From Desulfovibrio sp. JC010 (GTDB taxonomy: Bacteria > Desulfobacterota > Desulfovibrionia > Desulfovibrionales > Desulfovibrionaceae), in contig NZ_VOIQ01000021.1 of assembly GCF_010470675.1 (NCBI RefSeq), positions 1 through 60,528 of the forward strand: a stretch of DNA of 60,528 nt, written 5' to 3'. A program made the translations under genes and the position numbers. Below are positions 1 to 60,528 of the stretch, in pieces. Every line of letters starts with the position of its first letter. Position 1 is the first letter of the stretch. The notes under the pieces were generated by a model. The model searched no databases. It was not told the origin of the DNA and saw nothing but the letters and a program-made list of their open reading frames with translations.

Positions 1-2144
1 CGGAAAAACGGGATGTGGCGGAAGCCATATCTCAAGCCCTCGGCGGTCCTGCCAGACCGACCGGAGCGGCTTTCCATGTCAACGGCGACAGCATCACATG
101 GCTCTGGGGTCATTTGTTGCGGCTCACTGATCCAGAAGAACACGATGAGCGTTACAAGCTCTGGGATCTTAAAACCCTGCCCATGAAATGGCCGGTCAGC
201 TATGTCCCGGAGCAAAAGCACGCCGCCCATCTGAAAAAAATCATCGAAATGGCCCATCAGGCTGACGAGCTGATCAACGCTGGCGACCCGGACCCGGAAG
301 GTCAACGGCTGGTTGATGAAGTCATCGAGTTTGCCGGATTAACCGGCAAGCCGACCAAACGACTCCTGATCAACGACAACAACGGCCCGGCAATTCTGAA
401 GGCCCTGAAAGTCATGGAGGACAACAACAGATTTCACGGGCTGTCCATGTCCGCGCTGGCCCGTGCGGTCTGCGACCAGCGTGTCGGCTATAACCTGACC
501 CGCTGCTATTCCACCATGGCCCAGAAAAAGGGCTATCAGGGTGTTCTTTCTGTGGGCCGGGTCCAGACTCCAATTCTGGGACTGGTGGTTGCGCGTGACC
601 GCGTCCATGAAGGCCACGAAAAGCAGGCTTACCACGTTGTCAAAGCCCGGATCGCTCTGGCGGATCAGGTTGTAGAAGCGGAATTTATTCCAGCAGCGGA
701 AGCACCCGTGGACGATAAAGGACGGATCATTGATGCTGAATTTGCCAGCAAGATTGTGGGCGATATTCAAGACAAATCAGCAACAGTCCTTTCCGTGCAG
801 ACCACCGAGCGTAAAAACGATCCTCCACTGCCGTATAACCTGCTGGCTTTGCAGGCCGATGCCGCCGGGCTCTGGAATTTCAAGCCCAAAAAAGTCTTGG
901 AAATCACCCAGCGACTGCGCGATCAGCACAAAGCCATCACCTACAACCGCAGTGACTGCCGTTACCTCAACGACGAGCGACACGCCGAGGCTGCGGAACT
1001 CTTGTTTTCCCTGACTCCGGCCTTCGGAGACATGGCTGAATACGCCACCCCCAAGCTCAAATCAAAGGCTTTCAACTCCAAGAAAGTCACCGCGCACCAT
1101 GCCATAATTCCGACCATGAATGTGCCGGAGCTGGAAAAGCTCACGCAGGATGAACGGCGAATTTATGAACTGATCGCCAAGCTTTACATCGCCCAGTTCT
1201 ATCCCCCGGCGGAGTTTGTAAGCACCAAGGTTGAACTGGAAATTGCCGGTCACACTTTCAGGGCTGAAGGCAGGGTCAACAGCTCACCGGGCTGGAGGAT
1301 GCTGGATGAGCTGGCCCGCAAGGAATACGAAAAAGCTGAACGTCAACGGGATTTGTACCGGCTTCAGCAGGGTGGTTCCGGCCCAGTGAACTCCGCCGAA
1401 TTCGTGCAGGCTTTCACCAAGCCTCCCGCACGCTACACCATGAAAACTCTGCTCAAAGACCTGACCTCAGTCGCCAAATACGTGACCGACCCGGAAATCA
1501 AAAAACTGCTCTTGGACAAAGACAGCGACAAACAGGACGAAGCTGGCGGGATCGGAACTCCGGCCACCCGTGACGCTCATATCGACACCCTCTTCAGGCG
1601 CGGCTTTCTGGGCGAGGACGGCAAGAAGGTCGTCAGCACCGAGCTGGGCCGCAATTTCCACAATGCCCTGCCGGAATTCGCTGTGAAGCCAGACATGACC
1701 GCGCTCTGGCATGAGAAGCAAAAGCAGATTGAAGCCGGAGAACTAAACCATCTCAAGTTCATTGAGGAAGTGGAGAGTTCGGTTGCTCAGGAAATTGAAC
1801 GCGTTAAGCGCGAAGGGCTAAATATCAGGGTTCAAGGGGTGCAATGCCCCAAATGCAAAACCGGAATTCTGCGGTCCCGCAAAGGCAAAACAAAATTCTG
1901 GGGCTGCTCAAATTATCCCGACTGCAAAGCGACCTTCCCTGATAAATCCGGCCAGCCGGATCTCACGTCCAAACCTGCGCAGAAGCTGGAACCGTCCACG
2001 GAACACATCTGCCCGGAATGCGGTAAGGGCCTGATCCGCAGACCGGCCAAGCGCAAAGGGCTGTTCTGGTGGGGATGCAGCGGCTTCTCGGATTGCAAAT
2101 TCCGCTGCTTTGACGAGAAGGGAAAACCAAAACTTGAAAAATAA
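1..2144 (+). CDS. topB: DNA topoisomerase III, 5' end outside window
   Basis: Type IA topoisomerase that relaxes and decatenates DNA by single-strand passage. Plasmid and ICE copies (RP4 TraE is one) accompany transfer functions. The reading frame is open to the window edge (E-K-R-D precede the GTG at 15), matching the conserved N-terminal EK motif, so the true start lies upstream. Counting from the codon at 15, the TOPRIM acidic cluster DPDPEG is at about residue 91, the motif ITYNRSDCRYL puts the catalytic tyrosine near residue 310, and two C-terminal C4 zinc ribbons begin near residues 611 and 666. A small acidic protein and the primase follow closely (14 and 2 nt gaps), so the three are probably one operon. 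GC content is host-like, unlike the AT-rich cargo further on. Confidence 0.93.
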   Translation, partial: EKRDVAEAISQALGGPARPTGAAFHVNGDSITWLWGHLLRLTDPEEHDERYKLWDLKTLPMKWPVSYVPEQKHAAHLKKIIEMAHQADELINAGDPDPEGQRLVDEVIEFAGLTGKPTKRLLINDNNGPAILKALKVMEDNNRFHGLSMSALARAVCDQRVGYNLTRCYSTMAQKKGYQGVLSVGRVQTPILGLVVARDRVHEGHEKQAYHVVKARIALADQVVEAEFIPAAEAPVDDKGRIIDAEFASKIVGDIQDKSATVLSVQTTERKNDPPLPYNLLALQADAAGLWNFKPKKVLEITQRLRDQHKAITYNRSDCRYLNDERHAEAAELLFSLTPAFGDMAEYATPKLKSKAFNSKKVTAHHAIIPTMNVPELEKLTQDERRIYELIAKLYIAQFYPPAEFVSTKVELEIAGHTFRAEGRVNSSPGWRMLDELARKEYEKAERQRDLYRLQQGGSGPVNSAEFVQAFTKPPARYTMKTLLKDLTSVAKYVTDPEIKKLLLDKDSDKQDEAGGIGTPATRDAHIDTLFRRGFLGEDGKKVVSTELGRNFHNALPEFAVKPDMTALWHEKQKQIEAGELNHLKFIEEVESSVAQEIERVKREGLNIRVQGVQCPKCKTGILRSRKGKTKFWGCSNYPDCKATFPDKSGQPDLTSKPAQKLEPSTEHICPECGKGLIRRPAKRKGLFWWGCSGFSDCKFRCFDEKGKPKLEK

Positions 2145-2158
2145 ACCAAGGAGAAAAA

Positions 2159-2353
2159 ATGCACACAAACAATGAAATTAAAAAACACATGGACGCACAG
2201 GCCCGGCAGATTGACCGGGAACTGAGCGAAAACCCCGGTGCGGCCATGGAAGTGGATCAGGAGCTGGCCGACCACATGGGGGCTTTTGAGGAAACCGCGC
2301 TCAGCCTTGAGGATGCGGAAGATGCTTCTTTTGATCCTTTTGAGGAGGAATAG
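2159..2353 (+). CDS. small acidic protein between topB and primase
   Basis: Encodes 64 residues, rich in Asp and Glu, ending in an acidic FEEE tail. A good ribosome binding site (AAGGAG) lies about 7 nt before the ATG. Its stop is 2 nt before the primase start, so the two are likely translationally coupled. No motif is recognised. It is predicted helical and soluble, with no membrane segment. Its position inside a topB-primase operon suggests a role tied to DNA processing or to the neighbouring antirestriction protein, but that is only inferred from context. Confidence 0.7.
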   Translation: MHTNNEIKKHMDAQARQIDRELSENPGAAMEVDQELADHMGAFEETALSLEDAEDASFDPFEEE

Positions 2354-2355
2354 AC

Positions 2356-4671
2356 ATGGCAAAAGAAAAAACACCCTACTATCAGCGGTTTGCTGAAGAA
2401 ATCATCGAGAAGTTGAAGGACGGCACAGCCCCGTGGATCAAGCCTTGGAAACCCGGTGAATATCAGCCCGCCTTCAATCCGGTTTCCGGCACTGTGTATC
2501 GTGGAATCAACCAGCTCATGCTCGGTTTGGATGATCTGAATGATCCCAGATTCCTGACCTATCGGCAGGCGGAATCCAAAGGCTGGCAGGTCCGCAAGGG
2601 TTCAAAATCCCGATCTATTGTTTTCTGGCAGATGTCCCGCCAGATTGCGCTCAAAGACGATAACGACAAGAACATTCTGGATGAGGACGGCAACGCCCAA
2701 ACGCAGACAGTCATGCTTTCAAAGCCGATTATCCGCTTCTCCAATGTCTTCCACGCCAGCCAGATTGACGGAATCCCGGAATGGGATGGCCGGGAGATCA
2801 CATGGAACCCCGACGACCGGGCTGAAGTCATTCTCCAGAACTCCGGGGCCAGCATCACCCACGACCAGCGCAACAAGGCATTTTACAGGCCGTCCTCGGA
2901 TGAGATTCACCTGCCGCCGCATGCGGCCTTTGGCAACTCTGATCAGTATTACAGCACAGCCCTGCATGAGCTGGGACACTGGACTGGACATGAATCGCGC
3001 CTTGATCGGGAATTCGGGCCGTTCGGTTCCGAGATTTATGCCAAAGAAGAACTACGTGCCGAGATCGCAAGCTGGATGATTAGCGCGGAACTCGGCCTCA
3101 GCCACGATCCCGGCCAGCATCTCAGCTACGTTGATAACTGGGTCAAAGTGCTTGAGGAAGACCCTTTTGAAATTATCCGGGCCTGCCAGAGCGCGGAAAA
3201 AATCAAGGATTACACGCTGGATTTCGAAAAGGACCGCAGTCAGCAAAAAACAAAAGAAGAAGGCATATCCATCTCCACATCGGACAAGGCCAAGCTTGAG
3301 CAGCGGGAATCAATGTACGGACTCCCGGCAAAGGGGAGGACTTATCTCAAAGTGCCGTTCTCCGAAAAAAATGAAGCCAAAAAACTTGGGGCCAAATGGG
3401 ATAAGGACAAGAAAATGTGGTTCGCTCCTGAAGGCACTGACCTTGACCAGCTCGCCCGCTGGATGCCCAATGCACAGGCTCAAGATCCTGCCACCAAACC
3501 TGAACAACAGAACAAGAACACCGTGAAGAATATTGCAACGGAAAAGACCTATCTGAACGTGCCGTATAAACAGAAGTGGCTGGCCAAAAAGCACGGAGCA
3601 CGCTGGGATAAATCAGCTAAGCTCTGGTTTGCGCCCACCGGAACCGATCTCGGCCCGCTGGCTGAGTGGCTGCCGAAGGAAAGGATCATTGCGCCGGAAA
3701 CAAACGCAGTTCAGGAATTCGCCAAGGCCATACAAGAGGCCGGGCTTGATCTTCAGGGCCAGATGCCGATCATGGACGGAACTCTGCACCGTGTACCGGT
3801 CATAGACGGCAAACCCAATTCAAAGGACGGCGCATACAAGGGCTTCCTTGACGGCCATCCCGCCGGATTCATCCAGAATCACAAAACCGGCCTGAAAATG
3901 AATTGGAAGGCTGAAGGCACCAAGCTGACCGAAGAGCAGAAAGCCCAGCTCAAAGCACAGGCTGCCCAGAAAAAGCTGGAACGCGAAAAGGCCATTGCCG
4001 AACAGCGTGAAAAAGCCTCAAAACGTTCCTACGCCAAGTGGACCAACGCCCAATGGGCCACCAAACAACAGGCATACTTGAGCAAGAAGGGAGTCCCCAA
4101 CTACGCGGTAAAGGTCAACGAGCACGGTGATCTGCTCGTGCCGGGCCGTGACGTTGAAGGCCATATCCACACCCTGCAAACCATCACCCCGGACGGCAAG
4201 CTCTTTGAAAAAGGCGGCTTGAAAGCAGGCATGTTCCACACCATCGACCCCGGCGAAAAGATCGCCAAAGGCGGTCCGATCCTTGTTGCAGAAGGCTACG
4301 CCACAGCAGCCAGCGCACACATGGCAAGCAATATGCCCACTGTCGCAGCGTTCGACGCTTCCAACCTAGAACCGGTCGCCATGGCCCTGAAAACCAAATA
4401 CCCCAAAAGCACCATCGTGCTGGTCAGCGACAACGACCATCACCTCAAAAACAATGTCGGGGTAGAAAAGGCCGAGGCTGCAGCCAAAACCGTCGGTGGT
4501 TTGTTGGTAACACCCAAATTCAGCGAGGCCGAAAAGTCGCAAGGCCTGTCAGACTTCAATGATCTGCACCAGTCTCGCGGACTTGGAGAAGTACAGAAAC
4601 AGATCTCCCAGACCATCAAGATGGCGAAATCCATGAAGGCTGGAGAATTGCCGCTGGCTATGGCGATGTAA
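2356..4671 (+). CDS. ArdC-like antirestriction / TOPRIM primase fusion
   Basis: A 771-residue composite DNA-transfer protein. Residues 1-130 match the ArdC-type single-strand DNA binding N domain (YYQRFAEEIIEKL, then W-I-K-P-W). A zincin-like metallopeptidase follows, with the HELGH motif at residues 204-208. Two copies of a DUF5710-like module (TYLKVPF and TYLNVPY, each ending W-F-A-P) start near 329 and 398. The C-terminus is a TraC-like TOPRIM domain with a Glu at about 646 and a D-N-D at 692-694. ArdC proteins protect incoming single-stranded DNA from restriction, and plasmid primases of this type prime the transferred strand in the recipient. It converges with cargo on the minus strand. 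A degenerate copy of its 3' end occurs at 6054-6134. Confidence 0.88.
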   Translation: MAKEKTPYYQRFAEEIIEKLKDGTAPWIKPWKPGEYQPAFNPVSGTVYRGINQLMLGLDDLNDPRFLTYRQAESKGWQVRKGSKSRSIVFWQMSRQIALKDDNDKNILDEDGNAQTQTVMLSKPIIRFSNVFHASQIDGIPEWDGREITWNPDDRAEVILQNSGASITHDQRNKAFYRPSSDEIHLPPHAAFGNSDQYYSTALHELGHWTGHESRLDREFGPFGSEIYAKEELRAEIASWMISAELGLSHDPGQHLSYVDNWVKVLEEDPFEIIRACQSAEKIKDYTLDFEKDRSQQKTKEEGISISTSDKAKLEQRESMYGLPAKGRTYLKVPFSEKNEAKKLGAKWDKDKKMWFAPEGTDLDQLARWMPNAQAQDPATKPEQQNKNTVKNIATEKTYLNVPYKQKWLAKKHGARWDKSAKLWFAPTGTDLGPLAEWLPKERIIAPETNAVQEFAKAIQEAGLDLQGQMPIMDGTLHRVPVIDGKPNSKDGAYKGFLDGHPAGFIQNHKTGLKMNWKAEGTKLTEEQKAQLKAQAAQKKLEREKAIAEQREKASKRSYAKWTNAQWATKQQAYLSKKGVPNYAVKVNEHGDLLVPGRDVEGHIHTLQTITPDGKLFEKGGLKAGMFHTIDPGEKIAKGGPILVAEGYATAASAHMASNMPTVAAFDASNLEPVAMALKTKYPKSTIVLVSDNDHHLKNNVGVEKAEAAAKTVGGLLVTPKFSEAEKSQGLSDFNDLHQSRGLGEVQKQISQTIKMAKSMKAGELPLAMAM

Positions 4672-4786
4672 GAATTAATTAGATGGGCTCTGAGGGGGGA
4701 CCATCTGTATTTTGAAAAAACTCTACATATAAAATATATACACCAACATAAATAAGTTTATTATTACTTACGTATAGTAAACAAAA

Positions 4787-4814
4787 AAGTGGCTCCATAC
4801 TAATGAAGCCACTT
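4787..4814 (-). terminator. terminator after the 41-residue peptide
   Basis: On the minus strand an 8 bp stem (AAGTGGCT with AGCCACTT) closes a 12 nt loop and runs into six T residues. It lies about 11 nt beyond the stop of the small peptide at 4825-4950, which supports that short reading frame being a real transcription unit. Confidence 0.8.
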
Positions 4815-4824
4815 AAGGTTTTAA

Positions 4825-4950
4825 TTAATCATATTTCTTGGATTTTAAAAGCCTATACTCTCGCAGAATACGGGCAATCTTGTCCAAGCATCCAGAAACA
4901 GCGGTAATCAACGTAGCAATAGCAATGATCATTTCAACTTGGAGTTGCAT
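4825..4950 (-). CDS. 41-residue hydrophobic peptide, toxin-like
   Basis: A short frame starting ATG at 4950, with GAGGAAA about 6-8 nt upstream, ending just before a clear terminator. The product has a short polar start (MQLQVE), one hydrophobic segment of roughly 15-17 residues (MIIAIATLITAVSGCL), then a basic tail with R/K at eight positions (ILREYRLLKSKKYD). This architecture is that of single-pass peptides such as type I toxins (TisB, Fst and similar) and some holin-like peptides. The upstream leader from about 4955 to 5200 is long and purine-pyrimidine rich and could host an antisense RNA, but none is demonstrated. The alternative is a small membrane regulator. The frame is well supported; the toxin role is inference. 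Confidence 0.6.
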   Translation of the reverse strand: MQLQVEMIIAIATLITAVSGCLDKIARILREYRLLKSKKYD

Positions 4951-4954
4951 ATTG

Positions 4955-5335
4955 CATTTCCTCATTGAGATTTTGCCCGTCTTCTAGTCAGACTTTCTCT
5001 GCTGAGCTCTCATGGTCTCGACTCCGCTTCTTCTCTTTGTCCAGTATTTATCTGGAGGCTCAGTGCGGGTAATAGAATCTGAGTAGATTCTCTTTTTAAT
5101 TTGTATAAGAAGGAGTTTTTTCTTCCGTTCTTAGAAGTTAACACAGGGATGCCTTTTTGAATAAAAAAGAGACCTTAGCTATCAGCTCAATTTCTGTCAG
5201 AATCTTTTAGCAGCCGCCATGGTCCTGACGCCACCACCCTACCTACCCCCTGAATCAAAGAAACAGGGCCTGTGGTCAGCATATTGAAATCTGCTAATGA
5301 AAAAATAAACGGACCTGAAGTCTTGGTCAATTTAA
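4955..5335. other. intergenic leader region, no further gene seen
   Basis: About 380 bases between the small peptide and the HEPN-like gene. It contains a 9-codon minus-strand frame (MRAQQRKSD) ending about 30 nt before the peptide gene, which could act as a leader, and otherwise only AT-rich sequence. I see no second protein, tRNA or clear repeat here. Confidence 0.4.
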
Positions 5336-5338
5336 AAT

Positions 5339-5905
5339 TCAAGATATTTTTGTCATAGCGAAAAAGGCACTGCCCGTTTCTGCAAAAGGATTATCACCCA
5401 AGCCAGCCGCTTGATGCAGTTCAACAATAATTTTCTGAGTATGCTTGATAGCCTTTTGAGCGTTCTCTTTCGTGGCATATTCTTCCCAGCTAGCCCCTAG
5501 CGTGAATCTATTTATTTGTTCGTTGGGAACGCATACATCTTTAGTTACGTCTTCAATAGTTGTTTTCCCATGAGCCATGGTGTCCCTAAAAGAGAATATT
5601 TCCTTAATCGTTGAATACGGAGCCACATCGAAGTTAACTTCAAGATTTAATTGATTACAAAATTTTTCATATTTTTTAAATTTTGGAATATTTCGTTCAA
5701 TTTTATTCCATTTTTTATCTCTTAATGCTCCAAAATGATTGAAATATGCTTCAAGAGTAAATGCACAAAAGACAATGCAACTTATTCGGTTATACAAGGC
5801 ACCTACATCGCTAGCCTGTGCCTGCTCAAGCATTTGCTTTGCGCCAATAAACATATACGCAAAAGTATTCGTTTCACGTTCCCCAACAACTCTATAATTC
5901 TCCAT
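5339..5905 (-). CDS. HEPN-like protein with R-x4-H motif
   Basis: Encodes 188 mostly helical residues. The stretch FSFRDTMAHGK puts Arg107 and His112 in the R-x4-H spacing that defines the active site of HEPN ribonucleases, the nuclease fold of many toxin and abortive-infection systems. A ribosome binding site (GAGGCAGG) precedes the ATG at 5905. The gene is AT-rich relative to topB and the relaxase, in keeping with transferred cargo. It has no obvious nucleotidyltransferase (MNT) partner, which separates it from classical HEPN-MNT pairs. It sits in the gap between a primase 3' end and a relaxase 3' remnant. The family call rests on the motif and the helical context alone, so RNA cleavage is an inference. 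Confidence 0.6.
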   Translation of the reverse strand: MENYRVVGERETNTFAYMFIGAKQMLEQAQASDVGALYNRISCIVFCAFTLEAYFNHFGALRDKKWNKIERNIPKFKKYEKFCNQLNLEVNFDVAPYSTIKEIFSFRDTMAHGKTTIEDVTKDVCVPNEQINRFTLGASWEEYATKENAQKAIKHTQKIIVELHQAAGLGDNPFAETGSAFFAMTKIS

Positions 5906-5948
5906 ACCTGCCTCGAAAAAGATTGAACATGACCTATGTTTTAAGCTC

Positions 5949-6040
5949 TTATGCGGACTTTCCCCTGACCATGAGCCTATTCTTCAACGTGTATAGAACA
6001 TTGCAAGACGAATCAACACGCCAAATCATTTTATCCAATT
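5949..6040 (-). pseudogene. remnant of relaxase 3' end
   Basis: Read on the minus strand this encodes LDKMIWRVDSSCNVLYTLKN followed by a few residues and a stop. It aligns with LDQVTWRVDSSGNILYTLKN near the C-terminus of the intact relaxase at 8202-9815. DNA identity over roughly 80 bases is around three quarters by eye. The rest of the relaxase is absent; the homology ends abruptly at the junction with the primase remnant at about 6045. It is a degraded second copy, not a gene. Confidence 0.85.
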
Positions 6041-6053
6041 TCAACGAAAACGA

Positions 6054-6134
6054 AAAACGCAAGAGCTATCCGACTTCAATGACCTATACCAATCTCGTGA
6101 GATTGGAGAATTGCCGTTGGCTATGGCGATGTAA
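6054..6134 (+). pseudogene. remnant of primase 3' end
   Basis: The plus strand encodes LSDFNDLYQSREIGELPLAM and ends at the same Ala-Met-stop as the primase at 4671. The intact gene reads LSDFNDLHQSRGLGE, then 24 further residues, then ELPLAMAM, so the remnant also has an internal deletion. Similarity continues about 25 bases past the stop (TTAATTAGATGG in both). It directly abuts the relaxase remnant on its left. Together they mark a deletion junction. Confidence 0.85.
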
Positions 6135-6198
6135 GGTTTAATTAGATGGACTCTGGAGGATTCTTGCTATTTACATATTTTTTAATTATCCACCGCAA

Positions 6199-7068
6199 AT
6201 GTACGCATATAAAATATTCAATAGAGTCAAAAAAAAGAATATTTCATGGACAAACTGTATAAACGCTCTAGCCTCAATCGTCACAGTAATAGCCCTATGT
6301 ATCTCTCTACAATTCAATAAAGAAGTAATCACCGAGATGAAACGAGAAAGGCTACTCACTAACACCCCTTTGATTTCCCCGGTCGATATTAATTATCTTG
6401 TCTCGAAACCAAACAGTTCATTTCCTGTTCCCGATGGGTGGAGCCTAAAGTTCGATTGGGAGCCCTTAATTTCACCAGAAAAAACAGACAGCAATTCTCA
6501 TAGAGTCGCAAAAAAAGTTGGCAATAAATATAATTCAACAACTTTGGTCTTTAAAAATATTTCTGAATCCCCAGCACTAAACCTAGAAATAACAATGACA
6601 TCCTATTTATTTAGGATCAAACCTATCGATAAAATATTTTATGGAGAGACGCCCGGACTATTTAGTACTGAGGACTATATTACTGAAAATGGTCAAATCA
6701 TGTGGAAATATAGGACAAATGCCCTTATGCCACATGAAGCCATAACTATCCCAATTTCCAACATATACCTTCACTTTTGCTCTTCATACATATCTCAAAG
6801 ACATAGAGAATACGTAGCCTCAAGGGCGTGTTCTATTAATCCTATAATTGAAGAACTTCCGCCAATAGATGTTAGTTTAATTTTCAGGGACTCTTCACAA
6901 GCAAATATGACCCAAGAATTTAAATTACAACATAAATTTGAAATAGGACGTCCTTCGTCAAATCCGTATTTTGACCCAAAAAACAAATCAAACAGCACAG
7001 ATAATCCTGTCGCTGTTGGAAAAATATTTACAGAAGATCGTTTGTTAGCAACAGAATTTAAGCAATAA
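6199..7068 (+). CDS. membrane-anchored protein of unknown function
   Basis: Encodes 289 residues. A basic start (MYAYKIFNRVKKKN) is followed by one hydrophobic segment at about residues 20-38 and then a large soluble domain, probably beta-rich, with no motif I recognise. With positive residues before the segment, the tail may face the periplasm, or the protein may be cytoplasmic and anchored. No good ribosome binding site precedes the ATG at 6199, so the start is uncertain. The gene is strongly AT-rich and converges with the DUF5677-like gene across a 37-base gap. It may work with that gene as a cargo pair, but convergent orientation argues against a shared operon. Confidence 0.65.
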   Translation: MYAYKIFNRVKKKNISWTNCINALASIVTVIALCISLQFNKEVITEMKRERLLTNTPLISPVDINYLVSKPNSSFPVPDGWSLKFDWEPLISPEKTDSNSHRVAKKVGNKYNSTTLVFKNISESPALNLEITMTSYLFRIKPIDKIFYGETPGLFSTEDYITENGQIMWKYRTNALMPHEAITIPISNIYLHFCSSYISQRHREYVASRACSINPIIEELPPIDVSLIFRDSSQANMTQEFKLQHKFEIGRPSSNPYFDPKNKSNSTDNPVAVGKIFTEDRLLATEFKQ

Positions 7069-7105
7069 AAAGTGCCTTCAATGAAAACATGAGACTACAG
7101 ATAAT

Positions 7106-8161
7106 TTAATTCATATTTTTATCTAGCTCTGGAAAATCAATTTTAAAAAAAATATCACCAACATTTTCAGCAAGCTCAGCCAAAATCTTCATTATAGCAA
7201 TATGATCTAGAGTCGGCTTTATAAGCAATAAATTTGTCGTAATATTCACCAAACTCAAAGCCGTCGAAGAAGCAGGGTCCGTCATTCCTGAATCGCTCGG
7301 ACCTACAAGTAAAACATCCTTTTCTGACTCACACATACCCAATTGATTCCGCAAGGCCTTTGGCCCAGCATGGATATTTTGGCTTGCCCACTTATAATAA
7401 GGTCTAAAATGGTCTGACCCAACACTTTGCTCAATATCTGCAAAGTTCACTCTTCCTTTCTTAGATACAAATTTAGATGCCCAACCATACTGCCCCTTGA
7501 ACTCTTTACCATACTCAGCAACAATTTCGTCATAAACTTTTTTACAGGAATCTATCTCGCCTTGTGTTGGCCCTTCAGCATTTAGCCGACTCTCAAATTT
7601 TTTTTGCTGAAGCATGCCTTTGTATGATTCTATCACATCATGGTCTAAATATCTTTTGGCGCATTCTTGACCATTGGCAGTTATAAATGATGAAGTAACA
7701 GCAACCTCATGAAGAGCACGCCATCTAGCATGAGCTCCGTCAGCATATCCTGACTTAAGTAGACAAAGAATTTCATTGGCTATATGACACGCTCTTGCAT
7801 GGAGTCTTACTATAGTGCCAAAGAGGAAATCTTTTTGTTTTACAAACTCAGCCCCATACATTTTATTACATGTATTCCCAGCATCAATACAAATCAAAAT
7901 CAAAGACTCTAGAGAATCGAATCCATCATCCCATTTACGATAGTTATTCTCTAAAAATTTAGTATTTTCCTTTCTTCTCTCTACTAATTCATCTGACACA
8001 TAAGATATTATCGTTCCTTTAATTTCGTCAGCTATGTCATCCGTAACCTTTGACAAAAAATCTTTATCTTTTGCTTTTTCTAAAATTTCTTCGGCTTTTT
8101 CAGGATAATTTTCGACATGTTCCATTAATGCCTGTATTAACATTTCGTGACATTCTTTCAT
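7106..8161 (-). CDS. DUF5677-like protein
   Basis: Encodes 351 helical residues. The central stretch HARWRALHEVAVTSSFI, preceded by a helix with H-A-R-A-C-H-I-A-N-E, is the signature I associate with the DUF5677 family, which recurs in mobile and defence regions and has no established biochemical role. A second conserved-looking segment is ASQNIHAGPKA near residue 265. The start at 8161 is supported by GGAGAGGGAGA. It lies 40 bases after the relaxase stop in the same direction, so it may be read through from the traJ-relaxase transcript. The gene is AT-rich compared with the relaxase, suggesting separate acquisition. Confidence 0.65.
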   Translation of the reverse strand: MKECHEMLIQALMEHVENYPEKAEEILEKAKDKDFLSKVTDDIADEIKGTIISYVSDELVERRKENTKFLENNYRKWDDGFDSLESLILICIDAGNTCNKMYGAEFVKQKDFLFGTIVRLHARACHIANEILCLLKSGYADGAHARWRALHEVAVTSSFITANGQECAKRYLDHDVIESYKGMLQQKKFESRLNAEGPTQGEIDSCKKVYDEIVAEYGKEFKGQYGWASKFVSKKGRVNFADIEQSVGSDHFRPYYKWASQNIHAGPKALRNQLGMCESEKDVLLVGPSDSGMTDPASSTALSLVNITTNLLLIKPTLDHIAIMKILAELAENVGDIFFKIDFPELDKNMN

Positions 8162-8201
8162 TCTCCCTCTCCTCGATAGGCAGTTACGGCGAATTCAATC
8201 A

Positions 8202-9815
8202 CTATCGACTAAGACCTCGGTGCTGTCTAGCAATCCCATTCCCCTCAACCTTCACATTCCGCCCAAACATCATCCGCGCAAAACTCTGCGCCACTTGCCT
8301 TGCCCCAAGATCATTCACGCTGAAGAAAATTTTATCGCCATTGTCCTTAACCATTGCTCCGTTCTTCAGCGTGTAGAGAATATTACCAGACGAATCCACA
8401 CGCCAAGTCACTTGATCCAAATTACGTTGATCAGGATCGTTTACGCGCTTGGCCTCTTCGGCCTGCAACTGAAGCATCTTGGAAATGGACAGCAGCCTGC
8501 GTTTGTCTTTCCAAGCCAGACTTAAATCTGATTTGAACTTACTCTGCTTGATCTTCAGATCTGAAACTTTTGAGGCCGTGCCAGCAAATTCTGGAGAGGA
8601 GTTACTTTGAATCGGCTCCTTCTTTGACCGCAAAACTTGCAAAGCTGTTTCATCGCCGTTTTCAGCCTTCCATTTCAAAAAACCATTCCAGCGATTAAAA
8701 GGTATTTTATGACGCAATTCCGCACGCTTCTCAGCCATTTCTTGTTTTAAAATTTCCATTGCCGCCGTCTTTCTGCCGGTAGCAATAGCAATTAAGCGGC
8801 TGCGGTCTTTGGGCCTCAGCTTGTTGTCTTTTCTTATGGCTTTGACCTTGGCATCCCAATCAGAATTGATCTGCTTCCAACGGCCATCCTGTTCTTCGCG
8901 CAATGCTTCATAAACCTTTTTCCTATCGGCTATAGCGGCCTTATACTCAGCGTAAAGTTCGCCACGCTGCTTATGCAGAGGACGGGCTACGTAGCTGTCT
9001 TTCTCCATCACCACGAACTCTGCGGGCTTTTGATAGTGGCCGAGTAGGGCTTCGAGTTTGGATTTGCTAAAATCACGGTCAAGTCGGCTGGCCTTGATGG
9101 CCGTTTTAGAATGAAGGTCTTTAATGATACAACCGTTGCCGCGCAACCGGACCTCGACGCCGATCTGCGCCAATGATTCATGAAACTCCTGCCAGCCATG
9201 CGAAGAACGCAAGGACTCCAAAATGAAATCCTTGCGCTCCTTTACATATGAATCAAAAGACTGCTGGCCGGAATGGGATTCATAAGTAGCCGCACGGTCG
9301 TTATTGCGTTTGGGCAGCAATTCTTTTTGCCTGCCGTTATCGAGCTTCAGACCGAACTTTTGTTCCAGCTCACGATGCAGCCGATCACGCTTATGAAAAT
9401 CCCGGTACGGTTCATGTCGGGTCAGCTTCTCCGGGTGAATCATGTTATATGCGATGTGCATGTGCAGATTGTTGGTATTCTTATGCACTCCACAATGCCG
9501 CTGGTACTCCTCAAAGCCCAAAACCTTGGAAAACACCTGCTCAATTTCTTTAAATTTTTCAGCCGTAAGGACGGACTCATCTTCCGGCCTGAAGGACACG
9601 ATTAAGTGATAGGTCTTTTCCTTACGGGTACGCTTATTCAGATCCTGAGTATCAAGCACTTCCTGAATCGCCAAATCATAGTCATCTCCGGCCCAACAAC
9701 CTGCACACCATGACATGAGACTCTTTTCGCCCTTATGCTTGGCGTCGGCAATATATTGGGCCAGCCTCCGGTAATTATCGTTTTGCGGCTTACAAGCAAT
9801 CCTGCGGCTAATCAT
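8202..9815 (-). CDS. traI: MOBP relaxase, RP4 TraI-like
   Basis: A 537-residue relaxase that nicks one strand at oriT and stays covalently bound through tyrosine. The N-terminal 250 residues follow RP4 TraI closely: candidate nucleophile Tyr21 in AQYIAD, then KTYHLIVSFRPEDE, then the metal-binding H-x-H motif NNLHMHIAYN (His118, His120, Asn124) with His111 just before, and later LRGNGCII and IKASRLDRDFSK. The C-terminus (RVDSSGNILYTLKN, FSVNDLGARQVA) resembles the LPD7 module. It is shorter than RP4 TraI and lacks its long tail. Its ATG overlaps the traJ stop as ATGA, so the two are coupled. Its substrate is the oriT at 10210-10262. Confidence 0.93.
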   Translation of the reverse strand: MISRRIACKPQNDNYRRLAQYIADAKHKGEKSLMSWCAGCWAGDDYDLAIQEVLDTQDLNKRTRKEKTYHLIVSFRPEDESVLTAEKFKEIEQVFSKVLGFEEYQRHCGVHKNTNNLHMHIAYNMIHPEKLTRHEPYRDFHKRDRLHRELEQKFGLKLDNGRQKELLPKRNNDRAATYESHSGQQSFDSYVKERKDFILESLRSSHGWQEFHESLAQIGVEVRLRGNGCIIKDLHSKTAIKASRLDRDFSKSKLEALLGHYQKPAEFVVMEKDSYVARPLHKQRGELYAEYKAAIADRKKVYEALREEQDGRWKQINSDWDAKVKAIRKDNKLRPKDRSRLIAIATGRKTAAMEILKQEMAEKRAELRHKIPFNRWNGFLKWKAENGDETALQVLRSKKEPIQSNSSPEFAGTASKVSDLKIKQSKFKSDLSLAWKDKRRLLSISKMLQLQAEEAKRVNDPDQRNLDQVTWRVDSSGNILYTLKNGAMVKDNGDKIFFSVNDLGARQVAQSFARMMFGRNVKVEGNGIARQHRGLSR

Positions 9816-10138
9816 ATAGACCTCACCTTCTGGACTATTTGCCGTTGAGTCTGACCTATTTCTCTAAGTAGCTTCTCAGCCGCTTTTCGATTGTCGTCAT
9901 CGTCCAAAATTAGCATTTTTAAAAGACCACCCAGACGGCCTTGATCTCCATTAAGCTTCAGAAGCTCCCGGCGAACCTGCTGGTCGGTGCTGCTTCTTAT
10001 TTCATGGCCCAGACATGCTGCCTTGGCAAAGGCAGACAGAGACAAGCTGCACTGCTCTGCGCTTGAACAGATTTGCTCATATTCCTTTTCCGAAACATAG
10101 GTTTTGATAACTTTCTTTTTGCTGGGCACGGATCGCAT
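9812..10138 (-). CDS. traJ: relaxosome protein, RP4 TraJ-like
   Basis: Encodes 108 residues. It matches RP4 TraJ in layout: a ribbon-helix-helix-like N-terminus (KKVIKTYVSEKEYEQI), then SLSLSAFAKAA, then KLNGDQGRLGGLLKMLILDD, where RP4 has RINGDLGRLGGLLKLWLTDD. TraJ binds the inverted repeat beside nic and guides the relaxase. The 4 nt overlap with the relaxase, and the oriT about 75-120 bases upstream of its start, reproduce the RP4 order. Regulation is likely by binding its own upstream oriT, as in related systems; this is inference. Confidence 0.88.
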   Translation of the reverse strand: MRSVPSKKKVIKTYVSEKEYEQICSSAEQCSLSLSAFAKAACLGHEIRSSTDQQVRRELLKLNGDQGRLGGLLKMLILDDDDNRKAAEKLLREIGQTQRQIVQKVRSI

Positions 10139-10169
10139 TTCTCCACGGTTATCTTTTCAATTGCGTTGA

Positions 10170-10285
10170 ACCGAAGGTGAATAAGCCAACCTCAGCCCAA
10201 GGCTGAGCAGGACGTAAGGTACACCGCTTTGAAAAAGTGGGCCTACCTTACCTGTCCTGCCTTCGGACTCCGTGGCAACATATGT
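10170..10285 (+). other. oriT: origin of transfer (oriT), RP4-like
   Basis: Two blocks match the RP4 oriT: GTGGGCCTAC followed by CTTACCTGTCCTGCC (RP4 has TTCACCTATCCTGCCC). The nic site should be TCCTG^C, between 10259 and 10260 on the plus strand. A near-perfect inverted repeat, GTAAGGTA at 10214-10221 and TACCTTAC at 10244-10251, is where TraJ should bind, and inner pairing CCGCTT/AAGTGG lies between its arms. With this nick polarity, DNA to the right leaves first and the traJ-relaxase genes last, as in RP4. The short 82-codon frame across this region (10157-10405) is not considered a gene. Confidence 0.88.
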
Positions 10286-10394
10286 CTTTTTTTGTCTTTT
10301 GAGAACGATTTCGAAGAAATCTATCATAATATCAATAAGTAACGCATAAAGACAAGGAGAGACAAAAAAGGACATGGAAAGACAGATAAAGACA
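10283..10394. repeat. helically phased GACA repeat array beside oriT
   Basis: GACA starts at 10351, 10361, 10371, 10381 and 10391, five copies with an exact 10-base period, mostly preceded by AA or AG. The reverse motif TGTC occurs at 10283 and 10293, again 10 bases apart. The two groups point at each other across about 55 bases of AT-rich sequence. Such phasing puts every site on one face of the helix and suits cooperative binding of a ribbon-helix-helix protein, or DNA bending. RP4 has a TraK wrapping region near its oriT, but no TraK gene is seen here. Confidence 0.75.
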
Positions 10395-10483
10395 AAATTT
10401 CTCAAAAAATATTACAGCCCAGTCTTTGGAGATTTATATGTAGTGGCGGTAAGAAAACATACAGGGAAGCTAACTTTAAAATA

Positions 10484-10515
10484 ACAAGACCTCGAACCGA
10501 AGTCCGAGGTCTTGT
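10484..10515 (-). terminator. terminator of the GNAT-HEPN operon
   Basis: Perfect 11 bp inverted repeat (ACAAGACCTCG with CGAGGTCTTGT) around a 10 nt loop, followed on the minus strand by TTATTTT. It lies about 60 bases after the GNAT-like gene and separates the cargo operon from oriT. Confidence 0.8.
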
Positions 10516-10573
10516 CAATCATCTGCTAATTTGCCGGGTTTAAAAAATCAAATCAGGCCGAAAATCATACAGA

Positions 10574-11092
10574 CTAACACTTCTCAAGCAATTTCTTCTG
10601 ACTATCGGACCCACATTTCCGCGCCACATGAAACATCGCCTTAGACAATGGAAACTCAAAATAAAAATCCTTATATCGCTCAAGGAGATGAGGATACAAA
10701 GCAGTCATATAACCATTGCCCCGGATATATGGATGTAGCCATGCCCATGAAAGCATCCACCCTTCAGGAATATCTGAATATCGCTGCCCATAATCAAACT
10801 CCAGACATCCCATCACGTAATAAGAATGACGGTATCGTTCCTTCAAAAACAATACTAACTGGAGATTGTTATCGTGATACTCTATTTCGTATGGCGCAAA
10901 GTCATACCGGCTCTCCCTTTTAAAATAGTAGCCAAGAATTTGTGCGGCCTTTTTCAAGCTTTTTTGAGAATTATATTTAACGCATACTGCATACATATTA
11001 CGATCATACCAGAGTACGGTAGGTAATTTTTTGAGGTAAGGTATACGGGGAGTAAGCATGTCATATTGGTTCTGCCCCCATGGTAATTTCAT
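10574..11092 (-). CDS. GNAT-like acetyltransferase domain protein
   Basis: Encodes 172 residues. The stretch LHPYIRGNGYMTALYPHLLE has the R-G-x-G-x-M pattern and the flanking strand-helix of motif A in GNAT N-acetyltransferases, which binds the acetyl-CoA pyrophosphate. The N-terminal half (residues 1-90) is rich in Tyr and basic residues and unrecognised. An SD-like CGGAG precedes the ATG at 11092. It is the last gene of a three-gene minus-strand operon with the HEPN-like and 590-residue proteins, 44 bases after the former. GNAT toxins exist in toxin-antitoxin systems, but substrate and role are unknown here. The motif supports the fold, not the target. Confidence 0.55.
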   Translation of the reverse strand: MKLPWGQNQYDMLTPRIPYLKKLPTVLWYDRNMYAVCVKYNSQKSLKKAAQILGYYFKRESRYDFAPYEIEYHDNNLQLVLFLKERYRHSYYVMGCLEFDYGQRYSDIPEGWMLSWAWLHPYIRGNGYMTALYPHLLERYKDFYFEFPLSKAMFHVARKCGSDSQKKLLEKC

Positions 11093-11136
11093 TTATATCT
11101 CCGTGCTCGTAGCTAAATCCTGTGCTGGACGAAAAA

Positions 11137-11625
11137 TTATCTAACTCGAAAATTCGTATCATCTGAAATTGAACTTAATACATCTGACAATGACTCCACA
11201 AATTGCCTGAGTTCATTTCCAGTTAAACTTATATACCAAGGATCAGCGGGGAGCTTCCAGCAATTATTCAGCCCGAACTTTACGCCAGCGATGACCCCGG
11301 AGTTGCCTATAAGTTCAATATCAGAATGTGCGAGCGCGTTACGAAAACAGAACAGGAAATCCCTCAAACTGAAACCTTCTGGGCCAAAATTACGCACGCA
11401 TTCAGGCCATATTCTTGGATCTAAACCAGCTAAAGGAGTATCGTCGATCAATTCATTAAAATCTTCGTATTGAAATACAACCAATCCCAGCAGAGAATTA
11501 ATTATCTGGGTTATTTCATATACATCACGGTCGTAGCTAACTTTAGATGCGACGACATAATCCATATTTTTTCTTGTACGCCGTGCATACTCCTGAAGCA
11601 TTTCGTTGTCTGGATATTCAACCAC
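11137..11625 (-). CDS. HEPN-like protein, second of the operon
   Basis: Encodes 162 helical residues. FCFRNALAHSDIE places Arg95 and His100 in the R-x4-H spacing typical of HEPN ribonucleases, followed by two strands and a Trp-rich loop, then a long C-terminal helix (LRQFVESLSDVLSSI). Start GTG at 11625 with AGAGGT upstream. It begins 13 bases after the stop of the 590-residue protein and is probably co-transcribed with it. It resembles small HEPN proteins found on plasmids. The partner gene also ends in an R-x4-H motif, so a two-component HEPN complex is possible, though nothing in the sequence proves contact between them. Confidence 0.65.
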   Translation of the reverse strand: MVEYPDNEMLQEYARRTRKNMDYVVASKVSYDRDVYEITQIINSLLGLVVFQYEDFNELIDDTPLAGLDPRIWPECVRNFGPEGFSLRDFLFCFRNALAHSDIELIGNSGVIAGVKFGLNNCWKLPADPWYISLTGNELRQFVESLSDVLSSISDDTNFRVR

Positions 11626-11638
11626 AATCTACCTCTTT

Positions 11639-13411
11639 CTATTTGTGTTTCATCCAATCTGCTTGCTGTAGCAATTCTAAAACCCCAAAAAGGCTGGAAA
11701 CGACTTGGTGCAACAATTGAAAACCTTGCTGAACATAGGGGGATGATCTGTCTATCTGTATCAGGCTAAATGCTTCTTCAATCTTGCTACTTGGCAGGTG
11801 AGCATCTGCATGCCGCAATTCATACACCCCCACAAGTGGTGCAGTAATTTTTCGAACCAAATCTCTATCATACTCCGAAGCCAACAAATTTTCTAAAGAT
11901 TTCAGAGATCCCCAGTTTACTTTTTTCGGTGGTGTTACAATTGTCTGCATAGCTTGGGCGTCAAGACTGTCAGCAGTCAATCTAGCAAGAACCTTAGCTA
12001 AAGCATAAAATGATTGTTCATCAATTGATCTAAAGCGATGAATCCTTGGCAACAGTTCAGGAATCAATTCATGTTTTCTAAATAATTGAATCTTCATTTT
12101 TTCTTGAGCAAGTGAATTTATTAATTCAAACACCTTAGGCAAAAACTCTTCTGGAGCTTTGGTATCGGCAGGAATAGCTTTGACTTGTGAAGCTAAAAGT
12201 TCACTAGAAACACCTCCTTCCGGTACCAAATTATATCCGGCCCATATTTGCTGTTGCCATTCAGGAAGTCGTCCAATGTCTTTGGCATAAACATTTACAT
12301 AGGCAAGATCATTCACTCCAAAATGGACACCATAACCATAGGAACATGAAACTCTTCCTGTTTGAGCAGTAAAAAAGGATAGATTACCGCCTCTCACGTG
12401 ACTTAATGCCATTATGACCTCAGGTTTAAACCACAACCATTTTCCCGCATCAATAAGATCTTGCCCACAAATCTTGTTGCCTTCGGCATCAATGACAAAA
12501 AAAGTTGTTGGAATAATACTATCACCTCGAACCCTCGGACTGCTTGCGCTGGGTAGAATAATTTCATTTCGCCACAATTCTCCCACTACCCTAAAAAGAC
12601 TTCTCCCTTCAAATCCTCTTTCCCAAGATTCACTATACGTATTCTCTTCCGTTGGAGGACCGGATATGTCTGGAACATCATCTGATTCATCTACATCTGT
12701 GCGGGACATATGAAATACAGCCATTTTAGCCCCAATTGGCTCACCTCCTTCATGAATCTCAATAACTCGACCTTCCCATTGGTCCAGTTCAGCCGTTTCG
12801 CTGCTAGATCCATCCGGCCATGAAATATGTGAAGCACCATCACAAACTACATCCCTTTCAAAATAGTGAGTCATGTATAAGGCCATCCCCCTAGCGCAAA
12901 GGTAATCCTTTAAATACTGAGATTTAATTTCTAGGGCTACGGGTGCATCCTCGTCAGAAGTCCTAAGTCTTGCAACTTCTGTATAGCCTTCTTTTGGACA
13001 CACCCAAGAGTTACCTTCACGAACTAAACTTAACGAAAGAACCAAATCTTGGTTTAAATGCCATATATTAGGGGTTTCACCATATGTATTTTGATCTAAG
13101 ACTAAATGAACACCTTCAAGATCATTCCCGTATCCCTTGTACACTTCAGCAGGGATATACTTATCTTCATCAATCCATCCAGAATGTTCATTGCTTATGC
13201 CAATATCCATCCAACCAAGTTTTTTTGCGTCTTCAATTTTATTTTGAGGAATAGCGATAGAGCCGCTACCAAAAAACTCTTTCTTATACCCAACGTACCC
13301 GTATTCCCCTTCGTCTACTTTGGTCTCAATAGCCCTTAATGGAATCCACACAGATTTACTAAAATTCTTGCGGCGGATGTCTTTCATTTCAAACCAATCT
13401 TGATTCATCAT
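11639..13411 (-). CDS. 590-residue cargo protein with C-terminal R-x4-H motif
   Basis: A large soluble protein with no signal peptide or membrane segment. Residues 1-450 form an unrecognised mixed domain rich in Trp and Gly, with a conserved-looking block near 355-410 (VHFGVNDLAYVNVYAKDI, LPEWQQQIWAGYN). The last 150 residues are helical and contain VYELRHADAHLP, with Arg533 and His538 in HEPN-type R-x4-H spacing. The layout, a large sensor-like N-part plus C-terminal HEPN, recalls abortive-infection proteins such as ApeA, but I do not see the ApeA N-terminal domain. It may start at either of two adjacent ATGs (13411 or 13408), with a weak ribosome binding site. First gene of the operon with the 162- and 172-residue proteins. 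AT-rich. Confidence 0.6.
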   Translation of the reverse strand: MMNQDWFEMKDIRRKNFSKSVWIPLRAIETKVDEGEYGYVGYKKEFFGSGSIAIPQNKIEDAKKLGWMDIGISNEHSGWIDEDKYIPAEVYKGYGNDLEGVHLVLDQNTYGETPNIWHLNQDLVLSLSLVREGNSWVCPKEGYTEVARLRTSDEDAPVALEIKSQYLKDYLCARGMALYMTHYFERDVVCDGASHISWPDGSSSETAELDQWEGRVIEIHEGGEPIGAKMAVFHMSRTDVDESDDVPDISGPPTEENTYSESWERGFEGRSLFRVVGELWRNEIILPSASSPRVRGDSIIPTTFFVIDAEGNKICGQDLIDAGKWLWFKPEVIMALSHVRGGNLSFFTAQTGRVSCSYGYGVHFGVNDLAYVNVYAKDIGRLPEWQQQIWAGYNLVPEGGVSSELLASQVKAIPADTKAPEEFLPKVFELINSLAQEKMKIQLFRKHELIPELLPRIHRFRSIDEQSFYALAKVLARLTADSLDAQAMQTIVTPPKKVNWGSLKSLENLLASEYDRDLVRKITAPLVGVYELRHADAHLPSSKIEEAFSLIQIDRSSPYVQQGFQLLHQVVSSLFGVLELLQQADWMKHK

Positions 13412-13644
13412 CTACTTCAACTTTTGTTTTTTCATAAAAATAATTTCAGAATTATTGCATTGTTCACTGATAAATACATGGCATTGATGGGACCATAAAA
13501 AATTCACCTTACTGATCCTTTCATTCCCTTGCTTCGTTTCAAAAGACAACCATGATTTAGCTGTCAATAAAATATAAACCATATACTTTTAGCAACTAAT
13601 ATTTTATCAATATCACCCAACAATGGGAAATTCCGTACCCCTAA

Positions 13645-13687
13645 AAGAAACGGGGATGCTTATTTGATTTAAGCATCCCCGTTTCTT
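13645..13687. terminator. strong inverted repeat, bidirectional terminator
   Basis: A perfect 18 bp inverted repeat (13645-13662 with 13670-13687) around a 7 nt loop, with A and T runs on either side. It lies between the cargo operon promoter region and the tRNA, so it may shield the element from chromosomal read-through. No gene immediately to the left is read toward it. Confidence 0.7.
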
Positions 13688-13918
13688 CGTTTTATCTCGC
13701 AATGAGGTATTTTCAAGATTATCAGGCAGCACCGGATAAGTCCTGCCCCAAGTTTTTTCGCTCATGAAAATCAAACCTCACCCATCTAAAAATAATTATT
13801 TCAATCCCCAGCAAAATAAATTAATTTTTTCTTAGGCAAAAAGTCTGCCCATTTTAAAAAAAATTTACTTTTTTTCCCAAAACCGGGAGAGGACCGGGAG
13901 AGACCCGGAAAAACAAAA
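13688..13918. other. element boundary region with short direct repeats
   Basis: Contains no gene. At 13882-13903 the sequence ACCGGGAGAG occurs twice with an 11-base period and a partial third CCGG follows. Such short repeats can be integrase arm sites, but no integrase gene is in the window. The rest is AT-rich. Confidence 0.4.
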
Positions 13919-13952
13919 AGTAAAAGGGTGCTAGACTAAACGTCTAACACCC
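13919..13952 (-). terminator. terminator of tRNA-Lys
   Basis: An 11 bp stem (GGGTGTTAGAC with GTCTAGCACCC on the minus strand, one G-T pair) runs into TTTTACTTTTT. It begins about 12 bases past the tRNA 3' end and is the transcription stop of the tRNA. Confidence 0.8.
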
Positions 13953-13963
13953 TGTATTTACTG

Positions 13964-14039
13964 TGGTAGGCCACCAAGGACTTGAACCTTGAACCAACGG
14001 ATTAAGAGTCCGCTGCTCTACCAATTGAGCCAGTGACCC
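13964..14039 (-). tRNA. tRNA-Lys (CTT)
   Basis: 76 bases on the minus strand forming a complete cloverleaf. The anticodon loop CTCTTAA (anticodon CTT, reads AAG) sits on a GCGGA/TCCGT stem, the T loop TTCAAGT on CAAGG/CCTTG, and CCA is encoded. The acceptor stem has a G-T first pair. It lies at the right edge of the mobile element with its 3' end facing the element, the usual geometry for tRNA-targeted integration. A second attachment copy of the 3' end was not found in the window. Confidence 0.95.
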
Positions 14040-14118
14040 GCGTGTGAAAAAGGGTTTAGAAATATTCACTGCGGATGTCAATCGGTTTTTTATTTTTTTC
14101 TTTAAAAAAGGCAACTAA

Positions 14119-16074
14119 ATGCGCTTTAAGCTAATTTGTTTAATTTTATTGAGTTTCATTACAACCTTTGCGCTTATCACCCCGCAAACGGCTCTCAGTG
14201 CCCAGAATCAGAATCCCAATCTCGATACAAAGTGGAAAATTTTCAAGCTCAGCAAGGATGACCAAAAGGAAAGCGGGCTGAAAACAGACATTCTGGCGGC
14301 ACTCATACTTGAACCTAAAAACGGCTGGTATACATACTCCCACAATCCGGGCAAGCTGGGCATGCCCACGACCTTGAAAATCACCCTGACCCCGGACAAC
14401 ACCATTCTCCCGGCTATCTACATGCCGGGTAAACTCAAGAATGATCCCTTGAACAAAGGTAAAAATGTCGCCACCTATTCGGAACCGACCCCGATTCTGA
14501 TTCCTGTTCCGCCGTCCATAAAATCTTTCACCCTCAAGGCCAGACTCTCCCTGCTCATGTGCTCAAAGACGGCCTGCCAGCCTTTTAAGACCGATCTTAA
14601 ATTCTTCGGCATGGCTCTTTCCCCGGACAAACTGCCTCAGGCCAATCTGCAGCCGTGGTGGCCTGAATTCGTAAAAATGCGCAAGGATGCCAAACCCATC
14701 AAAATTTCCCTGAAAAATATCGCAGCCAAGGTCGAGGGGAAAAATACAGCCAAGACAAAACAATCACAGCCGCAGAAAACTGCTCCACCTGTGCAGGAAG
14801 TAAAAACAGCGGCATCAAATGAGACCGTGTCCGAATCAACATTTTCATTTGATTCACTCACCCCCCGCTCTTTTACTCCGGGCCTTGAAGTGACCGACCT
14901 GACCACCGCCATTCTTTTCGGGCTGCTGGCCGGTTTCCTGCTTAACTTCATGCCCTGCGTACTTCCGGTGATAAGCCTGAAACTCTCCACTCTGCTGGCC
15001 GGGGCCGGGCACGCAAGCGCGGAAGAACAAAAACGTGGTTTCCGGGAACACAATATTTTCTTTGCGCTGGGAATCCTGCTCTATTTCGGTGTCCTCAGCG
15101 GAATCCTCGGTATGACCGGGATGGCCTGGGGGCAGATTTTTCAGAAGCCCCCGGTAGTCATCGGGCTGACCGGAGTAGTCTTTGCCCTCAGCCTGAGCCT
15201 TTTCGGACTGTTCAATCTGCCCATTGTGGACCTCAAGCTCGGTTCCGAAAACAGCGGCCCGCGCAGGCAGGCCCTGTTCACCGGAATTCTGGCCACCTTG
15301 CTGGCCACCCCTTGCAGCGGGCCGTTTCTCGGCGGAGTGCTCGGCTGGGCCATGATTCAGCCGCATTACGTAATCAGCTCGGTATTTCTAAGTGTCGGCG
15401 CGGGTATGGCTCTGCCATATATATTGATGGCAATCTTTCCGGCTCTGGCAACCCGCTTTCCCAAGCCGGGCGCATGGACCATCTGGATCGAACGGGCCGC
15501 AGGATTTTTCCTTGCCGGGACCTGCATCTATTTGTTCAGCATCCTGCCCGAAGATATGTATATCCCGACCTTGATTTTCCTTTGGTTCACCTCTGTGGGC
15601 GCATGGATGTGGGGGCTTTCAGCCGGTGCGGACAAAAAATCTGTCATGTATCTGCTGCGGATCGGCGCACTGACAATCTGCATTGGAGCAGGATTCTGGG
15701 CCGCAACACCGCAGGAACGCACCACCCACTGGATCGGCTTTGAACAGGTCGATTTCACCGCCCGTATTGGCGATGAACCGATGCTGGTGGAATTCACAGC
15801 AGACTGGTGCCCGTCCTGCAAAGTACTGGAGCAGACAGTATTGACCCCGGCCAACCTCAACCGCTGGCAGGAAAAATACAACCTGACCTTCATCAAGGTG
15901 GACCTCACCGCCCCGGACAAGGTGGCCGATGAATTCCTGCGCGCGCTTGGCAGCCGTTCCATTCCGCTGGCTGCAATCTTCAAGCCCGGTAAGGACTCTA
16001 CATCACCCACGGTAATCCGGGACCTCTACACCACGGGGCAGATGGATGAGGCATTGAGCCAGACTTTGAAATAA
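14119..16074 (+). CDS. dsbD: thiol:disulfide interchange protein DsbD
   Basis: 651 residues. Carries electrons from cytoplasmic thioredoxin across the membrane to periplasmic thiol proteins. A signal peptide (residues 1-27) is followed by a periplasmic DsbD-alpha type domain with the cysteine pair in MCSKTACQPF. About eight membrane segments follow, with the paired cysteines in PCVLPVI (Cys280) and ATPCSGPF (Cys399). The C-terminal thioredoxin domain has ADWCPSC (Cys564, Cys567). All three redox pairs are present, so it should be functional. The linker at 205-235 is rich in Lys and Gln. It stands alone, downstream of the tRNA and 76 bases before the alcohol dehydrogenase gene, and may be co-transcribed with it. 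Confidence 0.92.
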   Translation: MRFKLICLILLSFITTFALITPQTALSAQNQNPNLDTKWKIFKLSKDDQKESGLKTDILAALILEPKNGWYTYSHNPGKLGMPTTLKITLTPDNTILPAIYMPGKLKNDPLNKGKNVATYSEPTPILIPVPPSIKSFTLKARLSLLMCSKTACQPFKTDLKFFGMALSPDKLPQANLQPWWPEFVKMRKDAKPIKISLKNIAAKVEGKNTAKTKQSQPQKTAPPVQEVKTAASNETVSESTFSFDSLTPRSFTPGLEVTDLTTAILFGLLAGFLLNFMPCVLPVISLKLSTLLAGAGHASAEEQKRGFREHNIFFALGILLYFGVLSGILGMTGMAWGQIFQKPPVVIGLTGVVFALSLSLFGLFNLPIVDLKLGSENSGPRRQALFTGILATLLATPCSGPFLGGVLGWAMIQPHYVISSVFLSVGAGMALPYILMAIFPALATRFPKPGAWTIWIERAAGFFLAGTCIYLFSILPEDMYIPTLIFLWFTSVGAWMWGLSAGADKKSVMYLLRIGALTICIGAGFWAATPQERTTHWIGFEQVDFTARIGDEPMLVEFTADWCPSCKVLEQTVLTPANLNRWQEKYNLTFIKVDLTAPDKVADEFLRALGSRSIPLAAIFKPGKDSTSPTVIRDLYTTGQMDEALSQTLK

Positions 16075-16150
16075 ACTTTACGGAAGCCGCACAGTCAGTT
16101 ATCAGGTGGCTCAACAGCAACATTAAAAACTACATATATAAAGGAAGCAC

Positions 16151-17338
16151 ATGCTTAATTTTCAGATATTCATTCCCACCCGCATTGTTTTCGGTCCCGG
16201 CAAGCTGGCAGAACTGGGAACCCTGCCTCTGCCCAAAGGCAAGAAAGCTATGGTCGTCATCGGTGAATCCGGGGCCATGATCGAGAACGGATACCTCGAT
16301 AAGGTTCAGGCCGCCCTTGCCAAGCAGGATGTATCCACCGTTGTTTTCGATAACATCTCCCCCAACCCGAAATCCGATCAGGTTGACGAGGCTGCTAAAA
16401 TCGCCCGCGAAAAAGGAATCGACTTCATTGTTGCTCTCGGCGGCGGATCCACCATCGACGCATCCAAGGCCATCGCACTTCTGACCACCAACGTGGGTAA
16501 ATGCTGGGATTACATGCAGTCCGGTTCCGGCGGAGGAGTCAATCCTGAAAACCCCGCAGCACCGCTCATCGCCATTCCCACCACAGCGGGAACAGGCACT
16601 GAAGCGGACCAGTGGGCGGTAATCAACAAATCCGGCGGCATTGAAAAAATCAGCCTCGGCAATGATTCCACGTTCCCGGCCATCTCAATTGTAGACCCGG
16701 AGCTCATGGTCAGCGTGCCCCCGCGCACCACCGCCTACACCGGCATCGATGCATTTTTCCATGCGGTAGAAACCTTCCTTTCCACCGCGCACCAGCCCAT
16801 GAGCGACATGCTCGCCCTTGAAGCAGTGCACCTGAGCAGCCACTACCTGCCCATGGCCATTGCTGAAGGCGACAACATTGAAGCCCGCACCGTCATGGCC
16901 TGGTCCAGCACCGCCGCAGGTATGTGCGAGACTCTTTCTCGCTGCATTTCCCAGCATTCACTTGAGCATGCCTTAAGTGCAAAATACCCGGAACTGCCGC
17001 ACGGTCTCGGCCTTGCCAAGCTTTCCATCCCTTATTTCAAGCGTCTGATCCCGGAAAGCCCGGAGCGTTTCGAAGATCTGGCCATGGCCATGGGTTACGA
17101 TACCCAGCAGTTTGATGAGAACCAGCGCGCTACCGTTTTCCTCGAAGGCTTGCGCTCCCTGCTCGAACGGGCCGGATTCAACGAGGAGTCCCTCAAGGAT
17201 TACGGCGCAAAAGAAGAAGACGTTGCCGAGTTGGTGGATATCGCCGAGCAGACCATGGGCAAACTTTTTGAGTTCACACCTGCGAAAATGGAACGCGAAG
17301 ATCTCGAATGCATCATGTCCGAAGCTATCGCGGGGTAG
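16151..17338 (+). CDS. iron-containing alcohol dehydrogenase
   Basis: 395 residues, the full family length. Oxidises alcohols or reduces aldehydes with NAD(P), using a metal held by Asp and His. Seen: GGGSTIDASKA in the nucleotide-binding region, IPTTAGTGTEADQWA, then GIDAFFHAVETF and SQHSLEHALSAKYPELPHG supplying the metal ligands. A strong SD (AAAGGAAG) precedes the ATG. Desulfovibrio species have several such enzymes for ethanol or 1,3-propanediol oxidation linked to sulfate reduction; the substrate of this one cannot be told from sequence. Confidence 0.92.
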   Translation: MLNFQIFIPTRIVFGPGKLAELGTLPLPKGKKAMVVIGESGAMIENGYLDKVQAALAKQDVSTVVFDNISPNPKSDQVDEAAKIAREKGIDFIVALGGGSTIDASKAIALLTTNVGKCWDYMQSGSGGGVNPENPAAPLIAIPTTAGTGTEADQWAVINKSGGIEKISLGNDSTFPAISIVDPELMVSVPPRTTAYTGIDAFFHAVETFLSTAHQPMSDMLALEAVHLSSHYLPMAIAEGDNIEARTVMAWSSTAAGMCETLSRCISQHSLEHALSAKYPELPHGLGLAKLSIPYFKRLIPESPERFEDLAMAMGYDTQQFDENQRATVFLEGLRSLLERAGFNEESLKDYGAKEEDVAELVDIAEQTMGKLFEFTPAKMEREDLECIMSEAIAG

Positions 17339-17452
17339 AGGGAGTGATTGACATTTGAGTGTGGTCTTTTATAAGTATAACCACAGACAATTAAAGAATT
17401 TTGATAAGCTTCAAAGTGTAGGTAGATGGGGATCGGAGGAAAATACCGCACA

Positions 17453-18346
17453 ATGACTAAAAAGCAGAAACAAATCGTTCAGTGTCCATTTTGTGATAGC
17501 AACCGTCTCTACTTCAGGCGGGGGCTGGTTTCTGACGTGCTCATTTCCCTGATTGTTCCGGTCAGATCATACACCTGCGGCTCATGCAGCCGCAGCTTCC
17601 GCCGCTATGGCAATTACTTCACCAGCAAACAGGCCCTGATCCATATTTTCGGCGCGCTGGCAATACTCGCTTTCATTAATCCGCAACTGCTGCTCCCGGA
17701 AAGCTGGCTGCTCAAAGAAGAACAGGTTGAAACTGTTCCTGTTGAAGAAGCTGCTGAGATTGAAATAATTGAAACCCAGCCGGAAAACGAACTTCCCCTG
17801 CTTTCCATGGCTATTGCCAATGCCACCAACAGTACGGTTCAGCTGGAAAACGGAACTGTTGCAGTTGCAACCTCAAATAGCACTGCCAATGCTACGCTTG
17901 GAAATGCGACACAGGCTAATGCCACCGCAAAGACCATTCTGGCTTTCAACGGTACGGACGTAAGCAACGCCACAGTTGCAGCCAGGCAGCCCGAAGAAAA
18001 AGCCAAAGAACCGGAAAAAGAAATCCACGGTTTGCAGGAAGGCAAGCTCAAATCCATCTATTTCAAGGAAGTGGACGGCAAAACCAGAATCAGCCTTGAT
18101 CTCGGTGGTGCCCCCCTTTCCTACACGTCCTTTTTCCTGAAAGATCCCAACCGCCTTGTGGTGGATATTCAGGGTAAATGGGATTACTTCGGCCCCACTG
18201 TACTCAAGCCTGAAAACCCCATCTTCTCGCGCTTCAGGATCGGCATCTATGACGAAAAAATCCGCATGGTCATGGACCTCAAAGGCCAGACCCCGGCCCC
18301 GGTCATCACCAAGACCGCAAGCGGACTTGATATTGATGTGAAATAG
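17453..18346 (+). CDS. zinc-ribbon, membrane-anchored AMIN-domain protein
   Basis: Chosen start ATG at 17453, 12 nt after GGAGGA; an in-frame ATG at 17426 would add nine residues without a good site. An N-terminal zinc ribbon (CPFC near residue 11, CGSC near 43) precedes one membrane segment (about residues 65-83), a long Asn/Thr/Ala-rich linker, and a C-terminal AMIN-like domain (about residues 200-297; KTRISLDLGG, DPNRLVVDIQGKW, KIRMVMDLKG). AMIN domains bind peptidoglycan or outer-membrane secretins. The cytoplasmic ribbon with a periplasmic AMIN domain suggests a protein that bridges the envelope; its partner is unknown. Confidence 0.8.
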   Translation: MTKKQKQIVQCPFCDSNRLYFRRGLVSDVLISLIVPVRSYTCGSCSRSFRRYGNYFTSKQALIHIFGALAILAFINPQLLLPESWLLKEEQVETVPVEEAAEIEIIETQPENELPLLSMAIANATNSTVQLENGTVAVATSNSTANATLGNATQANATAKTILAFNGTDVSNATVAARQPEEKAKEPEKEIHGLQEGKLKSIYFKEVDGKTRISLDLGGAPLSYTSFFLKDPNRLVVDIQGKWDYFGPTVLKPENPIFSRFRIGIYDEKIRMVMDLKGQTPAPVITKTASGLDIDVK

Positions 18347-18368
18347 AATTTTCAAAATAAAGAATCTC

Positions 18369-18404
18369 AAACTCCCCGTGACCATCAGGTTGCGGGGAGT
18401 TTTT
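18369..18404 (+). terminator. terminator after AMIN-domain gene
   Basis: Ten-base stem AAACTCCCCG with CGGGGAGTTT around a 14 nt loop, followed by T residues. It starts 22 bases past the stop of the AMIN-domain gene, and also lies before the convergent M24 peptidase stop. Confidence 0.85.
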
Positions 18405-18426
18405 CATGCGAAACTTCTGCTAAATC

Positions 18427-19656
18427 CTACTCAATACAAATAATATCGTAATCATCCCCGGTAATGCACTCCGCTCCGTCAGCGGTCACTTCAAAAGTAT
18501 TCTCCACCCCGACCATACCAATTCCGGGAATGCCCTGCTTCGGCTCAAGAGCGAAGACCATTCCTTCCTCGATGGGTATGTCAAAGCCCTTGGCAATGGG
18601 CGGAAAACCGTCAATGGTCAGACCGATGCCATGCCCGATAAAAGGCACCTTGCATTCCCCGATACCCATAAAACCTTCCATGAACCCTTCTTTTGCAGCC
18701 TGCTCCATGACCTTGGCGTAAACTTCGCTGACAAGGTTTCCGGGATAAAGGTGATCAGCAGCAAGGGCCTGCATGTCCTGACAGAAATACTGGGCATCCA
18801 GCACCCCCGTGGGAATGGAGCTTTTGGGTCCGGACCAGTAAACCTGTGTTTTATCGGTGTGATACCCCTCCATGACGAATCCGCAGTCAACTGAAAGAGG
18901 CGCGCCTTTTTCCCAGAATTTATCACCGCTGCCCATAAAAGGAGAAGCGGGATGCACCCCGCGTAAACCGAGGGGGCCATCAAAGGAACTGGGATAGATG
19001 CCGGAATCACCGGCGGAAATATGGCCGAGAAAAATCTCCGCGCCAAAAGTCTGCATGCGCATATGCCCTTCATGCCCCAGCTCAAAAAAGATATTCCAGA
19101 GATATTTGGATATCTCCATTTCACTCATGCCCGTCTCAATAAGTTCCGGCAGAACTTCCACCAGCGCGGTATTATGCAGGTGCCCAACTTCACGCATGAT
19201 TTCAAGTTCCCATTCAGACTTCAGCGCACGCGCGCGGGCCATTACCATATCGCCGGGAACGAACTTATATCCGGACATGCGTGAGGTAAGCATTTCGCCA
19301 AGCTGCCATGTCAGCCCTGCAGTATCCGCCGCGATAACCTCACTCAAAGGCTGCCCGGCCTGCTTTGCCAGCGGAGCGAGATCTTTAAAAGACCTGAAAC
19401 CGACAATATTTTTAATGGCACTTTCGATATTTGCCCGATCGCATGATTTACGCACAAAAAAGACAGGCTCGCCTTCCAGCGGAAGCCAGACCGCACCGTT
19501 GACAAAGGAACCGGAGAGGTAATAAATCTGCAAGCGCGAAAAACAGAGCATCCCCCCGGCCTGCGGAGCTACTTCGGGAAGGAAACGGCGGCATTTTTCC
19601 CAGCGGGCTTCCAGCTCACTGCGCGGCACAACCACATTGGATTCGAACTCAGACAT
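18427..19656 (-). CDS. M24 family metallopeptidase (Xaa-Pro peptidase-like)
   Basis: 409 residues. A creatinase-like N-terminal domain (residues 1-165) precedes the pita-bread catalytic domain. The five metal ligands are visible: Asp in VDCGFVMEGYHTDKTQ (two Asp), His in FIGHGIGLTIDG, Glu in FALEPKQG and Glu in VGVENTFEV. Enzymes of this family cleave N-terminal residues before proline, or act on dipeptides; the precise substrate is not set by the sequence. No signal peptide is seen, so it is cytoplasmic. It stands alone and is transcribed convergently with the AMIN-domain gene. Confidence 0.9.
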   Translation of the reverse strand: MSEFESNVVVPRSELEARWEKCRRFLPEVAPQAGGMLCFSRLQIYYLSGSFVNGAVWLPLEGEPVFFVRKSCDRANIESAIKNIVGFRSFKDLAPLAKQAGQPLSEVIAADTAGLTWQLGEMLTSRMSGYKFVPGDMVMARARALKSEWELEIMREVGHLHNTALVEVLPELIETGMSEMEISKYLWNIFFELGHEGHMRMQTFGAEIFLGHISAGDSGIYPSSFDGPLGLRGVHPASPFMGSGDKFWEKGAPLSVDCGFVMEGYHTDKTQVYWSGPKSSIPTGVLDAQYFCQDMQALAADHLYPGNLVSEVYAKVMEQAAKEGFMEGFMGIGECKVPFIGHGIGLTIDGFPPIAKGFDIPIEEGMVFALEPKQGIPGIGMVGVENTFEVTADGAECITGDDYDIICIE

Positions 19657-19771
19657 GGGAAATACTCCTTGTATGTATCGATTTCATATAAAAAGAGGTA
19701 AAAGAGAGCTTTGCAAGTAACCGGGCTTTACTGTAGCATGCGAAAATCAATTGGACGGAGAGACCAAAAAC

Positions 19772-20194
19772 ATGCTTATATTTGACGAAAAAAAATTAGC
19801 CGCACTTCTTGACGAGGTCAAGGTCATAGCCGTAATCGGCGCGGTAGATAAACCCGGACGCCCGGTGGACCGGGTCTGCCGTTATATGATTGATGCAGGC
19901 TACGAAATCATCCCCGTGCACCCTAAAAGGGAGAATGTCTGGGGACTTAAGACATACAAATCCGTTACCGACATTCCCGTTCCGGTTGATCTCGTGAACC
20001 TTTTCAGGGCTTCCCAGTTCTGTGCGGATCATGCCCGTGAAGTACTGAGCCTTGAAACCCTGCCCAAATGTTTTTGGATGCAGGAAGGAATTTTCAGCCC
20101 CGAAGCACGCGAACTGCTCGAAGGCAAAGATATCACAGTAATCGAAGACCGTTGCATAATGGTTGACCATAAAAATTTAGCAGGCAATAAATAA
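19772..20194 (+). CDS. CoA-binding domain protein (YccU-like)
   Basis: 140 residues from the ATG at 19772, which has GGAG about 10 nt upstream; a TTG 21 bases earlier is in frame but less likely. A Rossmann-type CoA-binding domain spans the whole protein: VIAVIGAVDKPGRPVDRV, GYEIIPVHPKRENVWGLK, IPVPVDLVNLFRA. This is the free-standing family related to the CoA-binding part of succinyl-CoA synthetase. A regulatory or acyl-CoA sensing role is usual to assume but unproven. Its stop overlaps the start of the next gene by one base, so the two are coupled. Confidence 0.85.
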   Translation: MLIFDEKKLAALLDEVKVIAVIGAVDKPGRPVDRVCRYMIDAGYEIIPVHPKRENVWGLKTYKSVTDIPVPVDLVNLFRASQFCADHAREVLSLETLPKCFWMQEGIFSPEARELLEGKDITVIEDRCIMVDHKNLAGNK

Positions 20195-20631
20195 TGAGCA
20201 AGGCTTTTGAATGCCAAATGTGCGGCCACTGCTGTCAGGGCGAAGGCGGCATCATCATGACCGCCAAGGACCGCAACAGACTCGCCGACCACCTCGGCAT
20301 ATCCGAACAGGAACTGATTGAGAAACACAGCGAAACCGTTAACGGTAAAATCCGCCTTAGGTCCCGCGAGGACGGATACTGTGTATTTTATAATGAAGGC
20401 TGCGGAGTCCACCCCGGCCGCCCGGACATCTGTAGAGCATGGCCCTTTTTCCGGGGCAATCTAATTGATGAAATGAGCTGGGAGATGATTCAGGAATACT
20501 GTCCCGGCGTGAACAATGAAGCCGGCCACGCCAAATTTGTTGAAGAAGGCAAGGAATACATCCGCGCTGAAGGCTTGCGCCAGCACGATCCCGATGTGGC
20601 CCCAAACGCACTGATTACTGACGAAGACTAA
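20194..20631 (+). CDS. YkgJ-type cysteine-cluster protein
   Basis: 145 residues. The cysteine motif CQMCGHCCQGEGG near the start and later CVFYNEGCGVHPGRPDICRAWPFF fit the YkgJ (UPF0153) family, small proteins thought to bind zinc or an iron-sulfur cluster; function is unknown. The ATG overlaps the stop of the CoA-binding gene. It is followed after 8 bases by the DnaJ-like gene, so all three are probably one operon. Confidence 0.88.
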   Translation: MSKAFECQMCGHCCQGEGGIIMTAKDRNRLADHLGISEQELIEKHSETVNGKIRLRSREDGYCVFYNEGCGVHPGRPDICRAWPFFRGNLIDEMSWEMIQEYCPGVNNEAGHAKFVEEGKEYIRAEGLRQHDPDVAPNALITDED

Positions 20632-20639
20632 TTTCCGCT

Positions 20640-21452
20640 ATGAACACAAGACAGGCACAGAGCATCTTAAAAGTCGGCCCCAATGCCAGCGAGGAGGACA
20701 TCAAACGTTCTTTCCGCAAGCTGGCATTCAGCATGCACCCGGACTTGAACCCCAGCCCTGATGCCGCCAAAAAATTCCGCCAGCTCAACGAAGCCTACGT
20801 ATTCCTCAAAAACGTTGCCGGAAACACAGGTGCCGGAAAAGCTTCGGCGAACAACCGTTCATACACCCGCCGGAAACCGGACTTCAAATCTCAATCGGAC
20901 CGCAAGACCGCCCGCGAAGGAGCCAGCGCCTACCGCGCCCAGCAGTCCAAAGCCAAGACCGAAGCACGCAGCGACAACGGCACTTCCAATGCCCAGCAAA
21001 GTCGGTACTTTTTCCAGAAGGAAGAAGACGTGCTCAAGGATATTTTAAACGATCCATTTGCCCGTCAGGTCTTTGAAGATATCTACAGCCAGATCAGCAA
21101 GGATAAACCTTTTCAGAAACCTTCCGCCCCGGTCAAAGAGCGCAAACTCAATCTGAACTGGGGTGACAAGACCGCATCCGTGGATGTCTCATCCGGTCTC
21201 GGATCAGGTGTAAAAGCATGGTTCAAAGGTCAGCTGGATGACGAGCAGACCATCTATTTCCCGGCCTCAGCCTTGCATCCGGGCCGCAGCGTACGCATCA
21301 CCCTGCAACAGGGCATCCGCAAAAAAAGCAAAACCCTTGAAATCACCCTGCCCCGCGATTTCGTCATCGGCAGGCCCATCCGGTTGAAAGGACAGGGTCG
21401 CAAGCTCGGTCCGTTCAAGGGCGATCTTTATCTGCGGATTATGGCCAAATAG
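20640..21452 (+). CDS. DnaJ-like co-chaperone
   Basis: 270 residues. Residues 1-62 form a J domain with the HPD motif (SMHPDLNPSPDAA), which stimulates Hsp70 ATPase. A Ser/Lys/Ala-rich linker of about 90 residues follows. The C-terminal 110 residues resemble part of a DnaJ C-terminal peptide-binding domain (VRITLQQGIRKK, RPIRLKGQGRKLG, KGDLYLRIMAK). The cysteine-rich zinc domain of full DnaJ is missing, so it is a CbpA-like or specialised co-chaperone. Last but one of the CoA-binding/YkgJ/DnaJ-like gene group. Confidence 0.85.
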   Translation: MNTRQAQSILKVGPNASEEDIKRSFRKLAFSMHPDLNPSPDAAKKFRQLNEAYVFLKNVAGNTGAGKASANNRSYTRRKPDFKSQSDRKTAREGASAYRAQQSKAKTEARSDNGTSNAQQSRYFFQKEEDVLKDILNDPFARQVFEDIYSQISKDKPFQKPSAPVKERKLNLNWGDKTASVDVSSGLGSGVKAWFKGQLDDEQTIYFPASALHPGRSVRITLQQGIRKKSKTLEITLPRDFVIGRPIRLKGQGRKLGPFKGDLYLRIMAK

Positions 21453-21464
21453 GAATTTTCTGAC

Positions 21465-21791
21465 ATGTCTTATGAGAATAAAACGTTACAGGTACTAAAA
21501 TTCATATACAGATTTACAACCACCTATGCCGTTACCGGGTATTGCCTTTTTCGATTCTTTGTTACTGGAGATGTAACGCTTGACTATTGGTGGATTTTTT
21601 TGATGGGTATTTTCTTGGGCCTGTTGGCAGATTTTTCATTCTTTTGCAAAGCCCGTCTCGAAAAGCTTAATGTGGATAATTATCCCAGCAAGAATGCAAT
21701 GGTGTCGGATAATTTAAAAATGTCACGACATTATTTCTTCAAACTAGGCGACGGGCTTGAGGATAAAGATTTTTTTGATGGCTTTAAATAA
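21465..21791 (+). CDS. small two-segment membrane protein
   Basis: 108 residues with two hydrophobic segments (about 15-32 and 40-58) and a charged C-terminal tail containing SRHYFFKLGDGLEDKDFFDGF. No recognised motif. It lies 12 bases after the DnaJ-like gene and is likely in its operon. Its base composition is more AT-rich than the neighbours, and a 264-base untranslated region follows it before hisH. Confidence 0.65.
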   Translation: MSYENKTLQVLKFIYRFTTTYAVTGYCLFRFFVTGDVTLDYWWIFLMGIFLGLLADFSFFCKARLEKLNVDNYPSKNAMVSDNLKMSRHYFFKLGDGLEDKDFFDGFK

Positions 21792-22055
21792 ATTATCAGT
21801 CCTATTTCCGGTCTTATGACGGCAACTAATACTATCCGTCTCATGTAAAAAAACTCTCCATCTTCTGATCTTTTCACTTGTTTTCCCTCGATTTTTTGAC
21901 TAGCTCCTATATATAGAACAGAACCGTTATATACTGCCCTGTTATGGCAGCCGTTCTTCTGGGCTCAACTCTGTGCCCGGAAAATATACCCTCATTAAAA
22001 GTTACAGACTTCTGCGGTTCAATAAGTATTTAACAAACACAAGGGGGCCCCTCTC
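21792..22055 (+). promoter_or_regulatory. hisH leader and promoter region
   Basis: The stretch holds no coding sequence. It contains small inverted repeats (CTGCC/GGCAG at about 21938-21954, GGGC/GCCC just after) that could form hairpins in the hisH leader. The start at 22056 is preceded by AGGGGG. I see no clear T-box or attenuator with a run of His codons. Confidence 0.35.
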
Positions 22056-22694
22056 ATGCTGGCTATTCTTGATTACAAGGCCGGAAACCAGACCAGTGTA
22101 CAGCGTGCACTGAATAAACTCGGCATTGCCAACGAAATCACCAACGACAAGGATGTGCTGTCCAAAGCAACCGGCATCATCTTTCCCGGCGTCGGTGCTG
22201 CCGGACAGGCCATGGATGAACTAACATCCGGCGGACTGGACGAACTTCTCAAAGAACTCGTGCAGCAGAAGAAACCGCTGCTCGGCATCTGTGTAGGCTG
22301 TCAGATTCTGCTGGACTACAGCGAAGAAAACGACACGCAGGCTCTTTCCGTCATTCCCGGTGAATGTCGCCTATTCAACCCCTCATGGGAAGATTACGAA
22401 GGCGTGCCCATCCGCGTACCGCACATGGGCTGGAACACCATCGAGCTCAAGCAGGACTGCATCCTGTTCAAGGACATCGATCCCGATGCGCATTTCTACT
22501 TCGTACACAGCTACTACCCTGCTCCCGAAGACAAATACATCATCGGTGAAACCACCTACGGCCGTCCCTTCTGCTCCCTGCACGGGCGCGAAGGACTCTG
22601 GGCTGTTCAGTTCCACCCGGAAAAGTCCGGCAACCCCGGCCTGAAGCTGCTTTCCAATTTTTACGAATACTGCAAGGAGGCAACCGATGCTTAG
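22056..22694 (+). CDS. hisH: imidazole glycerol phosphate synthase, amidotransferase subunit
   Basis: 212 residues. A class I glutamine amidotransferase that supplies ammonia to HisF. The nucleophile is Cys79 in GICVGCQ (usually GICLGMQ) and the His-Glu pair is H187/E189 in QFHPEKSG. The oxyanion strand [10 protein letters not shown] is also present. The last residues overlap the first codons of hisF by 8 bases. In this region there are no other his genes, so the HisHF pair stands apart from a his operon. A role in another pathway (an LPS amidotransferase pair) is possible but less likely from the HisF motifs. Confidence 0.9.
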
Positions 22695-23466
22695 TAAAAG
22701 AATCATCCCCTGCCTCGATGTCAGGAACGGAATCCTCACCAAAGGCATTAAATTCAAAGGCAATGTCGATATCGGCGATCCCGTGGAAACCGCCCGTCTC
22801 TACTACGAGCAGGGTGCGGATGAAATCGTATTCTACGACATCACCGCATCTTCCGAAGGACGCGGAATTTTCCTCGACGTGGTCGAGCGCGTTGCTTCCG
22901 AGATTTTCATCCCCTTTTCCGTGGGCGGAGGCATCAACTCCGTACAGGACATGCGCGATGTTCTCCTTGCCGGAGCGGAAAAGGTTTCCGTGAATTCCGG
23001 TGCGGTCAAGAACCCGGACATCATCAGCGAAGGTGCCGCAGCTTTCGGTTCCCAGTGCGTGGTGCTCGGCATGGACGTCAAACGTGTTGAAAAGTCCGAA
23101 AAGATTCCTTCCGGTTTTGAAATCGTCATCAACGGCGGCCGCAAGTACATGGGCATTGATGCCCTTGAATGGGCCAAGACAGGCGAATCCCTCGGTGCAG
23201 GCGAAATCTGCCTCAACTCCATTGATGCCGACGGTGTAAAGACCGGATACGATCTGGAACTTACCCGTCTGGTATCCGAGAGCGTACGCATCCCGGTTAT
23301 CGCATCAGGCGGCGCAGGCAACCCGCAGCACATGGTCGAGGCCGTAACCGAAGGCCGCGCTACCGCCGCGCTCATTGCCTCCATCGTTCACTACGGTGAT
23401 TATACCATCCCGCAGCTTAAAGAGCACATGGCTTCCAAAGGTGTACGCGTACGCGGCAGCTGGTAA
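22687..23466 (+). CDS. hisF: imidazole glycerol phosphate synthase, cyclase subunit
   Basis: 259 residues, a (beta/alpha)8 barrel that makes IGP and AICAR from PRFAR and ammonia. Asp11 in PCLDVRNG and the second catalytic aspartate in VVLGMDVKR are present, together with the phosphate-binding loops [42 protein letters not shown] and [12 protein letters not shown]. Transcribed with hisH. The C-terminal VRVRGSW differs from the usual ending. An intergenic repeat follows its stop. Confidence 0.92.
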
Positions 23467-23470
23467 TTTT

Positions 23471-23550
23471 GCCTTCGGCGACCCTGCCGGGGGCCTTAAA
23501 CCCTTTTTGAAAAAAGGGTTTAAGAATCCCAAAAACTTTTAATAGTTTGG
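23471..23550 (+). repeat. dispersed intergenic hairpin repeat, copy 1
   Basis: GCCTTCGGCG, then a GC-rich spacer, then an inverted repeat TTAAACCCTTTTT-GAAA-AAAGGGTTTAA, then CCCAAAAACTTTTA. Copies 2 and 3 at 53702 and 57004 have the same outline with a different stem sequence that still pairs. It follows hisF and probably acts as a terminator or mRNA 3' structure. Confidence 0.75.
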
Positions 23551-23588
23551 CTAGTTGCTAGCTTGGCAGATAGTGCTACTAAAAGATT

Positions 23589-23622
23589 AAAAGGCGAAGT
23601 TGATTTCTCAACTTCGCCTTTT
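23589..23622. terminator. bidirectional terminator between hisF and glycosyltransferase
   Basis: A perfect 15 bp inverted repeat AAAAGGCGAAGTTGA with its complement, around TTTC. Flanking A and T runs allow function in both directions; it lies two bases from the glycosyltransferase stop. Confidence 0.85.
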
Positions 23623-23623
23623 C

Positions 23624-24736
23624 TTATTTATTCAGGAACTCTTCTACCAGTTGTAGGTACGGTTCAATGCCGCATGGCACATCATCCGGCCATTGGAATG
23701 GTCGGCCTTGATCCTGTGTAGCTGTCGTTTGGATCATTTCAGCCATCTTTATGTAATCAGACGGATCATCAATGATCTGCTCTTCGGGCAGGAAGTAGCT
23801 GCTGCCGTTATCACGGGAACTGATTACCGGGGTTCCGCAGGCCAATGCTTCGAGCACGGAATTGGAACAGGCATCATAGAATGACGGAAGCACAAAAACG
23901 TCCGAACGTCCGTAAAGTGCGGGCATATCTTCCACTCTTCCCAGAAAATGCACACGCTCGGCTACGCCTAGTTCTTCAGCGAGCTTCACATATTTGGAAG
24001 GGTTGCGGCCGCCTGCCACCTGCAGGTGGTAATTGGCGGGCAGTTCCGCCAAGGCTTTGATCAGGAATGAAACACCCTTAAGCGCAAAATTTGTGGTTGC
24101 AGTGGAGATGAGGATATCTTTTTTGGACAGGGAAAATTCCCTGCGAGCCACGTTCCTTTCCTCTTCGCAGGGCTGGCTGAAGAGTGAAAGATCCGGCTTA
24201 TTATAGATGACATCTATTTTGCGCCCTGCAAGAGAGGGATGTGATTCCACCATCCAATCACGCACCCGGTGGGAAACACAGACCATGCGGCAATCCGATG
24301 CAGCCTGTTTACGTTCGATATATTTAATGAGCAGATTCACCAATGCAGTGCGGCGACGAAACATCTTGAAGGAACGGGCAAATCCCGCAGGCCATGCCCG
24401 CTGCGATAATGCCCAGAAGGATTCCAGCGGCCCACCGCCGATACGCAGTATATCCTGATTCAAGGATTTACCAAGACTGATGGTCAAATCGTAGTTGCCA
24501 TTTTTACGGGCCTTTTCCGCAGCCAGAACAAACCAGAGCAACTTCCCGGCCCGGCAGAATCCATAGCGTCCGACTTTGACAATATTTACGCCCTGCGGCG
24601 GTTCATCTTCAGAGCGGGCACAAATAAAATCCACACCGTATCCGGCATCGGCAAGGGCCGCACTCAGGTTGTATCCGAAACGTTCCACCCCGCCGTAACG
24701 ACCGAAACGGGGCAAAATCAGGGCTATTTTTTTCAT
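23624..24736 (-). CDS. GT4 family glycosyltransferase
   Basis: 370 residues, GT-B fold. The N-terminal acceptor domain begins with PRFGRYGGVERF, and the C-terminal nucleotide-sugar domain has TNFALKGVSFLIKALAELP, VHFLGRVEDMPALYGRSDVFVLPS, and SNSVLEALACGTPVISS, the EX7E-type region. Such enzymes add hexoses to lipopolysaccharide or lipid carriers; the sugar is not predictable. It lies alone on the minus strand, divergent from the PAP2 gene. No membrane segments, so peripheral. Confidence 0.88.
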   Translation of the reverse strand: MKKIALILPRFGRYGGVERFGYNLSAALADAGYGVDFICARSEDEPPQGVNIVKVGRYGFCRAGKLLWFVLAAEKARKNGNYDLTISLGKSLNQDILRIGGGPLESFWALSQRAWPAGFARSFKMFRRRTALVNLLIKYIERKQAASDCRMVCVSHRVRDWMVESHPSLAGRKIDVIYNKPDLSLFSQPCEEERNVARREFSLSKKDILISTATTNFALKGVSFLIKALAELPANYHLQVAGGRNPSKYVKLAEELGVAERVHFLGRVEDMPALYGRSDVFVLPSFYDACSNSVLEALACGTPVISSRDNGSSYFLPEEQIIDDPSDYIKMAEMIQTTATQDQGRPFQWPDDVPCGIEPYLQLVEEFLNK

Positions 24737-24894
24737 TGTAATCTATGTGTAATGTATAGCCCTTGCAGGCTTTTACTTTTATTTATATTGATACTCGCAG
24801 ACAAACAACACGAGCCTGAAATCATTGCAACGGACGGGCATGTTATTCGGAAACAACCGTCTTGCCAAGGAAAACGGACATACAGGAGAAATAA

Positions 24895-25494
24895 GTGCCT
24901 TTTTATACCCAACCGCTGGATATGCAGATTTTCATTCTGGTCAACCAGATTTTCCGCAAGCACTGGCTGGACATTGTCATGCCCCTGCTTTCATCCGCCG
25001 CCCTGCTCTGGGCTATTATCACGCTGGTAACTGTATTCGGAGTCTGGAAAAAAGGCCCGAAATTTCTGGTCATCATCCTGCTGATCTCCGCCACCATGGG
25101 ACTGGCCGATTTTTCCACCAACCTGATCAAAAAATCCATCGGCCGGGTCCGCCCGCTCAACTCCATCCCCCTGACCTATTTAAAAGAAGACGGCATCTGG
25201 CAACGCCGCCCGCTTGATTATCAGCAGACAAAAGAACGCGGCAACTCCTACCCCTCCGCACACGCGGCAAACTCCATGGCTTTTGCGGTCATGCTCATGT
25301 TCTTTTTCCGCAAACTGCGTCCATGGATGCTCTTCCTGCCCATCGGGGTAGGCTATTCCCGCCTCTATCTGGGCAAGCACTTCCCCACTGACGTCATGGC
25401 CGGATGGGCACTGGGAGCCTGCATCGCCGTTTCAGTCTGGCTGCTTTGGAGCTACTGGTTGAAATTTAAGTTACCGGAAAAATACAGGCCGTAA
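24895..25494 (+). CDS. PAP2-type membrane phosphatase
   Basis: 199 residues from a GTG start with AGGAG about 8 nt upstream. The three phosphatase motifs are present: KKSIGRVRP (C1), PSAHAAN (C2, histidine acid) and SRLYLGKHFPTDV (C3, nucleophile His and Asp). Five or so membrane segments surround them. Family members remove phosphate from phosphatidic acid, undecaprenyl pyrophosphate or lipid A. The neighbouring glycosyltransferase suggests envelope lipid or polysaccharide recycling, an inference from proximity. Confidence 0.88.
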   Translation: MPFYTQPLDMQIFILVNQIFRKHWLDIVMPLLSSAALLWAIITLVTVFGVWKKGPKFLVIILLISATMGLADFSTNLIKKSIGRVRPLNSIPLTYLKEDGIWQRRPLDYQQTKERGNSYPSAHAANSMAFAVMLMFFFRKLRPWMLFLPIGVGYSRLYLGKHFPTDVMAGWALGACIAVSVWLLWSYWLKFKLPEKYRP

Positions 25495-25500
25495 ATTTAA

Positions 25501-25532
25501 AATCCCCCTTGGAATGTTCTCCGAGGGGGATT
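25501..25532. terminator. terminator between PAP2 gene and small exported protein gene
   Basis: AATCCCCCT pairs with AGGGGGATT across a 14 nt loop, followed by TTAAATTTTA. It sits 6 bases after the PAP2 stop and 6 before the convergent gene. Confidence 0.75.
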
Positions 25533-25537
25533 AAATT

Positions 25538-25783
25538 TTACTGGTTATACCATATGCCAAGGAGCCACTTATTTGAGCTCATTTGCATAAAGCTATGCCT
25601 GTTCGTTTTTGTAATGGGCACAGGACTAGTAATCTCCATCCGGATATGTTGAGGACTACTGAATATAGTTTTAACATTTACTGTTCCGGCAGCTTGCCCC
25701 TGATTGCCATAAATGGTGCCGAGAAAAAAACCTGTACCCAAAACAAATGCGAGCATTACAGCCCGTAATAATTTTCCCTTCAT
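25538..25783 (-). CDS. small exported or membrane protein
   Basis: 81 residues. A basic start and one hydrophobic stretch (residues 7-27, AVMLAFVLGTGFFLGTIYG) form a signal peptide or anchor, and the remaining 50 residues are soluble with several Ser, Thr and Met. A clear AAGGAGAATAGCA precedes the ATG at 25783. No domain is recognised. Its function is unknown. Confidence 0.65.
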   Translation of the reverse strand: MKGKLLRAVMLAFVLGTGFFLGTIYGNQGQAAGTVNVKTIFSSPQHIRMEITSPVPITKTNRHSFMQMSSNKWLLGIWYNQ

Positions 25784-25848
25784 TGCTATTCTCCTTGTTT
25801 AGCCGTGCTCTTAATTATTCAATATATAAACAATCAACTATTTCAAAC

Positions 25849-25888
25849 AAAAAATCGACTTGCTCCATCAGGATCAAGTCGATTTTTT
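25849..25888 (-). terminator. final terminator of the glyA transcript
   Basis: Perfect 14 bp inverted repeat AAAAAATCGACTTG with its complement around 12 nt, giving a T tract on either strand. It is about 160 bases beyond the glyA stop, after two further hairpins, and about 65 bases before the start of the small exported protein. Confidence 0.8.
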
Positions 25889-25918
25889 ATAAGAGGCAAG
25901 GCTGTGACTAAAAAATTT

Positions 25919-26028
25919 CCGGGCTGGCTGATAAAGTCGTTACCCACAAGACAATTTACAATAAATCTCAGCCAACCCGGGAAGAAATATTTGTCCGGGA
26001 TTTCAGGGGATGAGTGAAATCCCGGACA
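25919..26028 (-). other. structured glyA 3' untranslated region, two hairpins
   Basis: Hairpin B (25992-26005 with 26015-26028) is a perfect 14 bp stem around 9 nt. Hairpin A (25919-25931 with 25968-25980) is 13 bp with a 36 nt loop and a single mismatch that is a G-U pair only on the minus strand, so the minus strand RNA is the paired one. Hairpin A is followed by a T run and could be a terminator. Confidence 0.65.
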
Positions 26029-26049
26029 CATGGAAAGGAAGGAGTGTTG

Positions 26050-27306
26050 CTAGATTCCCGGAACCGGAAACCTTGAGCAGAAAGATTCAATTTCCGACCG
26101 GGTGGTAGCGGCCAGAGCTTTATCTTCAGGATTTTGGAGGATGGTGGTGATCCAGCCCGCCAGCTTGACCATGTCGGACTCCTTCATGCCGCGTGAGGTT
26201 GCAGCGGGAGTACCGATTCTGATGCCGCTGGGCTTCAGAGGCGGATTGGGGTCATCGGGGATGATCTGCTTATTGGTGGTGATGGAGACCCCATCAAGAA
26301 GCTCTTCAGCAACTTTGCCGTTGATGCCGTAGCTCTTCTCAGTATCAAGGACCATCATGTGATTGTCTGTTCCTCCAGTGACAAGGGAAGCACCGGATTT
26401 CAGCAGCTCATCAGCCAGAGTTTTTGCATTGAGCAGCACCTGCTTACCGTAATCCTTGAATTCCGGCTCAAGTGCTTTTTTGAGAGTGACCGCGATACCG
26501 GCAATGGTATTCATGTGCGGTCCACCCTGCAGGCCGGGAAAAACAGCCTTGTCGATCTTGGGTGCGAATTCCTTTTTGCAAAGGATCATACCGCCACGGG
26601 GACCGCGCAGGGATTTGTGGGATGTGGAAGTGACAACATCAAAACCGAAATCAAAGGGGTTGCGGATGACATCGGCAGCAATGAGTCCGCCGTAGTGCGA
26701 AGCATCGGTCATGGTGATGGCCCCTACTTCGTCGGCAATTTTCTTGAAAGCAGCGTAATCCAGATCGCGGGGGTAGGAGGTGTACCCGCAAAGGATCATT
26801 TTCGGCTTGTGCTCAAGGGCGGTTTTGCGCAGCTCGTCAAAATCAATGCTACCGTCTACAGGGTCGGTCTTGTAACGAATGAAATTGAAAAGCTTGCCCA
26901 TGAAGGAAACCGGGGCACCGTGAGTAAGGTGCCCGCCATGGGAGAGATCCATGGCCAGAATGGTATCGCCGGGTTCAAGAAGTCCGAGATATACAGCCTG
27001 ATTCATGGGAGAACCGGAAAGCGGCTGCACATTGGCGTGCTCACAACGAAAGACCTGCTTTGCCCGCTCACGGGCAATGTCTTCGATGGTATCGGTGAAT
27101 TCCTGACCGCCGTAGTAACGTCTGCCGGGGTAACCTTCGGAGTATTTGTTGGTGAAAACACTGCCGAGGGTGCAGAGAACTTCGGGGTAGGTATAGTTTT
27201 CAGAAGGGATCAGTTCAATACCGACTTTCTGGCGGGATTCCTCGCCGGAAAGAGCATTGAAAATGTCGGGATCATTTGACTGGAGAAGATTTCGATATTC
27301 CTGCAT
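26050..27306 (-). CDS. glyA: serine hydroxymethyltransferase
   Basis: 418 residues from the ATG at 27306, which is spaced 5 nt from AAGGAG; an upstream GTG at 27312 would overlap that site. PLP-dependent conversion of serine plus tetrahydrofolate to glycine and methylene-THF. The PLP lysine lies in STSHKSLRGPRGG (usually THKTLRGPRGG), and ELIPSENYTYPEVL and GYPGRRYYGGQE are standard. It follows an AlaX-like gene and carries a 5' leader with two hairpins and a structured 3' UTR, hinting at RNA-level control. Confidence 0.95.
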   Translation of the reverse strand: MQEYRNLLQSNDPDIFNALSGEESRQKVGIELIPSENYTYPEVLCTLGSVFTNKYSEGYPGRRYYGGQEFTDTIEDIARERAKQVFRCEHANVQPLSGSPMNQAVYLGLLEPGDTILAMDLSHGGHLTHGAPVSFMGKLFNFIRYKTDPVDGSIDFDELRKTALEHKPKMILCGYTSYPRDLDYAAFKKIADEVGAITMTDASHYGGLIAADVIRNPFDFGFDVVTSTSHKSLRGPRGGMILCKKEFAPKIDKAVFPGLQGGPHMNTIAGIAVTLKKALEPEFKDYGKQVLLNAKTLADELLKSGASLVTGGTDNHMMVLDTEKSYGINGKVAEELLDGVSITTNKQIIPDDPNPPLKPSGIRIGTPAATSRGMKESDMVKLAGWITTILQNPEDKALAATTRSEIESFCSRFPVPGI

Positions 27307-27324
27307 GGGCACTCCTTGTAGATC

Positions 27325-27364
27325 GCCTCACGGAGAGGCAAGGAAGCACGTCTTGAAGAAGACG
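27325..27364 (-). promoter_or_regulatory. glyA leader hairpins
   Basis: Two small stems directly before the glyA ribosome binding site: GCCTC-GAGGC at 27325-27339 and CGTCTT-AAGACG at 27349-27364. They would sit 5' of the AAGGAG in the minus-strand RNA. No match to a known glycine or THF riboswitch core is seen. Confidence 0.45.
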
Positions 27365-27514
27365 AGGCCCAGGCGAGCGGCAGGTAATATAAATTCCGTG
27401 TTTCCCTGTGGTTAATTCCACATTACATCGCCAGTTGCACGGAATGTGTATTCAAAAACTGAGTAAAACCTAGCAACAGATTTCAGCTCTGTAAACAAGT
27501 TTTTCAAATTTATC

Positions 27515-27958
27515 TTAATTTTCCGGTTCACCGAGCTTGTAACGGATGCGCAGTACGCCATCATCAAAGCTATGCGAAACCATCTTGAATTCACCGATTT
27601 CATTGGAATTATCAACATGATCACCAATACAGGGGCAATGATCAAAATCACCGATATTTACCACCCGCACCTCGGTCACACCTTCAGGAAGCCGGGTCAG
27701 ATTGAAGCGTTCATCGGCCTCCTTAAGACTGATCATCTGTTCAGTCACAATCAGATCAGCTGAAATAGCCTCATTCACACCCTGCTCGATTTCGGAGGCT
27801 TCGGCATCGGTCAAACCGCGCTCGAATTTGTAATCGCACTTGGATTTTTTCTTGTTGATATGCGCGCTGAAGCAACGGTCACAGCCGAACTTACGCACCA
27901 TCACCTGATTAAGAATATGTTCTGCGGAATGCATGCGGGGCTGGTATTGTTTTGCCAT
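27515..27958 (-). CDS. AlaX-like tRNA editing domain protein
   Basis: 147 residues. The threonyl/alanyl-tRNA synthetase second additional domain, free-standing. The metal-binding residues appear as HSAEHIL (two His) near residue 10 and later HCPCIGDHVDNSNEIGEF. AlaX proteins remove serine or glycine wrongly attached to tRNA-Ala. It lies directly upstream of glyA in the same direction, with about 210 bases between, so the two may be linked in Ser/Gly metabolism; that linkage is an inference. Confidence 0.83.
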   Translation of the reverse strand: MAKQYQPRMHSAEHILNQVMVRKFGCDRCFSAHINKKKSKCDYKFERGLTDAEASEIEQGVNEAISADLIVTEQMISLKEADERFNLTRLPEGVTEVRVVNIGDFDHCPCIGDHVDNSNEIGEFKMVSHSFDDGVLRIRYKLGEPEN

Positions 27959-28063
27959 TTTGGGTGGTCCTTATATGCTTGATTAATTCTTTTTGAGGCA
28001 ACTTAAGCCAGTTGGATGCATATCTCAAGTCATAACCACAAAAGCGGTCTCTTAACGAAAAAC

Positions 28064-28103
28064 AAAAAAACCGGAACCACGACCAAACAGGCCGCGGTTC
28101 CGG
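28064..28103 (-). terminator. terminator after the PEP-CTERM-like gene
   Basis: Stem CCGGAACCGCG with CGTGGTTCCGG (one G-T pair on the minus strand), then a run of seven T. It lies about 28 bases after the stop of the PEP-CTERM-like gene. Confidence 0.85.
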
Positions 28104-28130
28104 CTATATTTTCAATTTCTAATTATCCGG

Positions 28131-28715
28131 CTAAAAGAACTTACGCCGCACAACACCTACCACGCCGAGTCCGCCGAGCATGATGAATGCAGCACCGGGA
28201 ATGGGAGTGGGGGCAACATTGGAGATATTGGTAATCTTCAAATTGCTGGTAGCAATCTGGGTATACCCCCAGTTTTCATTAAAAGCGGCCTCAAAAATCT
28301 GATTAACGGTAGAACCGATGGTCAAATCACCGAACCCGGAACTCCAATTACTGATCTCCAGATAAGTCTGCTCGTTCCCGGTCTGGGAATAAAATCCACC
28401 GTTATGGGGATTCAGATAATTGTAATTACGGGTAGTCATTCCGTTCAACGTTCCAGAATATAAAGAACTGTAATAAGAACCCTTTACATCCTTATTCTTA
28501 CCATTGTTCTTAGTATAAAACCCGGTCCGGTCAGTATCGATTTCGATCACATACCTAACCGTATCACCGACAGAAATACCGGCAGCACTTGCCAGCCCTC
28601 CGCCGTCACTTATGGACCCTACTGTCCCTTCAAGAGTATAATAGTATGATGCTGATGCCTGTGCCGGAATAACCAGTATAACCAGCAAAGCAAGAATGGA
28701 TAAAATATTCTTCAT
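28131..28715 (-). CDS. PEP-CTERM-like exported protein
   Basis: 194 residues with a signal peptide (residues 1-22, ending PAQASA) and a mature Ser, Gly, Asn and Tyr-rich body. The C-terminus has the tripartite sorting layout: a Pro-rich motif (PTPIPG), a hydrophobic helix (AAFIMLGGLGVVGVV) and a basic tail (RRKFF), as in PEP-CTERM substrates of exosortase. The protein should be exported, sorted at the membrane and perhaps linked to the outer surface or extracellular matrix. No exosortase gene is in this window. A good Shine-Dalgarno region (GGAGGTGATT) precedes the ATG. Confidence 0.75.
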   Translation of the reverse strand: MKNILSILALLVILVIPAQASASYYYTLEGTVGSISDGGGLASAAGISVGDTVRYVIEIDTDRTGFYTKNNGKNKDVKGSYYSSLYSGTLNGMTTRNYNYLNPHNGGFYSQTGNEQTYLEISNWSSGFGDLTIGSTVNQIFEAAFNENWGYTQIATSNLKITNISNVAPTPIPGAAFIMLGGLGVVGVVRRKFF

Positions 28716-28960
28716 GAGGAATCACCTCCACCGATTTTCCCTAGATAGAAAATAACCAGAATAAAAATTTCAGTCAAGAAATCCTTAAAAAGCCCCGCCC
28801 CGCCTAACTTAAAGCCAAGCTGTTAATATCTTGCATTTTTAATTATGTGCACAAAAACATATAAAATAATAATAATTACTAATTATCAAAATACAAGTTT
28901 TCCAGACACAAAAAAAAGACTCCACCCAAGATATCTGCAAGCCCGTTGCCAAATACGAAA
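28716..28960. other. AT-rich intergenic region
   Basis: About 250 bases with only AT-rich sequence between the PEP-CTERM-like gene promoter and the aminopeptidase terminator. I see no coding sequence or repeat. It presumably holds the promoter of the PEP-CTERM-like gene, read leftward. Confidence 0.4.
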
Positions 28961-28966
28961 AAAACA

Positions 28967-29001
28967 AAAATCCCGGTTGACCGAGGATCAACCGGGATTT
29001 T
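28967..29001 (-). terminator. terminator of the M29 aminopeptidase
   Basis: Perfect 14 bp inverted repeat AAAATCCCGGTTGA with TCAACCGGGATTTT around 7 nt, with T runs on either strand. It ends 28 bases after the aminopeptidase stop. Confidence 0.85.
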
Positions 29002-29028
29002 CAACCTGAATATTTTTCCGGGAAATAA

Positions 29029-30228
29029 TTAAACCTGAAACTCTCCGGACTTGTAGATGACCACTTCGCTTCCGTCCTTGAGGGTAGCGTAGACAGTCTT
29101 ATCCTGAGTGTTGACCAGATCCCAATGCAGTGCAGAGGTATTGTAACCCAGCTCTTCCTTCATGCGGGCATCAAGCTCGGCCTGATCTCCGGCATAGGTA
29201 TCGGGATAGGAGGACCCCACGGCAACGTGGCAGTTACCGAATTCCCCGCCATAGTTCTCATCGTAGAGAGTGTTGGCCATGAACTTGTCAATACGGGAGA
29301 AACGGCGGTCGGTCAGGGAAAACTCGCCCAGCTTGGACGCACCTTCGTCCATTGCCAGCTGCTTTTTAACGAACTCCTCACCTTCTTTGGCGGTGATCTC
29401 CTTGGCCACACCGTCCTCAAAGACAATGCGCACACCTTCCACATAGTTACCGGAACGGTAGGAAGGCTGGTCCGCATAGTATACGCCGGAAGTCCCGCGC
29501 CAGTCAGGCGAGATAAACAGTTCAAAACTGGGGATGTTGTGCCCGGAAACCCCGATCCACTGACGCAGGTCGCCATGCTTTACGGTCAGGTCCATGTCAT
29601 CGGAAACAACACGGTAGGACTCGATCCCCAGTCCGTTAAGCCAGTTTTTAACTTCGGAAGCCTTGTCGAATACGCCCTTCCAGCAGGAAGCCGGATCATC
29701 TTCATCGAGGTAACAGGCCTTAACGATCTGGGCGGTGAAGTCCTCAAGGGAAAGCCCCGCGGATTCCGCAAGGGCCTTGGTGGGATAAGAACAAAGGGTC
29801 CAGCCCAGTTCGCCCTGCTGCTCACGCCCTTCCATGATATCACGCAAAAACTTGCGGGCCACGGCACATTTGCCCATTCGTGAAGGATCAACCCCGGCCA
29901 GATGGGTCAGGGATGAGGGTGCCAGCAGTACGATGAGCCCGTTCAGCCCTTTGGTGAATTCCTGCTCACCGGGAGCAATATAACGAAGCTGGTCATCATC
30001 GCCGTCACCGTAAAAACTTTTTTCCATGGCCGGAGTCAGGGTCATTCTCGGGACCGGGTTAAGCCCCTCATCAATAAGCCGCTTGAAGACAGCCTCGGCC
30101 AGAGGCAGGGCTTCCGCTTCATAACGGACCATAATCAAATCGCCTTTTTCATAAGGCTTGGTACGTGCGGTGGTCAGTCCCCACCACAAGGCATCCACAT
30201 ATTTATCAAGCTGTTCTTTGGTCAGCAT
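29029..30228 (-). CDS. M29 family aminopeptidase
   Basis: 399 residues from the ATG at 30228, which follows TAGGAG by 8 nt; a start 15 codons upstream is in frame but lacks such a site. It resembles thermophilic aminopeptidases (AmpS/AmpT, family M29). Visible blocks are the metal-binding region around LRQWIGVSGHNIPSFELFISPDW, SGVYYADQPSYRSGNYVEGVRI, and DENYGGEFGNCHVAVGSSYPDTYAG. Cytoplasmic. No operon partner. Its substrate preference cannot be told from sequence. Confidence 0.85.
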   Translation of the reverse strand: MLTKEQLDKYVDALWWGLTTARTKPYEKGDLIMVRYEAEALPLAEAVFKRLIDEGLNPVPRMTLTPAMEKSFYGDGDDDQLRYIAPGEQEFTKGLNGLIVLLAPSSLTHLAGVDPSRMGKCAVARKFLRDIMEGREQQGELGWTLCSYPTKALAESAGLSLEDFTAQIVKACYLDEDDPASCWKGVFDKASEVKNWLNGLGIESYRVVSDDMDLTVKHGDLRQWIGVSGHNIPSFELFISPDWRGTSGVYYADQPSYRSGNYVEGVRIVFEDGVAKEITAKEGEEFVKKQLAMDEGASKLGEFSLTDRRFSRIDKFMANTLYDENYGGEFGNCHVAVGSSYPDTYAGDQAELDARMKEELGYNTSALHWDLVNTQDKTVYATLKDGSEVVIYKSGEFQV

Positions 30229-30333
30229 ATAAATTACTCCTAGATAACCATATCTATTTTGAATTAAAGCCACCTATTAATTCAATGTTCCGTTAAAGTC
30301 ATCCTCAATAAGATAAAAAATATCAGGCTGGAC

Positions 30334-30375
30334 TGAAAATCATAATCCCTGCTTGAAAATCATAATCTATATAAT
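30334..30375 (+). promoter_or_regulatory. tandem Fur-like sites and promoter of the ferredoxin
   Basis: TGAAAATCATAATC occurs exactly twice, at 30334-30347 and 30354-30367, spaced 20 bases (two helical turns). The first part matches the Desulfovibrio Fur half-site TGAAAATNAT as I recall it. A perfect TATAAT is at 30370-30375, so the second copy would overlap the promoter and allow repression. A second possible promoter is TTGACA (30410) with TATCCA 17 bases later. Confidence 0.5.
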
Positions 30376-30489
30376 TAGGATGTTTCTTGTACTTTTTGTA
30401 CCTGCCTTCTTGACATGAGGAGGGCTTGTGGCTATCCACTTTTCAATAGCCCTGAGTCGGGGGTCTAAGCTGGAACCAATCCGGCTCAA

Positions 30490-30545
30490 TCCTAATTGTT
30501 AAAGACTGCGTAGCCTGTCGGCTTATGTACGCAGGCTACCAGAGG
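30490..30545 (+). other. hairpin in the ferredoxin leader
   Basis: GTAGCCTG and CAGGCTAC pair around a 14 nt loop within the ferredoxin 5' untranslated region, about 40 bases before the start codon. It may protect the short mRNA or control its translation. Confidence 0.5.
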
Positions 30546-30577
30546 CTAAAAAATCAATCTTTTTGGAGGGTAACTCT

Positions 30578-30766
30578 ATGAGCTACATTATTACCATTGA
30601 TAACGACAAATGTAACGGCGACGGCGAATGTGTTGATGTATGTCCTACCGAAGTTTACGAACTTCAGGACGGCAAAGCAGTAGCTGTTAACGAAGACGAA
30701 TGTCTCGGTTGTGAATCCTGCATCGAAGTATGTGAGCAGGACGCTATCACCATCGAAGAGCAGTAG
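30578..30766 (+). CDS. 7Fe-type ferredoxin, D. africanus FdIII-like
   Basis: 62 residues from the ATG at 30578; GGAGGG precedes it, and the earlier TTG would lie inside that site. The first cluster motif is CNGDGECVDVCP, with Asp where the second cysteine is normally found, as in Desulfovibrio africanus ferredoxin III, whose [3Fe-4S] cluster can take up a further metal using the Asp. The second is the full CLGCESCIEVCE [4Fe-4S] motif. It carries low-potential electrons in the cytoplasm. It forms a single-gene unit with its own promoter and terminator, consistent with high expression. Confidence 0.94.
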   Translation: MSYIITIDNDKCNGDGECVDVCPTEVYELQDGKAVAVNEDECLGCESCIEVCEQDAITIEEQ

Positions 30767-30792
30767 AAAATTCTTCATTAACGAAGTTTTAA

Positions 30793-30833
30793 AGGCGGGA
30801 ATCAGGGTCAGCCCAGATTCCCGCCTGCTCTTT
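30793..30833 (+). terminator. terminator of the ferredoxin gene
   Basis: Perfect 11 bp stem AGGCGGGAATC with GATTCCCGCCT around 12 nt, followed by TGCTCTTT. It starts 27 bases after the ferredoxin stop. Confidence 0.85.
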
Positions 30834-30839
30834 AATTAA

Positions 30840-31112
30840 CGGTCAACGAATTTTCAAATGTTCAGCGGACCAGCCAGCCGGAGCCGGATTTCTTTTTCTT
30901 CTCCCCCCTCTCCTTTCCAAATTTTTTTATGCGCCATCCCCGGCATACTGCCTGTGCCGATTGTTAGAACCGCCATGCGGGGCGGCTTACAGAAAATTCA
31001 GTAATTATTTTCATATAAACAATTGACTGCTGAACAATAAGACTTAGCTTATACGAGTTTAGGCGGAACTTTCCGCCAAAGCTCTGAACATATTTTTCAC
31101 GGAGGTTTTGCT
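30840..31112 (+). promoter_or_regulatory. intergenic region with promoter for the YkgJ-like gene
   Basis: No gene in this stretch. A TTGACT at 31023 and TTATAC at about 31049 are the best promoter-like elements, though their spacing (20 bases) is longer than ideal. GGAGG at 31100 provides the ribosome binding site. The rest is unremarkable. Confidence 0.4.
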
Positions 31113-31889
31113 TTGGAGTTCAAAGAAATTTTTCAAAAATATGAAGCTCTTGTCGCTGAAGTGGACAAGACTTTCGATAAGATATCCGACCAGACTGATG
31201 CAGGCATCAAATGCGAAAAGGGTTGCAGTGACTGTTGTCACGCCCTCTTCGACCTGACCCTTGTGGAAGCGATTTATATCAACCGCAAGTTCAATGAAGC
31301 TTACAGCGGATTGGAACGTTCCGAAATCATGCAGGAAGCAGATAAAGCGGACCGTTTGATCCACAAGATCAAAAGAAGGGCTTTTAAGGCCAGCCAGTCC
31401 GGAGCCTCCACAACTGAAATTCTCAAGGAAGTTTCCCTTGCAAGGGTAAAATGCCCTTTCCTCAAGGAAAGCAACCTCTGTGCCCTTTATGATTATCGCC
31501 CCCTGACCTGCCGCATCTACGGCGTGCCCATGAATATCGGCGGACAGGCGCACTCATGCCAGAAGTCAGGCTTCACTCCCGGTAAATCGTACCCCACCAT
31601 CAATATGGACACCCTGCAGTCCAAACTGATGCAGCTGAGTGAAGAGCTGGCCGCTTCCATCAACTCCTCCCTGAAGGAACTGCCGGAAGTACTGGTTCCC
31701 CTCTCCATGGCACTGGTTACCGAATACACACCGGAATACCTCGGCGCCAACACCGGGGACAAGCCGGAACCCAAAACTCCTGCTGCTGCACCCTCTGAAG
31801 CCTGCGGAACCTGCGATAAAGACAAGTCCGCATGCGCTGACTGCAACTACTCTGTAGAGCTGGGCGCAATGCCCGGTAAAATAGAGTGA
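31113..31889 (+). CDS. YkgJ-type cysteine-cluster protein, long form
   Basis: 258 residues from a TTG start, 8 nt after GGAGG; there is no in-frame ATG nearby. A CEKGCSDCC motif (residues 34-42) and later KCPFLKESNLCALYDYRPLTCRIY carry the family's cysteines, which probably bind a metal or cluster. The C-terminal 60 residues include an extra cysteine-rich tail (CGTCDKDKSACADC). It is followed closely by a 115-residue protein and a TPR protein in the same direction. Function is unknown. Confidence 0.83.
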   Translation: MEFKEIFQKYEALVAEVDKTFDKISDQTDAGIKCEKGCSDCCHALFDLTLVEAIYINRKFNEAYSGLERSEIMQEADKADRLIHKIKRRAFKASQSGASTTEILKEVSLARVKCPFLKESNLCALYDYRPLTCRIYGVPMNIGGQAHSCQKSGFTPGKSYPTINMDTLQSKLMQLSEELAASINSSLKELPEVLVPLSMALVTEYTPEYLGANTGDKPEPKTPAAAPSEACGTCDKDKSACADCNYSVELGAMPGKIE

Positions 31890-31899
31890 GGAGATAAAA

Positions 31900-32247
31900 G
31901 TGGGCACCCTTACTCCGGAAGAAATTGATGAACAAAAGCGATACATGTACGAAAAGCTTTCGCCGCGCAGGCGCAGGTTTGTCGACAAGATCGGTTATGA
32001 TGAATGGGACCCTTTTGCGAAACCATTCGATCCCATTGACCTGCGTCAGGACGTAACAGGAAGAACTTCGCAGCAGCTCTGTGAAGAATTCATCCGCGAG
32101 GTCCACGTGAACAGAAACTCCGAATACGCGCAGGCTGCTGCCGAATTCGGGGTCATGCTGGTCATGAACTTCGAAAAGGTACGCCCCATTTATGACTTTT
32201 GCGTCTGGTACGAAGAACTGCTGAAAAAAGAAGGCAAGCACGTTTAA
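31900..32247 (+). CDS. conserved hypothetical protein, 115 residues
   Basis: Start GTG at 31900, with AGGAG spaced 6 nt upstream. Soluble and helical (RRRRFVDKIGYDEWDPF, then RTSQQLCEEFIREVHVNRN). No recognised domain. It is 10 bases after the YkgJ-like gene and 71 before the TPR gene, so it probably belongs to one transcription unit. Confidence 0.7.
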   Translation: MGTLTPEEIDEQKRYMYEKLSPRRRRFVDKIGYDEWDPFAKPFDPIDLRQDVTGRTSQQLCEEFIREVHVNRNSEYAQAAAEFGVMLVMNFEKVRPIYDFCVWYEELLKKEGKHV

Positions 32248-32318
32248 CGTGAACCGGGAACATCGGCAGCACACCAATAACGACAAAAACTTTTTTGTAA
32301 ATATAAGAGGTTTTTCCC

Positions 32319-32939
32319 ATGCAGAAATTTGATAATATTGATGATTATATTGCGGATCTGAAAAAGAAAAAAGAAGCCAGCCCGACCTGCAGCAACACCC
32401 GCTACAATCTGGCTGTTGCCCATCTGGCCAAAAGGGATTTCATGGAAGCTGAGCGTGAACTGCTCGTAGCCATCGACGAATCCCCCAAAATGGCGGAAGC
32501 ATACGTACAGCTCGGTGGTATCGCCATGCAGCGCGGAGACCTTGAAGGCTGCCTGCGCTACAACATCACCGCAACCCAGCAGCGTCCCTTCTTCGCAGTA
32601 CCCTGGGGCAACATCGGCTACGTGTACATGGAACAGGGTGAAACCGACAAAGCTATCGGAGCACTGAAACGCGCCATCAAGTACGATCCCAACTTCGTAC
32701 AGGCCCTTTCCACCCTCGGAGCAGCCTACTTCAACATAGGCGAACTGGATGACTGCATTGAAGTCTGTGAAAAAGCCATCAAGCTTGCAGACAACTTCGG
32801 TCCGGCATGGAACAACCTCGCTCTCTGTTACACTGAAAAAGAAGACTACAAAAAAGCCATTGAGTGCGTGGACAAAGCCATTGAAAGCGGCTTTGACGTA
32901 TCCGCTGACTTCCTCAAAGAGCTTGAGCAGCACCGTTAA
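32319..32939 (+). CDS. TPR repeat protein
   Basis: 206 residues. About five tetratricopeptide repeats (34-residue helical hairpins with G/A at position 8 and P at 32) run from about residue 18 to 195, e.g. MAEAYVQLGGIAMQRGDLEG, AVPWGNIGYVYMEQGETDKA, VQALSTLGAAYFNIGELDDC, PAWNNLALCYTEKEDYKKA. TPRs mediate protein-protein contacts; the partner may be a product of the two preceding genes. There is no membrane anchor. Confidence 0.88.
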   Translation: MQKFDNIDDYIADLKKKKEASPTCSNTRYNLAVAHLAKRDFMEAERELLVAIDESPKMAEAYVQLGGIAMQRGDLEGCLRYNITATQQRPFFAVPWGNIGYVYMEQGETDKAIGALKRAIKYDPNFVQALSTLGAAYFNIGELDDCIEVCEKAIKLADNFGPAWNNLALCYTEKEDYKKAIECVDKAIESGFDVSADFLKELEQHR

Positions 32940-32962
32940 TTGTTTTTATAAACAAGACCTTA

Positions 32963-33000
32963 AAAAGCTCCCTTGCTTGAACGGCGAGGGAGCTTTTGTT
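32963..33000 (+). terminator. terminator of the TPR gene
   Basis: AAAAGCTCCCTTGC pairs with GCGAGGGAGCTTTT around a 7 nt loop, with TTTTGTTTTTT following. It is 24 bases after the TPR gene stop. Confidence 0.85.
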
Positions 33001-33151
33001 TTTTCACACAGACAAAATCACGCCCACACTTCCTCTCGTAAATAAAAACAAACTGTGCTAGTGTGCCGTAAGATTAATTTAATGAGAAAAACACGGCACG
33101 CTGAACTCGCCTGCCCCGCGGTACATTTCCAAACGTCACAACCGGATTCAT

Positions 33152-33595
33152 ATGCAAAACGCAGCTGACTTACTCTCCTTCAGTGGCATCGTCTGCTTCC
33201 TGATCGCCATCCTGCATATCGTGATAATTATTGCCGGCCCCAAGGCTTACCGTTATTTCGGTGCCGGGGAGGACCTGACATCTCTGGCGGAAAAGCACTC
33301 GATTATCCCGCCCCTTTTAACCGCATTCATCGCCACAGTATTGGCAGTCTTCGGGCTTTACGCTTTTTCAGGAGCCGGGGAATTTGCGCGTATGCCCATG
33401 CTCGGCCCGGTTCTGATCCTGATCGGTGCCATTTTCAGCCTCAGGGGCCTGGTTCTGCCCGTGCAGCTTTTTAATTTACTGCGCAAACCGCACAAGACCG
33501 ATACAAAAGAAATTTTCTTCTCATTGATCGCCCTGCTTACCGCCATATGCCTTTTGTACGGGACATTCCTGAACAGGGATTTTATTTTCCAATAA
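33152..33595 (+). CDS. membrane protein with four segments, unknown function
   Basis: 147 residues with hydrophobic segments at about residues 9-28, 53-72, 84-104 and 123-141. The loops are short. No domain is recognised with certainty. It is not closely linked to its neighbours (212 bases from the TPR gene, 171 from pgm). Confidence 0.7.
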   Translation: MQNAADLLSFSGIVCFLIAILHIVIIIAGPKAYRYFGAGEDLTSLAEKHSIIPPLLTAFIATVLAVFGLYAFSGAGEFARMPMLGPVLILIGAIFSLRGLVLPVQLFNLLRKPHKTDTKEIFFSLIALLTAICLLYGTFLNRDFIFQ

Positions 33596-33766
33596 TTATC
33601 CAGACCTACCGAGAATCATAGACAAAGCTGACTCCAAGCTGTAAATTGTTGTAAAAGAATTCCCCGTTGAAAAGCAGGTTACAATCAGCTGAAATAAACT
33701 GTTAACTATTGTCTTTTTATATTTCTTTGATATTCTTTATCGGCACACACTAATTCGGAGGATTAA

Positions 33767-35416
33767 ATGGCACTCAGCAAATTCGCGGGACAACTGGCTC
33801 CGGCAGACATCCTGGAAAATATACCCAGACTCGTATCAGCATACTACACAGTAAAACCTGATCCTTCCGTAGATTCCCATCTCGTGGCATTCGGAACCTC
33901 AGGGCACAGAGGATCCGCTCTGGACGGTTCTTTCAACGAAGCCCACATCTTCGCAATCGCGCAAGCCATCTGCGAATACCGGAAATCAAAAGGCTATACC
34001 GGGCCTCTTTTCATGGGCAAAGACCCCCACGCCCTTTCGGAACCGGCCCAGATGTCAGCTCTGGAAGTCTTTGCGGCAAACGGCGTAACCGTACTGCTCA
34101 ACGATAAAGGCTACACCCCCACTCCGGCAATTTCCCACGCCATTCTCGCCTACAACAAAAGCAGAAATGACGGATTCGCCGACGGCGTGGTCATCACCCC
34201 GTCCCACAACCCTCCGCGCGACGGCGGCTTCAAATATAATCCGCCCAATGCCGGACCGGCAGGGACTGCGATCACCCGCACCATTCAGGACCGGGCCAAT
34301 GAGATTCTCAAAAACGGACTCAAAGACGTTAAGCGGATTCCCTTCAGCCGGGCCATAAAAGCGGATACGACCAAAGAATTTGATTTCATCACCCCGTATG
34401 TGGATGACCTTGAAAATATTGTGGACATGCAGGCCATTGCATCTGCAGGCCTGAGCATCGGGGTTGATCCTCTGGGCGGTGCGGCCATTGATTTCTGGGA
34501 GCCCATCGCAGACAGATACGGCCTGAACATCAATGTGGTGAATAAAAAAGTCGATCCGGCCTACTCTTTCATGCATGTGGATAAAGACGGCAAAATCCGT
34601 ATGGACTGCTCATCCCCTTACGCCATGGCCGGACTCATCGAACTGAAATACCAGTACGATATTTCATTTGCCAATGATCCTGATACGGACAGGCACGGCA
34701 TCGTTACCAAAAGCCGCGGTTTGATGAACCCCAACCACTATCTTGCCGTTGCCATTGAATATCTTTACAAACACAGACCGCAGTGGAGTGAAAAACTTAC
34801 CGTGGGCAAAACCCTTGTTTCCAGTTCCATGATTGACCGGGTGGCAAACTCCATCGACCGTCCGCTCATGGAGGTTCCGGTAGGTTTCAAATGGTTTGTG
34901 GACCCGCTGCTTGACGGCACCTGCGGCTTCGGCGGCGAGGAAAGTGCCGGGGCATCATTCCTGAGAAAAGACGGAACAGTCTGGACCACCGACAAAGACG
35001 GGATCATCATGAACCTGCTGGCTGCGGAAATCACAGCCATCACGGAAAAAGATCCGGGAGAACATTACACCTCCCTTGAAAAGAAATTCGGCCATCCGGT
35101 ATACAAACGTATTGATACCCCGGCCACAGATGAGCAGAGAAAAGCGTTCAGCATCCTGACCCCGGACATGGTTCAGGCCAAAACCCTTGCCGGAGAAAAA
35201 ATCGAAGAACGGCTGACAGCCGCCCCCGGTAACGGAGAAGCCATCGGCGGACTCAAAGTCGTGACTGAAAACGGCTGGTTTGCTGCCCGTCCTTCCGGTA
35301 CGGAATCAATCTACAAAATCTATGCGGAATCCTTCAAAGGACTTGCCCATCTGGTAGCAATTCAGGAAGAAGCAGCCAAAATAGTCAATGCAGCGTTTGA
35401 AGTGGCGTTGAAGTAA
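33767..35416 (+). CDS. pgm: phosphoglucomutase (alpha-D-glucose-specific)
   Basis: 549 residues, family length. Interconverts glucose-1-phosphate and glucose-6-phosphate. The phosphoserine loop is [11 protein letters not shown], the metal loop DPDTDRHG, the sugar-binding loop GGEESAG, and the phosphate-binding site RPSGTE is close to the C-terminus. A GGAGG site precedes the ATG. It stands alone; nucleotide-sugar supply for glycans and glycogen is the usual role. Confidence 0.95.
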
Positions 35417-35440
35417 AAAACGACACCCATAGCACAATAG

Positions 35441-35482
35441 AAAAGAGCAGCATGTTTTCGCACATGCTGCTCTTTTTTTTTA
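35441..35482. terminator. bidirectional terminator between pgm and the hybrid kinase
   Basis: AAAAGAGCAGCATG pairs with CATGCTGCTCTTTT around 8 nt, with nine T residues on the plus strand and an A run on the other side. It serves both pgm and the convergent hybrid kinase. Confidence 0.85.
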
Positions 35483-35501
35483 CAAAAATAATCTTGAACG
35501 T

Positions 35502-37961
35502 TTACTGCTTAAGCTCTTCACACACCCTGAACGCTTCCTCTTCAAAGCGGACAAGATTTTTTTCCACCCCGTCCGGGTCTTCATTGATCAGAGTCTTCTC
35601 AAGAAGCACAGCCGCATCCCGGGCGCGAAGAGCGCAGATAGCGGCACAGCTGCTTTTCATGGTATGGACAATACGTTTCGCCACATCCCGGTCTTCCGTA
35701 AGAGCCTGCCTGAAATTACTGATCTCGGTATGGATATCATTTACGAACATGGAACATAATTCGTCATACAAAGACTGATCGCCCTGATACATGGACTCAG
35801 CTTTTTCGCGGTCAATAATTCTCTCCACACAAGTGACGGGCTCAACAAACGGATGTGCGTTCCCGCTGCAATCATTCATGGTCCGCAGGATTGCCTCCTG
35901 CAGGGCTACATACTGGATAGGCTTGGCAATGTAATTATTCATCCCCGCCTTAGCACATCTCTCCCTGACCCCGGCCATGGCATGGGCCGACATAGCCACA
36001 ATGGGAATATTGCGGGCTGCGTCTCCGGACTGACCTTTGCGGATAGCTGTTGATGCGCTGAAGCCGTCCATTTCCGGCATTTCAAGATCCATGAGCACAA
36101 GATCCACTTCAAGACCGGACAGCATGCTGACCGCCTCCAGACCGTTTGAAGCAACATGAACACTGTGTCCCATCTTCTCCAGCAGACTGGTAGCAACCAA
36201 CACGTTGATGGGATTATCCTCCACCAACAGGATGGAATACTCCGCAGAGGGGGCCGGTTCTTTATAAAATTCACCGGGCTGCCCGGAGACCATTCTCTCC
36301 GGATCTCCTTTTTTAAGAACCACGGAAAAAGTAAACACGCTACCGCAACCTTCAGAACTTTTAACCCCGATACGGCCTCCCATCATTTCCACCAGCTCGC
36401 GGGAAATGGCCAGCCCCAGTCCGGTCCCCCCGAACTTACGGGTTGTGGAGTTGTCCGCCTGCCGGAAACTTTCAAAAATCAGCCCCTGCTTGTCATCGGG
36501 AATACCTATCCCGGTATCACGGACCGCAACCTGAATAATCACTTCACCGGAATCTGCGCGTTCCTCAAGCCGGCTGACCTGAACAAAGACCCCGCCATGA
36601 CCGGTGAATTTAATGGAGTTACCCACAAGGTTGAACAGAACCTGCTTCAGGCGGACCTGATCCCCGCGCACAGCTTTCGGAACATCTTCGCCAACGTCTA
36701 TATTAAGGGCCAAGCCCTTATCCCGGGCCTGCTGCTCCATGCTTTTAACCACGTCATGCATGGCTTCGCCCAGGCAGAAATCATTCTCTTCCAAGGTGAG
36801 CATACGGGCCTCAACCTTGGAAAGGTCGAGGATATCGTTGATGAGGGTCAAGAGCTGGTCAGCGGAAACCTTTACAAGATCAAGATTCTCAGTCTGCTTT
36901 GCGGAAAGTTCGGAACGCAGGGTAAGATCGGTCATACCGATGATGGCATTGAGCGGAGTACGGATTTCATGACTCATGGAGGCCAGAAAACGGGACTTGA
37001 AACGATTGGCTTTTTCAGCTGCATCACGGGCCCTGATGATTTCCCGTTCCATTTCCTTACGCTCGGTTATCTCGATAAAAGAAGCCACGGCACCGCCGGA
37101 TTCACCCTGCATGGGAGTTACTTCCAGCATGTACCAGCAGGGCCGCCCTTTGATCTCGAAAGAATATTCATAGGAAAATTTTTTGCTACTCCCTTCCACA
37201 ACTGAGCGGACACCGTCCACCAGCTCGTTCAAGGAGCCGCGCAGACACCCGGAAGTAAAAATTGCGTCTTTAAAATCAAGTCCGTCCAGACCTTCTTCGG
37301 TTATGCCGGGAACAAAAATCTCCCGCCATGAGTCATTGGCAGCGATGATTTTCATCTTCGGGTCAAGAACGGCAATCTTGGCTGACATGGAGGCCAGCAC
37401 AGAACTCAACTGTTCTTCACGGGCAAGCAGCTTGCGGTTGGCAACATCAAGCTGCCGTGACTGCAGAAGGGTATTTTCGTAGGTAGCCAGCAGCAGGTGG
37501 AAGACCTGACTGAAATCAGCTTTCAAGACATGTTTAACGCCTTGGAATTCAAAATCAACTTCCTGAAGCGAGCTTTCTGAATCAAAATTCGTATTCTTCA
37601 GAACCGACTCAATGCGCGAAAGCAGAAATTCTTCATCATAGGGTTTGGTTACAAAGTTGGTCGCTCCGCTTTTCAACCCCCTGATAATATCACCCGGATC
37701 TGAAAGACTGGTCAGCAGAATAACCGGTAAATCTTTATAGCGCGGATTCTCCCTGATCTTTTCGCAAAGCTTGTAGCCGTCCATGCCGGGCATTACAACA
37801 TCGCTTATGACCAGATCAACACCCTTCTCTTCCAGAAATTCAAGGGCGTTTTCCCCATTGGGGACAAGGGAAACCCGAAATCCCCTTTCAAAAAGAATGT
37901 ATTCCAGCTTGACCGCCTGTGTCAGGCTGTCTTCAACAACCAGAATATGATTTTTATCCAC
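35502..37961 (-). CDS. hybrid sensor kinase REC-PAS-HisKA-HATPase-REC-Hpt
   Basis: 819 residues with no membrane segment. Layout: receiver 1 (Asp54 in [11 protein letters not shown]), a PAS-like segment (about 185-300), a HisKA dimer with phospho-His331 ([11 protein letters not shown]), the ATPase region ([19 protein letters not shown]), receiver 2 (Asp625 in [12 protein letters not shown]) and Hpt (His766 in [10 protein letters not shown]). It can pass phosphate from one site to another. The gene follows CheB by 3 nt, so it is likely the output of the chemosensory system. The N-terminal receiver may take phosphate from CheA. No DNA-binding or GGDEF output is present. Confidence 0.9.
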
Positions 37962-37964
37962 TAC

Positions 37965-39029
37965 TTACCCTCCGGCAATCCCAAAAAAAATCTCCTTGAG
38001 ATGCCCCCCGACCTTTTCAATAGGCAAAACAGACATTGCAGCCCCGAGCTTCACTGCCTCACCGGGCATTCCGAATACGATCGAACTCTCTTCGTCCTGC
38101 GCAATAGTGTATCCTCCATTGCGCCTGATCTCAAGCAGGCCGTCCGCACCGTCGCGCCCCATTCCGGTAAGGAGCACCCCCACCACGGAACGCCCCAGAT
38201 TCCGCGCAGCAGAAAGAAAAAGAACTGAAGCCGAAGGTCTGATCCCACTCACACTCGGCGCGTCGGTAAGCACTATCTTTCTTTCCGCCGTAACTTCCAT
38301 ATGCGAACCTTCTGGCGCAAAATATACAATCCCTGATTTCAGAACATCACCGTGTTCCGCAAGCCGGACATCGTGACCGGTGTGATTTTTCAGCCAGCTG
38401 ACCATACCGGAAGTAAAACCTTCGGACATGTGCTGGACAATTAGTACAGGAGCGGGAAATTCGTGCGGCAGTGACACGAGGAGCTGCTTGATAGCCTGCG
38501 GCCCCCCGGTGGAAGCACCTACACAGACAACCTTACCCCTTCCGGAAGACGGGGTAACACAGCAGTCACGATCAACAGACGGAGGGCAGGGCAGACCTGT
38601 CTCATTTCTGAACCTGCTCTTGCGGCGGACCACCCGGACTTCGGACATCAAACGAACCGAAATGATGATCTCCTGCATCTGCTCTTCGAAATTTTCGCTC
38701 CTGAGCGCCGGTTTATTATGAAAAGCAAGGGCACCAGTATCGATAAGCCGGAAACCGATCTCAGCATCGGAGGCACTGTATACAGCACTGATGATGACAA
38801 TGGGTACCGGATTCTCCTCCATAATCATCCGGGTAACTCTGAAACCGTCGCAATCAGGAAGGTTGACGTCCATAGTGACCACATCCGGTTTCAACTCCCG
38901 GACCATACGCAAGGCGGAGTAGCCGTCTTCGGCACAGCCGACCACTTCAAAATCTTCCTCGCGCTTAAACATCTCCGCAAACAAAGTGCGCACAGATGCC
39001 GAGTCATCTACTATCAGGACCTTGATCAC
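37965..39029 (-). CDS. cheB: chemotaxis response regulator methylesterase CheB
   Basis: 354 residues from a GTG start. A receiver domain (VTMDVNLPDCDGF, phosphoacceptor Asp near residue 55) is followed by a C-terminal methylesterase with VGASTGGPQAIKQLL (Ser), IVQHMSEGF (His) and LLTGMGRDGADGL (Asp), the catalytic triad. It removes methyl groups from receptor glutamates and deamidates glutamines. Position: 135 bases after CheA-REC, 3 before the hybrid kinase. A receptor partner is not encoded in this cluster. Confidence 0.93.
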   Translation of the reverse strand: MIKVLIVDDSASVRTLFAEMFKREEDFEVVGCAEDGYSALRMVRELKPDVVTMDVNLPDCDGFRVTRMIMEENPVPIVIISAVYSASDAEIGFRLIDTGALAFHNKPALRSENFEEQMQEIIISVRLMSEVRVVRRKSRFRNETGLPCPPSVDRDCCVTPSSGRGKVVCVGASTGGPQAIKQLLVSLPHEFPAPVLIVQHMSEGFTSGMVSWLKNHTGHDVRLAEHGDVLKSGIVYFAPEGSHMEVTAERKIVLTDAPSVSGIRPSASVLFLSAARNLGRSVVGVLLTGMGRDGADGLLEIRRNGGYTIAQDEESSIVFGMPGEAVKLGAAMSVLPIEKVGGHLKEIFFGIAGG

Positions 39030-39164
39030 TTAAACCTTACTCCAGTCAGAAAAAAACAATATTCACATACGGAGGTATCACCTACACCCTAATTAGCCTG
39101 TCTGCAAATTCACGACTATTATATTTTAAACAACGACACAACCGCAAGAAAACATTATACATTA

Positions 39165-41453
39165 TCAAGCAAGTCGATTGATAACCTCTAAAAGATTACC
39201 CTGATCAAAATTGGACTTGACGATGTAAGCATCCGCCCCGGCCTCAACTCCCCTTTCCCTGTCTTCAGGAGAACCGAGTGAAGTAACCAGAATAATGGGC
39301 AGGCTGGAACTGCCGTCCATCCCCCTGACCTTGGCAGTAAGAGTGAAGCCGTCCATCTGAGGCATTTCCACATCCGAGACAAGGACATCCGGCATGGATT
39401 CCTCAAGTTTCTGCAGGGCATCAAGGCCGTTCACAGCAGTCAGAACATTATACCCCGCAGCTTCCAGAACATTTTTAAGCAGCATGCGTGAGGTGATGGA
39501 ATCTTCAGCCACAAGCACAGTCTTGACTTCAGCCTCTCCCTGCCTGTGCACAACGGCCCGTACCCTGCCTTGCGAATGAATCCCCAGAGCAGTGCGGGAC
39601 ATATCCGGCGTATGAAGGATAGGAGCCAGTTCACCGGAACCCAGCATGGAAAATCCTGAGACATTGCGGACCCTTTTCAGCAACGGTCCCATCCCCTTGG
39701 CCATTACGTCCTGCTCTCCGGCAAGATCGTCAACACTGACGGCGACCGTCCTGTTTCCCTTGCCGATAATCAGTACTGCAATGGCATTGCCTTTGACCTT
39801 ACTGCGTTCCTGTTCCAGAATATCCGCCAGTCCGACCAGCGGAAGCGGCCTGCCGAAAACAAAGACGGTTTCTTTTCCGCCCGCCGTAATAATATCATCC
39901 TGCCGAACGAGCATAACCTTGCGTATACCCGACTTGGGAACCACGTACTGCTTTCCGCCGGACTCAACAACAACCCCTCTGAACGAGGTAAGTGCCACCG
40001 GGATATTCAGGACAATCCTGATTCCCTTGCCCTCAGGACTGGCGATAACGATGCTGCCCCCCAGTGATTCCACCTTGTCGCGGACAATTGCCATACCCAG
40101 CCCGCGCCCGGAGATATCGGTAATAATTTCGCTGGTGGACATACCTGAAAGAAAAATCAGTTCCAGAGCGGCGCGGCGATCCATCTTATCCGCTTCATCT
40201 GCGGAAAGGACTCCCCTGCTGACTGCAACAGCCTTGAGCCGGTCCAGATCGATCCCACGCCCGTCATCACCGTAAACAATTTTGACCACATCCCGGTCTG
40301 TCTGGGTAATGGAAAAAAATATGCTGCCCACGGGATTCTTACCCTTGGCAATGCGCTCACCCTTATCCTCAATACCGTGGTCAATGGAGTTGCGGATCAT
40401 ATGCATGAGCGGATCATGAAGCATTTCAAGAATTCTGCGGTCGATTCGCACATTCTCACCACTGGTTTCCAGCCGGCACTCCTTGCCCTGCTCCATACCC
40501 AAACTCCGCACCATACGCGGAAAAACTTCCAGCAAAGATGAAAACGGCAGCAGCATGGAATCCTTGAAATCATTCAGCAGACCGTCGACCTTTGAAGTAA
40601 GCTCCCATTCCGCCTTGCGTGCAGAAACCGCAAGCGCACCTGCTTTTTTGGAGAAAGCTTCCAGCTTTTCAGCCATCAGGGCATTAACCTTGAGTTCCTC
40701 TTCCGAGAGGCTGTCTACCCGGCGATCATAAACTTCATGAAAAAAACGAATATAGTCGGCAAGCATCTTTTCCAGTTCAGCAACATCCCTGACCCGGGCC
40801 CGTTGTGAATTTCGCGATGAAATCAATTCCTCTGCCTGCAAAAGAAGTCCGGTAAGAAAAGAAGAGCTGACCCGCACGGTATCGCCCATGGCGTTATGTA
40901 CTGCACTGTTTTCATGCTTAAGCGGTTCTTCGGCATCCTGCGGCTGCTGGGTACTGATATCCTCAGGTTCATCTTCTAATATGGGGGCAACTTCACCAGC
41001 AGTTTCTTCTACTGGAATATGCCCGGACTCAATCTGCTGCGGCGAATCGGTCAATTCCTTCATTCTGGAAAGGGCCAGCATCACCTGCGCTGAAGCAACG
41101 GCCTCCACGGAATCATCCTCCTCTCTCAGGAGATCTTCCAATATATCGAGCCAGCCCAGCATAAGAGAACAGGTCACAGACGAAGGAATAAGTTCCTGTT
41201 TCTTAAGTACGGAAAAGAAGGATTCAAAACTCTGGCAGAACTCCTCCACCACACCGAGCCCAACAGCCCGTGCCGCACCTTTAAGGCTGTGCAGTTCCCT
41301 GTAGGAAGACTCGACAACCATGGCCAGATCGTCTTTTCCGCACCCTTTATCCAGCCGCAAAAAATCTGCGGAAAGAACCCTCATCCGGTCTGCGCTTTCA
41401 CCCCGAAACGCGGCCAACAGCCTTTGCTTCAGATCACCACCGATCATGGACAT
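39165..41453 (-). CDS. CheA histidine kinase with C-terminal receiver
   Basis: 762 residues from the ATG at 41453, with GGGAG spaced 6 nt. The N-terminal Hpt has ELHSLKGAARAVG (phospho-His near residue 55). A dimer domain follows, then the ATPase core with NSIDHGIEDKGER, DDGRGIDLDRL and SGRGLGMAIVRDKVESLGG. A CheW-like domain (residues about 500-630) and a receiver (SDVEMPQMDGF) complete it, as in WspE. An acidic, Gln/Pro-rich linker lies at about 140-190. It is the kinase of the chemosensory array and sits between CheW-2 and CheB. Confidence 0.93.
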   Translation of the reverse strand: MSMIGGDLKQRLLAAFRGESADRMRVLSADFLRLDKGCGKDDLAMVVESSYRELHSLKGAARAVGLGVVEEFCQSFESFFSVLKKQELIPSSVTCSLMLGWLDILEDLLREEDDSVEAVASAQVMLALSRMKELTDSPQQIESGHIPVEETAGEVAPILEDEPEDISTQQPQDAEEPLKHENSAVHNAMGDTVRVSSSFLTGLLLQAEELISSRNSQRARVRDVAELEKMLADYIRFFHEVYDRRVDSLSEEELKVNALMAEKLEAFSKKAGALAVSARKAEWELTSKVDGLLNDFKDSMLLPFSSLLEVFPRMVRSLGMEQGKECRLETSGENVRIDRRILEMLHDPLMHMIRNSIDHGIEDKGERIAKGKNPVGSIFFSITQTDRDVVKIVYGDDGRGIDLDRLKAVAVSRGVLSADEADKMDRRAALELIFLSGMSTSEIITDISGRGLGMAIVRDKVESLGGSIVIASPEGKGIRIVLNIPVALTSFRGVVVESGGKQYVVPKSGIRKVMLVRQDDIITAGGKETVFVFGRPLPLVGLADILEQERSKVKGNAIAVLIIGKGNRTVAVSVDDLAGEQDVMAKGMGPLLKRVRNVSGFSMLGSGELAPILHTPDMSRTALGIHSQGRVRAVVHRQGEAEVKTVLVAEDSITSRMLLKNVLEAAGYNVLTAVNGLDALQKLEESMPDVLVSDVEMPQMDGFTLTAKVRGMDGSSSLPIILVTSLGSPEDRERGVEAGADAYIVKSNFDQGNLLEVINRLA

Positions 41454-41485
41454 ACCCAACTCCCAGGATTATCCCGATAAGACAG

Positions 41486-42055
41486 CTACATATGGTCACT
41501 GCCCACAAATTCATTGACTACCAGCGATTCGTCACTCAGAAAAGCCGCCCCGTCCAGCACGGTCTTCCTGTCCTCTGTGACCCCAAGGCAATAGCCGGAA
41601 ATCCGGTCATCAGCTTTGGGCAAAGCTTTGAGAGAGTGCTCCGGAATCCGGCTGACCCCGAGGATCTCATCCACGGCAATGCAAAACTCCGACTCCCCGC
41701 CGGAAAGCAGAACCACACCGGGATTTTCGGAAGTCAAACCTTCACGGGTCCCAAGAAAAACACACAGATCAATAACCGCCCAGAGATGACCGCGCACACT
41801 GAGCACCCCGAGATGAAAATCCGGTGTACACGGCACAGCAACAATCTCTTCAGGAATCATAACCTCTTTGACCACAGAGGTCTCCAGGCCGTAAACATCC
41901 GGTCCCAGACGAAAAAAGACATAATCCCGCGCCCCGGCATCTCTTTCCTGTGCGTCTGTCTCCCCGGAAATCTGAAGGGCCAGCTTTTCCGCCCTTTTGC
42001 GGAGCAACTCCCTGTCGCTTTCCCTTTTGAAATAATCCAATGTGTTGCCTTCCAT
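41486..42055 (-). CDS. CheW-like coupling protein (second)
   Basis: 189 residues. A basic N-terminal extension (about 45 residues) precedes a CheW domain (YVFFRLGPDVYGLETSVVKEV, VPCTPDFHLGVLSVRGHLWAVIDL). CheW couples receptors to CheA. The extension is longer than in standard CheW, as in WspD. It follows CheR by 24 bases and precedes CheA by 32. Confidence 0.9.
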   Translation of the reverse strand: MEGNTLDYFKRESDRELLRKRAEKLALQISGETDAQERDAGARDYVFFRLGPDVYGLETSVVKEVMIPEEIVAVPCTPDFHLGVLSVRGHLWAVIDLCVFLGTREGLTSENPGVVLLSGGESEFCIAVDEILGVSRIPEHSLKALPKADDRISGYCLGVTEDRKTVLDGAAFLSDESLVVNEFVGSDHM

Positions 42056-42079
42056 GCTTCCACCTTTGAGAAGATTTCA

Positions 42080-43630
42080 CTAAACCAAATTATCCTGCAC
42101 CAGCCGCACCATTTCCAGCAGCCGTCCGGCAGTTGTTCCGTCGGAAAAAGGGACAGCTTCGTCCTGCTCCGCCTTTCCCAGCTCCTGAAGGGCGATCCGA
42201 AAATGTCTCATGGCTCCATTCTTATCACTGTTTTCCTGATAAATATTCCCCAGCAGCACATGGGCCATGATAAAACCGCTGTCCAGAAAAACAGCATTGC
42301 GCATTTCAGCAAGAGCCTTGTCCCGGTCACCCTGCTGCAGACTTATCTGTCCAAGCAGAAAATGGGCACCGGGATCAACCCGGTCCAGTTCAATGGCCCT
42401 CCGGCACCACACGGCCGCTTCATCCGCCAACCCTGAATCCGCCTTTATTCGCGCAATTCCCAGAGACGCAGCCGCACACACATCCCGACCATGGTCCTGA
42501 CCAAGGATCGTTTTATACATGTCCACGGCCCCGGAAAGCTCCCCCTGAGACCGTAAACCGCGGGCTTCATCCAACAAACCAGCTCCATCTGTCCCGGCTT
42601 CGGAAACCGGGCCCTCCGTCAGCGGCTCCGCATCGCCAGCCATATAAATATCTTCAGCCGCAAGAATATCCGCAGCCGTATAAGACTCTTCCTGCTGCTT
42701 ATTCACAAAAGAGACATCGGAATCGGAAAAAGCTGCCGGAAAAACCGATTCTTCCGGCATTACGGTATCCACAAAAAGTTCGGCCCGACGAGGCTCCCAC
42801 TGCTCATTTTTCCTGTAAAAAAGACAGCCGTCCAGATTGACCGGTTCAAACCTGCCATGGGTGGTCAGCAATGCGGATTCACTGGGCGTGGCAATAAGCC
42901 AGCCGCCGGTATTCATGCAGTCCCAGAGCTTGTCCAGCACGCCATCCACACCCTTTGATGAAAAATACATAAGCACGTTACGGCAGAGAATAACATCCAT
43001 TCTCTCAAACATGGCCGGAACTGCCGCCTCTATAAGATTGAGCCGGGAAAGAGTGACCATATTTTTAATTGCGGGATCGAGCAGATAGGAATTGGCACCC
43101 ACCTGCCTGAAAAAGACATCCCTGAACGCGGTATCTTCTGAACGGAACGACCACTTGCGGTAGACCCCTTCACGAGCCTTTATCAAAGCACGGCTGTCTA
43201 TGTCCGTTCCGAAAATTTCAGATTTCACCCCGGCCCGGCGGCAGATCATGGCCAGCGTATAAGGCTCTTCTCCGGTAGCACAGGCAGCGGACCAGATTCT
43301 GATGGCTCCATTTACGCCGCTGCCCATTCCGCTGAGTTTGCGCAGGACTTCATACTCCAGCACCTTCAGGGCTTTACTGTCCCGGAAAAAAAAGGTCTCA
43401 CCGATGGTCAGCCGGTTTATAAACTGCTCAAGGTCCTTATCTTTGACCGCAGGGGAAAGAATATAATCAAGGCATTCTGTGGCTGTATTGAAACCGGTAT
43501 CTTCCTTATGAAAACGGAGCACAGCTGTGCGCAGATCCTTCCAGCGATCCGATCCGAAATCCAGACCGAACCTTTCGCGGACCATATTCACAAGCAGGGC
43601 TATCCTGTCTTCAGTCAAGGAACTAATCAT
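42080..43630 (-). CDS. CheR methyltransferase with TPR tail
   Basis: 516 residues. The CheR domain has IWSAACATGEEPYTLAMI (SAM binding) and CRNVLMYFSSKG; a linker of about 100 residues leads to tandem TPRs (GAHFLLGQISLQQGDRDKA, IMAHVLLGNIYQENSDKNG). This is the WspC-type layout, in which the TPR tail guides receptor choice. Its start overlaps the end of CheW-1 by 8 bases. It should methylate glutamates of a receptor, yet no receptor gene is adjacent. Confidence 0.92.
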   Translation of the reverse strand: MISSLTEDRIALLVNMVRERFGLDFGSDRWKDLRTAVLRFHKEDTGFNTATECLDYILSPAVKDKDLEQFINRLTIGETFFFRDSKALKVLEYEVLRKLSGMGSGVNGAIRIWSAACATGEEPYTLAMICRRAGVKSEIFGTDIDSRALIKAREGVYRKWSFRSEDTAFRDVFFRQVGANSYLLDPAIKNMVTLSRLNLIEAAVPAMFERMDVILCRNVLMYFSSKGVDGVLDKLWDCMNTGGWLIATPSESALLTTHGRFEPVNLDGCLFYRKNEQWEPRRAELFVDTVMPEESVFPAAFSDSDVSFVNKQQEESYTAADILAAEDIYMAGDAEPLTEGPVSEAGTDGAGLLDEARGLRSQGELSGAVDMYKTILGQDHGRDVCAAASLGIARIKADSGLADEAAVWCRRAIELDRVDPGAHFLLGQISLQQGDRDKALAEMRNAVFLDSGFIMAHVLLGNIYQENSDKNGAMRHFRIALQELGKAEQDEAVPFSDGTTAGRLLEMVRLVQDNLV

Positions 43631-44099
43631 CAGCCGCGGACTCCCCGGCCATGGCGGCCAGAGCCTCAGCTAAATCCCGTTCCTGCTCAGGATCAAGCAA
43701 CGCCCCCATATCCTGCACCAGCACCACATCCGTACCCAGCCCGGCAAATGATTTGAGAAAAGAGACACCGGGCCAGATTTCATCAGCAGCACGCGCAGCA
43801 TCAGGACCGATATCCAGAACATCACTGATACGGTCCACCAGCAGGGCCATGCGCCGCCCGTTGGCAGAACTGAAAACCAGCCTGTCACTCAAAACGACAT
43901 CGCGCTCCTCAATACCGAGCCTGCCGCGCAATCCCAGCACGGGCACCACATCCCCGGCATCATTAACCACCCCGAGCACCGCAGCAGGGGCCTCGGGGAC
44001 AGGAGTAAGCATCACCGCGCGCTCCACCCGGTCCACCGCCACGGAAGGAAGTGCGAATTTTACGGTATCAACCTCGAACACAACGTAATCATTTTTCAT
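43623..44099 (-). CDS. CheW-like coupling protein (first)
   Basis: 158 residues, a CheW domain (DYVVFEVDTVKFALPSVAVDRV, LGVVNDAGDVVPVLGLRGRL). It is shorter than the second CheW and lacks the N-terminal extension. Its stop overlaps the CheR start by 8 bases, and its own start lies 6 bases after the lytic transglycosylase stop, so these genes form one operon. Confidence 0.9.
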   Translation of the reverse strand: MKNDYVVFEVDTVKFALPSVAVDRVERAVMLTPVPEAPAAVLGVVNDAGDVVPVLGLRGRLGIEERDVVLSDRLVFSSANGRRMALLVDRISDVLDIGPDAARAADEIWPGVSFLKSFAGLGTDVVLVQDMGALLDPEQERDLAEALAAMAGESAADD

Positions 44100-44105
44100 A
44101 AAACA

Positions 44106-44708
44106 TCACTTTCCGGCCCTACCGGATTTTTCCATCAGCGCATTATATTTCTTCATCACCTTCACGGCATAAGCTCTTGAGCGGCCCGGCAGATTTTTCG
44201 GTGACCCGGTATGGTAGGCTCCGATGGCCCGCCAGTTGTAGCCGTAACGGTCAAGACAGTAACGCAGAATCCAGGCTCCCAGACGCAGGTTTTCCTCCGG
44301 CTCCAGAGCTTCCGCAGGACTGAGGTCAAATTTCCTTATCCAATAGGAATTCACCTGCATCAACCCTACATCATAACTCTTGCCTCTATTTTTTTCGATT
44401 ATGGCGAGAGCCTCTTCACGGGAATCAGGATACACGCTTCTGCCCTCAATATTCAAGGCCCAAGGATTGTACCCGCTTTCATGGTCCGCAATAGCGTTCA
44501 GAATCTCCGGATGCAGGGAGAATTCATCAGCCACCTGCCCGAAAAGCGGAGGAACCGGAACACGCTCCCGCTCTGCAACCTTCATGCGCTGCTGCACTTC
44601 ATGACGCTCGGCAGGGGCAAACTCACGTTCCACATCAAGGGGAATAATCGCACGGAAGAATATGGCTCCGCAGAGAATCAGATAGAGAACGATTATGAAT
44701 CTGGACAT
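44106..44708 (-). CDS. lytic transglycosylase (SLT domain)
   Basis: 200 residues with an N-terminal membrane segment or uncleaved signal (residues 3-22). The SLT fold has IADHESGYNPWALN (catalytic Glu), YDVGLMQVN and NWRAIGAYHTGSPKN. It cleaves peptidoglycan between MurNAc and GlcNAc, and in such clusters may make room for appendage or secretion assembly. It lies immediately upstream of CheW-1 in the same operon, which is not a usual partner in chemosensory systems. Confidence 0.88.
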   Translation of the reverse strand: MSRFIIVLYLILCGAIFFRAIIPLDVEREFAPAERHEVQQRMKVAERERVPVPPLFGQVADEFSLHPEILNAIADHESGYNPWALNIEGRSVYPDSREEALAIIEKNRGKSYDVGLMQVNSYWIRKFDLSPAEALEPEENLRLGAWILRYCLDRYGYNWRAIGAYHTGSPKNLPGRSRAYAVKVMKKYNALMEKSGRAGK

Positions 44709-44733
44709 AAATTTTTATATGCCTTCGGCATAC

Positions 44734-47169
44734 TTAAAATCTTGATCTTACCTGTTCGGCTTCTTCGAACTTCTCCTGCACTTCTAGGGCCTTGGCCAGC
44801 GTTTCCCAGAACTGTTCTTTTGCGGGCTTGAGAGCCGCACTCTGCCGGGCCAGCACTTCCGCAACCTGCGGATCTTCTCCGCTTTCCAAGTAGATGCGGG
44901 CCAGCATATTCATGGCTGCGGCGTCGTTATGGTTGGCATTAAGGGCCTGATGCAGGTATTCGCGGGCCTTGTCCATGTCTTGGCGCACGTAGGAAATGCG
45001 GGCCAAATGCCGCATGGTCAGAGCATCCCCGCCATTAAGCTTAGCGGCCTTGAGGTAATACTGCTCAGCCTCGTCCAGCCCCTTGTCCTGTTCGGCAAGC
45101 ACTCCCAGCCGCACGAGGGAAAAGACATTCTCCGGCTCCAGCTCAAGACATTTTTCATAAGCCTCGCGCGCTTTGTCCATACTGCCCAGCATCTGGCAGG
45201 TCCAACCGAGGTTGTACAGGGCCATGATATTCTTGGGGGTGATGTCGAGCACTTCTTCGAATTGCTTGCGGGCCTGCTCCGGCTTGCCCACCTGCGCGTA
45301 GCAGATACCCAGCGAGTTGCGGGCAAGTATGTTGTCGGAATCAGCCAGCAGAGCGAGACGAAACTCCTCAATTGCGCCGTAAATATCGCCGTCAACGTAA
45401 AGTCGGTCAGCGGAAATATTCAGTGATACAGAATCAAACTGGGCCACCATGGGCTTTTCGAGCATAAGCGAATGGTCCAACCCCTTGCGGCAGTTATCAA
45501 GAATTTCACTGCGCCGGTAATTAAGGAAAGGAAAAGAAGCCACCCCGGCTCCGAGTTCGATCTCAAAATCATCAGAACATTCACGCACCAGCCGCAGCAC
45601 ATTTTCCATCACTGAATCGGATTCCCCATCCGGGAAAAAGTAAATCAGGCTGTTCAGGCTGTATCGCCCGCCCATGCAGGATTCATCAAAAAAAGTATCC
45701 GCCCGTGAAGCAACCTTCTGAACCTGCGCGTCTGTCAGCTTCTGGAAATTACCGCCCTGCTCCGCCGGGTTGGCGACGAGACGCAATACAGCCACGGAAA
45801 ACTTATCCAGATTCTGACGCATACGGCTGTAGCGTCCGATAAATTCCTTATAGCTGTACAGCCCGGTGACCATATCCCGCTGCGGGGAAGCATTGGCCTC
45901 CGGTCCGGCCTGCGCATCAAAAAAACTGTCCTTCTCATTGAGCAGAGTCAGACGGTCTCCCTCGGCAACAGGCCACGCCGGGTCGCTGAGATGCAGAATT
46001 TCAGCAAAGGCAATCTCCTCCTGCACCTCGATGATGACCACCTCGGCCTTGTACATGGTCGGATAAGAACCGGAAATCCGCTCATCCTCAGTGATACGGG
46101 CCTGTGTTCCGGCCTGATAATCAGGTGACCAGACCAGAAAGCGCGCACCTTCGCGGGCATCGACACTCTGCCCGATGGACAGGGCCAGACGCTGCAGAGG
46201 CAGGACTTCGAGCACCTTGCCGCCTTTCTGCAAAATATCAGAGTAAGCAAAAACGCAATTACGCCCGAAATCCTTGGCAGTTGCCACGGCTTTGTGGGCT
46301 TTGCGCATGAGGATACGGGCCTGCTCGTCTGCTGAACGCTTGAAATGCGGCCCGGACAAAGACTGCGGATAGTTGGCGTACCCGGCACTGACGCTGACCT
46401 TGATCACATCTCCGGTAACCGGATCTGCCACCGGAAATCCCTCCACCAGCGCACGCAACTCTTCTGCCAGCTTGGCACAGGCTTTGGGCCGTCCGTCCGG
46501 AATCAAAAAGGCAAACTTATCATCAAAAATACGTGCGCAGATGACAGACTCGACCACCACTTCATTAATCCGCGCGGCAAGGTCGGCGATGATGGAATCA
46601 CCAAGCCCGTAACCGTAACGGTCATTAATGCGCTGAAAATGATCCATATCGAGGACAACCACGCCCACAGAACCGCTGAAAGTGGGTATGCCGGGGTCCT
46701 TGCAGCCACCCGTGGTCGGCATCATGCAGTTCTGGATCAGGTCCAGCTCCTTGTTCAGCTTGGACATGAAATAATCACGGGTAGCCATTCCGGTCAGCCG
46801 GTCGGTGATGGAACCTTTGTAGAGCAGAATCTTTTCCAGCGAACAGGCAGCCAGAGCCTCAAGATAAGGCGGCAAAGCCTCCGGTGCCTCAAGCTCTACC
46901 CCTCGCGCAATGAAGTAGCAGAGATCGCGACCGCGCAGACGCAAAGGAAGCATCAGCTGTGCTTCTTCGACATTATAGCGGGCTTCAAGCTTGGCCCGAA
47001 ACTGCCCCTTGGGCGGCTTGGGAAAATAAAGGCTGTAGGATTCAAAAGGCAGGAATTCCTGAATGAGGTCCTTAAGGGTGTGCTCGTAGAGGATCAAATC
47101 CTGCGGAGAAAGACTGATTCCGGCGGTGAAGAGATTATCCTTATTCATAGGCAGGGACATAACCCGCAT
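44734..47169 (-). CDS. degenerate GGDEF protein with TPR repeats
   Basis: 811 residues, soluble. The first domain of about 180 residues looks like a GAF or related module (RFYNVEEAQLMLPLRLR-like strands). A GGDEF-type domain follows (VGVVVLDMDHFQRINDRYG) whose signature is RIFDDKF instead of RYGGDEF, so it is unlikely to make c-di-GMP. A second decayed copy occurs near 430-570. The C-terminal third has four to six TPRs (NILARNSLGICYAQVGKPEQ, IMALYNLGWTCQMLGSMDKA). It heads the chemosensory operon and may act as a scaffold or sensor. The start site is not well supported by a ribosome binding site. Confidence 0.8.
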   Translation of the reverse strand: MRVMSLPMNKDNLFTAGISLSPQDLILYEHTLKDLIQEFLPFESYSLYFPKPPKGQFRAKLEARYNVEEAQLMLPLRLRGRDLCYFIARGVELEAPEALPPYLEALAACSLEKILLYKGSITDRLTGMATRDYFMSKLNKELDLIQNCMMPTTGGCKDPGIPTFSGSVGVVVLDMDHFQRINDRYGYGLGDSIIADLAARINEVVVESVICARIFDDKFAFLIPDGRPKACAKLAEELRALVEGFPVADPVTGDVIKVSVSAGYANYPQSLSGPHFKRSADEQARILMRKAHKAVATAKDFGRNCVFAYSDILQKGGKVLEVLPLQRLALSIGQSVDAREGARFLVWSPDYQAGTQARITEDERISGSYPTMYKAEVVIIEVQEEIAFAEILHLSDPAWPVAEGDRLTLLNEKDSFFDAQAGPEANASPQRDMVTGLYSYKEFIGRYSRMRQNLDKFSVAVLRLVANPAEQGGNFQKLTDAQVQKVASRADTFFDESCMGGRYSLNSLIYFFPDGESDSVMENVLRLVRECSDDFEIELGAGVASFPFLNYRRSEILDNCRKGLDHSLMLEKPMVAQFDSVSLNISADRLYVDGDIYGAIEEFRLALLADSDNILARNSLGICYAQVGKPEQARKQFEEVLDITPKNIMALYNLGWTCQMLGSMDKAREAYEKCLELEPENVFSLVRLGVLAEQDKGLDEAEQYYLKAAKLNGGDALTMRHLARISYVRQDMDKAREYLHQALNANHNDAAAMNMLARIYLESGEDPQVAEVLARQSAALKPAKEQFWETLAKALEVQEKFEEAEQVRSRF

Positions 47170-47544
47170 GGAGATTCAAGACAAGCAGGGAGTTGGGGAG
47201 ATGCAGGTTGATTAATGCCTATTCATAAAAAACACCACAGCCACCCCCTTATACATTTTTGTAAAATACAAAAATCTCTACAAATTAAATATCACAAATC
47301 TGCCATATTTTGTATTATATTTTGCAGATTTCAAAACTTTTCCAACCCTAATTCCATACCCCCTCCTGCCTTACTTTGACTACTCGCTCAACCATCAACT
47401 ACATTTTTGAACTTAAATAACACCTCACCCACACCCACTTTGCACGTTAATTGCAAATCTTACTAGCAAAATACAAATTTGAAGATCAATTTTACACATT
47501 TTTGGAAACCATAGTTCCAGAACAGACCTACAAGCGAGAGACTG
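47170..47544. promoter_or_regulatory. divergent promoter region with palindromic motifs
   Basis: An AT-rich gap between two divergent genes. ATTTTTGTA-AAA-TACAAAAAT at 47255-47275 is a perfect palindrome, and similar TTTTGTA or ATACAAA elements recur at about 47310 and 47467. This suggests a repressor or activator that serves both sides. No gene is seen in the gap. Confidence 0.5.
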
Positions 47545-49593
47545 ATGAACCACACTTTGACCGAAAAACACTCAAAACAGCTGCTTCAGGTTATGCCGAC
47601 CACCTCCAACTGCATGTCACGCCTGACCCGTCTGGACAGACAGTGGACCATGGCTACCATGACCGGAAAAATCAACTGCAGCCGCATTGCCCAGACTCTC
47701 ATTGATTTTATTATCAAAACTCAGGAAAACTTCTCCGGCCTCCGGCAGAACCTGATCGAAATCCTGATCAAGGAAAACACCCACAAGGTGGTTCAGGAAA
47801 TCTCCGCTGTCGCACAGGTTGTGATCGACATCCTCAAACGAAACCTTTTCGAAAGAACTGCGGATGTGGGATTCCTTGCCACCGATGACGATCTGGTCCG
47901 CTTTCTGGATAATCCGGAAAGGACCCTGCACGATGTATCTATAATTGAAGACAGACTGCGTGAATACCGGGACAAATATACAGTATATAATGAAATTGTT
48001 ATTCTGGACACAGCAGGACAGGTCTGCGCCCATCTTGACCAGAACAATCACATCACAAGCTCCCGCGATCCGCTGATTACAGAAACCCTTGCTGCTGCAG
48101 ACTACATCGAAACATACAGAACCAGCGATCTGGCCCCGGAAGAGGGAGAGGTCCTGATATATTCACAGGCCATTAAATCCCCGGACACCGGAGCTAATCT
48201 CGGAGTGCTCTGCCTGATATTTGATTTCGCAGGTGAAATGGACGGGATATTCAAGCACCTGAGCGAATTTTCCAAAGACACAATTCTCATTGTGCTGGAT
48301 GATCGGGGACAGGCAATCGCATCCAGCGATACAGACACTGTCCCCACAGGGAAAAAAATTATTATGAATCTCGAAGAAGACTTCCAGATCATTAATATTA
48401 AGGAGACCCCGTATCTTTCCAAAACAGTGAAGACCAAAGGGTATCAGGGCTTTTTCGGTTTGCCGTGGTACGGTCATGTTTTAAAAAAACTGGATACAGC
48501 CTTCAGCGAAGACAGCGATAATTCATTTGATGCAGCGGCAATCCGGGAAAAAGCACACTTCTCAGCCCGGTTGACCCATGTGGAAGAAGCTTCGGAAAAC
48601 GTGCTTTCAGACCTTGAGCTTGTTGTACAGAACGGCGAGATCATGGCTGCCAAGAAATGCATCGAGCCTAATCCGGTCGAGCAGATGGAAGGACGGGCTT
48701 TGCCGCACATCCTCAATGAGATCAAAAAAATCGGAGATCAGGTCCAGCATGTTTTTCAGCATTCCACTGATGAACTCCTGCAGCTTGTCACAGCTTCACG
48801 CTTGCATGACACCCAGTTCCTTGCCCAGCTGGCCATCGATATCATGGACCGCAACCTATATGAGCGGGCCAACGACTGCCGCTGGTGGGCACTGACCTCG
48901 GACTTCAAAACAATTCTCGCAAAACCGGAGAAAAACGAAGCAGACCGTGATCAGATGCGTAAGATTCTGGGTTATATCAACAGCCTTTACACGGTCTACA
49001 CCAACCTTTTCATCTATGACCGTTCAGGCAAAATACTGGCCTGCTCCAATCCCGGAGAATACGACAAGGAAGGCCGGATACTGAACGCAGGCTACGTAGG
49101 CGAAGCGTTGAGAATCACTGATTCTCAGCTCTACTGCGTCTCCGATTTCTTCAAAACCGACCTCTACGCCACAGAAGGAAGAGACAGATATACATACATA
49201 TATAATGCATCTATCACCTCGCATGAAGATTCATCCCACGTACTGGGAGGCATCGGCATTGTATTTGATTCCGAACCGGAATTCGAGGCCATGCTTGGAG
49301 ATGTCCTCCCTCAGGACGGTCAGGGCAGAATCATAGAAGGCGCAGAGGGCATGTTTGTGGAACCGGGCGGCAAGCTGATCTCATCCACCAATCCGGAACG
49401 TGATACAGGCGAAATCATCACCCTTGATCCGGACTTCACCCAGCTCAGCGAAGGCGAATCCGCAGTAAAGCTGATCGAAGAAGACGGCTCATTATACGCC
49501 GTAGGCTGCGCCCATTCTGCCGGATACCGGGAATACAAACGGGACGGCAGCTATAAAAATGATGTGCTTTGTATGGTGCGGGTGCTGATTTAG
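47545..49593 (+). CDS. soluble protein with duplicated Cache-like sensor module
   Basis: 682 residues with no membrane segment or signal peptide. Two related halves: residues about 80-240 (VVIDILKRNLFERTADVGFL, KYTVYNEIVILDTAGQVCAHL) and about 410-590 (LAIDIMDRNLYERANDCRWW, LYTVYTNLFIYDRSGKILACS) share the same strand and helix order, so the gene arose by internal duplication. They resemble Cache or PAS-like ligand-binding modules. A C-terminal segment (GYREYKRDGSYKNDV) is also seen in Desulfovibrio sensor proteins. The gene is divergent from the chemosensory operon and may supply its sensory input. No signalling domain (MA) is present. Confidence 0.7.
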   Translation: MNHTLTEKHSKQLLQVMPTTSNCMSRLTRLDRQWTMATMTGKINCSRIAQTLIDFIIKTQENFSGLRQNLIEILIKENTHKVVQEISAVAQVVIDILKRNLFERTADVGFLATDDDLVRFLDNPERTLHDVSIIEDRLREYRDKYTVYNEIVILDTAGQVCAHLDQNNHITSSRDPLITETLAAADYIETYRTSDLAPEEGEVLIYSQAIKSPDTGANLGVLCLIFDFAGEMDGIFKHLSEFSKDTILIVLDDRGQAIASSDTDTVPTGKKIIMNLEEDFQIINIKETPYLSKTVKTKGYQGFFGLPWYGHVLKKLDTAFSEDSDNSFDAAAIREKAHFSARLTHVEEASENVLSDLELVVQNGEIMAAKKCIEPNPVEQMEGRALPHILNEIKKIGDQVQHVFQHSTDELLQLVTASRLHDTQFLAQLAIDIMDRNLYERANDCRWWALTSDFKTILAKPEKNEADRDQMRKILGYINSLYTVYTNLFIYDRSGKILACSNPGEYDKEGRILNAGYVGEALRITDSQLYCVSDFFKTDLYATEGRDRYTYIYNASITSHEDSSHVLGGIGIVFDSEPEFEAMLGDVLPQDGQGRIIEGAEGMFVEPGGKLISSTNPERDTGEIITLDPDFTQLSEGESAVKLIEEDGSLYAVGCAHSAGYREYKRDGSYKNDVLCMVRVLI

Positions 49594-49792
49594 ATCAGCC
49601 CCGCCCCAAAGACTGCTTGCTTTTCACCATCCACAGATGTAGCGTCCGCTCATCAATTAAAATCGCCACAGCAATACTGCCTACTTTTTTCAGGATTTTC
49701 TCTAATGAACCTATCTCATATCCGGGCGGTAGAAGTCTGTTTATTCAATTCACACAATATGTCACATGCTGTCCGCAGAGGCGGCATGAACG

Positions 49793-50047
49793 TTGTCCGG
49801 TAAGCCATGCGTAGGATGCGGATGGTGCTGCATTTCCGACCAGTGTGAAGTTTCACACCGTAAATACGGATACATGAAAAGATGCCCGGACCTGTTCTGG
49901 GACGAATCCATGAATCGTTACATCTGCCTGCTGATGAGCGATCCCGACGAAGGAGAGGACGCAAAACGCCAGCTTTTCGAAGGGCTGGGCTGTTGCGCCC
50001 CGCTCATGACATGGCGTGACGATGTGCGGAACCGGGATGGGGATTAA
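49793..50047 (+). CDS. small cysteine-rich protein
   Basis: 84 residues from a TTG start. An N-terminal CVGCGWCC motif and further cysteines (CEVSHRKYGYMKRCPDLF, CCAPL) suggest a metal or iron-sulfur binding fold like YkgJ. It converges with the next gene, whose stop lies one base away. The start is inferred; a TTG is the only possible in-frame initiator after the upstream stop. Confidence 0.6.
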   Translation: MSGKPCVGCGWCCISDQCEVSHRKYGYMKRCPDLFWDESMNRYICLLMSDPDEGEDAKRQLFEGLGCCAPLMTWRDDVRNRDGD

Positions 50048-50653
50048 CTATTTCTTTGCGCGCTTTTTTTTGGCCTTCTCATACCACGCCTGCCCACCGT
50101 ACATCTCATCTGAGCAACTCTCGCAGACACCATGCGTAAACTCGGAGTCTGTATGGTTGACGATATAAGCTTCCAGATCCTGCCAGTAGCCGTCGTCATC
50201 CCTTATTTTTCTGCATTTGGAGCAAATGGGCAGCAGACTGTTCAACTCCTTGATATTAGCATCCTGACGTTGAATTATTTGCTTTTTTCCCGACAGAATT
50301 AAGCCAAGATATATGATGGAGACCAAGGAAAGTATTGTAACCACAAAACCGGGAAGCTCGCTAAGAGTATTAAACCACTGAGTCCTCTCGATAGCACCTG
50401 TCCAAATAAGCAGAGTCAACACTTGCCGCGAAGCCATCAGAAAAAACATGGCTGCCAGAAACAAAATTTTCCACTCATCACATTTTACGGCAATATAGAC
50501 AGCAGCACCGCAGGCAACCATCCGTATCAAAATCGAAACGATCAACTCCGGCTTGGGCACGACAAACCACAGGCCGACCATTACCACTGAAAACAGCACC
50601 ACAGCACCAAAACACTTATTCCACAAACAACTCACAATCACCCCCGGACCCAA
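50048..50653 (-). CDS. membrane protein with cytoplasmic zinc-ribbon-like tail
   Basis: 201 residues with four or five membrane segments (about 10-30, 33-53, 55-75, 98-118) and a C-terminal tail PICSKCRKIRDDDGYW followed by FTHGVCESC. This CxxC-x-CxxC tail is a common appended module in Desulfovibrio sensor proteins. No known output domain. It is alone on its strand and ends against the cysteine-rich gene. Confidence 0.75.
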   Translation of the reverse strand: MGPGVIVSCLWNKCFGAVVLFSVVMVGLWFVVPKPELIVSILIRMVACGAAVYIAVKCDEWKILFLAAMFFLMASRQVLTLLIWTGAIERTQWFNTLSELPGFVVTILSLVSIIYLGLILSGKKQIIQRQDANIKELNSLLPICSKCRKIRDDDGYWQDLEAYIVNHTDSEFTHGVCESCSDEMYGGQAWYEKAKKKRAKK

Positions 50654-50872
50654 GGCATATTCAGAATTTAATCCAACAGTTCATTGAAGACATAGAACAG
50701 ATTATAACAGATTATGTTTTCCAGGTAGCTTATTTGCCCCCTTACCCCATCGACACCAATTCCCCCAGCATGCTATAGACAACAAATATCAATCAACGTA
50801 AACGGATTCCCAAATCTTCCATATATTAATGATGGCTTCCGCCGCTAAAATCGAATCATCAGGGTTTATAAA

Positions 50873-51721
50873 ATGGAAACAATCAGTAATCCGCAGGAAC
50901 TTCAGAATCTTTGCCTCATGCTTCGCAGCGAGGGTAAAAAAATCGGTCTAGTACCGACCATGGGCTACTTTCATGAAGGACATCTGAGCCTCATGGACGC
51001 CGCCCGCAAGCAGTGTGACGTACTTATCGTCAGCCTGTTTGTAAACCCCACCCAGTTCGGGGAGAACGAGGACCTAGACGCCTATCCCCACGATCTGGAG
51101 CGCGACTCCAAACTTGCTGAAAAGCGCGGCGTGGATATTCTTTTTACACCGGTGCGTGACGACATGTATTTCGATGACCACTGCACATGGGTGGAAGTCC
51201 CGGATCTTGCCGCCAACCTCTGCGGCCAATCTCGCCCGGTGCATTTCCGGGGCGTGGCAACTGTGGTCACCAAACTCTTCATGACCGCGCAGCCCCACGT
51301 AGCTGTATTCGGGCAAAAGGACTGGCAGCAACTGGCAGTCATCAAAAGAATGGTCCGCGACCTGAATATCCCCGTGGATGTGCAGGGCCATGAAATCGTA
51401 CGTGAAGAATCCGGGCTGGCTATGAGTTCCCGCAATGTCTATCTCACCGACGAAGAAAAATCCGCAGCCCCCAACATTCAGAAAGGGTTGCAGAAAATGC
51501 GCGATCAAGTGGCTGACGGCGAATCTGACGTTGTAAAACTCAAGGATGATCTTGCTGATTTTTATGCTGAAACCATTCCGGGGAGCCGCATTGATTATAT
51601 CGAAATTGTGCACCCCGAAAATATCAATATCCTCAATAAAGTGTCTGAAAGGGCACTTTGTGCGGTAGCAGTGCAAGTTGGCAAGGCAAGATTGATAGAC
51701 AATCTGCTCATAAAAGTGTAA
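50873..51721 (+). CDS. panC: pantothenate synthetase (pantoate--beta-alanine ligase)
   Basis: 282 residues. Joins pantoate and beta-alanine with ATP, the last step to pantothenate. The adenylate-binding motif PTMGYFHEGHLSLM is near residue 29, FVNPTQFGENEDLDAYP and GQKDWQQLAVIKRM follow, and the KMSKS-like site is MSSRN. Start ATG at 50873. No panB or panD is next to it. A gap of about 220 bases before it is unremarkable. Confidence 0.95.
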   Translation: METISNPQELQNLCLMLRSEGKKIGLVPTMGYFHEGHLSLMDAARKQCDVLIVSLFVNPTQFGENEDLDAYPHDLERDSKLAEKRGVDILFTPVRDDMYFDDHCTWVEVPDLAANLCGQSRPVHFRGVATVVTKLFMTAQPHVAVFGQKDWQQLAVIKRMVRDLNIPVDVQGHEIVREESGLAMSSRNVYLTDEEKSAAPNIQKGLQKMRDQVADGESDVVKLKDDLADFYAETIPGSRIDYIEIVHPENINILNKVSERALCAVAVQVGKARLIDNLLIKV

Positions 51722-51778
51722 GGTGACTTCATTCTTATATGCAAATTTATTTATATAGTGATTTTGAGCTATATATTC

Positions 51779-51820
51779 CGGGGAGTTACCGAAAAACGGT
51801 TTCGAATAACATTTACCCCG
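51779..51820 (+). promoter_or_regulatory. structured leader of metK
   Basis: Outer stem CGGGG (51779-51783) with CCCCG (51816-51820) and inner stem ACCG (51788-51791) with CGGT (51797-51800), about 15 bases before AGGAGG. The position is that of a SAM-responsive leader, but the sequence does not match a SAM-I, SAM-II or SMK box that I can recognise. Confidence 0.4.
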
Positions 51821-51847
51821 CCAATTAATTCCAGGAGGAACTTTTAA

Positions 51848-53017
51848 ATGATCAGCAGCAAAGGCAAGTACTTTTTTACCTCTGAATCAGTAACCGAAGG
51901 TCACCCCGATAAAGTGGCTGACCAGATTTCCGACTCAATTCTTGATGCCATTCTCGCTCAGGATAAAGATGCCCGTGTTGCATGTGAAACACTGGTAACC
52001 ACCGGTATGGCATTCATCGCAGGTGAAATTTCCACCACCGGATACGCAGACTTTCAGTCTATCGTTCGCGACACCATCCGTGAAATCGGCTACGTAAACT
52101 CCGACATGGGTTTTGACGCTGATACTTGTGCTGTTATTTCTTCTATTGATAAGCAGTCTGTGGACATCGCACAGGGTGTTGACCGCAACACCCCCGAAAG
52201 CCAGGGTGCCGGCGACCAGGGTATGATGTTCGGTTTCGCATGCAAAGAAACTGAAACCCTCATGCCTGCTCCCATTCACTACGCTCACAAGCTGTCCCGC
52301 AGACTCACTGAAGTTCGTAAGGACGCAACTCTCGACTACCTCCGTCCTGACGGAAAAACCGAAGTTGCTTTCGAATACCTCGATGGCAAGCCCGTCCGCA
52401 TTGCTGACGTTGTTATCGCTGCCCAGCACGATGACGGCATCGAGCAGGAACAGATTTACGAAGACATCAAACGTGAAGTTGTGCTGGCTTCCCTGCCCGC
52501 AGAAATGATCGACGATGCTACCAAAATCTACATCAACACCACCGGTCGTTTCGTAATCGGCGGCCCCATGGGTGACTGCGGCCTGACCGGTCGTAAGATC
52601 ATCAACGACACCTACGGCGGTATGGGTAACCACGGCGGTGGTGCTTTCTCCGGTAAAGATCCGTCCAAAGTGGACCGTTCCGGCGCATACATGGCCCGTT
52701 ACATCGCCAAGAACATCGTAGCTGCCGGCCTTGCCGAGCGCGCAGAAGTTCAGGTTGCATACGCAATCGGTGTTGCAGAGCCCGTATCCGTTCTGGCTAC
52801 CTCCCACGGTACCGGCGAAGTTTCCGATGAAACCCTGACCGCAGCGGTCAAGGAAGTATTCGACCTGCGCCCCTGGTACATCTCCGAGCGCCTGGACCTG
52901 CGTCGTCCCATCTACAAGCCTTCCGCTTGTTACGGACACTTCGGTCGCAACAACCCCAACTTCACCTGGGAAAAGACCGACGCTGTAGACGATCTCAGAA
53001 CTGCCTGCAAAATCTAA
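51848..53017 (+). CDS. metK: S-adenosylmethionine synthetase
   Basis: 389 residues, family length. Makes SAM from methionine and ATP. Signature motifs: [16 protein letters not shown] (ATP and metal), [12 protein letters not shown], and [23 protein letters not shown] (phosphate-binding loop). AGGAGG precedes the ATG. A short structured leader is noted separately. Confidence 0.97.
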
Positions 53018-53041
53018 GCAGTACTGAATCAATAAGACCTG

Positions 53042-53080
53042 AAAGTCCCCGGAAGTATTTTGCTTCCGGGGACTTTTTTT
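53042..53080 (+). terminator. terminator of metK
   Basis: Perfect 14 bp stem AAAGTCCCCGGAAG with its complement around 7 nt, then a run of T. It begins 25 bases past the metK stop. Confidence 0.9.
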
Positions 53081-53169
53081 GATCTGGACTTTTAGACTTG
53101 AGGCTTTATGTTTTAGCGGGTAAAGAAACTGTTCACCAACCCAGAACGTAAGTCAGGAGATATAAGGAT

Positions 53170-53697
53170 ATGAGCACTTTTAAAATCGTCGAAGCAAAGC
53201 CGACCCCGGAATTCAATATTTTCTATTTTAGCGAACTGCACGGAACCACCCGCTTTGAGCATTCCCTCATGGAAAGCCTTGAAAAATACTGGAACGAATG
53301 GGAACCCCATCTCAAAGCCTACACCCTGAAGCAGCCCGAGGGCGGCAAAGGCACTGACTTCCTGCTTCTCTTTCTTGAAAAAGAAGTGGAAGATGCTGTT
53401 GAGGAAATCTGGCAGGAAACCCCCACCGAGGGACTTGCCCACCACAACCTCGCCATCACCCTCGTCATGTCCGCAGCACAGTCCCTGATTCCGCAACTGG
53501 AAGAAGGCAAGTGCGCACCGCTGCCCAAGCCCGGCGAAGAAGTGCTTAAAGCCTTCGAATCCCTCGGCCTGACCTGGAATCAGGAAGGTACCGTAAACCG
53601 CCAGTACGCGGTATTCACCCCCTTCCCCTACTCCGGCGGCTGCGAAGTCTGTTACCTTGAAGACACCTGCCCCAAGAGCCAGACCCGTCAGCATTAA
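53170..53697 (+). CDS. conserved hypothetical protein, 175 residues
   Basis: Soluble. A helical centre (ALEKYWNEWEPHLK-like, EVEDAVEEIWQETP) and a C-terminal cysteine cluster CEVCYLEDTCPKSQ. I do not recognise the family. GGAGATATAAGG precedes the ATG. It is followed by a dispersed intergenic hairpin. Confidence 0.7.
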   Translation: MSTFKIVEAKPTPEFNIFYFSELHGTTRFEHSLMESLEKYWNEWEPHLKAYTLKQPEGGKGTDFLLLFLEKEVEDAVEEIWQETPTEGLAHHNLAITLVMSAAQSLIPQLEEGKCAPLPKPGEEVLKAFESLGLTWNQEGTVNRQYAVFTPFPYSGGCEVCYLEDTCPKSQTRQH

Positions 53698-53701
53698 GAG
53701 T

Positions 53702-53787
53702 GCCTCCGGCGGCCCTTCGGGGACCAGAGAAACTTTTTGAAAAAAGTTTCTCTGGACTCTTCAAAAACTTTTATTAGGCTTCGCCGG
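53702..53787 (+). repeat. dispersed intergenic hairpin repeat, copy 2
   Basis: GCCTCCGGCGGCCCTTCGGGG followed by AGAGAAACTTTTT-GAAA-AAAGTTTCTCT, then GGACTCTTCAAAAACTTTTA and GCTTCGCCG. It follows the 175-residue protein. The stem sequence differs from copy 1 but pairs fully, and the outline is the same. Confidence 0.8.
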
Positions 53788-53808
53788 ATTACAATATAAA
53801 TTTGTGCA

Positions 53809-53850
53809 AAAAAATAGCCGCAACATCGGTTGATGTTGCGGCTATTTTTT
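53809..53850 (-). terminator. terminator of the YcgQ-like gene
   Basis: Perfect 19 bp inverted repeat AAAAAATAGCCGCAACATC with its complement around four bases, with T runs on both strands. It lies 25 bases past the stop of the YcgQ-like gene. Confidence 0.88.
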
Positions 53851-53874
53851 ATGAGAAATTAAATCCTAAAAATT

Positions 53875-54540
53875 CTAGTAATAAAAAGGCTCTTTGGTAT
53901 TCCAATAAGTAATGTACAATTGCTCCGGAGCACTGACTTTCTCGACCTTGCTGGCAGTAAATATCCAATTCTTTTCTACATCAACATTGGGTGCCAGATT
54001 AATTCTTTCCATTTCTTCAGCTGAAGGCATTGCCGCCTCAGCGTCCAATGCACCCTTCTCAAGCTTTCCGTAAACCTTCACCCATTGCCCATTCCTTAAT
54101 GATTCAGCCTTATCAAAATTAACCCTGAATCCGAACGAAATAGAATGATCCGGGCAACACCATAAGTTGTGCCTCATGAGCACAAATGAAGTATCCTTTC
54201 CAAGCTGTTTTTCATTATATACAACCCCGCGCATGACATAATTGCCGCCGATCAATGCATTATCCTTGCGCTCGCAAATATCATAAAGTTCGTAGACATT
54301 GATCTTTGTATAAGTGATGCCGTTGAGAGACTCCTTAATATCGGAATCGCTTCTTTGCTCCTGACCATCTTTTTTCTTATCTGTAGTTATTTTGAATTCA
54401 GCCAGACCAGCTGTATCGGTGTCAGATTTTGAAATATCCTCTGCAGTGTTCGCCTTTGGCTGAGTGGATTTTAGAATGAACAGTCCGGCTGCGGTTGCTA
54501 CGGAAAAGAGCAGTGCGGCTGCGAGGATTTTTTTGAGCAT
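53875..54540 (-). CDS. membrane-anchored OB-fold-like protein (YcgQ-like)
   Basis: 221 residues from the ATG at 54540; an earlier start overlaps the previous gene. One N-terminal membrane segment (residues 3-22), a Lys/Asp/Ser-rich linker, and a C-terminal domain with GGNYVMRGVVYNEKQL, FVLMRHNLWCCPDHSISFGF and NGQWVKVYGKLEK. The R-x-x-x-x-C-C-x-x-D pattern and the OB-type strands fit the YcgQ or TIGR03943 tail. Function is unknown. It is read with the preceding gene at 54548-55018. Confidence 0.65.
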   Translation of the reverse strand: MLKKILAAALLFSVATAAGLFILKSTQPKANTAEDISKSDTDTAGLAEFKITTDKKKDGQEQRSDSDIKESLNGITYTKINVYELYDICERKDNALIGGNYVMRGVVYNEKQLGKDTSFVLMRHNLWCCPDHSISFGFRVNFDKAESLRNGQWVKVYGKLEKGALDAEAAMPSAEEMERINLAPNVDVEKNWIFTASKVEKVSAPEQLYITYWNTKEPFYY

Positions 54541-54547
54541 CGCCCCA

Positions 54548-55018
54548 CTACTCCACAAAAGCCACACTCTTCAAAAGAGTACGCTCGCCGAAGAACTGCT
54601 CCAGTCTCTCTCGTTCGGACTCGAGGATACGTATTTCAGACAGACCGACCTCCTCTTTGACCCCGCCGTATATCTTCAGGGCCTGATCAATGAAGCCGGA
54701 CTCCACAAAACAGACATTCATGGCATATGAACGATCATTCCACTTCATGCGGATTTTGATGATCGGATTGCGGGTTTCCTGATCGGTGACCAAGTTCCCG
54801 GTGCGCACCAGAGTGTCACGCACGTTTTTGGGCAGCATGACCGCAAAGCGGCTCAGATTCTCGGAAAATGCGGGTTCAAAAGCCACGTAATAATAGGGGT
54901 CCACCTTTAGAGCGATGGATTTGCCCGGAATGTTCAGGATAAACGGATTCTCAATAAAAGCCTTGCCAAGGCCTTCCTGAAGGCGATCAATTCGAACTTT
55001 ATAATCTTGTAAGGACAT
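54548..55018 (-). CDS. conserved hypothetical protein, 156 residues
   Basis: Soluble, mixed alpha/beta. RNPIIKIRMKWNDRSYAMNVC and FGERTLLKSVAFVE are the most conserved-looking segments. No recognised domain, membrane segment or catalytic motif. It lies 8 bases upstream of the YcgQ-like gene, so they form a two-gene unit. ATG at 55018 follows a weak GGGGGAT. Confidence 0.65.
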   Translation of the reverse strand: MSLQDYKVRIDRLQEGLGKAFIENPFILNIPGKSIALKVDPYYYVAFEPAFSENLSRFAVMLPKNVRDTLVRTGNLVTDQETRNPIIKIRMKWNDRSYAMNVCFVESGFIDQALKIYGGVKEEVGLSEIRILESERERLEQFFGERTLLKSVAFVE

Positions 55019-55221
55019 TGGTATAATCCCCCTTTAATCGAGTTATTACACCAAGATGATCCCAATCACCAGAGGGTAAGTGCTATTTTTGCACAAAAGG
55101 GCCGCAGCAGAAGACTTTAGGCCCCGCTGAATAAGGCATGATATGCAAAAAACATAAAACACATAAACGCGAAGACTTCATTCACCGTAACCATTGTATA
55201 CCCCGCACTATTTTTAAATAG

Positions 55222-55377
55222 TCATAAGGTCATCATAGATCTACAAAAGATACGACCCAAACTCCAGATAGCGACCATGGTAAATGCAACCAGCATAACC
55301 AGTCCTCTGAAATTGTTTCCAACCATGCCGTCATCAACAACGCCCAAAACATCTTCTATAGCACTGTAAAAATTCAT
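55222..55377 (-). CDS. 51-residue membrane peptide
   Basis: Frame with ATG at 55377, preceded by GAGGTCAGAA; stop TGA at 55222. The peptide MNFYSAIEDVLGVVDDGMVG then NNFRGLVMLVAFTMVAIWSL has one hydrophobic segment and a basic, Met-rich tail (GRIFCRSMMTL). It begins about 20 bases after the 80-residue gene, so the two are likely co-translated. Function is unknown. Confidence 0.6.
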   Translation of the reverse strand: MNFYSAIEDVLGVVDDGMVGNNFRGLVMLVAFTMVAIWSLGRIFCRSMMTL

Positions 55378-55397
55378 TTCTGACCTCAGTACTCAAA

Positions 55398-55640
55398 CTA
55401 ATGCTTTATATAATCGTAAGGGCAATCTTCCGTTGTAATTTCACCATGACGCTTTTTAACAACATAAAATGAAGATGAAAATTCGAACTCCTCAACGGAC
55501 TTCCTGAAAATTCGGACAGCCAAAGCAAAAAACAGCACAAACAACACCAGCTGTATCAACAGCATCCAGACAATAGTCCCGGCCGTCCCGGAAAAAGTGA
55601 TTGCTTCCTGAAGCTCAGCACCAATTTTAAATAATTCCAT
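55398..55640 (-). CDS. 80-residue membrane protein
   Basis: One membrane segment (about residues 21-43), polar start with ELQEAITFSG, and a C-terminal soluble tail. No known domain. GAGGTGTGAA precedes the ATG at 55640. It precedes the 51-residue peptide in the same direction. The pair may act together, but nothing shows this. Confidence 0.65.
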   Translation of the reverse strand: MELFKIGAELQEAITFSGTAGTIVWMLLIQLVLFVLFFALAVRIFRKSVEEFEFSSSFYVVKKRHGEITTEDCPYDYIKH

Positions 55641-55827
55641 TTCACACCTCGTGATTTTTCCTGATCAGATTTCACGCGGCATGCCAGAAATAAAAAATTG
55701 TTTGATACTTGGCTTTTAAAAACACCTCTTAACAAGCTGTTAACATTGACTAAATATTTATATATGCAATTATTTGCACCAGTTAGACAATTTTGTGCAA
55801 CTTAGAAAATGAGTATGTGCAAAACAA

Positions 55828-55858
55828 AACCCCGCAGCATTGATCATGTTGCGGGGTT
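55828..55858 (-). terminator. terminator of the radical SAM gene
   Basis: AACCCCGCAGCAT pairs with ATGTTGCGGGGTT (one G-T pair) around five bases, followed by TTTTG on the minus strand. It ends 35 bases from the stop of the radical SAM gene. Confidence 0.8.
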
Positions 55859-55892
55859 CAATCTGAACAGATTTAAGTTAAGCGGAAAGATG

Positions 55893-56993
55893 CTAGTCGT
55901 TAAAAGCCTGCTTCATAAGATGCTTGCCCAGCCCGCCTAAATCCTTGGGGGTATATCCGAAGACATCCTGCCAGTTTTCAGTAGACTCCATGCAGAAATA
56001 GAGCTGCTTGCCCATGCCGTGCTTACGCAGACGATCCACAATGAACTTGAACTGGCGCAGACGTAAGGGCCGCAGCAGACGCATTTTATTATCATTCCCG
56101 GTGATGAACTCATCGTAGATGTAGGTTGTTTCCGGGAAATTCTGCTCAATGATGGGCTTCAGATGCGGCATATGCCTGAATGAACCGAGACTGAAATAGG
56201 CAATCTGTTCCGGCTTCACATAATCAAAAATCATATCGATGATTTCCGCATAGCCCTCGCGCCAGCCATCAAAACGGATGATGGGGTCAAAGTGCAGGCA
56301 GACCCGGAACCCGGCTTCAGCACAGGTACGGGCAGCTTCAAGCCGTTCCTTGAGGGTGGAAACACCGAACTCCTCGTGCTCGTTGACGAACGGCGCATTG
56401 AGAGACCATGCCGGAAGTAGACGATCGGTGCGCTTAACCACATCCATCCATGAAAGATCGATAATCTTGGACTTGAGTTCCAGACACACATTGGGGTGAT
56501 CTCCGAGAAATTCCACCAGATCACGGCTGTATCCGGTTACCGCCTCAAGGGCGAGGGAATCGGTAAATTCCCCGGTTCCCACGCGGTAGCGGGTAGAAAT
56601 ATCAGTGGAGAAAGCCTTACCCAGTTCATCAAAAAGATCATTCTGGTTGGCCCAGACTTTAAGCACATTATCCTGAAAGTAGGCCTGTAAAATACAGTAG
56701 GAGCAGGCCATGGGGCAACCCTCGCCGATGTGGATAATCCGGTACCCGCAGCAGTGATAGTAACGGGTGCCGGGGCAGAAACGCAGAAACTTGCCCTTGT
56801 ATTCTTTTAAATACAGGGACTGCTTGCCGCCCAGTTCGCCGTGGGGAAAATTCTCCGGGTCAACGATTTCAACCGGGAGATCAGGCATGCGCGAAAGCAC
56901 CCGTTCGGTAACAGGAGTTTTCTGCATGGAGCGATCAATATATATTTTTTCTATTCTCTTCAGATGATCAGGAAGAATGAATTTATTATTCAT
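55893..56993 (-). CDS. radical SAM protein, spore photoproduct lyase family
   Basis: 366 residues. The 4Fe-4S motif GEGCPMACSYCILQAYF gives CxxxCxxC. ISTRYRVGTGEFTDSLALE, CLELKSKIIDLSWMD and HFDPIIRFDGWREGY are typical blocks. The family repairs the thymine spore photoproduct in endospore formers, and related proteins occur in non-sporulating bacteria with unclear roles. No spore genes are near, so DNA repair is uncertain. It is followed by repeat copy 3, then a ParB-like gene on the same strand. Confidence 0.85.
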   Translation of the reverse strand: MNNKFILPDHLKRIEKIYIDRSMQKTPVTERVLSRMPDLPVEIVDPENFPHGELGGKQSLYLKEYKGKFLRFCPGTRYYHCCGYRIIHIGEGCPMACSYCILQAYFQDNVLKVWANQNDLFDELGKAFSTDISTRYRVGTGEFTDSLALEAVTGYSRDLVEFLGDHPNVCLELKSKIIDLSWMDVVKRTDRLLPAWSLNAPFVNEHEEFGVSTLKERLEAARTCAEAGFRVCLHFDPIIRFDGWREGYAEIIDMIFDYVKPEQIAYFSLGSFRHMPHLKPIIEQNFPETTYIYDEFITGNDNKMRLLRPLRLRQFKFIVDRLRKHGMGKQLYFCMESTENWQDVFGYTPKDLGGLGKHLMKQAFND

Positions 56994-57003
56994 GTATGAC
57001 TAT

Positions 57004-57088
57004 GCCTCCGGCGGCCCTCCGGGGCCAAAGAAACTTTTGGGAAAAGTTTCTCTGGACTCTTCAAAACTTTTTACTAGGGCTTCGCCGT
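57004..57088 (+). repeat. dispersed intergenic hairpin repeat, copy 3
   Basis: GCCTCCGGCGGCCCTCCGGGG, then AAAGAAACTTTTGGGAAAAG and TTTCTCTGGACTC, then TTCGCCGTG. It sits between the ParB-like gene and the radical SAM gene. Same outline as copies 1 and 2. Confidence 0.8.
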
Positions 57089-57110
57089 GTTGATTAATTC
57101 AAAGATCGTA

Positions 57111-58064
57111 TTATTTGTCTCGACCCAATTCAAACAACTCTTCCCAGCCGCTGAATTTGGCGATTGATTCCAGATCGTCCATGGCTTTTTCCATCATCTC
57201 ACGACTCTTAAAACGGGTCTGGATCATGACTTCCCCGGTCTCGAAACTACCCACAGGCTCAACCCGCCACTTGGTCCCGGCACAAATTTCAGAAACGATC
57301 TTGTTGTGGGTCTTTTCAAGCTCGCTCAGTTGCGGATAGCGCAATTCTTTTGCTGCCTTGCAAAACCGGGAAACTGCATCCTTGGGCGATTCACTCTCAC
57401 CTGCTGCTGCAAATACAGGGGTGGAAATAAGTTCAGTGACAGACTTGTTCTCACGGCGGGAAGTCTCGTAAAGCCAGGTGAGGAAATTTACCGCATTGGA
57501 GCGGGACCAACTCAATTTTTCAAAGAACCGGACCAGTGAAGCACGGTCAGTTTCATCAAGTTTGGAAAGCACACCGACTGCCGCCAAGGGGATGTGACCG
57601 AGCCCCAGCAATTCATCGTATTCCGGTTCCAGTTCCATCCAATCCAGCCAGAATTTCATATCCCGCGATTTGGGCTTCATGCCGAGCAGCGGAGCCACGG
57701 TTTTGGGCAGGTCGGCTCCGTCCAGACGGGCAGCGAAAAAACGCATTGTCGCCAACTTCACATTTTCGTCCACCAAACGCGCGCCATTTTCTTCCAGATG
57801 TAACACCGCCTTTGAAGTATCATCAGCTGCATCTATATAACGGACCAAAACATCCATTCCGAGCTTTGCAGCAGCGGCAACCCTTGCCCTGCCTGCAATA
57901 AGCAGATTTTTACCGGATTCTTCCACCGCCAGCACCGGAACAAGCTGTCCGTGCTGTTTCAGCGAGGGGATAAGTTTTTCTGCCGGGGAAAGGGGATGCA
58001 GGAGCCATGGACCGGAACAGTCGATTTCAGCCGGGGAAAGGCTGCAAACATTGGGATTACTCAA
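57111..58064 (-). CDS. ParB-like nuclease-fold protein
   Basis: 317 residues. A ParB N-terminal domain (LSPAEKLIPSLKQHGQLVPVLAVEESGKNLLIAGRARVAA region, residues about 24-75) leads to a helix-turn-helix-like section and a long helical C-terminus. Genuine ParB binds parS and CTP; this shorter protein has no obvious ParA partner and may instead be a free-standing regulator or nuclease. Its ATG at 58064 has a weak GGAGG upstream. Confidence 0.7.
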   Translation of the reverse strand: MSNPNVCSLSPAEIDCSGPWLLHPLSPAEKLIPSLKQHGQLVPVLAVEESGKNLLIAGRARVAAAAKLGMDVLVRYIDAADDTSKAVLHLEENGARLVDENVKLATMRFFAARLDGADLPKTVAPLLGMKPKSRDMKFWLDWMELEPEYDELLGLGHIPLAAVGVLSKLDETDRASLVRFFEKLSWSRSNAVNFLTWLYETSRRENKSVTELISTPVFAAAGESESPKDAVSRFCKAAKELRYPQLSELEKTHNKIVSEICAGTKWRVEPVGSFETGEVMIQTRFKSREMMEKAMDDLESIAKFSGWEELFELGRDK

Positions 58065-58266
58065 TTTATTAAACCTCCGTAAAACGGAATAAGGTCGTGC
58101 TCAATTACTGTTTATGCACGAATTTTTATTAATTATCTACGCTTGACATGTTAGCGTGGCTGTACCTATAGGGATTATTAGGAAGAATTATAAGTTGCAC
58201 CTTTAGACCTGTACATGCCGGGTCATCGGTCCCGGCTGTGAACATTCAGAGAAACGGAGTTGTTGA

Positions 58267-60330
58267 ATGTCTGAAGCTTTACAAAACCAAAGGACTTTTG
58301 CACTTGTGGGCCACGGCGGTTGTGGCAAAACCTCTACCGCCGAGATGATTCTTTTTAATGCTGGCGTCATCGACAGACTCGGCAAGATTGAGGAAGGCAC
58401 CACCGCCCTCGATACCGAGCCTGAAGAAATTAAACGCCGCGGTTCCATCCAGTCCGGTTTCGCCGGATATAAGTGGAACAAAAACGACCACTATCTTATC
58501 GACACTCCGGGTGATGCAAACTTCTGCGGAGACCGCCCCTACTCTCTAGCCGCGTCCGACGGCGTTGTCTTTACCATTGACGCCGTGGACGGAGTCAAGC
58601 CCCTTTCGCGCAAAGCATGGGCAGCAGTAGAAAAAGCAAACCTCCCCACAGTTATTTTCATCAATAAGATGGACCGAGACCGTGCAGACTTCGACTCTGC
58701 ATTCGACAGCCTTAACTCCTCTCTCGGAATCAGCCCCGTACTGCTGCATTATCCAATCGGAATCAAGGAAAATTTCAAGGGCGTAGTGGATATGCTCTCC
58801 GGTCAGGCTTATCTATTCGATAAGGATGGAAAAGTCTCCAAGGGTGATATTCCCGCCGATATCGCGGACGAAGTAGAAGTTCTGCGTGAAACCATGATTG
58901 AAAACATCGCGGAAAGTGATGAAGATCTCATGGAAAAATATCTTGAAGAAGGTGAACTCGCTCCCGAAGAAATCGCAAAAGGTCTGGCCGCCGGTGTAAT
59001 GAACCGCAGCCTTTTCCCGGTCTGCGTCGGTTCTGCACTGGAAAACAAGGGCGGCTCCTTCCTGCTGGACATGATCCAGACCTACCTGCCCTCCCCGCTT
59101 GAGCATCCCCAGTGGCAGGGTGAAGATGGTACAACTCGTGAATCTTCCGCTGACGGCCCGGCGGCCTGCTTTGTATTCAAAACCATCGCAGACCCCTTTG
59201 CCGGACAGCTTACCGTCTGCCGCGTTCTCTCCGGAACCGTCAGCGGCGATATGACCCTGACCAACACCAACACCGACGCCAAAGAAAGAATGGGCAACAT
59301 CCAGCTCATGGTCGGCAAGGATCAGAAACCGCTCAAGGCTCCTGCAGGTCCCGGTGCAATTATTACCCTTGCCAAACTCAAGGAAACCTTCACCGGAGAT
59401 ACTCTCTGCGATGACGGTAATAAGTTCACTCTTGAAAAGCCGGAACTGGCTCCGCAACTTATCACCTTCGCACTCTCTCCCGCAGAAAAAGGTGACGAAG
59501 ACAAAGTCTTTCAGGCGATACAGAAACTGCTCGCTGAGGACATCAACCTCTCCCTTTCCCGCGATGAAGAGACTGCTGATATCCTGCTTTCCGGTATGGG
59601 CCAGAACCATATCGAAATCTCCGTTGAGAAAGCAAAACGCCGTTACAAGGCTGAAATCGTACTCAATGCCCCCAAAGTTCCCTACCGCGAAACCATCAAG
59701 GGCTTTGCTGAAGTCAACGGACGTTTCAAGAAACAGTCCGGCGGACGCGGTCAGTTCGGTGACTGCTGGATCAAACTTGAGCCGCAAACTAAGGGTGACG
59801 GCTACGAATTCGTCAACAAAATCGTTGGCGGTGTAATTCCCAAGCAGTACATACCGGCAGTTGATAAAGGTGTTCAGGAAGCAGCCCAGAAGGGTTTCCT
59901 TTCCGGTTCACAGATCATCGACTTCAAGGTCACCCTTTACGACGGCTCCTACCATTCCGTTGACTCCTCGGAAATGGCTTTCAAGGTTGCCGGTTCCATG
60001 GCTTTCAAGAAAGCCTGCGAACAGGCCGGAGTTGCCCTGCTTGAACCGCTGATGAACGTTGTGGTTGAAGTTCCTGACGAATTTATGGGCGACATCATCG
60101 GCGATCTTTCATCCCGCCGCGGCAAGGTCCTCGGCTCCGACTCCACCGCCGGTGTGACCGAGGTCAAGGCCCACGTACCCATGTCTGAAATCCTGAAGTA
60201 CGCACCGGATCTGCGCTCCATGACCGGTGGTCAGGGAACCTTCACCATGGAACTCTCCCACTACGAAGAATGCCCGCCGCCCATCGCGGAAAAAGTCATT
60301 GAAGAATTCAATGCGGGCAAGGAAGAATAA
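58267..60330 (+). CDS. elongation factor G paralogue, non-canonical
   Basis: 687 residues, five EF-G domains. The G1 loop is GHGGCGKTS and G4 is NKMDRDR, but G3 is DTPGDANF instead of DTPGHVDF, so the catalytic histidine (position 83 here) is Asp. The switch-1 region also lacks the R-G-I-T motif. Domain IV and V (HVPMSEILKYAPDLRSMTGG) are standard. It is probably an EF-G-like factor, perhaps one of the EF-G2 group, and not the main translocase. GGAG lies 8 nt before the ATG. A T-rich terminator follows. Confidence 0.85.
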   Translation: MSEALQNQRTFALVGHGGCGKTSTAEMILFNAGVIDRLGKIEEGTTALDTEPEEIKRRGSIQSGFAGYKWNKNDHYLIDTPGDANFCGDRPYSLAASDGVVFTIDAVDGVKPLSRKAWAAVEKANLPTVIFINKMDRDRADFDSAFDSLNSSLGISPVLLHYPIGIKENFKGVVDMLSGQAYLFDKDGKVSKGDIPADIADEVEVLRETMIENIAESDEDLMEKYLEEGELAPEEIAKGLAAGVMNRSLFPVCVGSALENKGGSFLLDMIQTYLPSPLEHPQWQGEDGTTRESSADGPAACFVFKTIADPFAGQLTVCRVLSGTVSGDMTLTNTNTDAKERMGNIQLMVGKDQKPLKAPAGPGAIITLAKLKETFTGDTLCDDGNKFTLEKPELAPQLITFALSPAEKGDEDKVFQAIQKLLAEDINLSLSRDEETADILLSGMGQNHIEISVEKAKRRYKAEIVLNAPKVPYRETIKGFAEVNGRFKKQSGGRGQFGDCWIKLEPQTKGDGYEFVNKIVGGVIPKQYIPAVDKGVQEAAQKGFLSGSQIIDFKVTLYDGSYHSVDSSEMAFKVAGSMAFKKACEQAGVALLEPLMNVVVEVPDEFMGDIIGDLSSRRGKVLGSDSTAGVTEVKAHVPMSEILKYAPDLRSMTGGQGTFTMELSHYEECPPPIAEKVIEEFNAGKEE

Positions 60331-60358
60331 ATAAACCTGCACCTAAGGTTGAACTACG

Positions 60359-60385
60359 AAGGCCGGGACATGTGTCCCGGCCTTT
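60359..60385 (+). terminator. terminator of the EF-G-like gene
   Basis: Perfect 12 bp stem AAGGCCGGGACA with its complement around two bases, then TTTC. It starts 28 bases after the stop. Confidence 0.85.
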
Positions 60386-60439
60386 CAGATTGCTGACAAA
60401 GTCCTCGCCTTTTGGTGAGGACTTTTTTATATTGTTTGC

Positions 60440-60528
60440 ATGTTAAAAAAGCCTGAGCAAAAGCAAGTCACTGTTGAGTTGGTTACGATTGAAGAATTGG
60501 TTCCTGAGAACCATTTACTTCGAAAGAT
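60440..60528 (+). mobile_element. IS1182-like transposase, N-terminus only
   Basis: ATG at 60440; the first 29 residues run to the window end and include TIEELVPENHLLRK, the N-terminal motif of IS1182-family transposases. A hairpin with AAGTCCTCGCC and GGTGAGGACTT at 60399-60424 lies just before and may be its end structure or a terminator. The rest is outside the window. Confidence 0.8.

Follow-up and report, generated by a model that had tools for sequence, protein, structure and literature searches.

Three proteins encoded in one region of the Desulfovibrio sp. JC010 genome carry the R-x4-H motif of HEPN ribonucleases, which raises the question of whether they are indeed HEPN proteins and whether they belong to one defence system. 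An earlier note on this DNA had grouped them as a single defence-type cargo set without a nucleotidyltransferase partner. The stretch analyzed here, referred to as the window, is the entire contig NZ_VOIQ01000021.1 (C21) of 60,528 nucleotides. The motif positions and ORF coordinates given in the note were right: R107-H112 (RDTMAH) in a 188-aa protein, R95-H100 (RNALAH) in a 162-aa protein and R533-H538 (RHADAH) in a 590-aa protein (Table 1). As claimed, no nucleotidyltransferase family was matched by Pfam in the nine proteins of the region.

Table 1. Features of the island portion of the window, with positions in the window and strand where it applies.
Feature	Position	Strand	Remarks
Putative topoisomerase, 709-aa ORF	15..2144	+	Backbone; name given by eye
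ArdC-type protein, 771 aa	2356..4671	+	Backbone; Pfam: ArdcN, zincin, DUF5710, Toprim
Direct repeat, 52 nt, copy 1	4641..4692		3′ end of ArdC-type gene
Cargo spot 1	4700..8230		Between ArdC-type gene and relaxase; L165 and L166 carry other DNA there
ORF, 46 aa	4825..4965	-	Putative membrane peptide of the earlier note; ORF confirmed
Probable HEPN protein, 188 aa	5339..5905	-	R107-H112, E52; conservation, weak Pfam matches
Direct repeat, 52 nt, copy 2	6104..6155		92% identical to copy 1
ORF, 289 aa	6199..7068	+	Hydrophobic N-terminal stretch by eye; no match in family searches
DUF5677 protein, 351 aa	7106..8161	-	PF18928, E 1.2e-34; phrog_27456, 8.7e-95
MobP-type relaxase, 537 aa	8202..9815	-	Backbone; NF041893, E 1.3e-146; PF03432
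NikA/MobC-like accessory protein, 108 aa	9812..10138	-	Backbone; PF21983, E 4e-16
Cargo spot 2, insertion of ~3.2 kb	10348..13545		No counterpart in two sister islands (L159, L160), by alignment
Weakly GNAT-like protein, 172 aa	10574..11092	-	Operon gene 3; PF00583, E 0.018, below cut-off; phrog_36762, 2.3e-8
HEPN protein, pEK499_p136 family, 162 aa	11137..11625	-	Operon gene 2; R95-H100; PF18736
590-aa protein	11639..13411	-	Operon gene 1; HEPN-like C-terminal region (~residues 403-590), R533-H538
tRNA-Lys(ctt)	13964..14039	-	Probable island attachment site

The element that hosts these genes is best explained as a mobilisable genomic island adjoining the tRNA-Lys gene. The 3′ 18-mer of this tRNA gene has three further copies in the genome (on contigs C10 and C15), and integrase matches lie no more than ~1.4 kb from them; integrase was matched 14 times genome-wide and none of these matches is on the window contig, where a search for the island's far end also found nothing. 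Since the contig starts at the topoisomerase-like ORF, the island is cut on its left side. Alignment of sister islands indicated that the topoisomerase-like backbone region is common to the window, L165 and L166, and the ArdC-type gene was also found in L156, L165 and L166.

The same alignments delimit two cargo spots. L165 matches the window over positions 1-4699 and again from 8231 onward, and L166 over 206-4699 and from 8226 onward, with different DNA in between in both cases. L160 aligns at 8231-10347 and 13546-17338, with 106 bases separating the blocks, and L159 at 8257-10342 and 13569-13706. The cargo spots so defined lie on either side of the relaxase and its accessory gene, and their content varies between sister islands. 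The insertion at spot 2 holds the 590-162-172 operon, and the 188-aa gene lies in spot 1, across the mobilisation genes. Because the modules differ between sister islands, we rejected the idea that the 590-, 162- and 188-aa proteins form one system: the cargo set proposed earlier resolves into two modules with separate histories. Five of ten sister-island proteins tested were matched, as type I MTase, type I REase, DarT, DarG and SoFic, and a RiboL-PSP HEPN was also found among the sister-island genes; the type I RM, DarTG and Fic genes adjoin the relaxase shared with the window. Together, these results suggest that the three genes are exchangeable modular defence cargo rather than one new system. 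The sister islands also provide a clean natural comparison, in which the relaxase and the cargo spots are constant and the cargo differs.

Taken by itself, the bare R-x4-H motif in the three proteins is near chance level. In 2000 shuffles per protein it appeared in 14% for the 188-aa protein, 8% for the 162-aa protein and 51% for the 590-aa protein, and it is present in 5/37 chromosomal ORFs of the window. Within the element, the topoisomerase, the ArdC-like protein, the relaxase and the DUF5677 protein contain it too. A second copy in the 590-aa protein, R215-H220, is not conserved in its family. These frequencies would fit three coincidental occurrences of a common, meaningless motif. What lifts the three motifs above chance is their conservation (R107/H112 in 10/10, R95/H100 in 6/6 and R533/H538 in 102/103), maintained across three separate families with identities of 18-36%, and for the 162-aa protein coincidence is already refuted by a curated HEPN match (described below). 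We regard a chance origin of all three as highly improbable. A profile link of the three proteins to one another was rejected (hhalign P 0.0068-0.25). Sequence searches of the PDB gave no useful lead, and phage records yielded no match. The DUF5677 protein, whose identification in the earlier note was confirmed by Pfam, was considered as a fourth R-x4-H protein and rejected. Its RWRALH is restricted to close kin, and R148 and H264, invariant family-wide, lie 116 residues apart, so this is not an R-x4-H family.

The 162-aa protein matched PF18736 (pEK499_p136) at 48 bits against a cut-off of 26.6 (E 1.5e-12), and R95, N96, A97 and H100 are invariant in all six rows of its family. With a curated profile above cut-off, it is classed as a HEPN protein. 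In two of five kin loci (L110 and L113), the gene belongs to a BREX-type operon, with a PglX-matching ORF on one side and a PglZ-matching ORF on the other; "Pgl components" were likewise noted in the 2013 HEPN survey (PMC3710099). When the pEK499_p136 alignment was used as a query, no viral contig was matched. The neighbouring 172-aa protein had been called GNAT-like, and this resemblance was recovered, although it is weak and below the Pfam cut-off (Table 1).

For the 188-aa protein, the family alignment provides the main evidence: R107, H112 and the upstream acidic residue E52 are invariant in 10/10 rows. Its score of 17.7 bits against PF18735 is below the cut-off of 28.4, so the protein is not a PF18735 member. 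Within the family, 4/10 members matched RiboL-PSP HEPN and 4/10 matched MAE_28990 HEPN (E up to 0.1), and in hhalign comparisons the motif stretch alone aligned (P 0.0095 and 0.0021). A structure model of moderate confidence (pLDDT 66.7) contains helices 14-31, 36-62, 75-85, 97-112 and 146-166, so that E52 falls within the second of these and R107-H112 closes the helix 97-112. The protein alone, as a query, found no match in viral contigs. The sole match in a PADLOC scan of the nine proteins was Specificity_I to the 188-aa protein (E 0.018), which we took as chance. We conclude that the 188-aa protein is probably HEPN, and that the best explanation for the 162- and 188-aa genes is that their products are small HEPN ribonucleases from two distinct families.

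The 590-aa protein matched no model in Pfam, PADLOC or NCBIfam. No HEPN Pfam match was found among 74 members of its family (E up to 1), and hhalign gave no tie between the family and HEPN (P 0.14, 0.25 and 0.14). Six protein accessions of its homologues had no mention in open-licence PMC text. Within the family, R533 and H538 are kept in 102/103 rows, the single exception being a broken copy, and in 79/80 genome loci found by patterns that did not include the motif. An AlphaFold model of high confidence (pLDDT 92.4) predicts a helix at 516-537 that contains R533, with H538 directly after and later helices at 541-551 and 559-583. The motif is thus predicted where a long helix of the helical C-terminal part ends, as it is in HEPN proteins; the survey (PMC3710099) describes an R-x4-H-type motif in this position, with a loop after the helix. 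Foldseek with this model gave no match at E 0.001 or better, and a BFVD fold search gave none at 0.001. The HEPN toxin chains 7ae8_A, 7ae6_A and 7ae8_B were among the 50 Foldseek matches listed (E 0.44-0.54, probability 0.41-0.51), and the best match was Avs3 (8dgc), which is not HEPN (E 0.008, probability 1.00, TMq 0.21).

These data could also describe a protein that is not a HEPN RNase but has some other C-terminal helical fold, in which R533 and H538 would bind a ligand or the N-terminal part. Neither profiles nor a significant fold match connect the family to HEPN, and two lysines rival the motif in conservation (K473 in 102/103, K504 in 100/103). Additionally, residue 534 is hydrophobic in most members (V in 42/103, L in 31/103; 73/103 together) rather than the usual polar residue, and is H in the window copy. 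At position 474, 97/103 members have D or E and the window copy has V. In contrast, the spacing of the motif, its near-total conservation and its helix-end-then-loop position fit the HEPN description (PMC3710099), and HEPN toxin chains are among the Foldseek matches listed. We consider a non-HEPN fold somewhat unlikely. A HEPN identity for the C-terminal region is plausible but unproven, because conservation and predicted structure favour it though profiles fail; the Foldseek support is suggestive. The HEPN type proposed earlier for all three proteins is accordingly graded, from a curated match (162 aa) through a probable assignment (188 aa) to a plausible one (590 aa). The refutation named in the note, a failure of sensitive searches to recover HEPN, does not apply to the 162-aa protein, and for the 590-aa protein it applies as far as profiles go.

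The 590-aa family was found in at least 125 stretches of the genome collection and on 13 plasmid records, with the gene order hsdR-X-590-hsdM-hsdS on a Fusobacteria plasmid. Among 142 sampled neighbours of the family, 285 PADLOC models were matched at 1e-10, whereas the control, 33 chromosomal ORFs from a single small stretch of one genome (the window), matched 0; the tallies are of models rather than of separate proteins. The matches include GajA, AriA, PtuA, NsnB and AbiLi. No constant partner was present in 103 loci; a constant 590-162 pair was rejected, as no relative of the 162-aa protein occurs in the other 102. The best explanation of these sequence data is that the family is separate and widely transferred, with no constant partner elsewhere, making it a candidate for a new single-gene defence family. 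The defence-type reading of the cargo proposed in the earlier note fits both the sister islands and these neighbourhoods, from which a defence function may be inferred.

The HEPN genes could instead be addiction (toxin-antitoxin-like) modules that prevent loss of the island from its host, with the 172-aa protein or another neighbour as the antidote. Toxins are known among the small HEPN proteins with R-x4-H (PMC3710099), the 162- and 172-aa genes lie 44 bp apart on one strand, and a HepT/MNT-type pair adjoins the same relaxase in the sister island L159. Against such a role, the nine scanned proteins include no nucleotidyltransferase partner, the 590-aa family lacks a constant partner in 103 loci, and the 172-aa protein was not found in the other loci among 173 compared, window copies aside, so that no conserved pair is seen. 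We judge addiction unlikely.

We favour, as the probable explanation, modular island cargo with HEPN ribonucleases and a role in defence, in which the 590-aa protein is a candidate sensor-RNase. Its N-terminal part (~400 residues, beta-rich) would sense infection or foreign nucleic acid, the HEPN-like C-terminal region would then cut RNA by means of R533 and H538, and this cutting would stop the cell or the phage. More tentatively, though as a serious prospect, the 590-aa protein may be the first to be described from a widespread family of single-gene anti-phage proteins, found across phyla in mobile defence islands and combining a novel beta-rich sensor of ~400 residues with a C-terminal HEPN ribonuclease beyond present profiles. 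If so, the family libraries searched would lack a name for this defence gene, HEPN nucleases would extend to a domain missed by sequence profiles, and the protein would be a compact sensor-nuclease.

Each of the three proteins can be compared with known systems. The 162-aa protein shares curated-score membership and the invariant R-N-x3-H with the pEK499_p136 family (PF18736), but its gene comes after that of the 590-aa protein, within a mobilisable island and not within a BREX or RM operon. Similar to the RiboL-PSP and MAE_28990 families (PF18735 and PF18737), the 188-aa protein has R-[DN]-x3-H with an acidic residue upstream; the matches are weak, however, and the window protein is below the PF18735 cut-off. 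The HepT/MntA (HEPN/MNT) toxin-antitoxin shares the HEPN motif, and the 590-aa model is weakly like HEPN toxin chains 7ae8/7ae6, but no nucleotidyltransferase was found among the region's nine scanned proteins. Avs3 is the top Foldseek match, but its TMq is 0.21 over 211 columns and no STAND NTPase domain was found by Pfam in the 590-aa family. ApeA is an example of single-protein defence genes with a C-terminal HEPN. It is located in RM operons of some bacteria (PMC3710099). Although neither Apea nor any other HEPN Pfam model matched the 74 members, the 590-aa family is like ApeA-type genes in its long protein, in a motif near the C-terminus and in its RM neighbourhoods.

All three R-x4-H motifs named in the earlier note, which read them as HEPN-type proteins of one defence-type cargo set, were present in the 188-, 162- and 590-amino acid proteins (R107-H112, R95-H100 and R533-H538). 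The motif also arose in 14%, 8% and 51%, respectively, of shuffled sequences (2000 per protein) and 5 of 37 chromosomal ORFs in the window carry it. R-x4-H alone is weak evidence, and the worth of finding it depends on conservation.

The 162-amino acid protein matched the Pfam HEPN family pEK499_p136 with an E-value of 1.5e-12 (48 bits, cut-off 26.6), and R95, N96, A97 and H100 were invariant in all six aligned sequences. Five kin loci were read in related genomes (L108, L109, L110, L111 and L113). In L110 and L113 the pEK499_p136 gene is flanked by PglX- and PglZ-matching ORFs, a BREX-type position, and a 2013 HEPN survey names RM genes and Pgl components alongside this family (PMC3710099). 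In L109, the pEK499_p136 gene comes after an ORF whose TraI middle domain is relaxase-associated. A 212-amino acid ORF, nucleotidyltransferase-like by eye, adjoins both and had no match in Pfam or PADLOC. The 162-amino acid protein is a typical member of an established HEPN family.

For the 188-amino acid protein, the top Pfam match was HEPN_RiboL-PSP (E-value 0.0035, under the cut-off). Relatives came from L033 (a locus of the 590-amino acid family), plasmid records L104 and L105, viral contigs L167 and L168, and four other genomes among 395 searched in the phylum. G35, F49, E52, N56, K78, R107, H112 and K114 were invariant in the ten-row alignment. At E-values up to 0.1, RiboL-PSP HEPN was matched by four of the ten members (best 4.7e-4) and MAE_28990 HEPN by four, while Apea-like HEPN, HepT-like, DUF6565 and BtrH_N were each matched by single members. 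Aligned to ten RiboL-PSP sequences with hhalign, the family matched in the motif stretch only (P 0.0021). In an AlphaFold model from four-row input (pLDDT 66.7), E52 lies within helix 36-62, and helix 97-112 has R107-H112 at its end. The L168 gene lies 20 bases after a phage integrase-matching gene, and in L167 an ORF upstream of the gene looks integrase-like by eye. On L033, another contig, a 188-type HEPN gene directly precedes a 590-type gene; the window has these in different modules.

Searches of Pfam, PADLOC and NCBIfam found nothing for the 590-amino acid protein, and PHROG returned two matches only (E-values 0.07 and 0.18). Relatives were found in 13 of 72,556 plasmid records, 125 genome-collection stretches (best 80 of 125 kept), 12 viral-contig loci and 1 other genome among 148 related genomes searched, with none in 50,697 phage records. 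Hosts named in the genome-collection scan span many phyla. The closest relatives there, among the matches listed, are from halomonads (72% and 71% identity), and none occurs in 16 listed congeners, which points to horizontal transfer of the gene. R533 and H538 were kept in 102 of 103 alignment rows, the exception being a copy broken into pieces. Because the viral-contig search pattern contained the motif, those 12 loci are biased for it; the genome-collection pattern did not contain it, and 79 of those 80 loci kept both residues. R533, D536 and H538 were invariant in a 74-row alignment. None of the 74 members matched a HEPN model, and a 30-row C-terminal alignment gave hhalign P values of 0.14, 0.25 and 0.14 against RiboL-PSP, pEK499_p136 and the 188-amino acid family. 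Two positions count against HEPN: 73 of 103 rows have V or L directly after R533, and position 474, which we infer to be equivalent to the HEPN acidic residue, is acidic in 97 of 103 rows, the window copy lacking it.

AlphaFold modeled the 590-amino acid protein with a pLDDT of 92.4 and pTM of 0.81, the N-terminal part mixed and mainly beta, and the rest, starting near residue 403, made up of helices. R533 lies inside helix 516-537, with H538 right after it, then helices 541-551 and 559-583. Foldseek against the PDB gave 558 matches within an E-value of 10, of which none reached 0.001; a fold search against BFVD likewise gave none at 0.001. The first PDB match was Avs3 (8dgc; E-value 0.008, probability 1.00, TMq 0.21); three HEPN toxin chains ranked 33, 39 and 47 in the top 50 of the 558 (probabilities 0.51, 0.47 and 0.41). 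The proposed HEPN cargo is real in part, with one certain (162), one probable (188) and one possible (590) HEPN protein, the last with sequence profiles that match no HEPN family.

Positions of features in the window and in comparison loci
Feature	Location	Positions	Remark
188-amino acid gene	window	5339-5905 (-)	spot 1
172-amino acid gene	window	10574-11092 (-)	weakly GNAT-like; spot 2
162-amino acid gene	window	11137-11625 (-)	spot 2
590-amino acid gene	window	11639-13411 (-)	spot 2
52-nt repeat of ArdC gene's end	window	4641-4692 and 6104-6155	92% identity; spot 1
79-nt likeness to relaxase 3' part	window	5963-6041	spot 1; other copy 8345-8423
DUF5677 gene	window	7106-8161	
GC-rich inverted repeat	window	13645-13687	
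pEK499_p136 HEPN gene between PglX-/PglZ-type ORFs	L110	1486-1968	L110 and L113: two genomes of same family
pEK499_p136 HEPN gene between PglX-/PglZ-type ORFs	L113	1483-1947	
212-amino acid ORF	L109	1958-2596	
188-type gene	L033	5328-5900	
590-type gene	L033	6004-7761	

The notion of a single cargo set was not borne out, as the HEPN genes occupy two separate modules, the spot 2 insertion and spot 1. The window, contig C21 of a 4.39-Mb genome, holds an island core of a relaxase and a NikA-like gene with one cargo spot on each side, an ArdC-type gene beyond spot 1 and tRNA-Lys beyond spot 2. In the genus, 15 of 17 genomes have a relative of the relaxase (counting the window's own genome, which holds further copies on C19, C7 and C10). 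Among twelve stretches taken, L160 matches the window at 8231-10347 and next at 13546-17338, the two parts 106 bases apart in L160, and L159 matches it at 8257-10342 and next at 13569-13706; thus 10348-13545, carrying the 590, 162 and 172 genes, has been inserted when compared with L160 and L159 alike. The 172-amino acid protein had no relative among 173 loci examined except copies of the window. On the ArdC side, L165 and L166 align up to 4699, and their alignments resume at 8231 and 8226, respectively. The 52-nt repeat and 79-nt relaxase likeness bracket the 188 gene and its surroundings, as if this unit had arrived by recombination with a related island; the duplicated backbone ends would be a trace of cargo exchange between such islands. 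DUF5677 proteins (nine rows) have an invariant arginine and a distant invariant histidine, R148 and H264 here, which may form a separate active site. In the same genome, the last 18 nt at the 3' end of tRNA-Lys recur at C10:141084, C15:25974 and C15:35703. Integrase matches lie nearby, so this attachment site is probably used by other elements as well.

Ten sister-island proteins from seven stretches were given to PADLOC. Five matched: a type I methyltransferase (L161), a type I restriction enzyme (L164), DarT and DarG (L165) and SoFic (L155); the other five (L162, two of L163, one of L164 and L159) had no match. By Pfam, L159 has a HepT/MNT-type pair and L156 a RiboL-PSP HEPN. The host element belongs to a defence-rich family of mobilisable islands.

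Neighbours of the 590-amino acid family differ by locus; even the commonest gene cluster other than its own is limited to 6 of 103 loci at most, and the family therefore lacks a constant partner. One plasmid, from Fusobacteria, has the order hsdR-X-590-hsdM-hsdS. From the 160 nearest neighbours with 150 or more amino acids, 143 were drawn at random and one own-family fragment removed. At 1e-10 the remaining 142 matched 285 PADLOC models, a tally of models rather than proteins that includes many overlapping ATPase models, led by AriA, PtuA, GajA, NsnB and AbiLi (4-5 members each). A small control of 33 chromosomal ORFs of the window matched none. Upstream of the window's 590 gene is a perfect-looking inverted repeat, reversed in L160, a candidate terminator or regulatory site.

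Layout and setting suggest, as the most likely mechanism for the 590-amino acid protein, an N-terminal sensor that would switch on a C-terminal HEPN RNase. This idea fits known biology, since a 2022 functional screen reports that 6 of its 21 new defence systems remotely resemble HEPN (PMC9519451).
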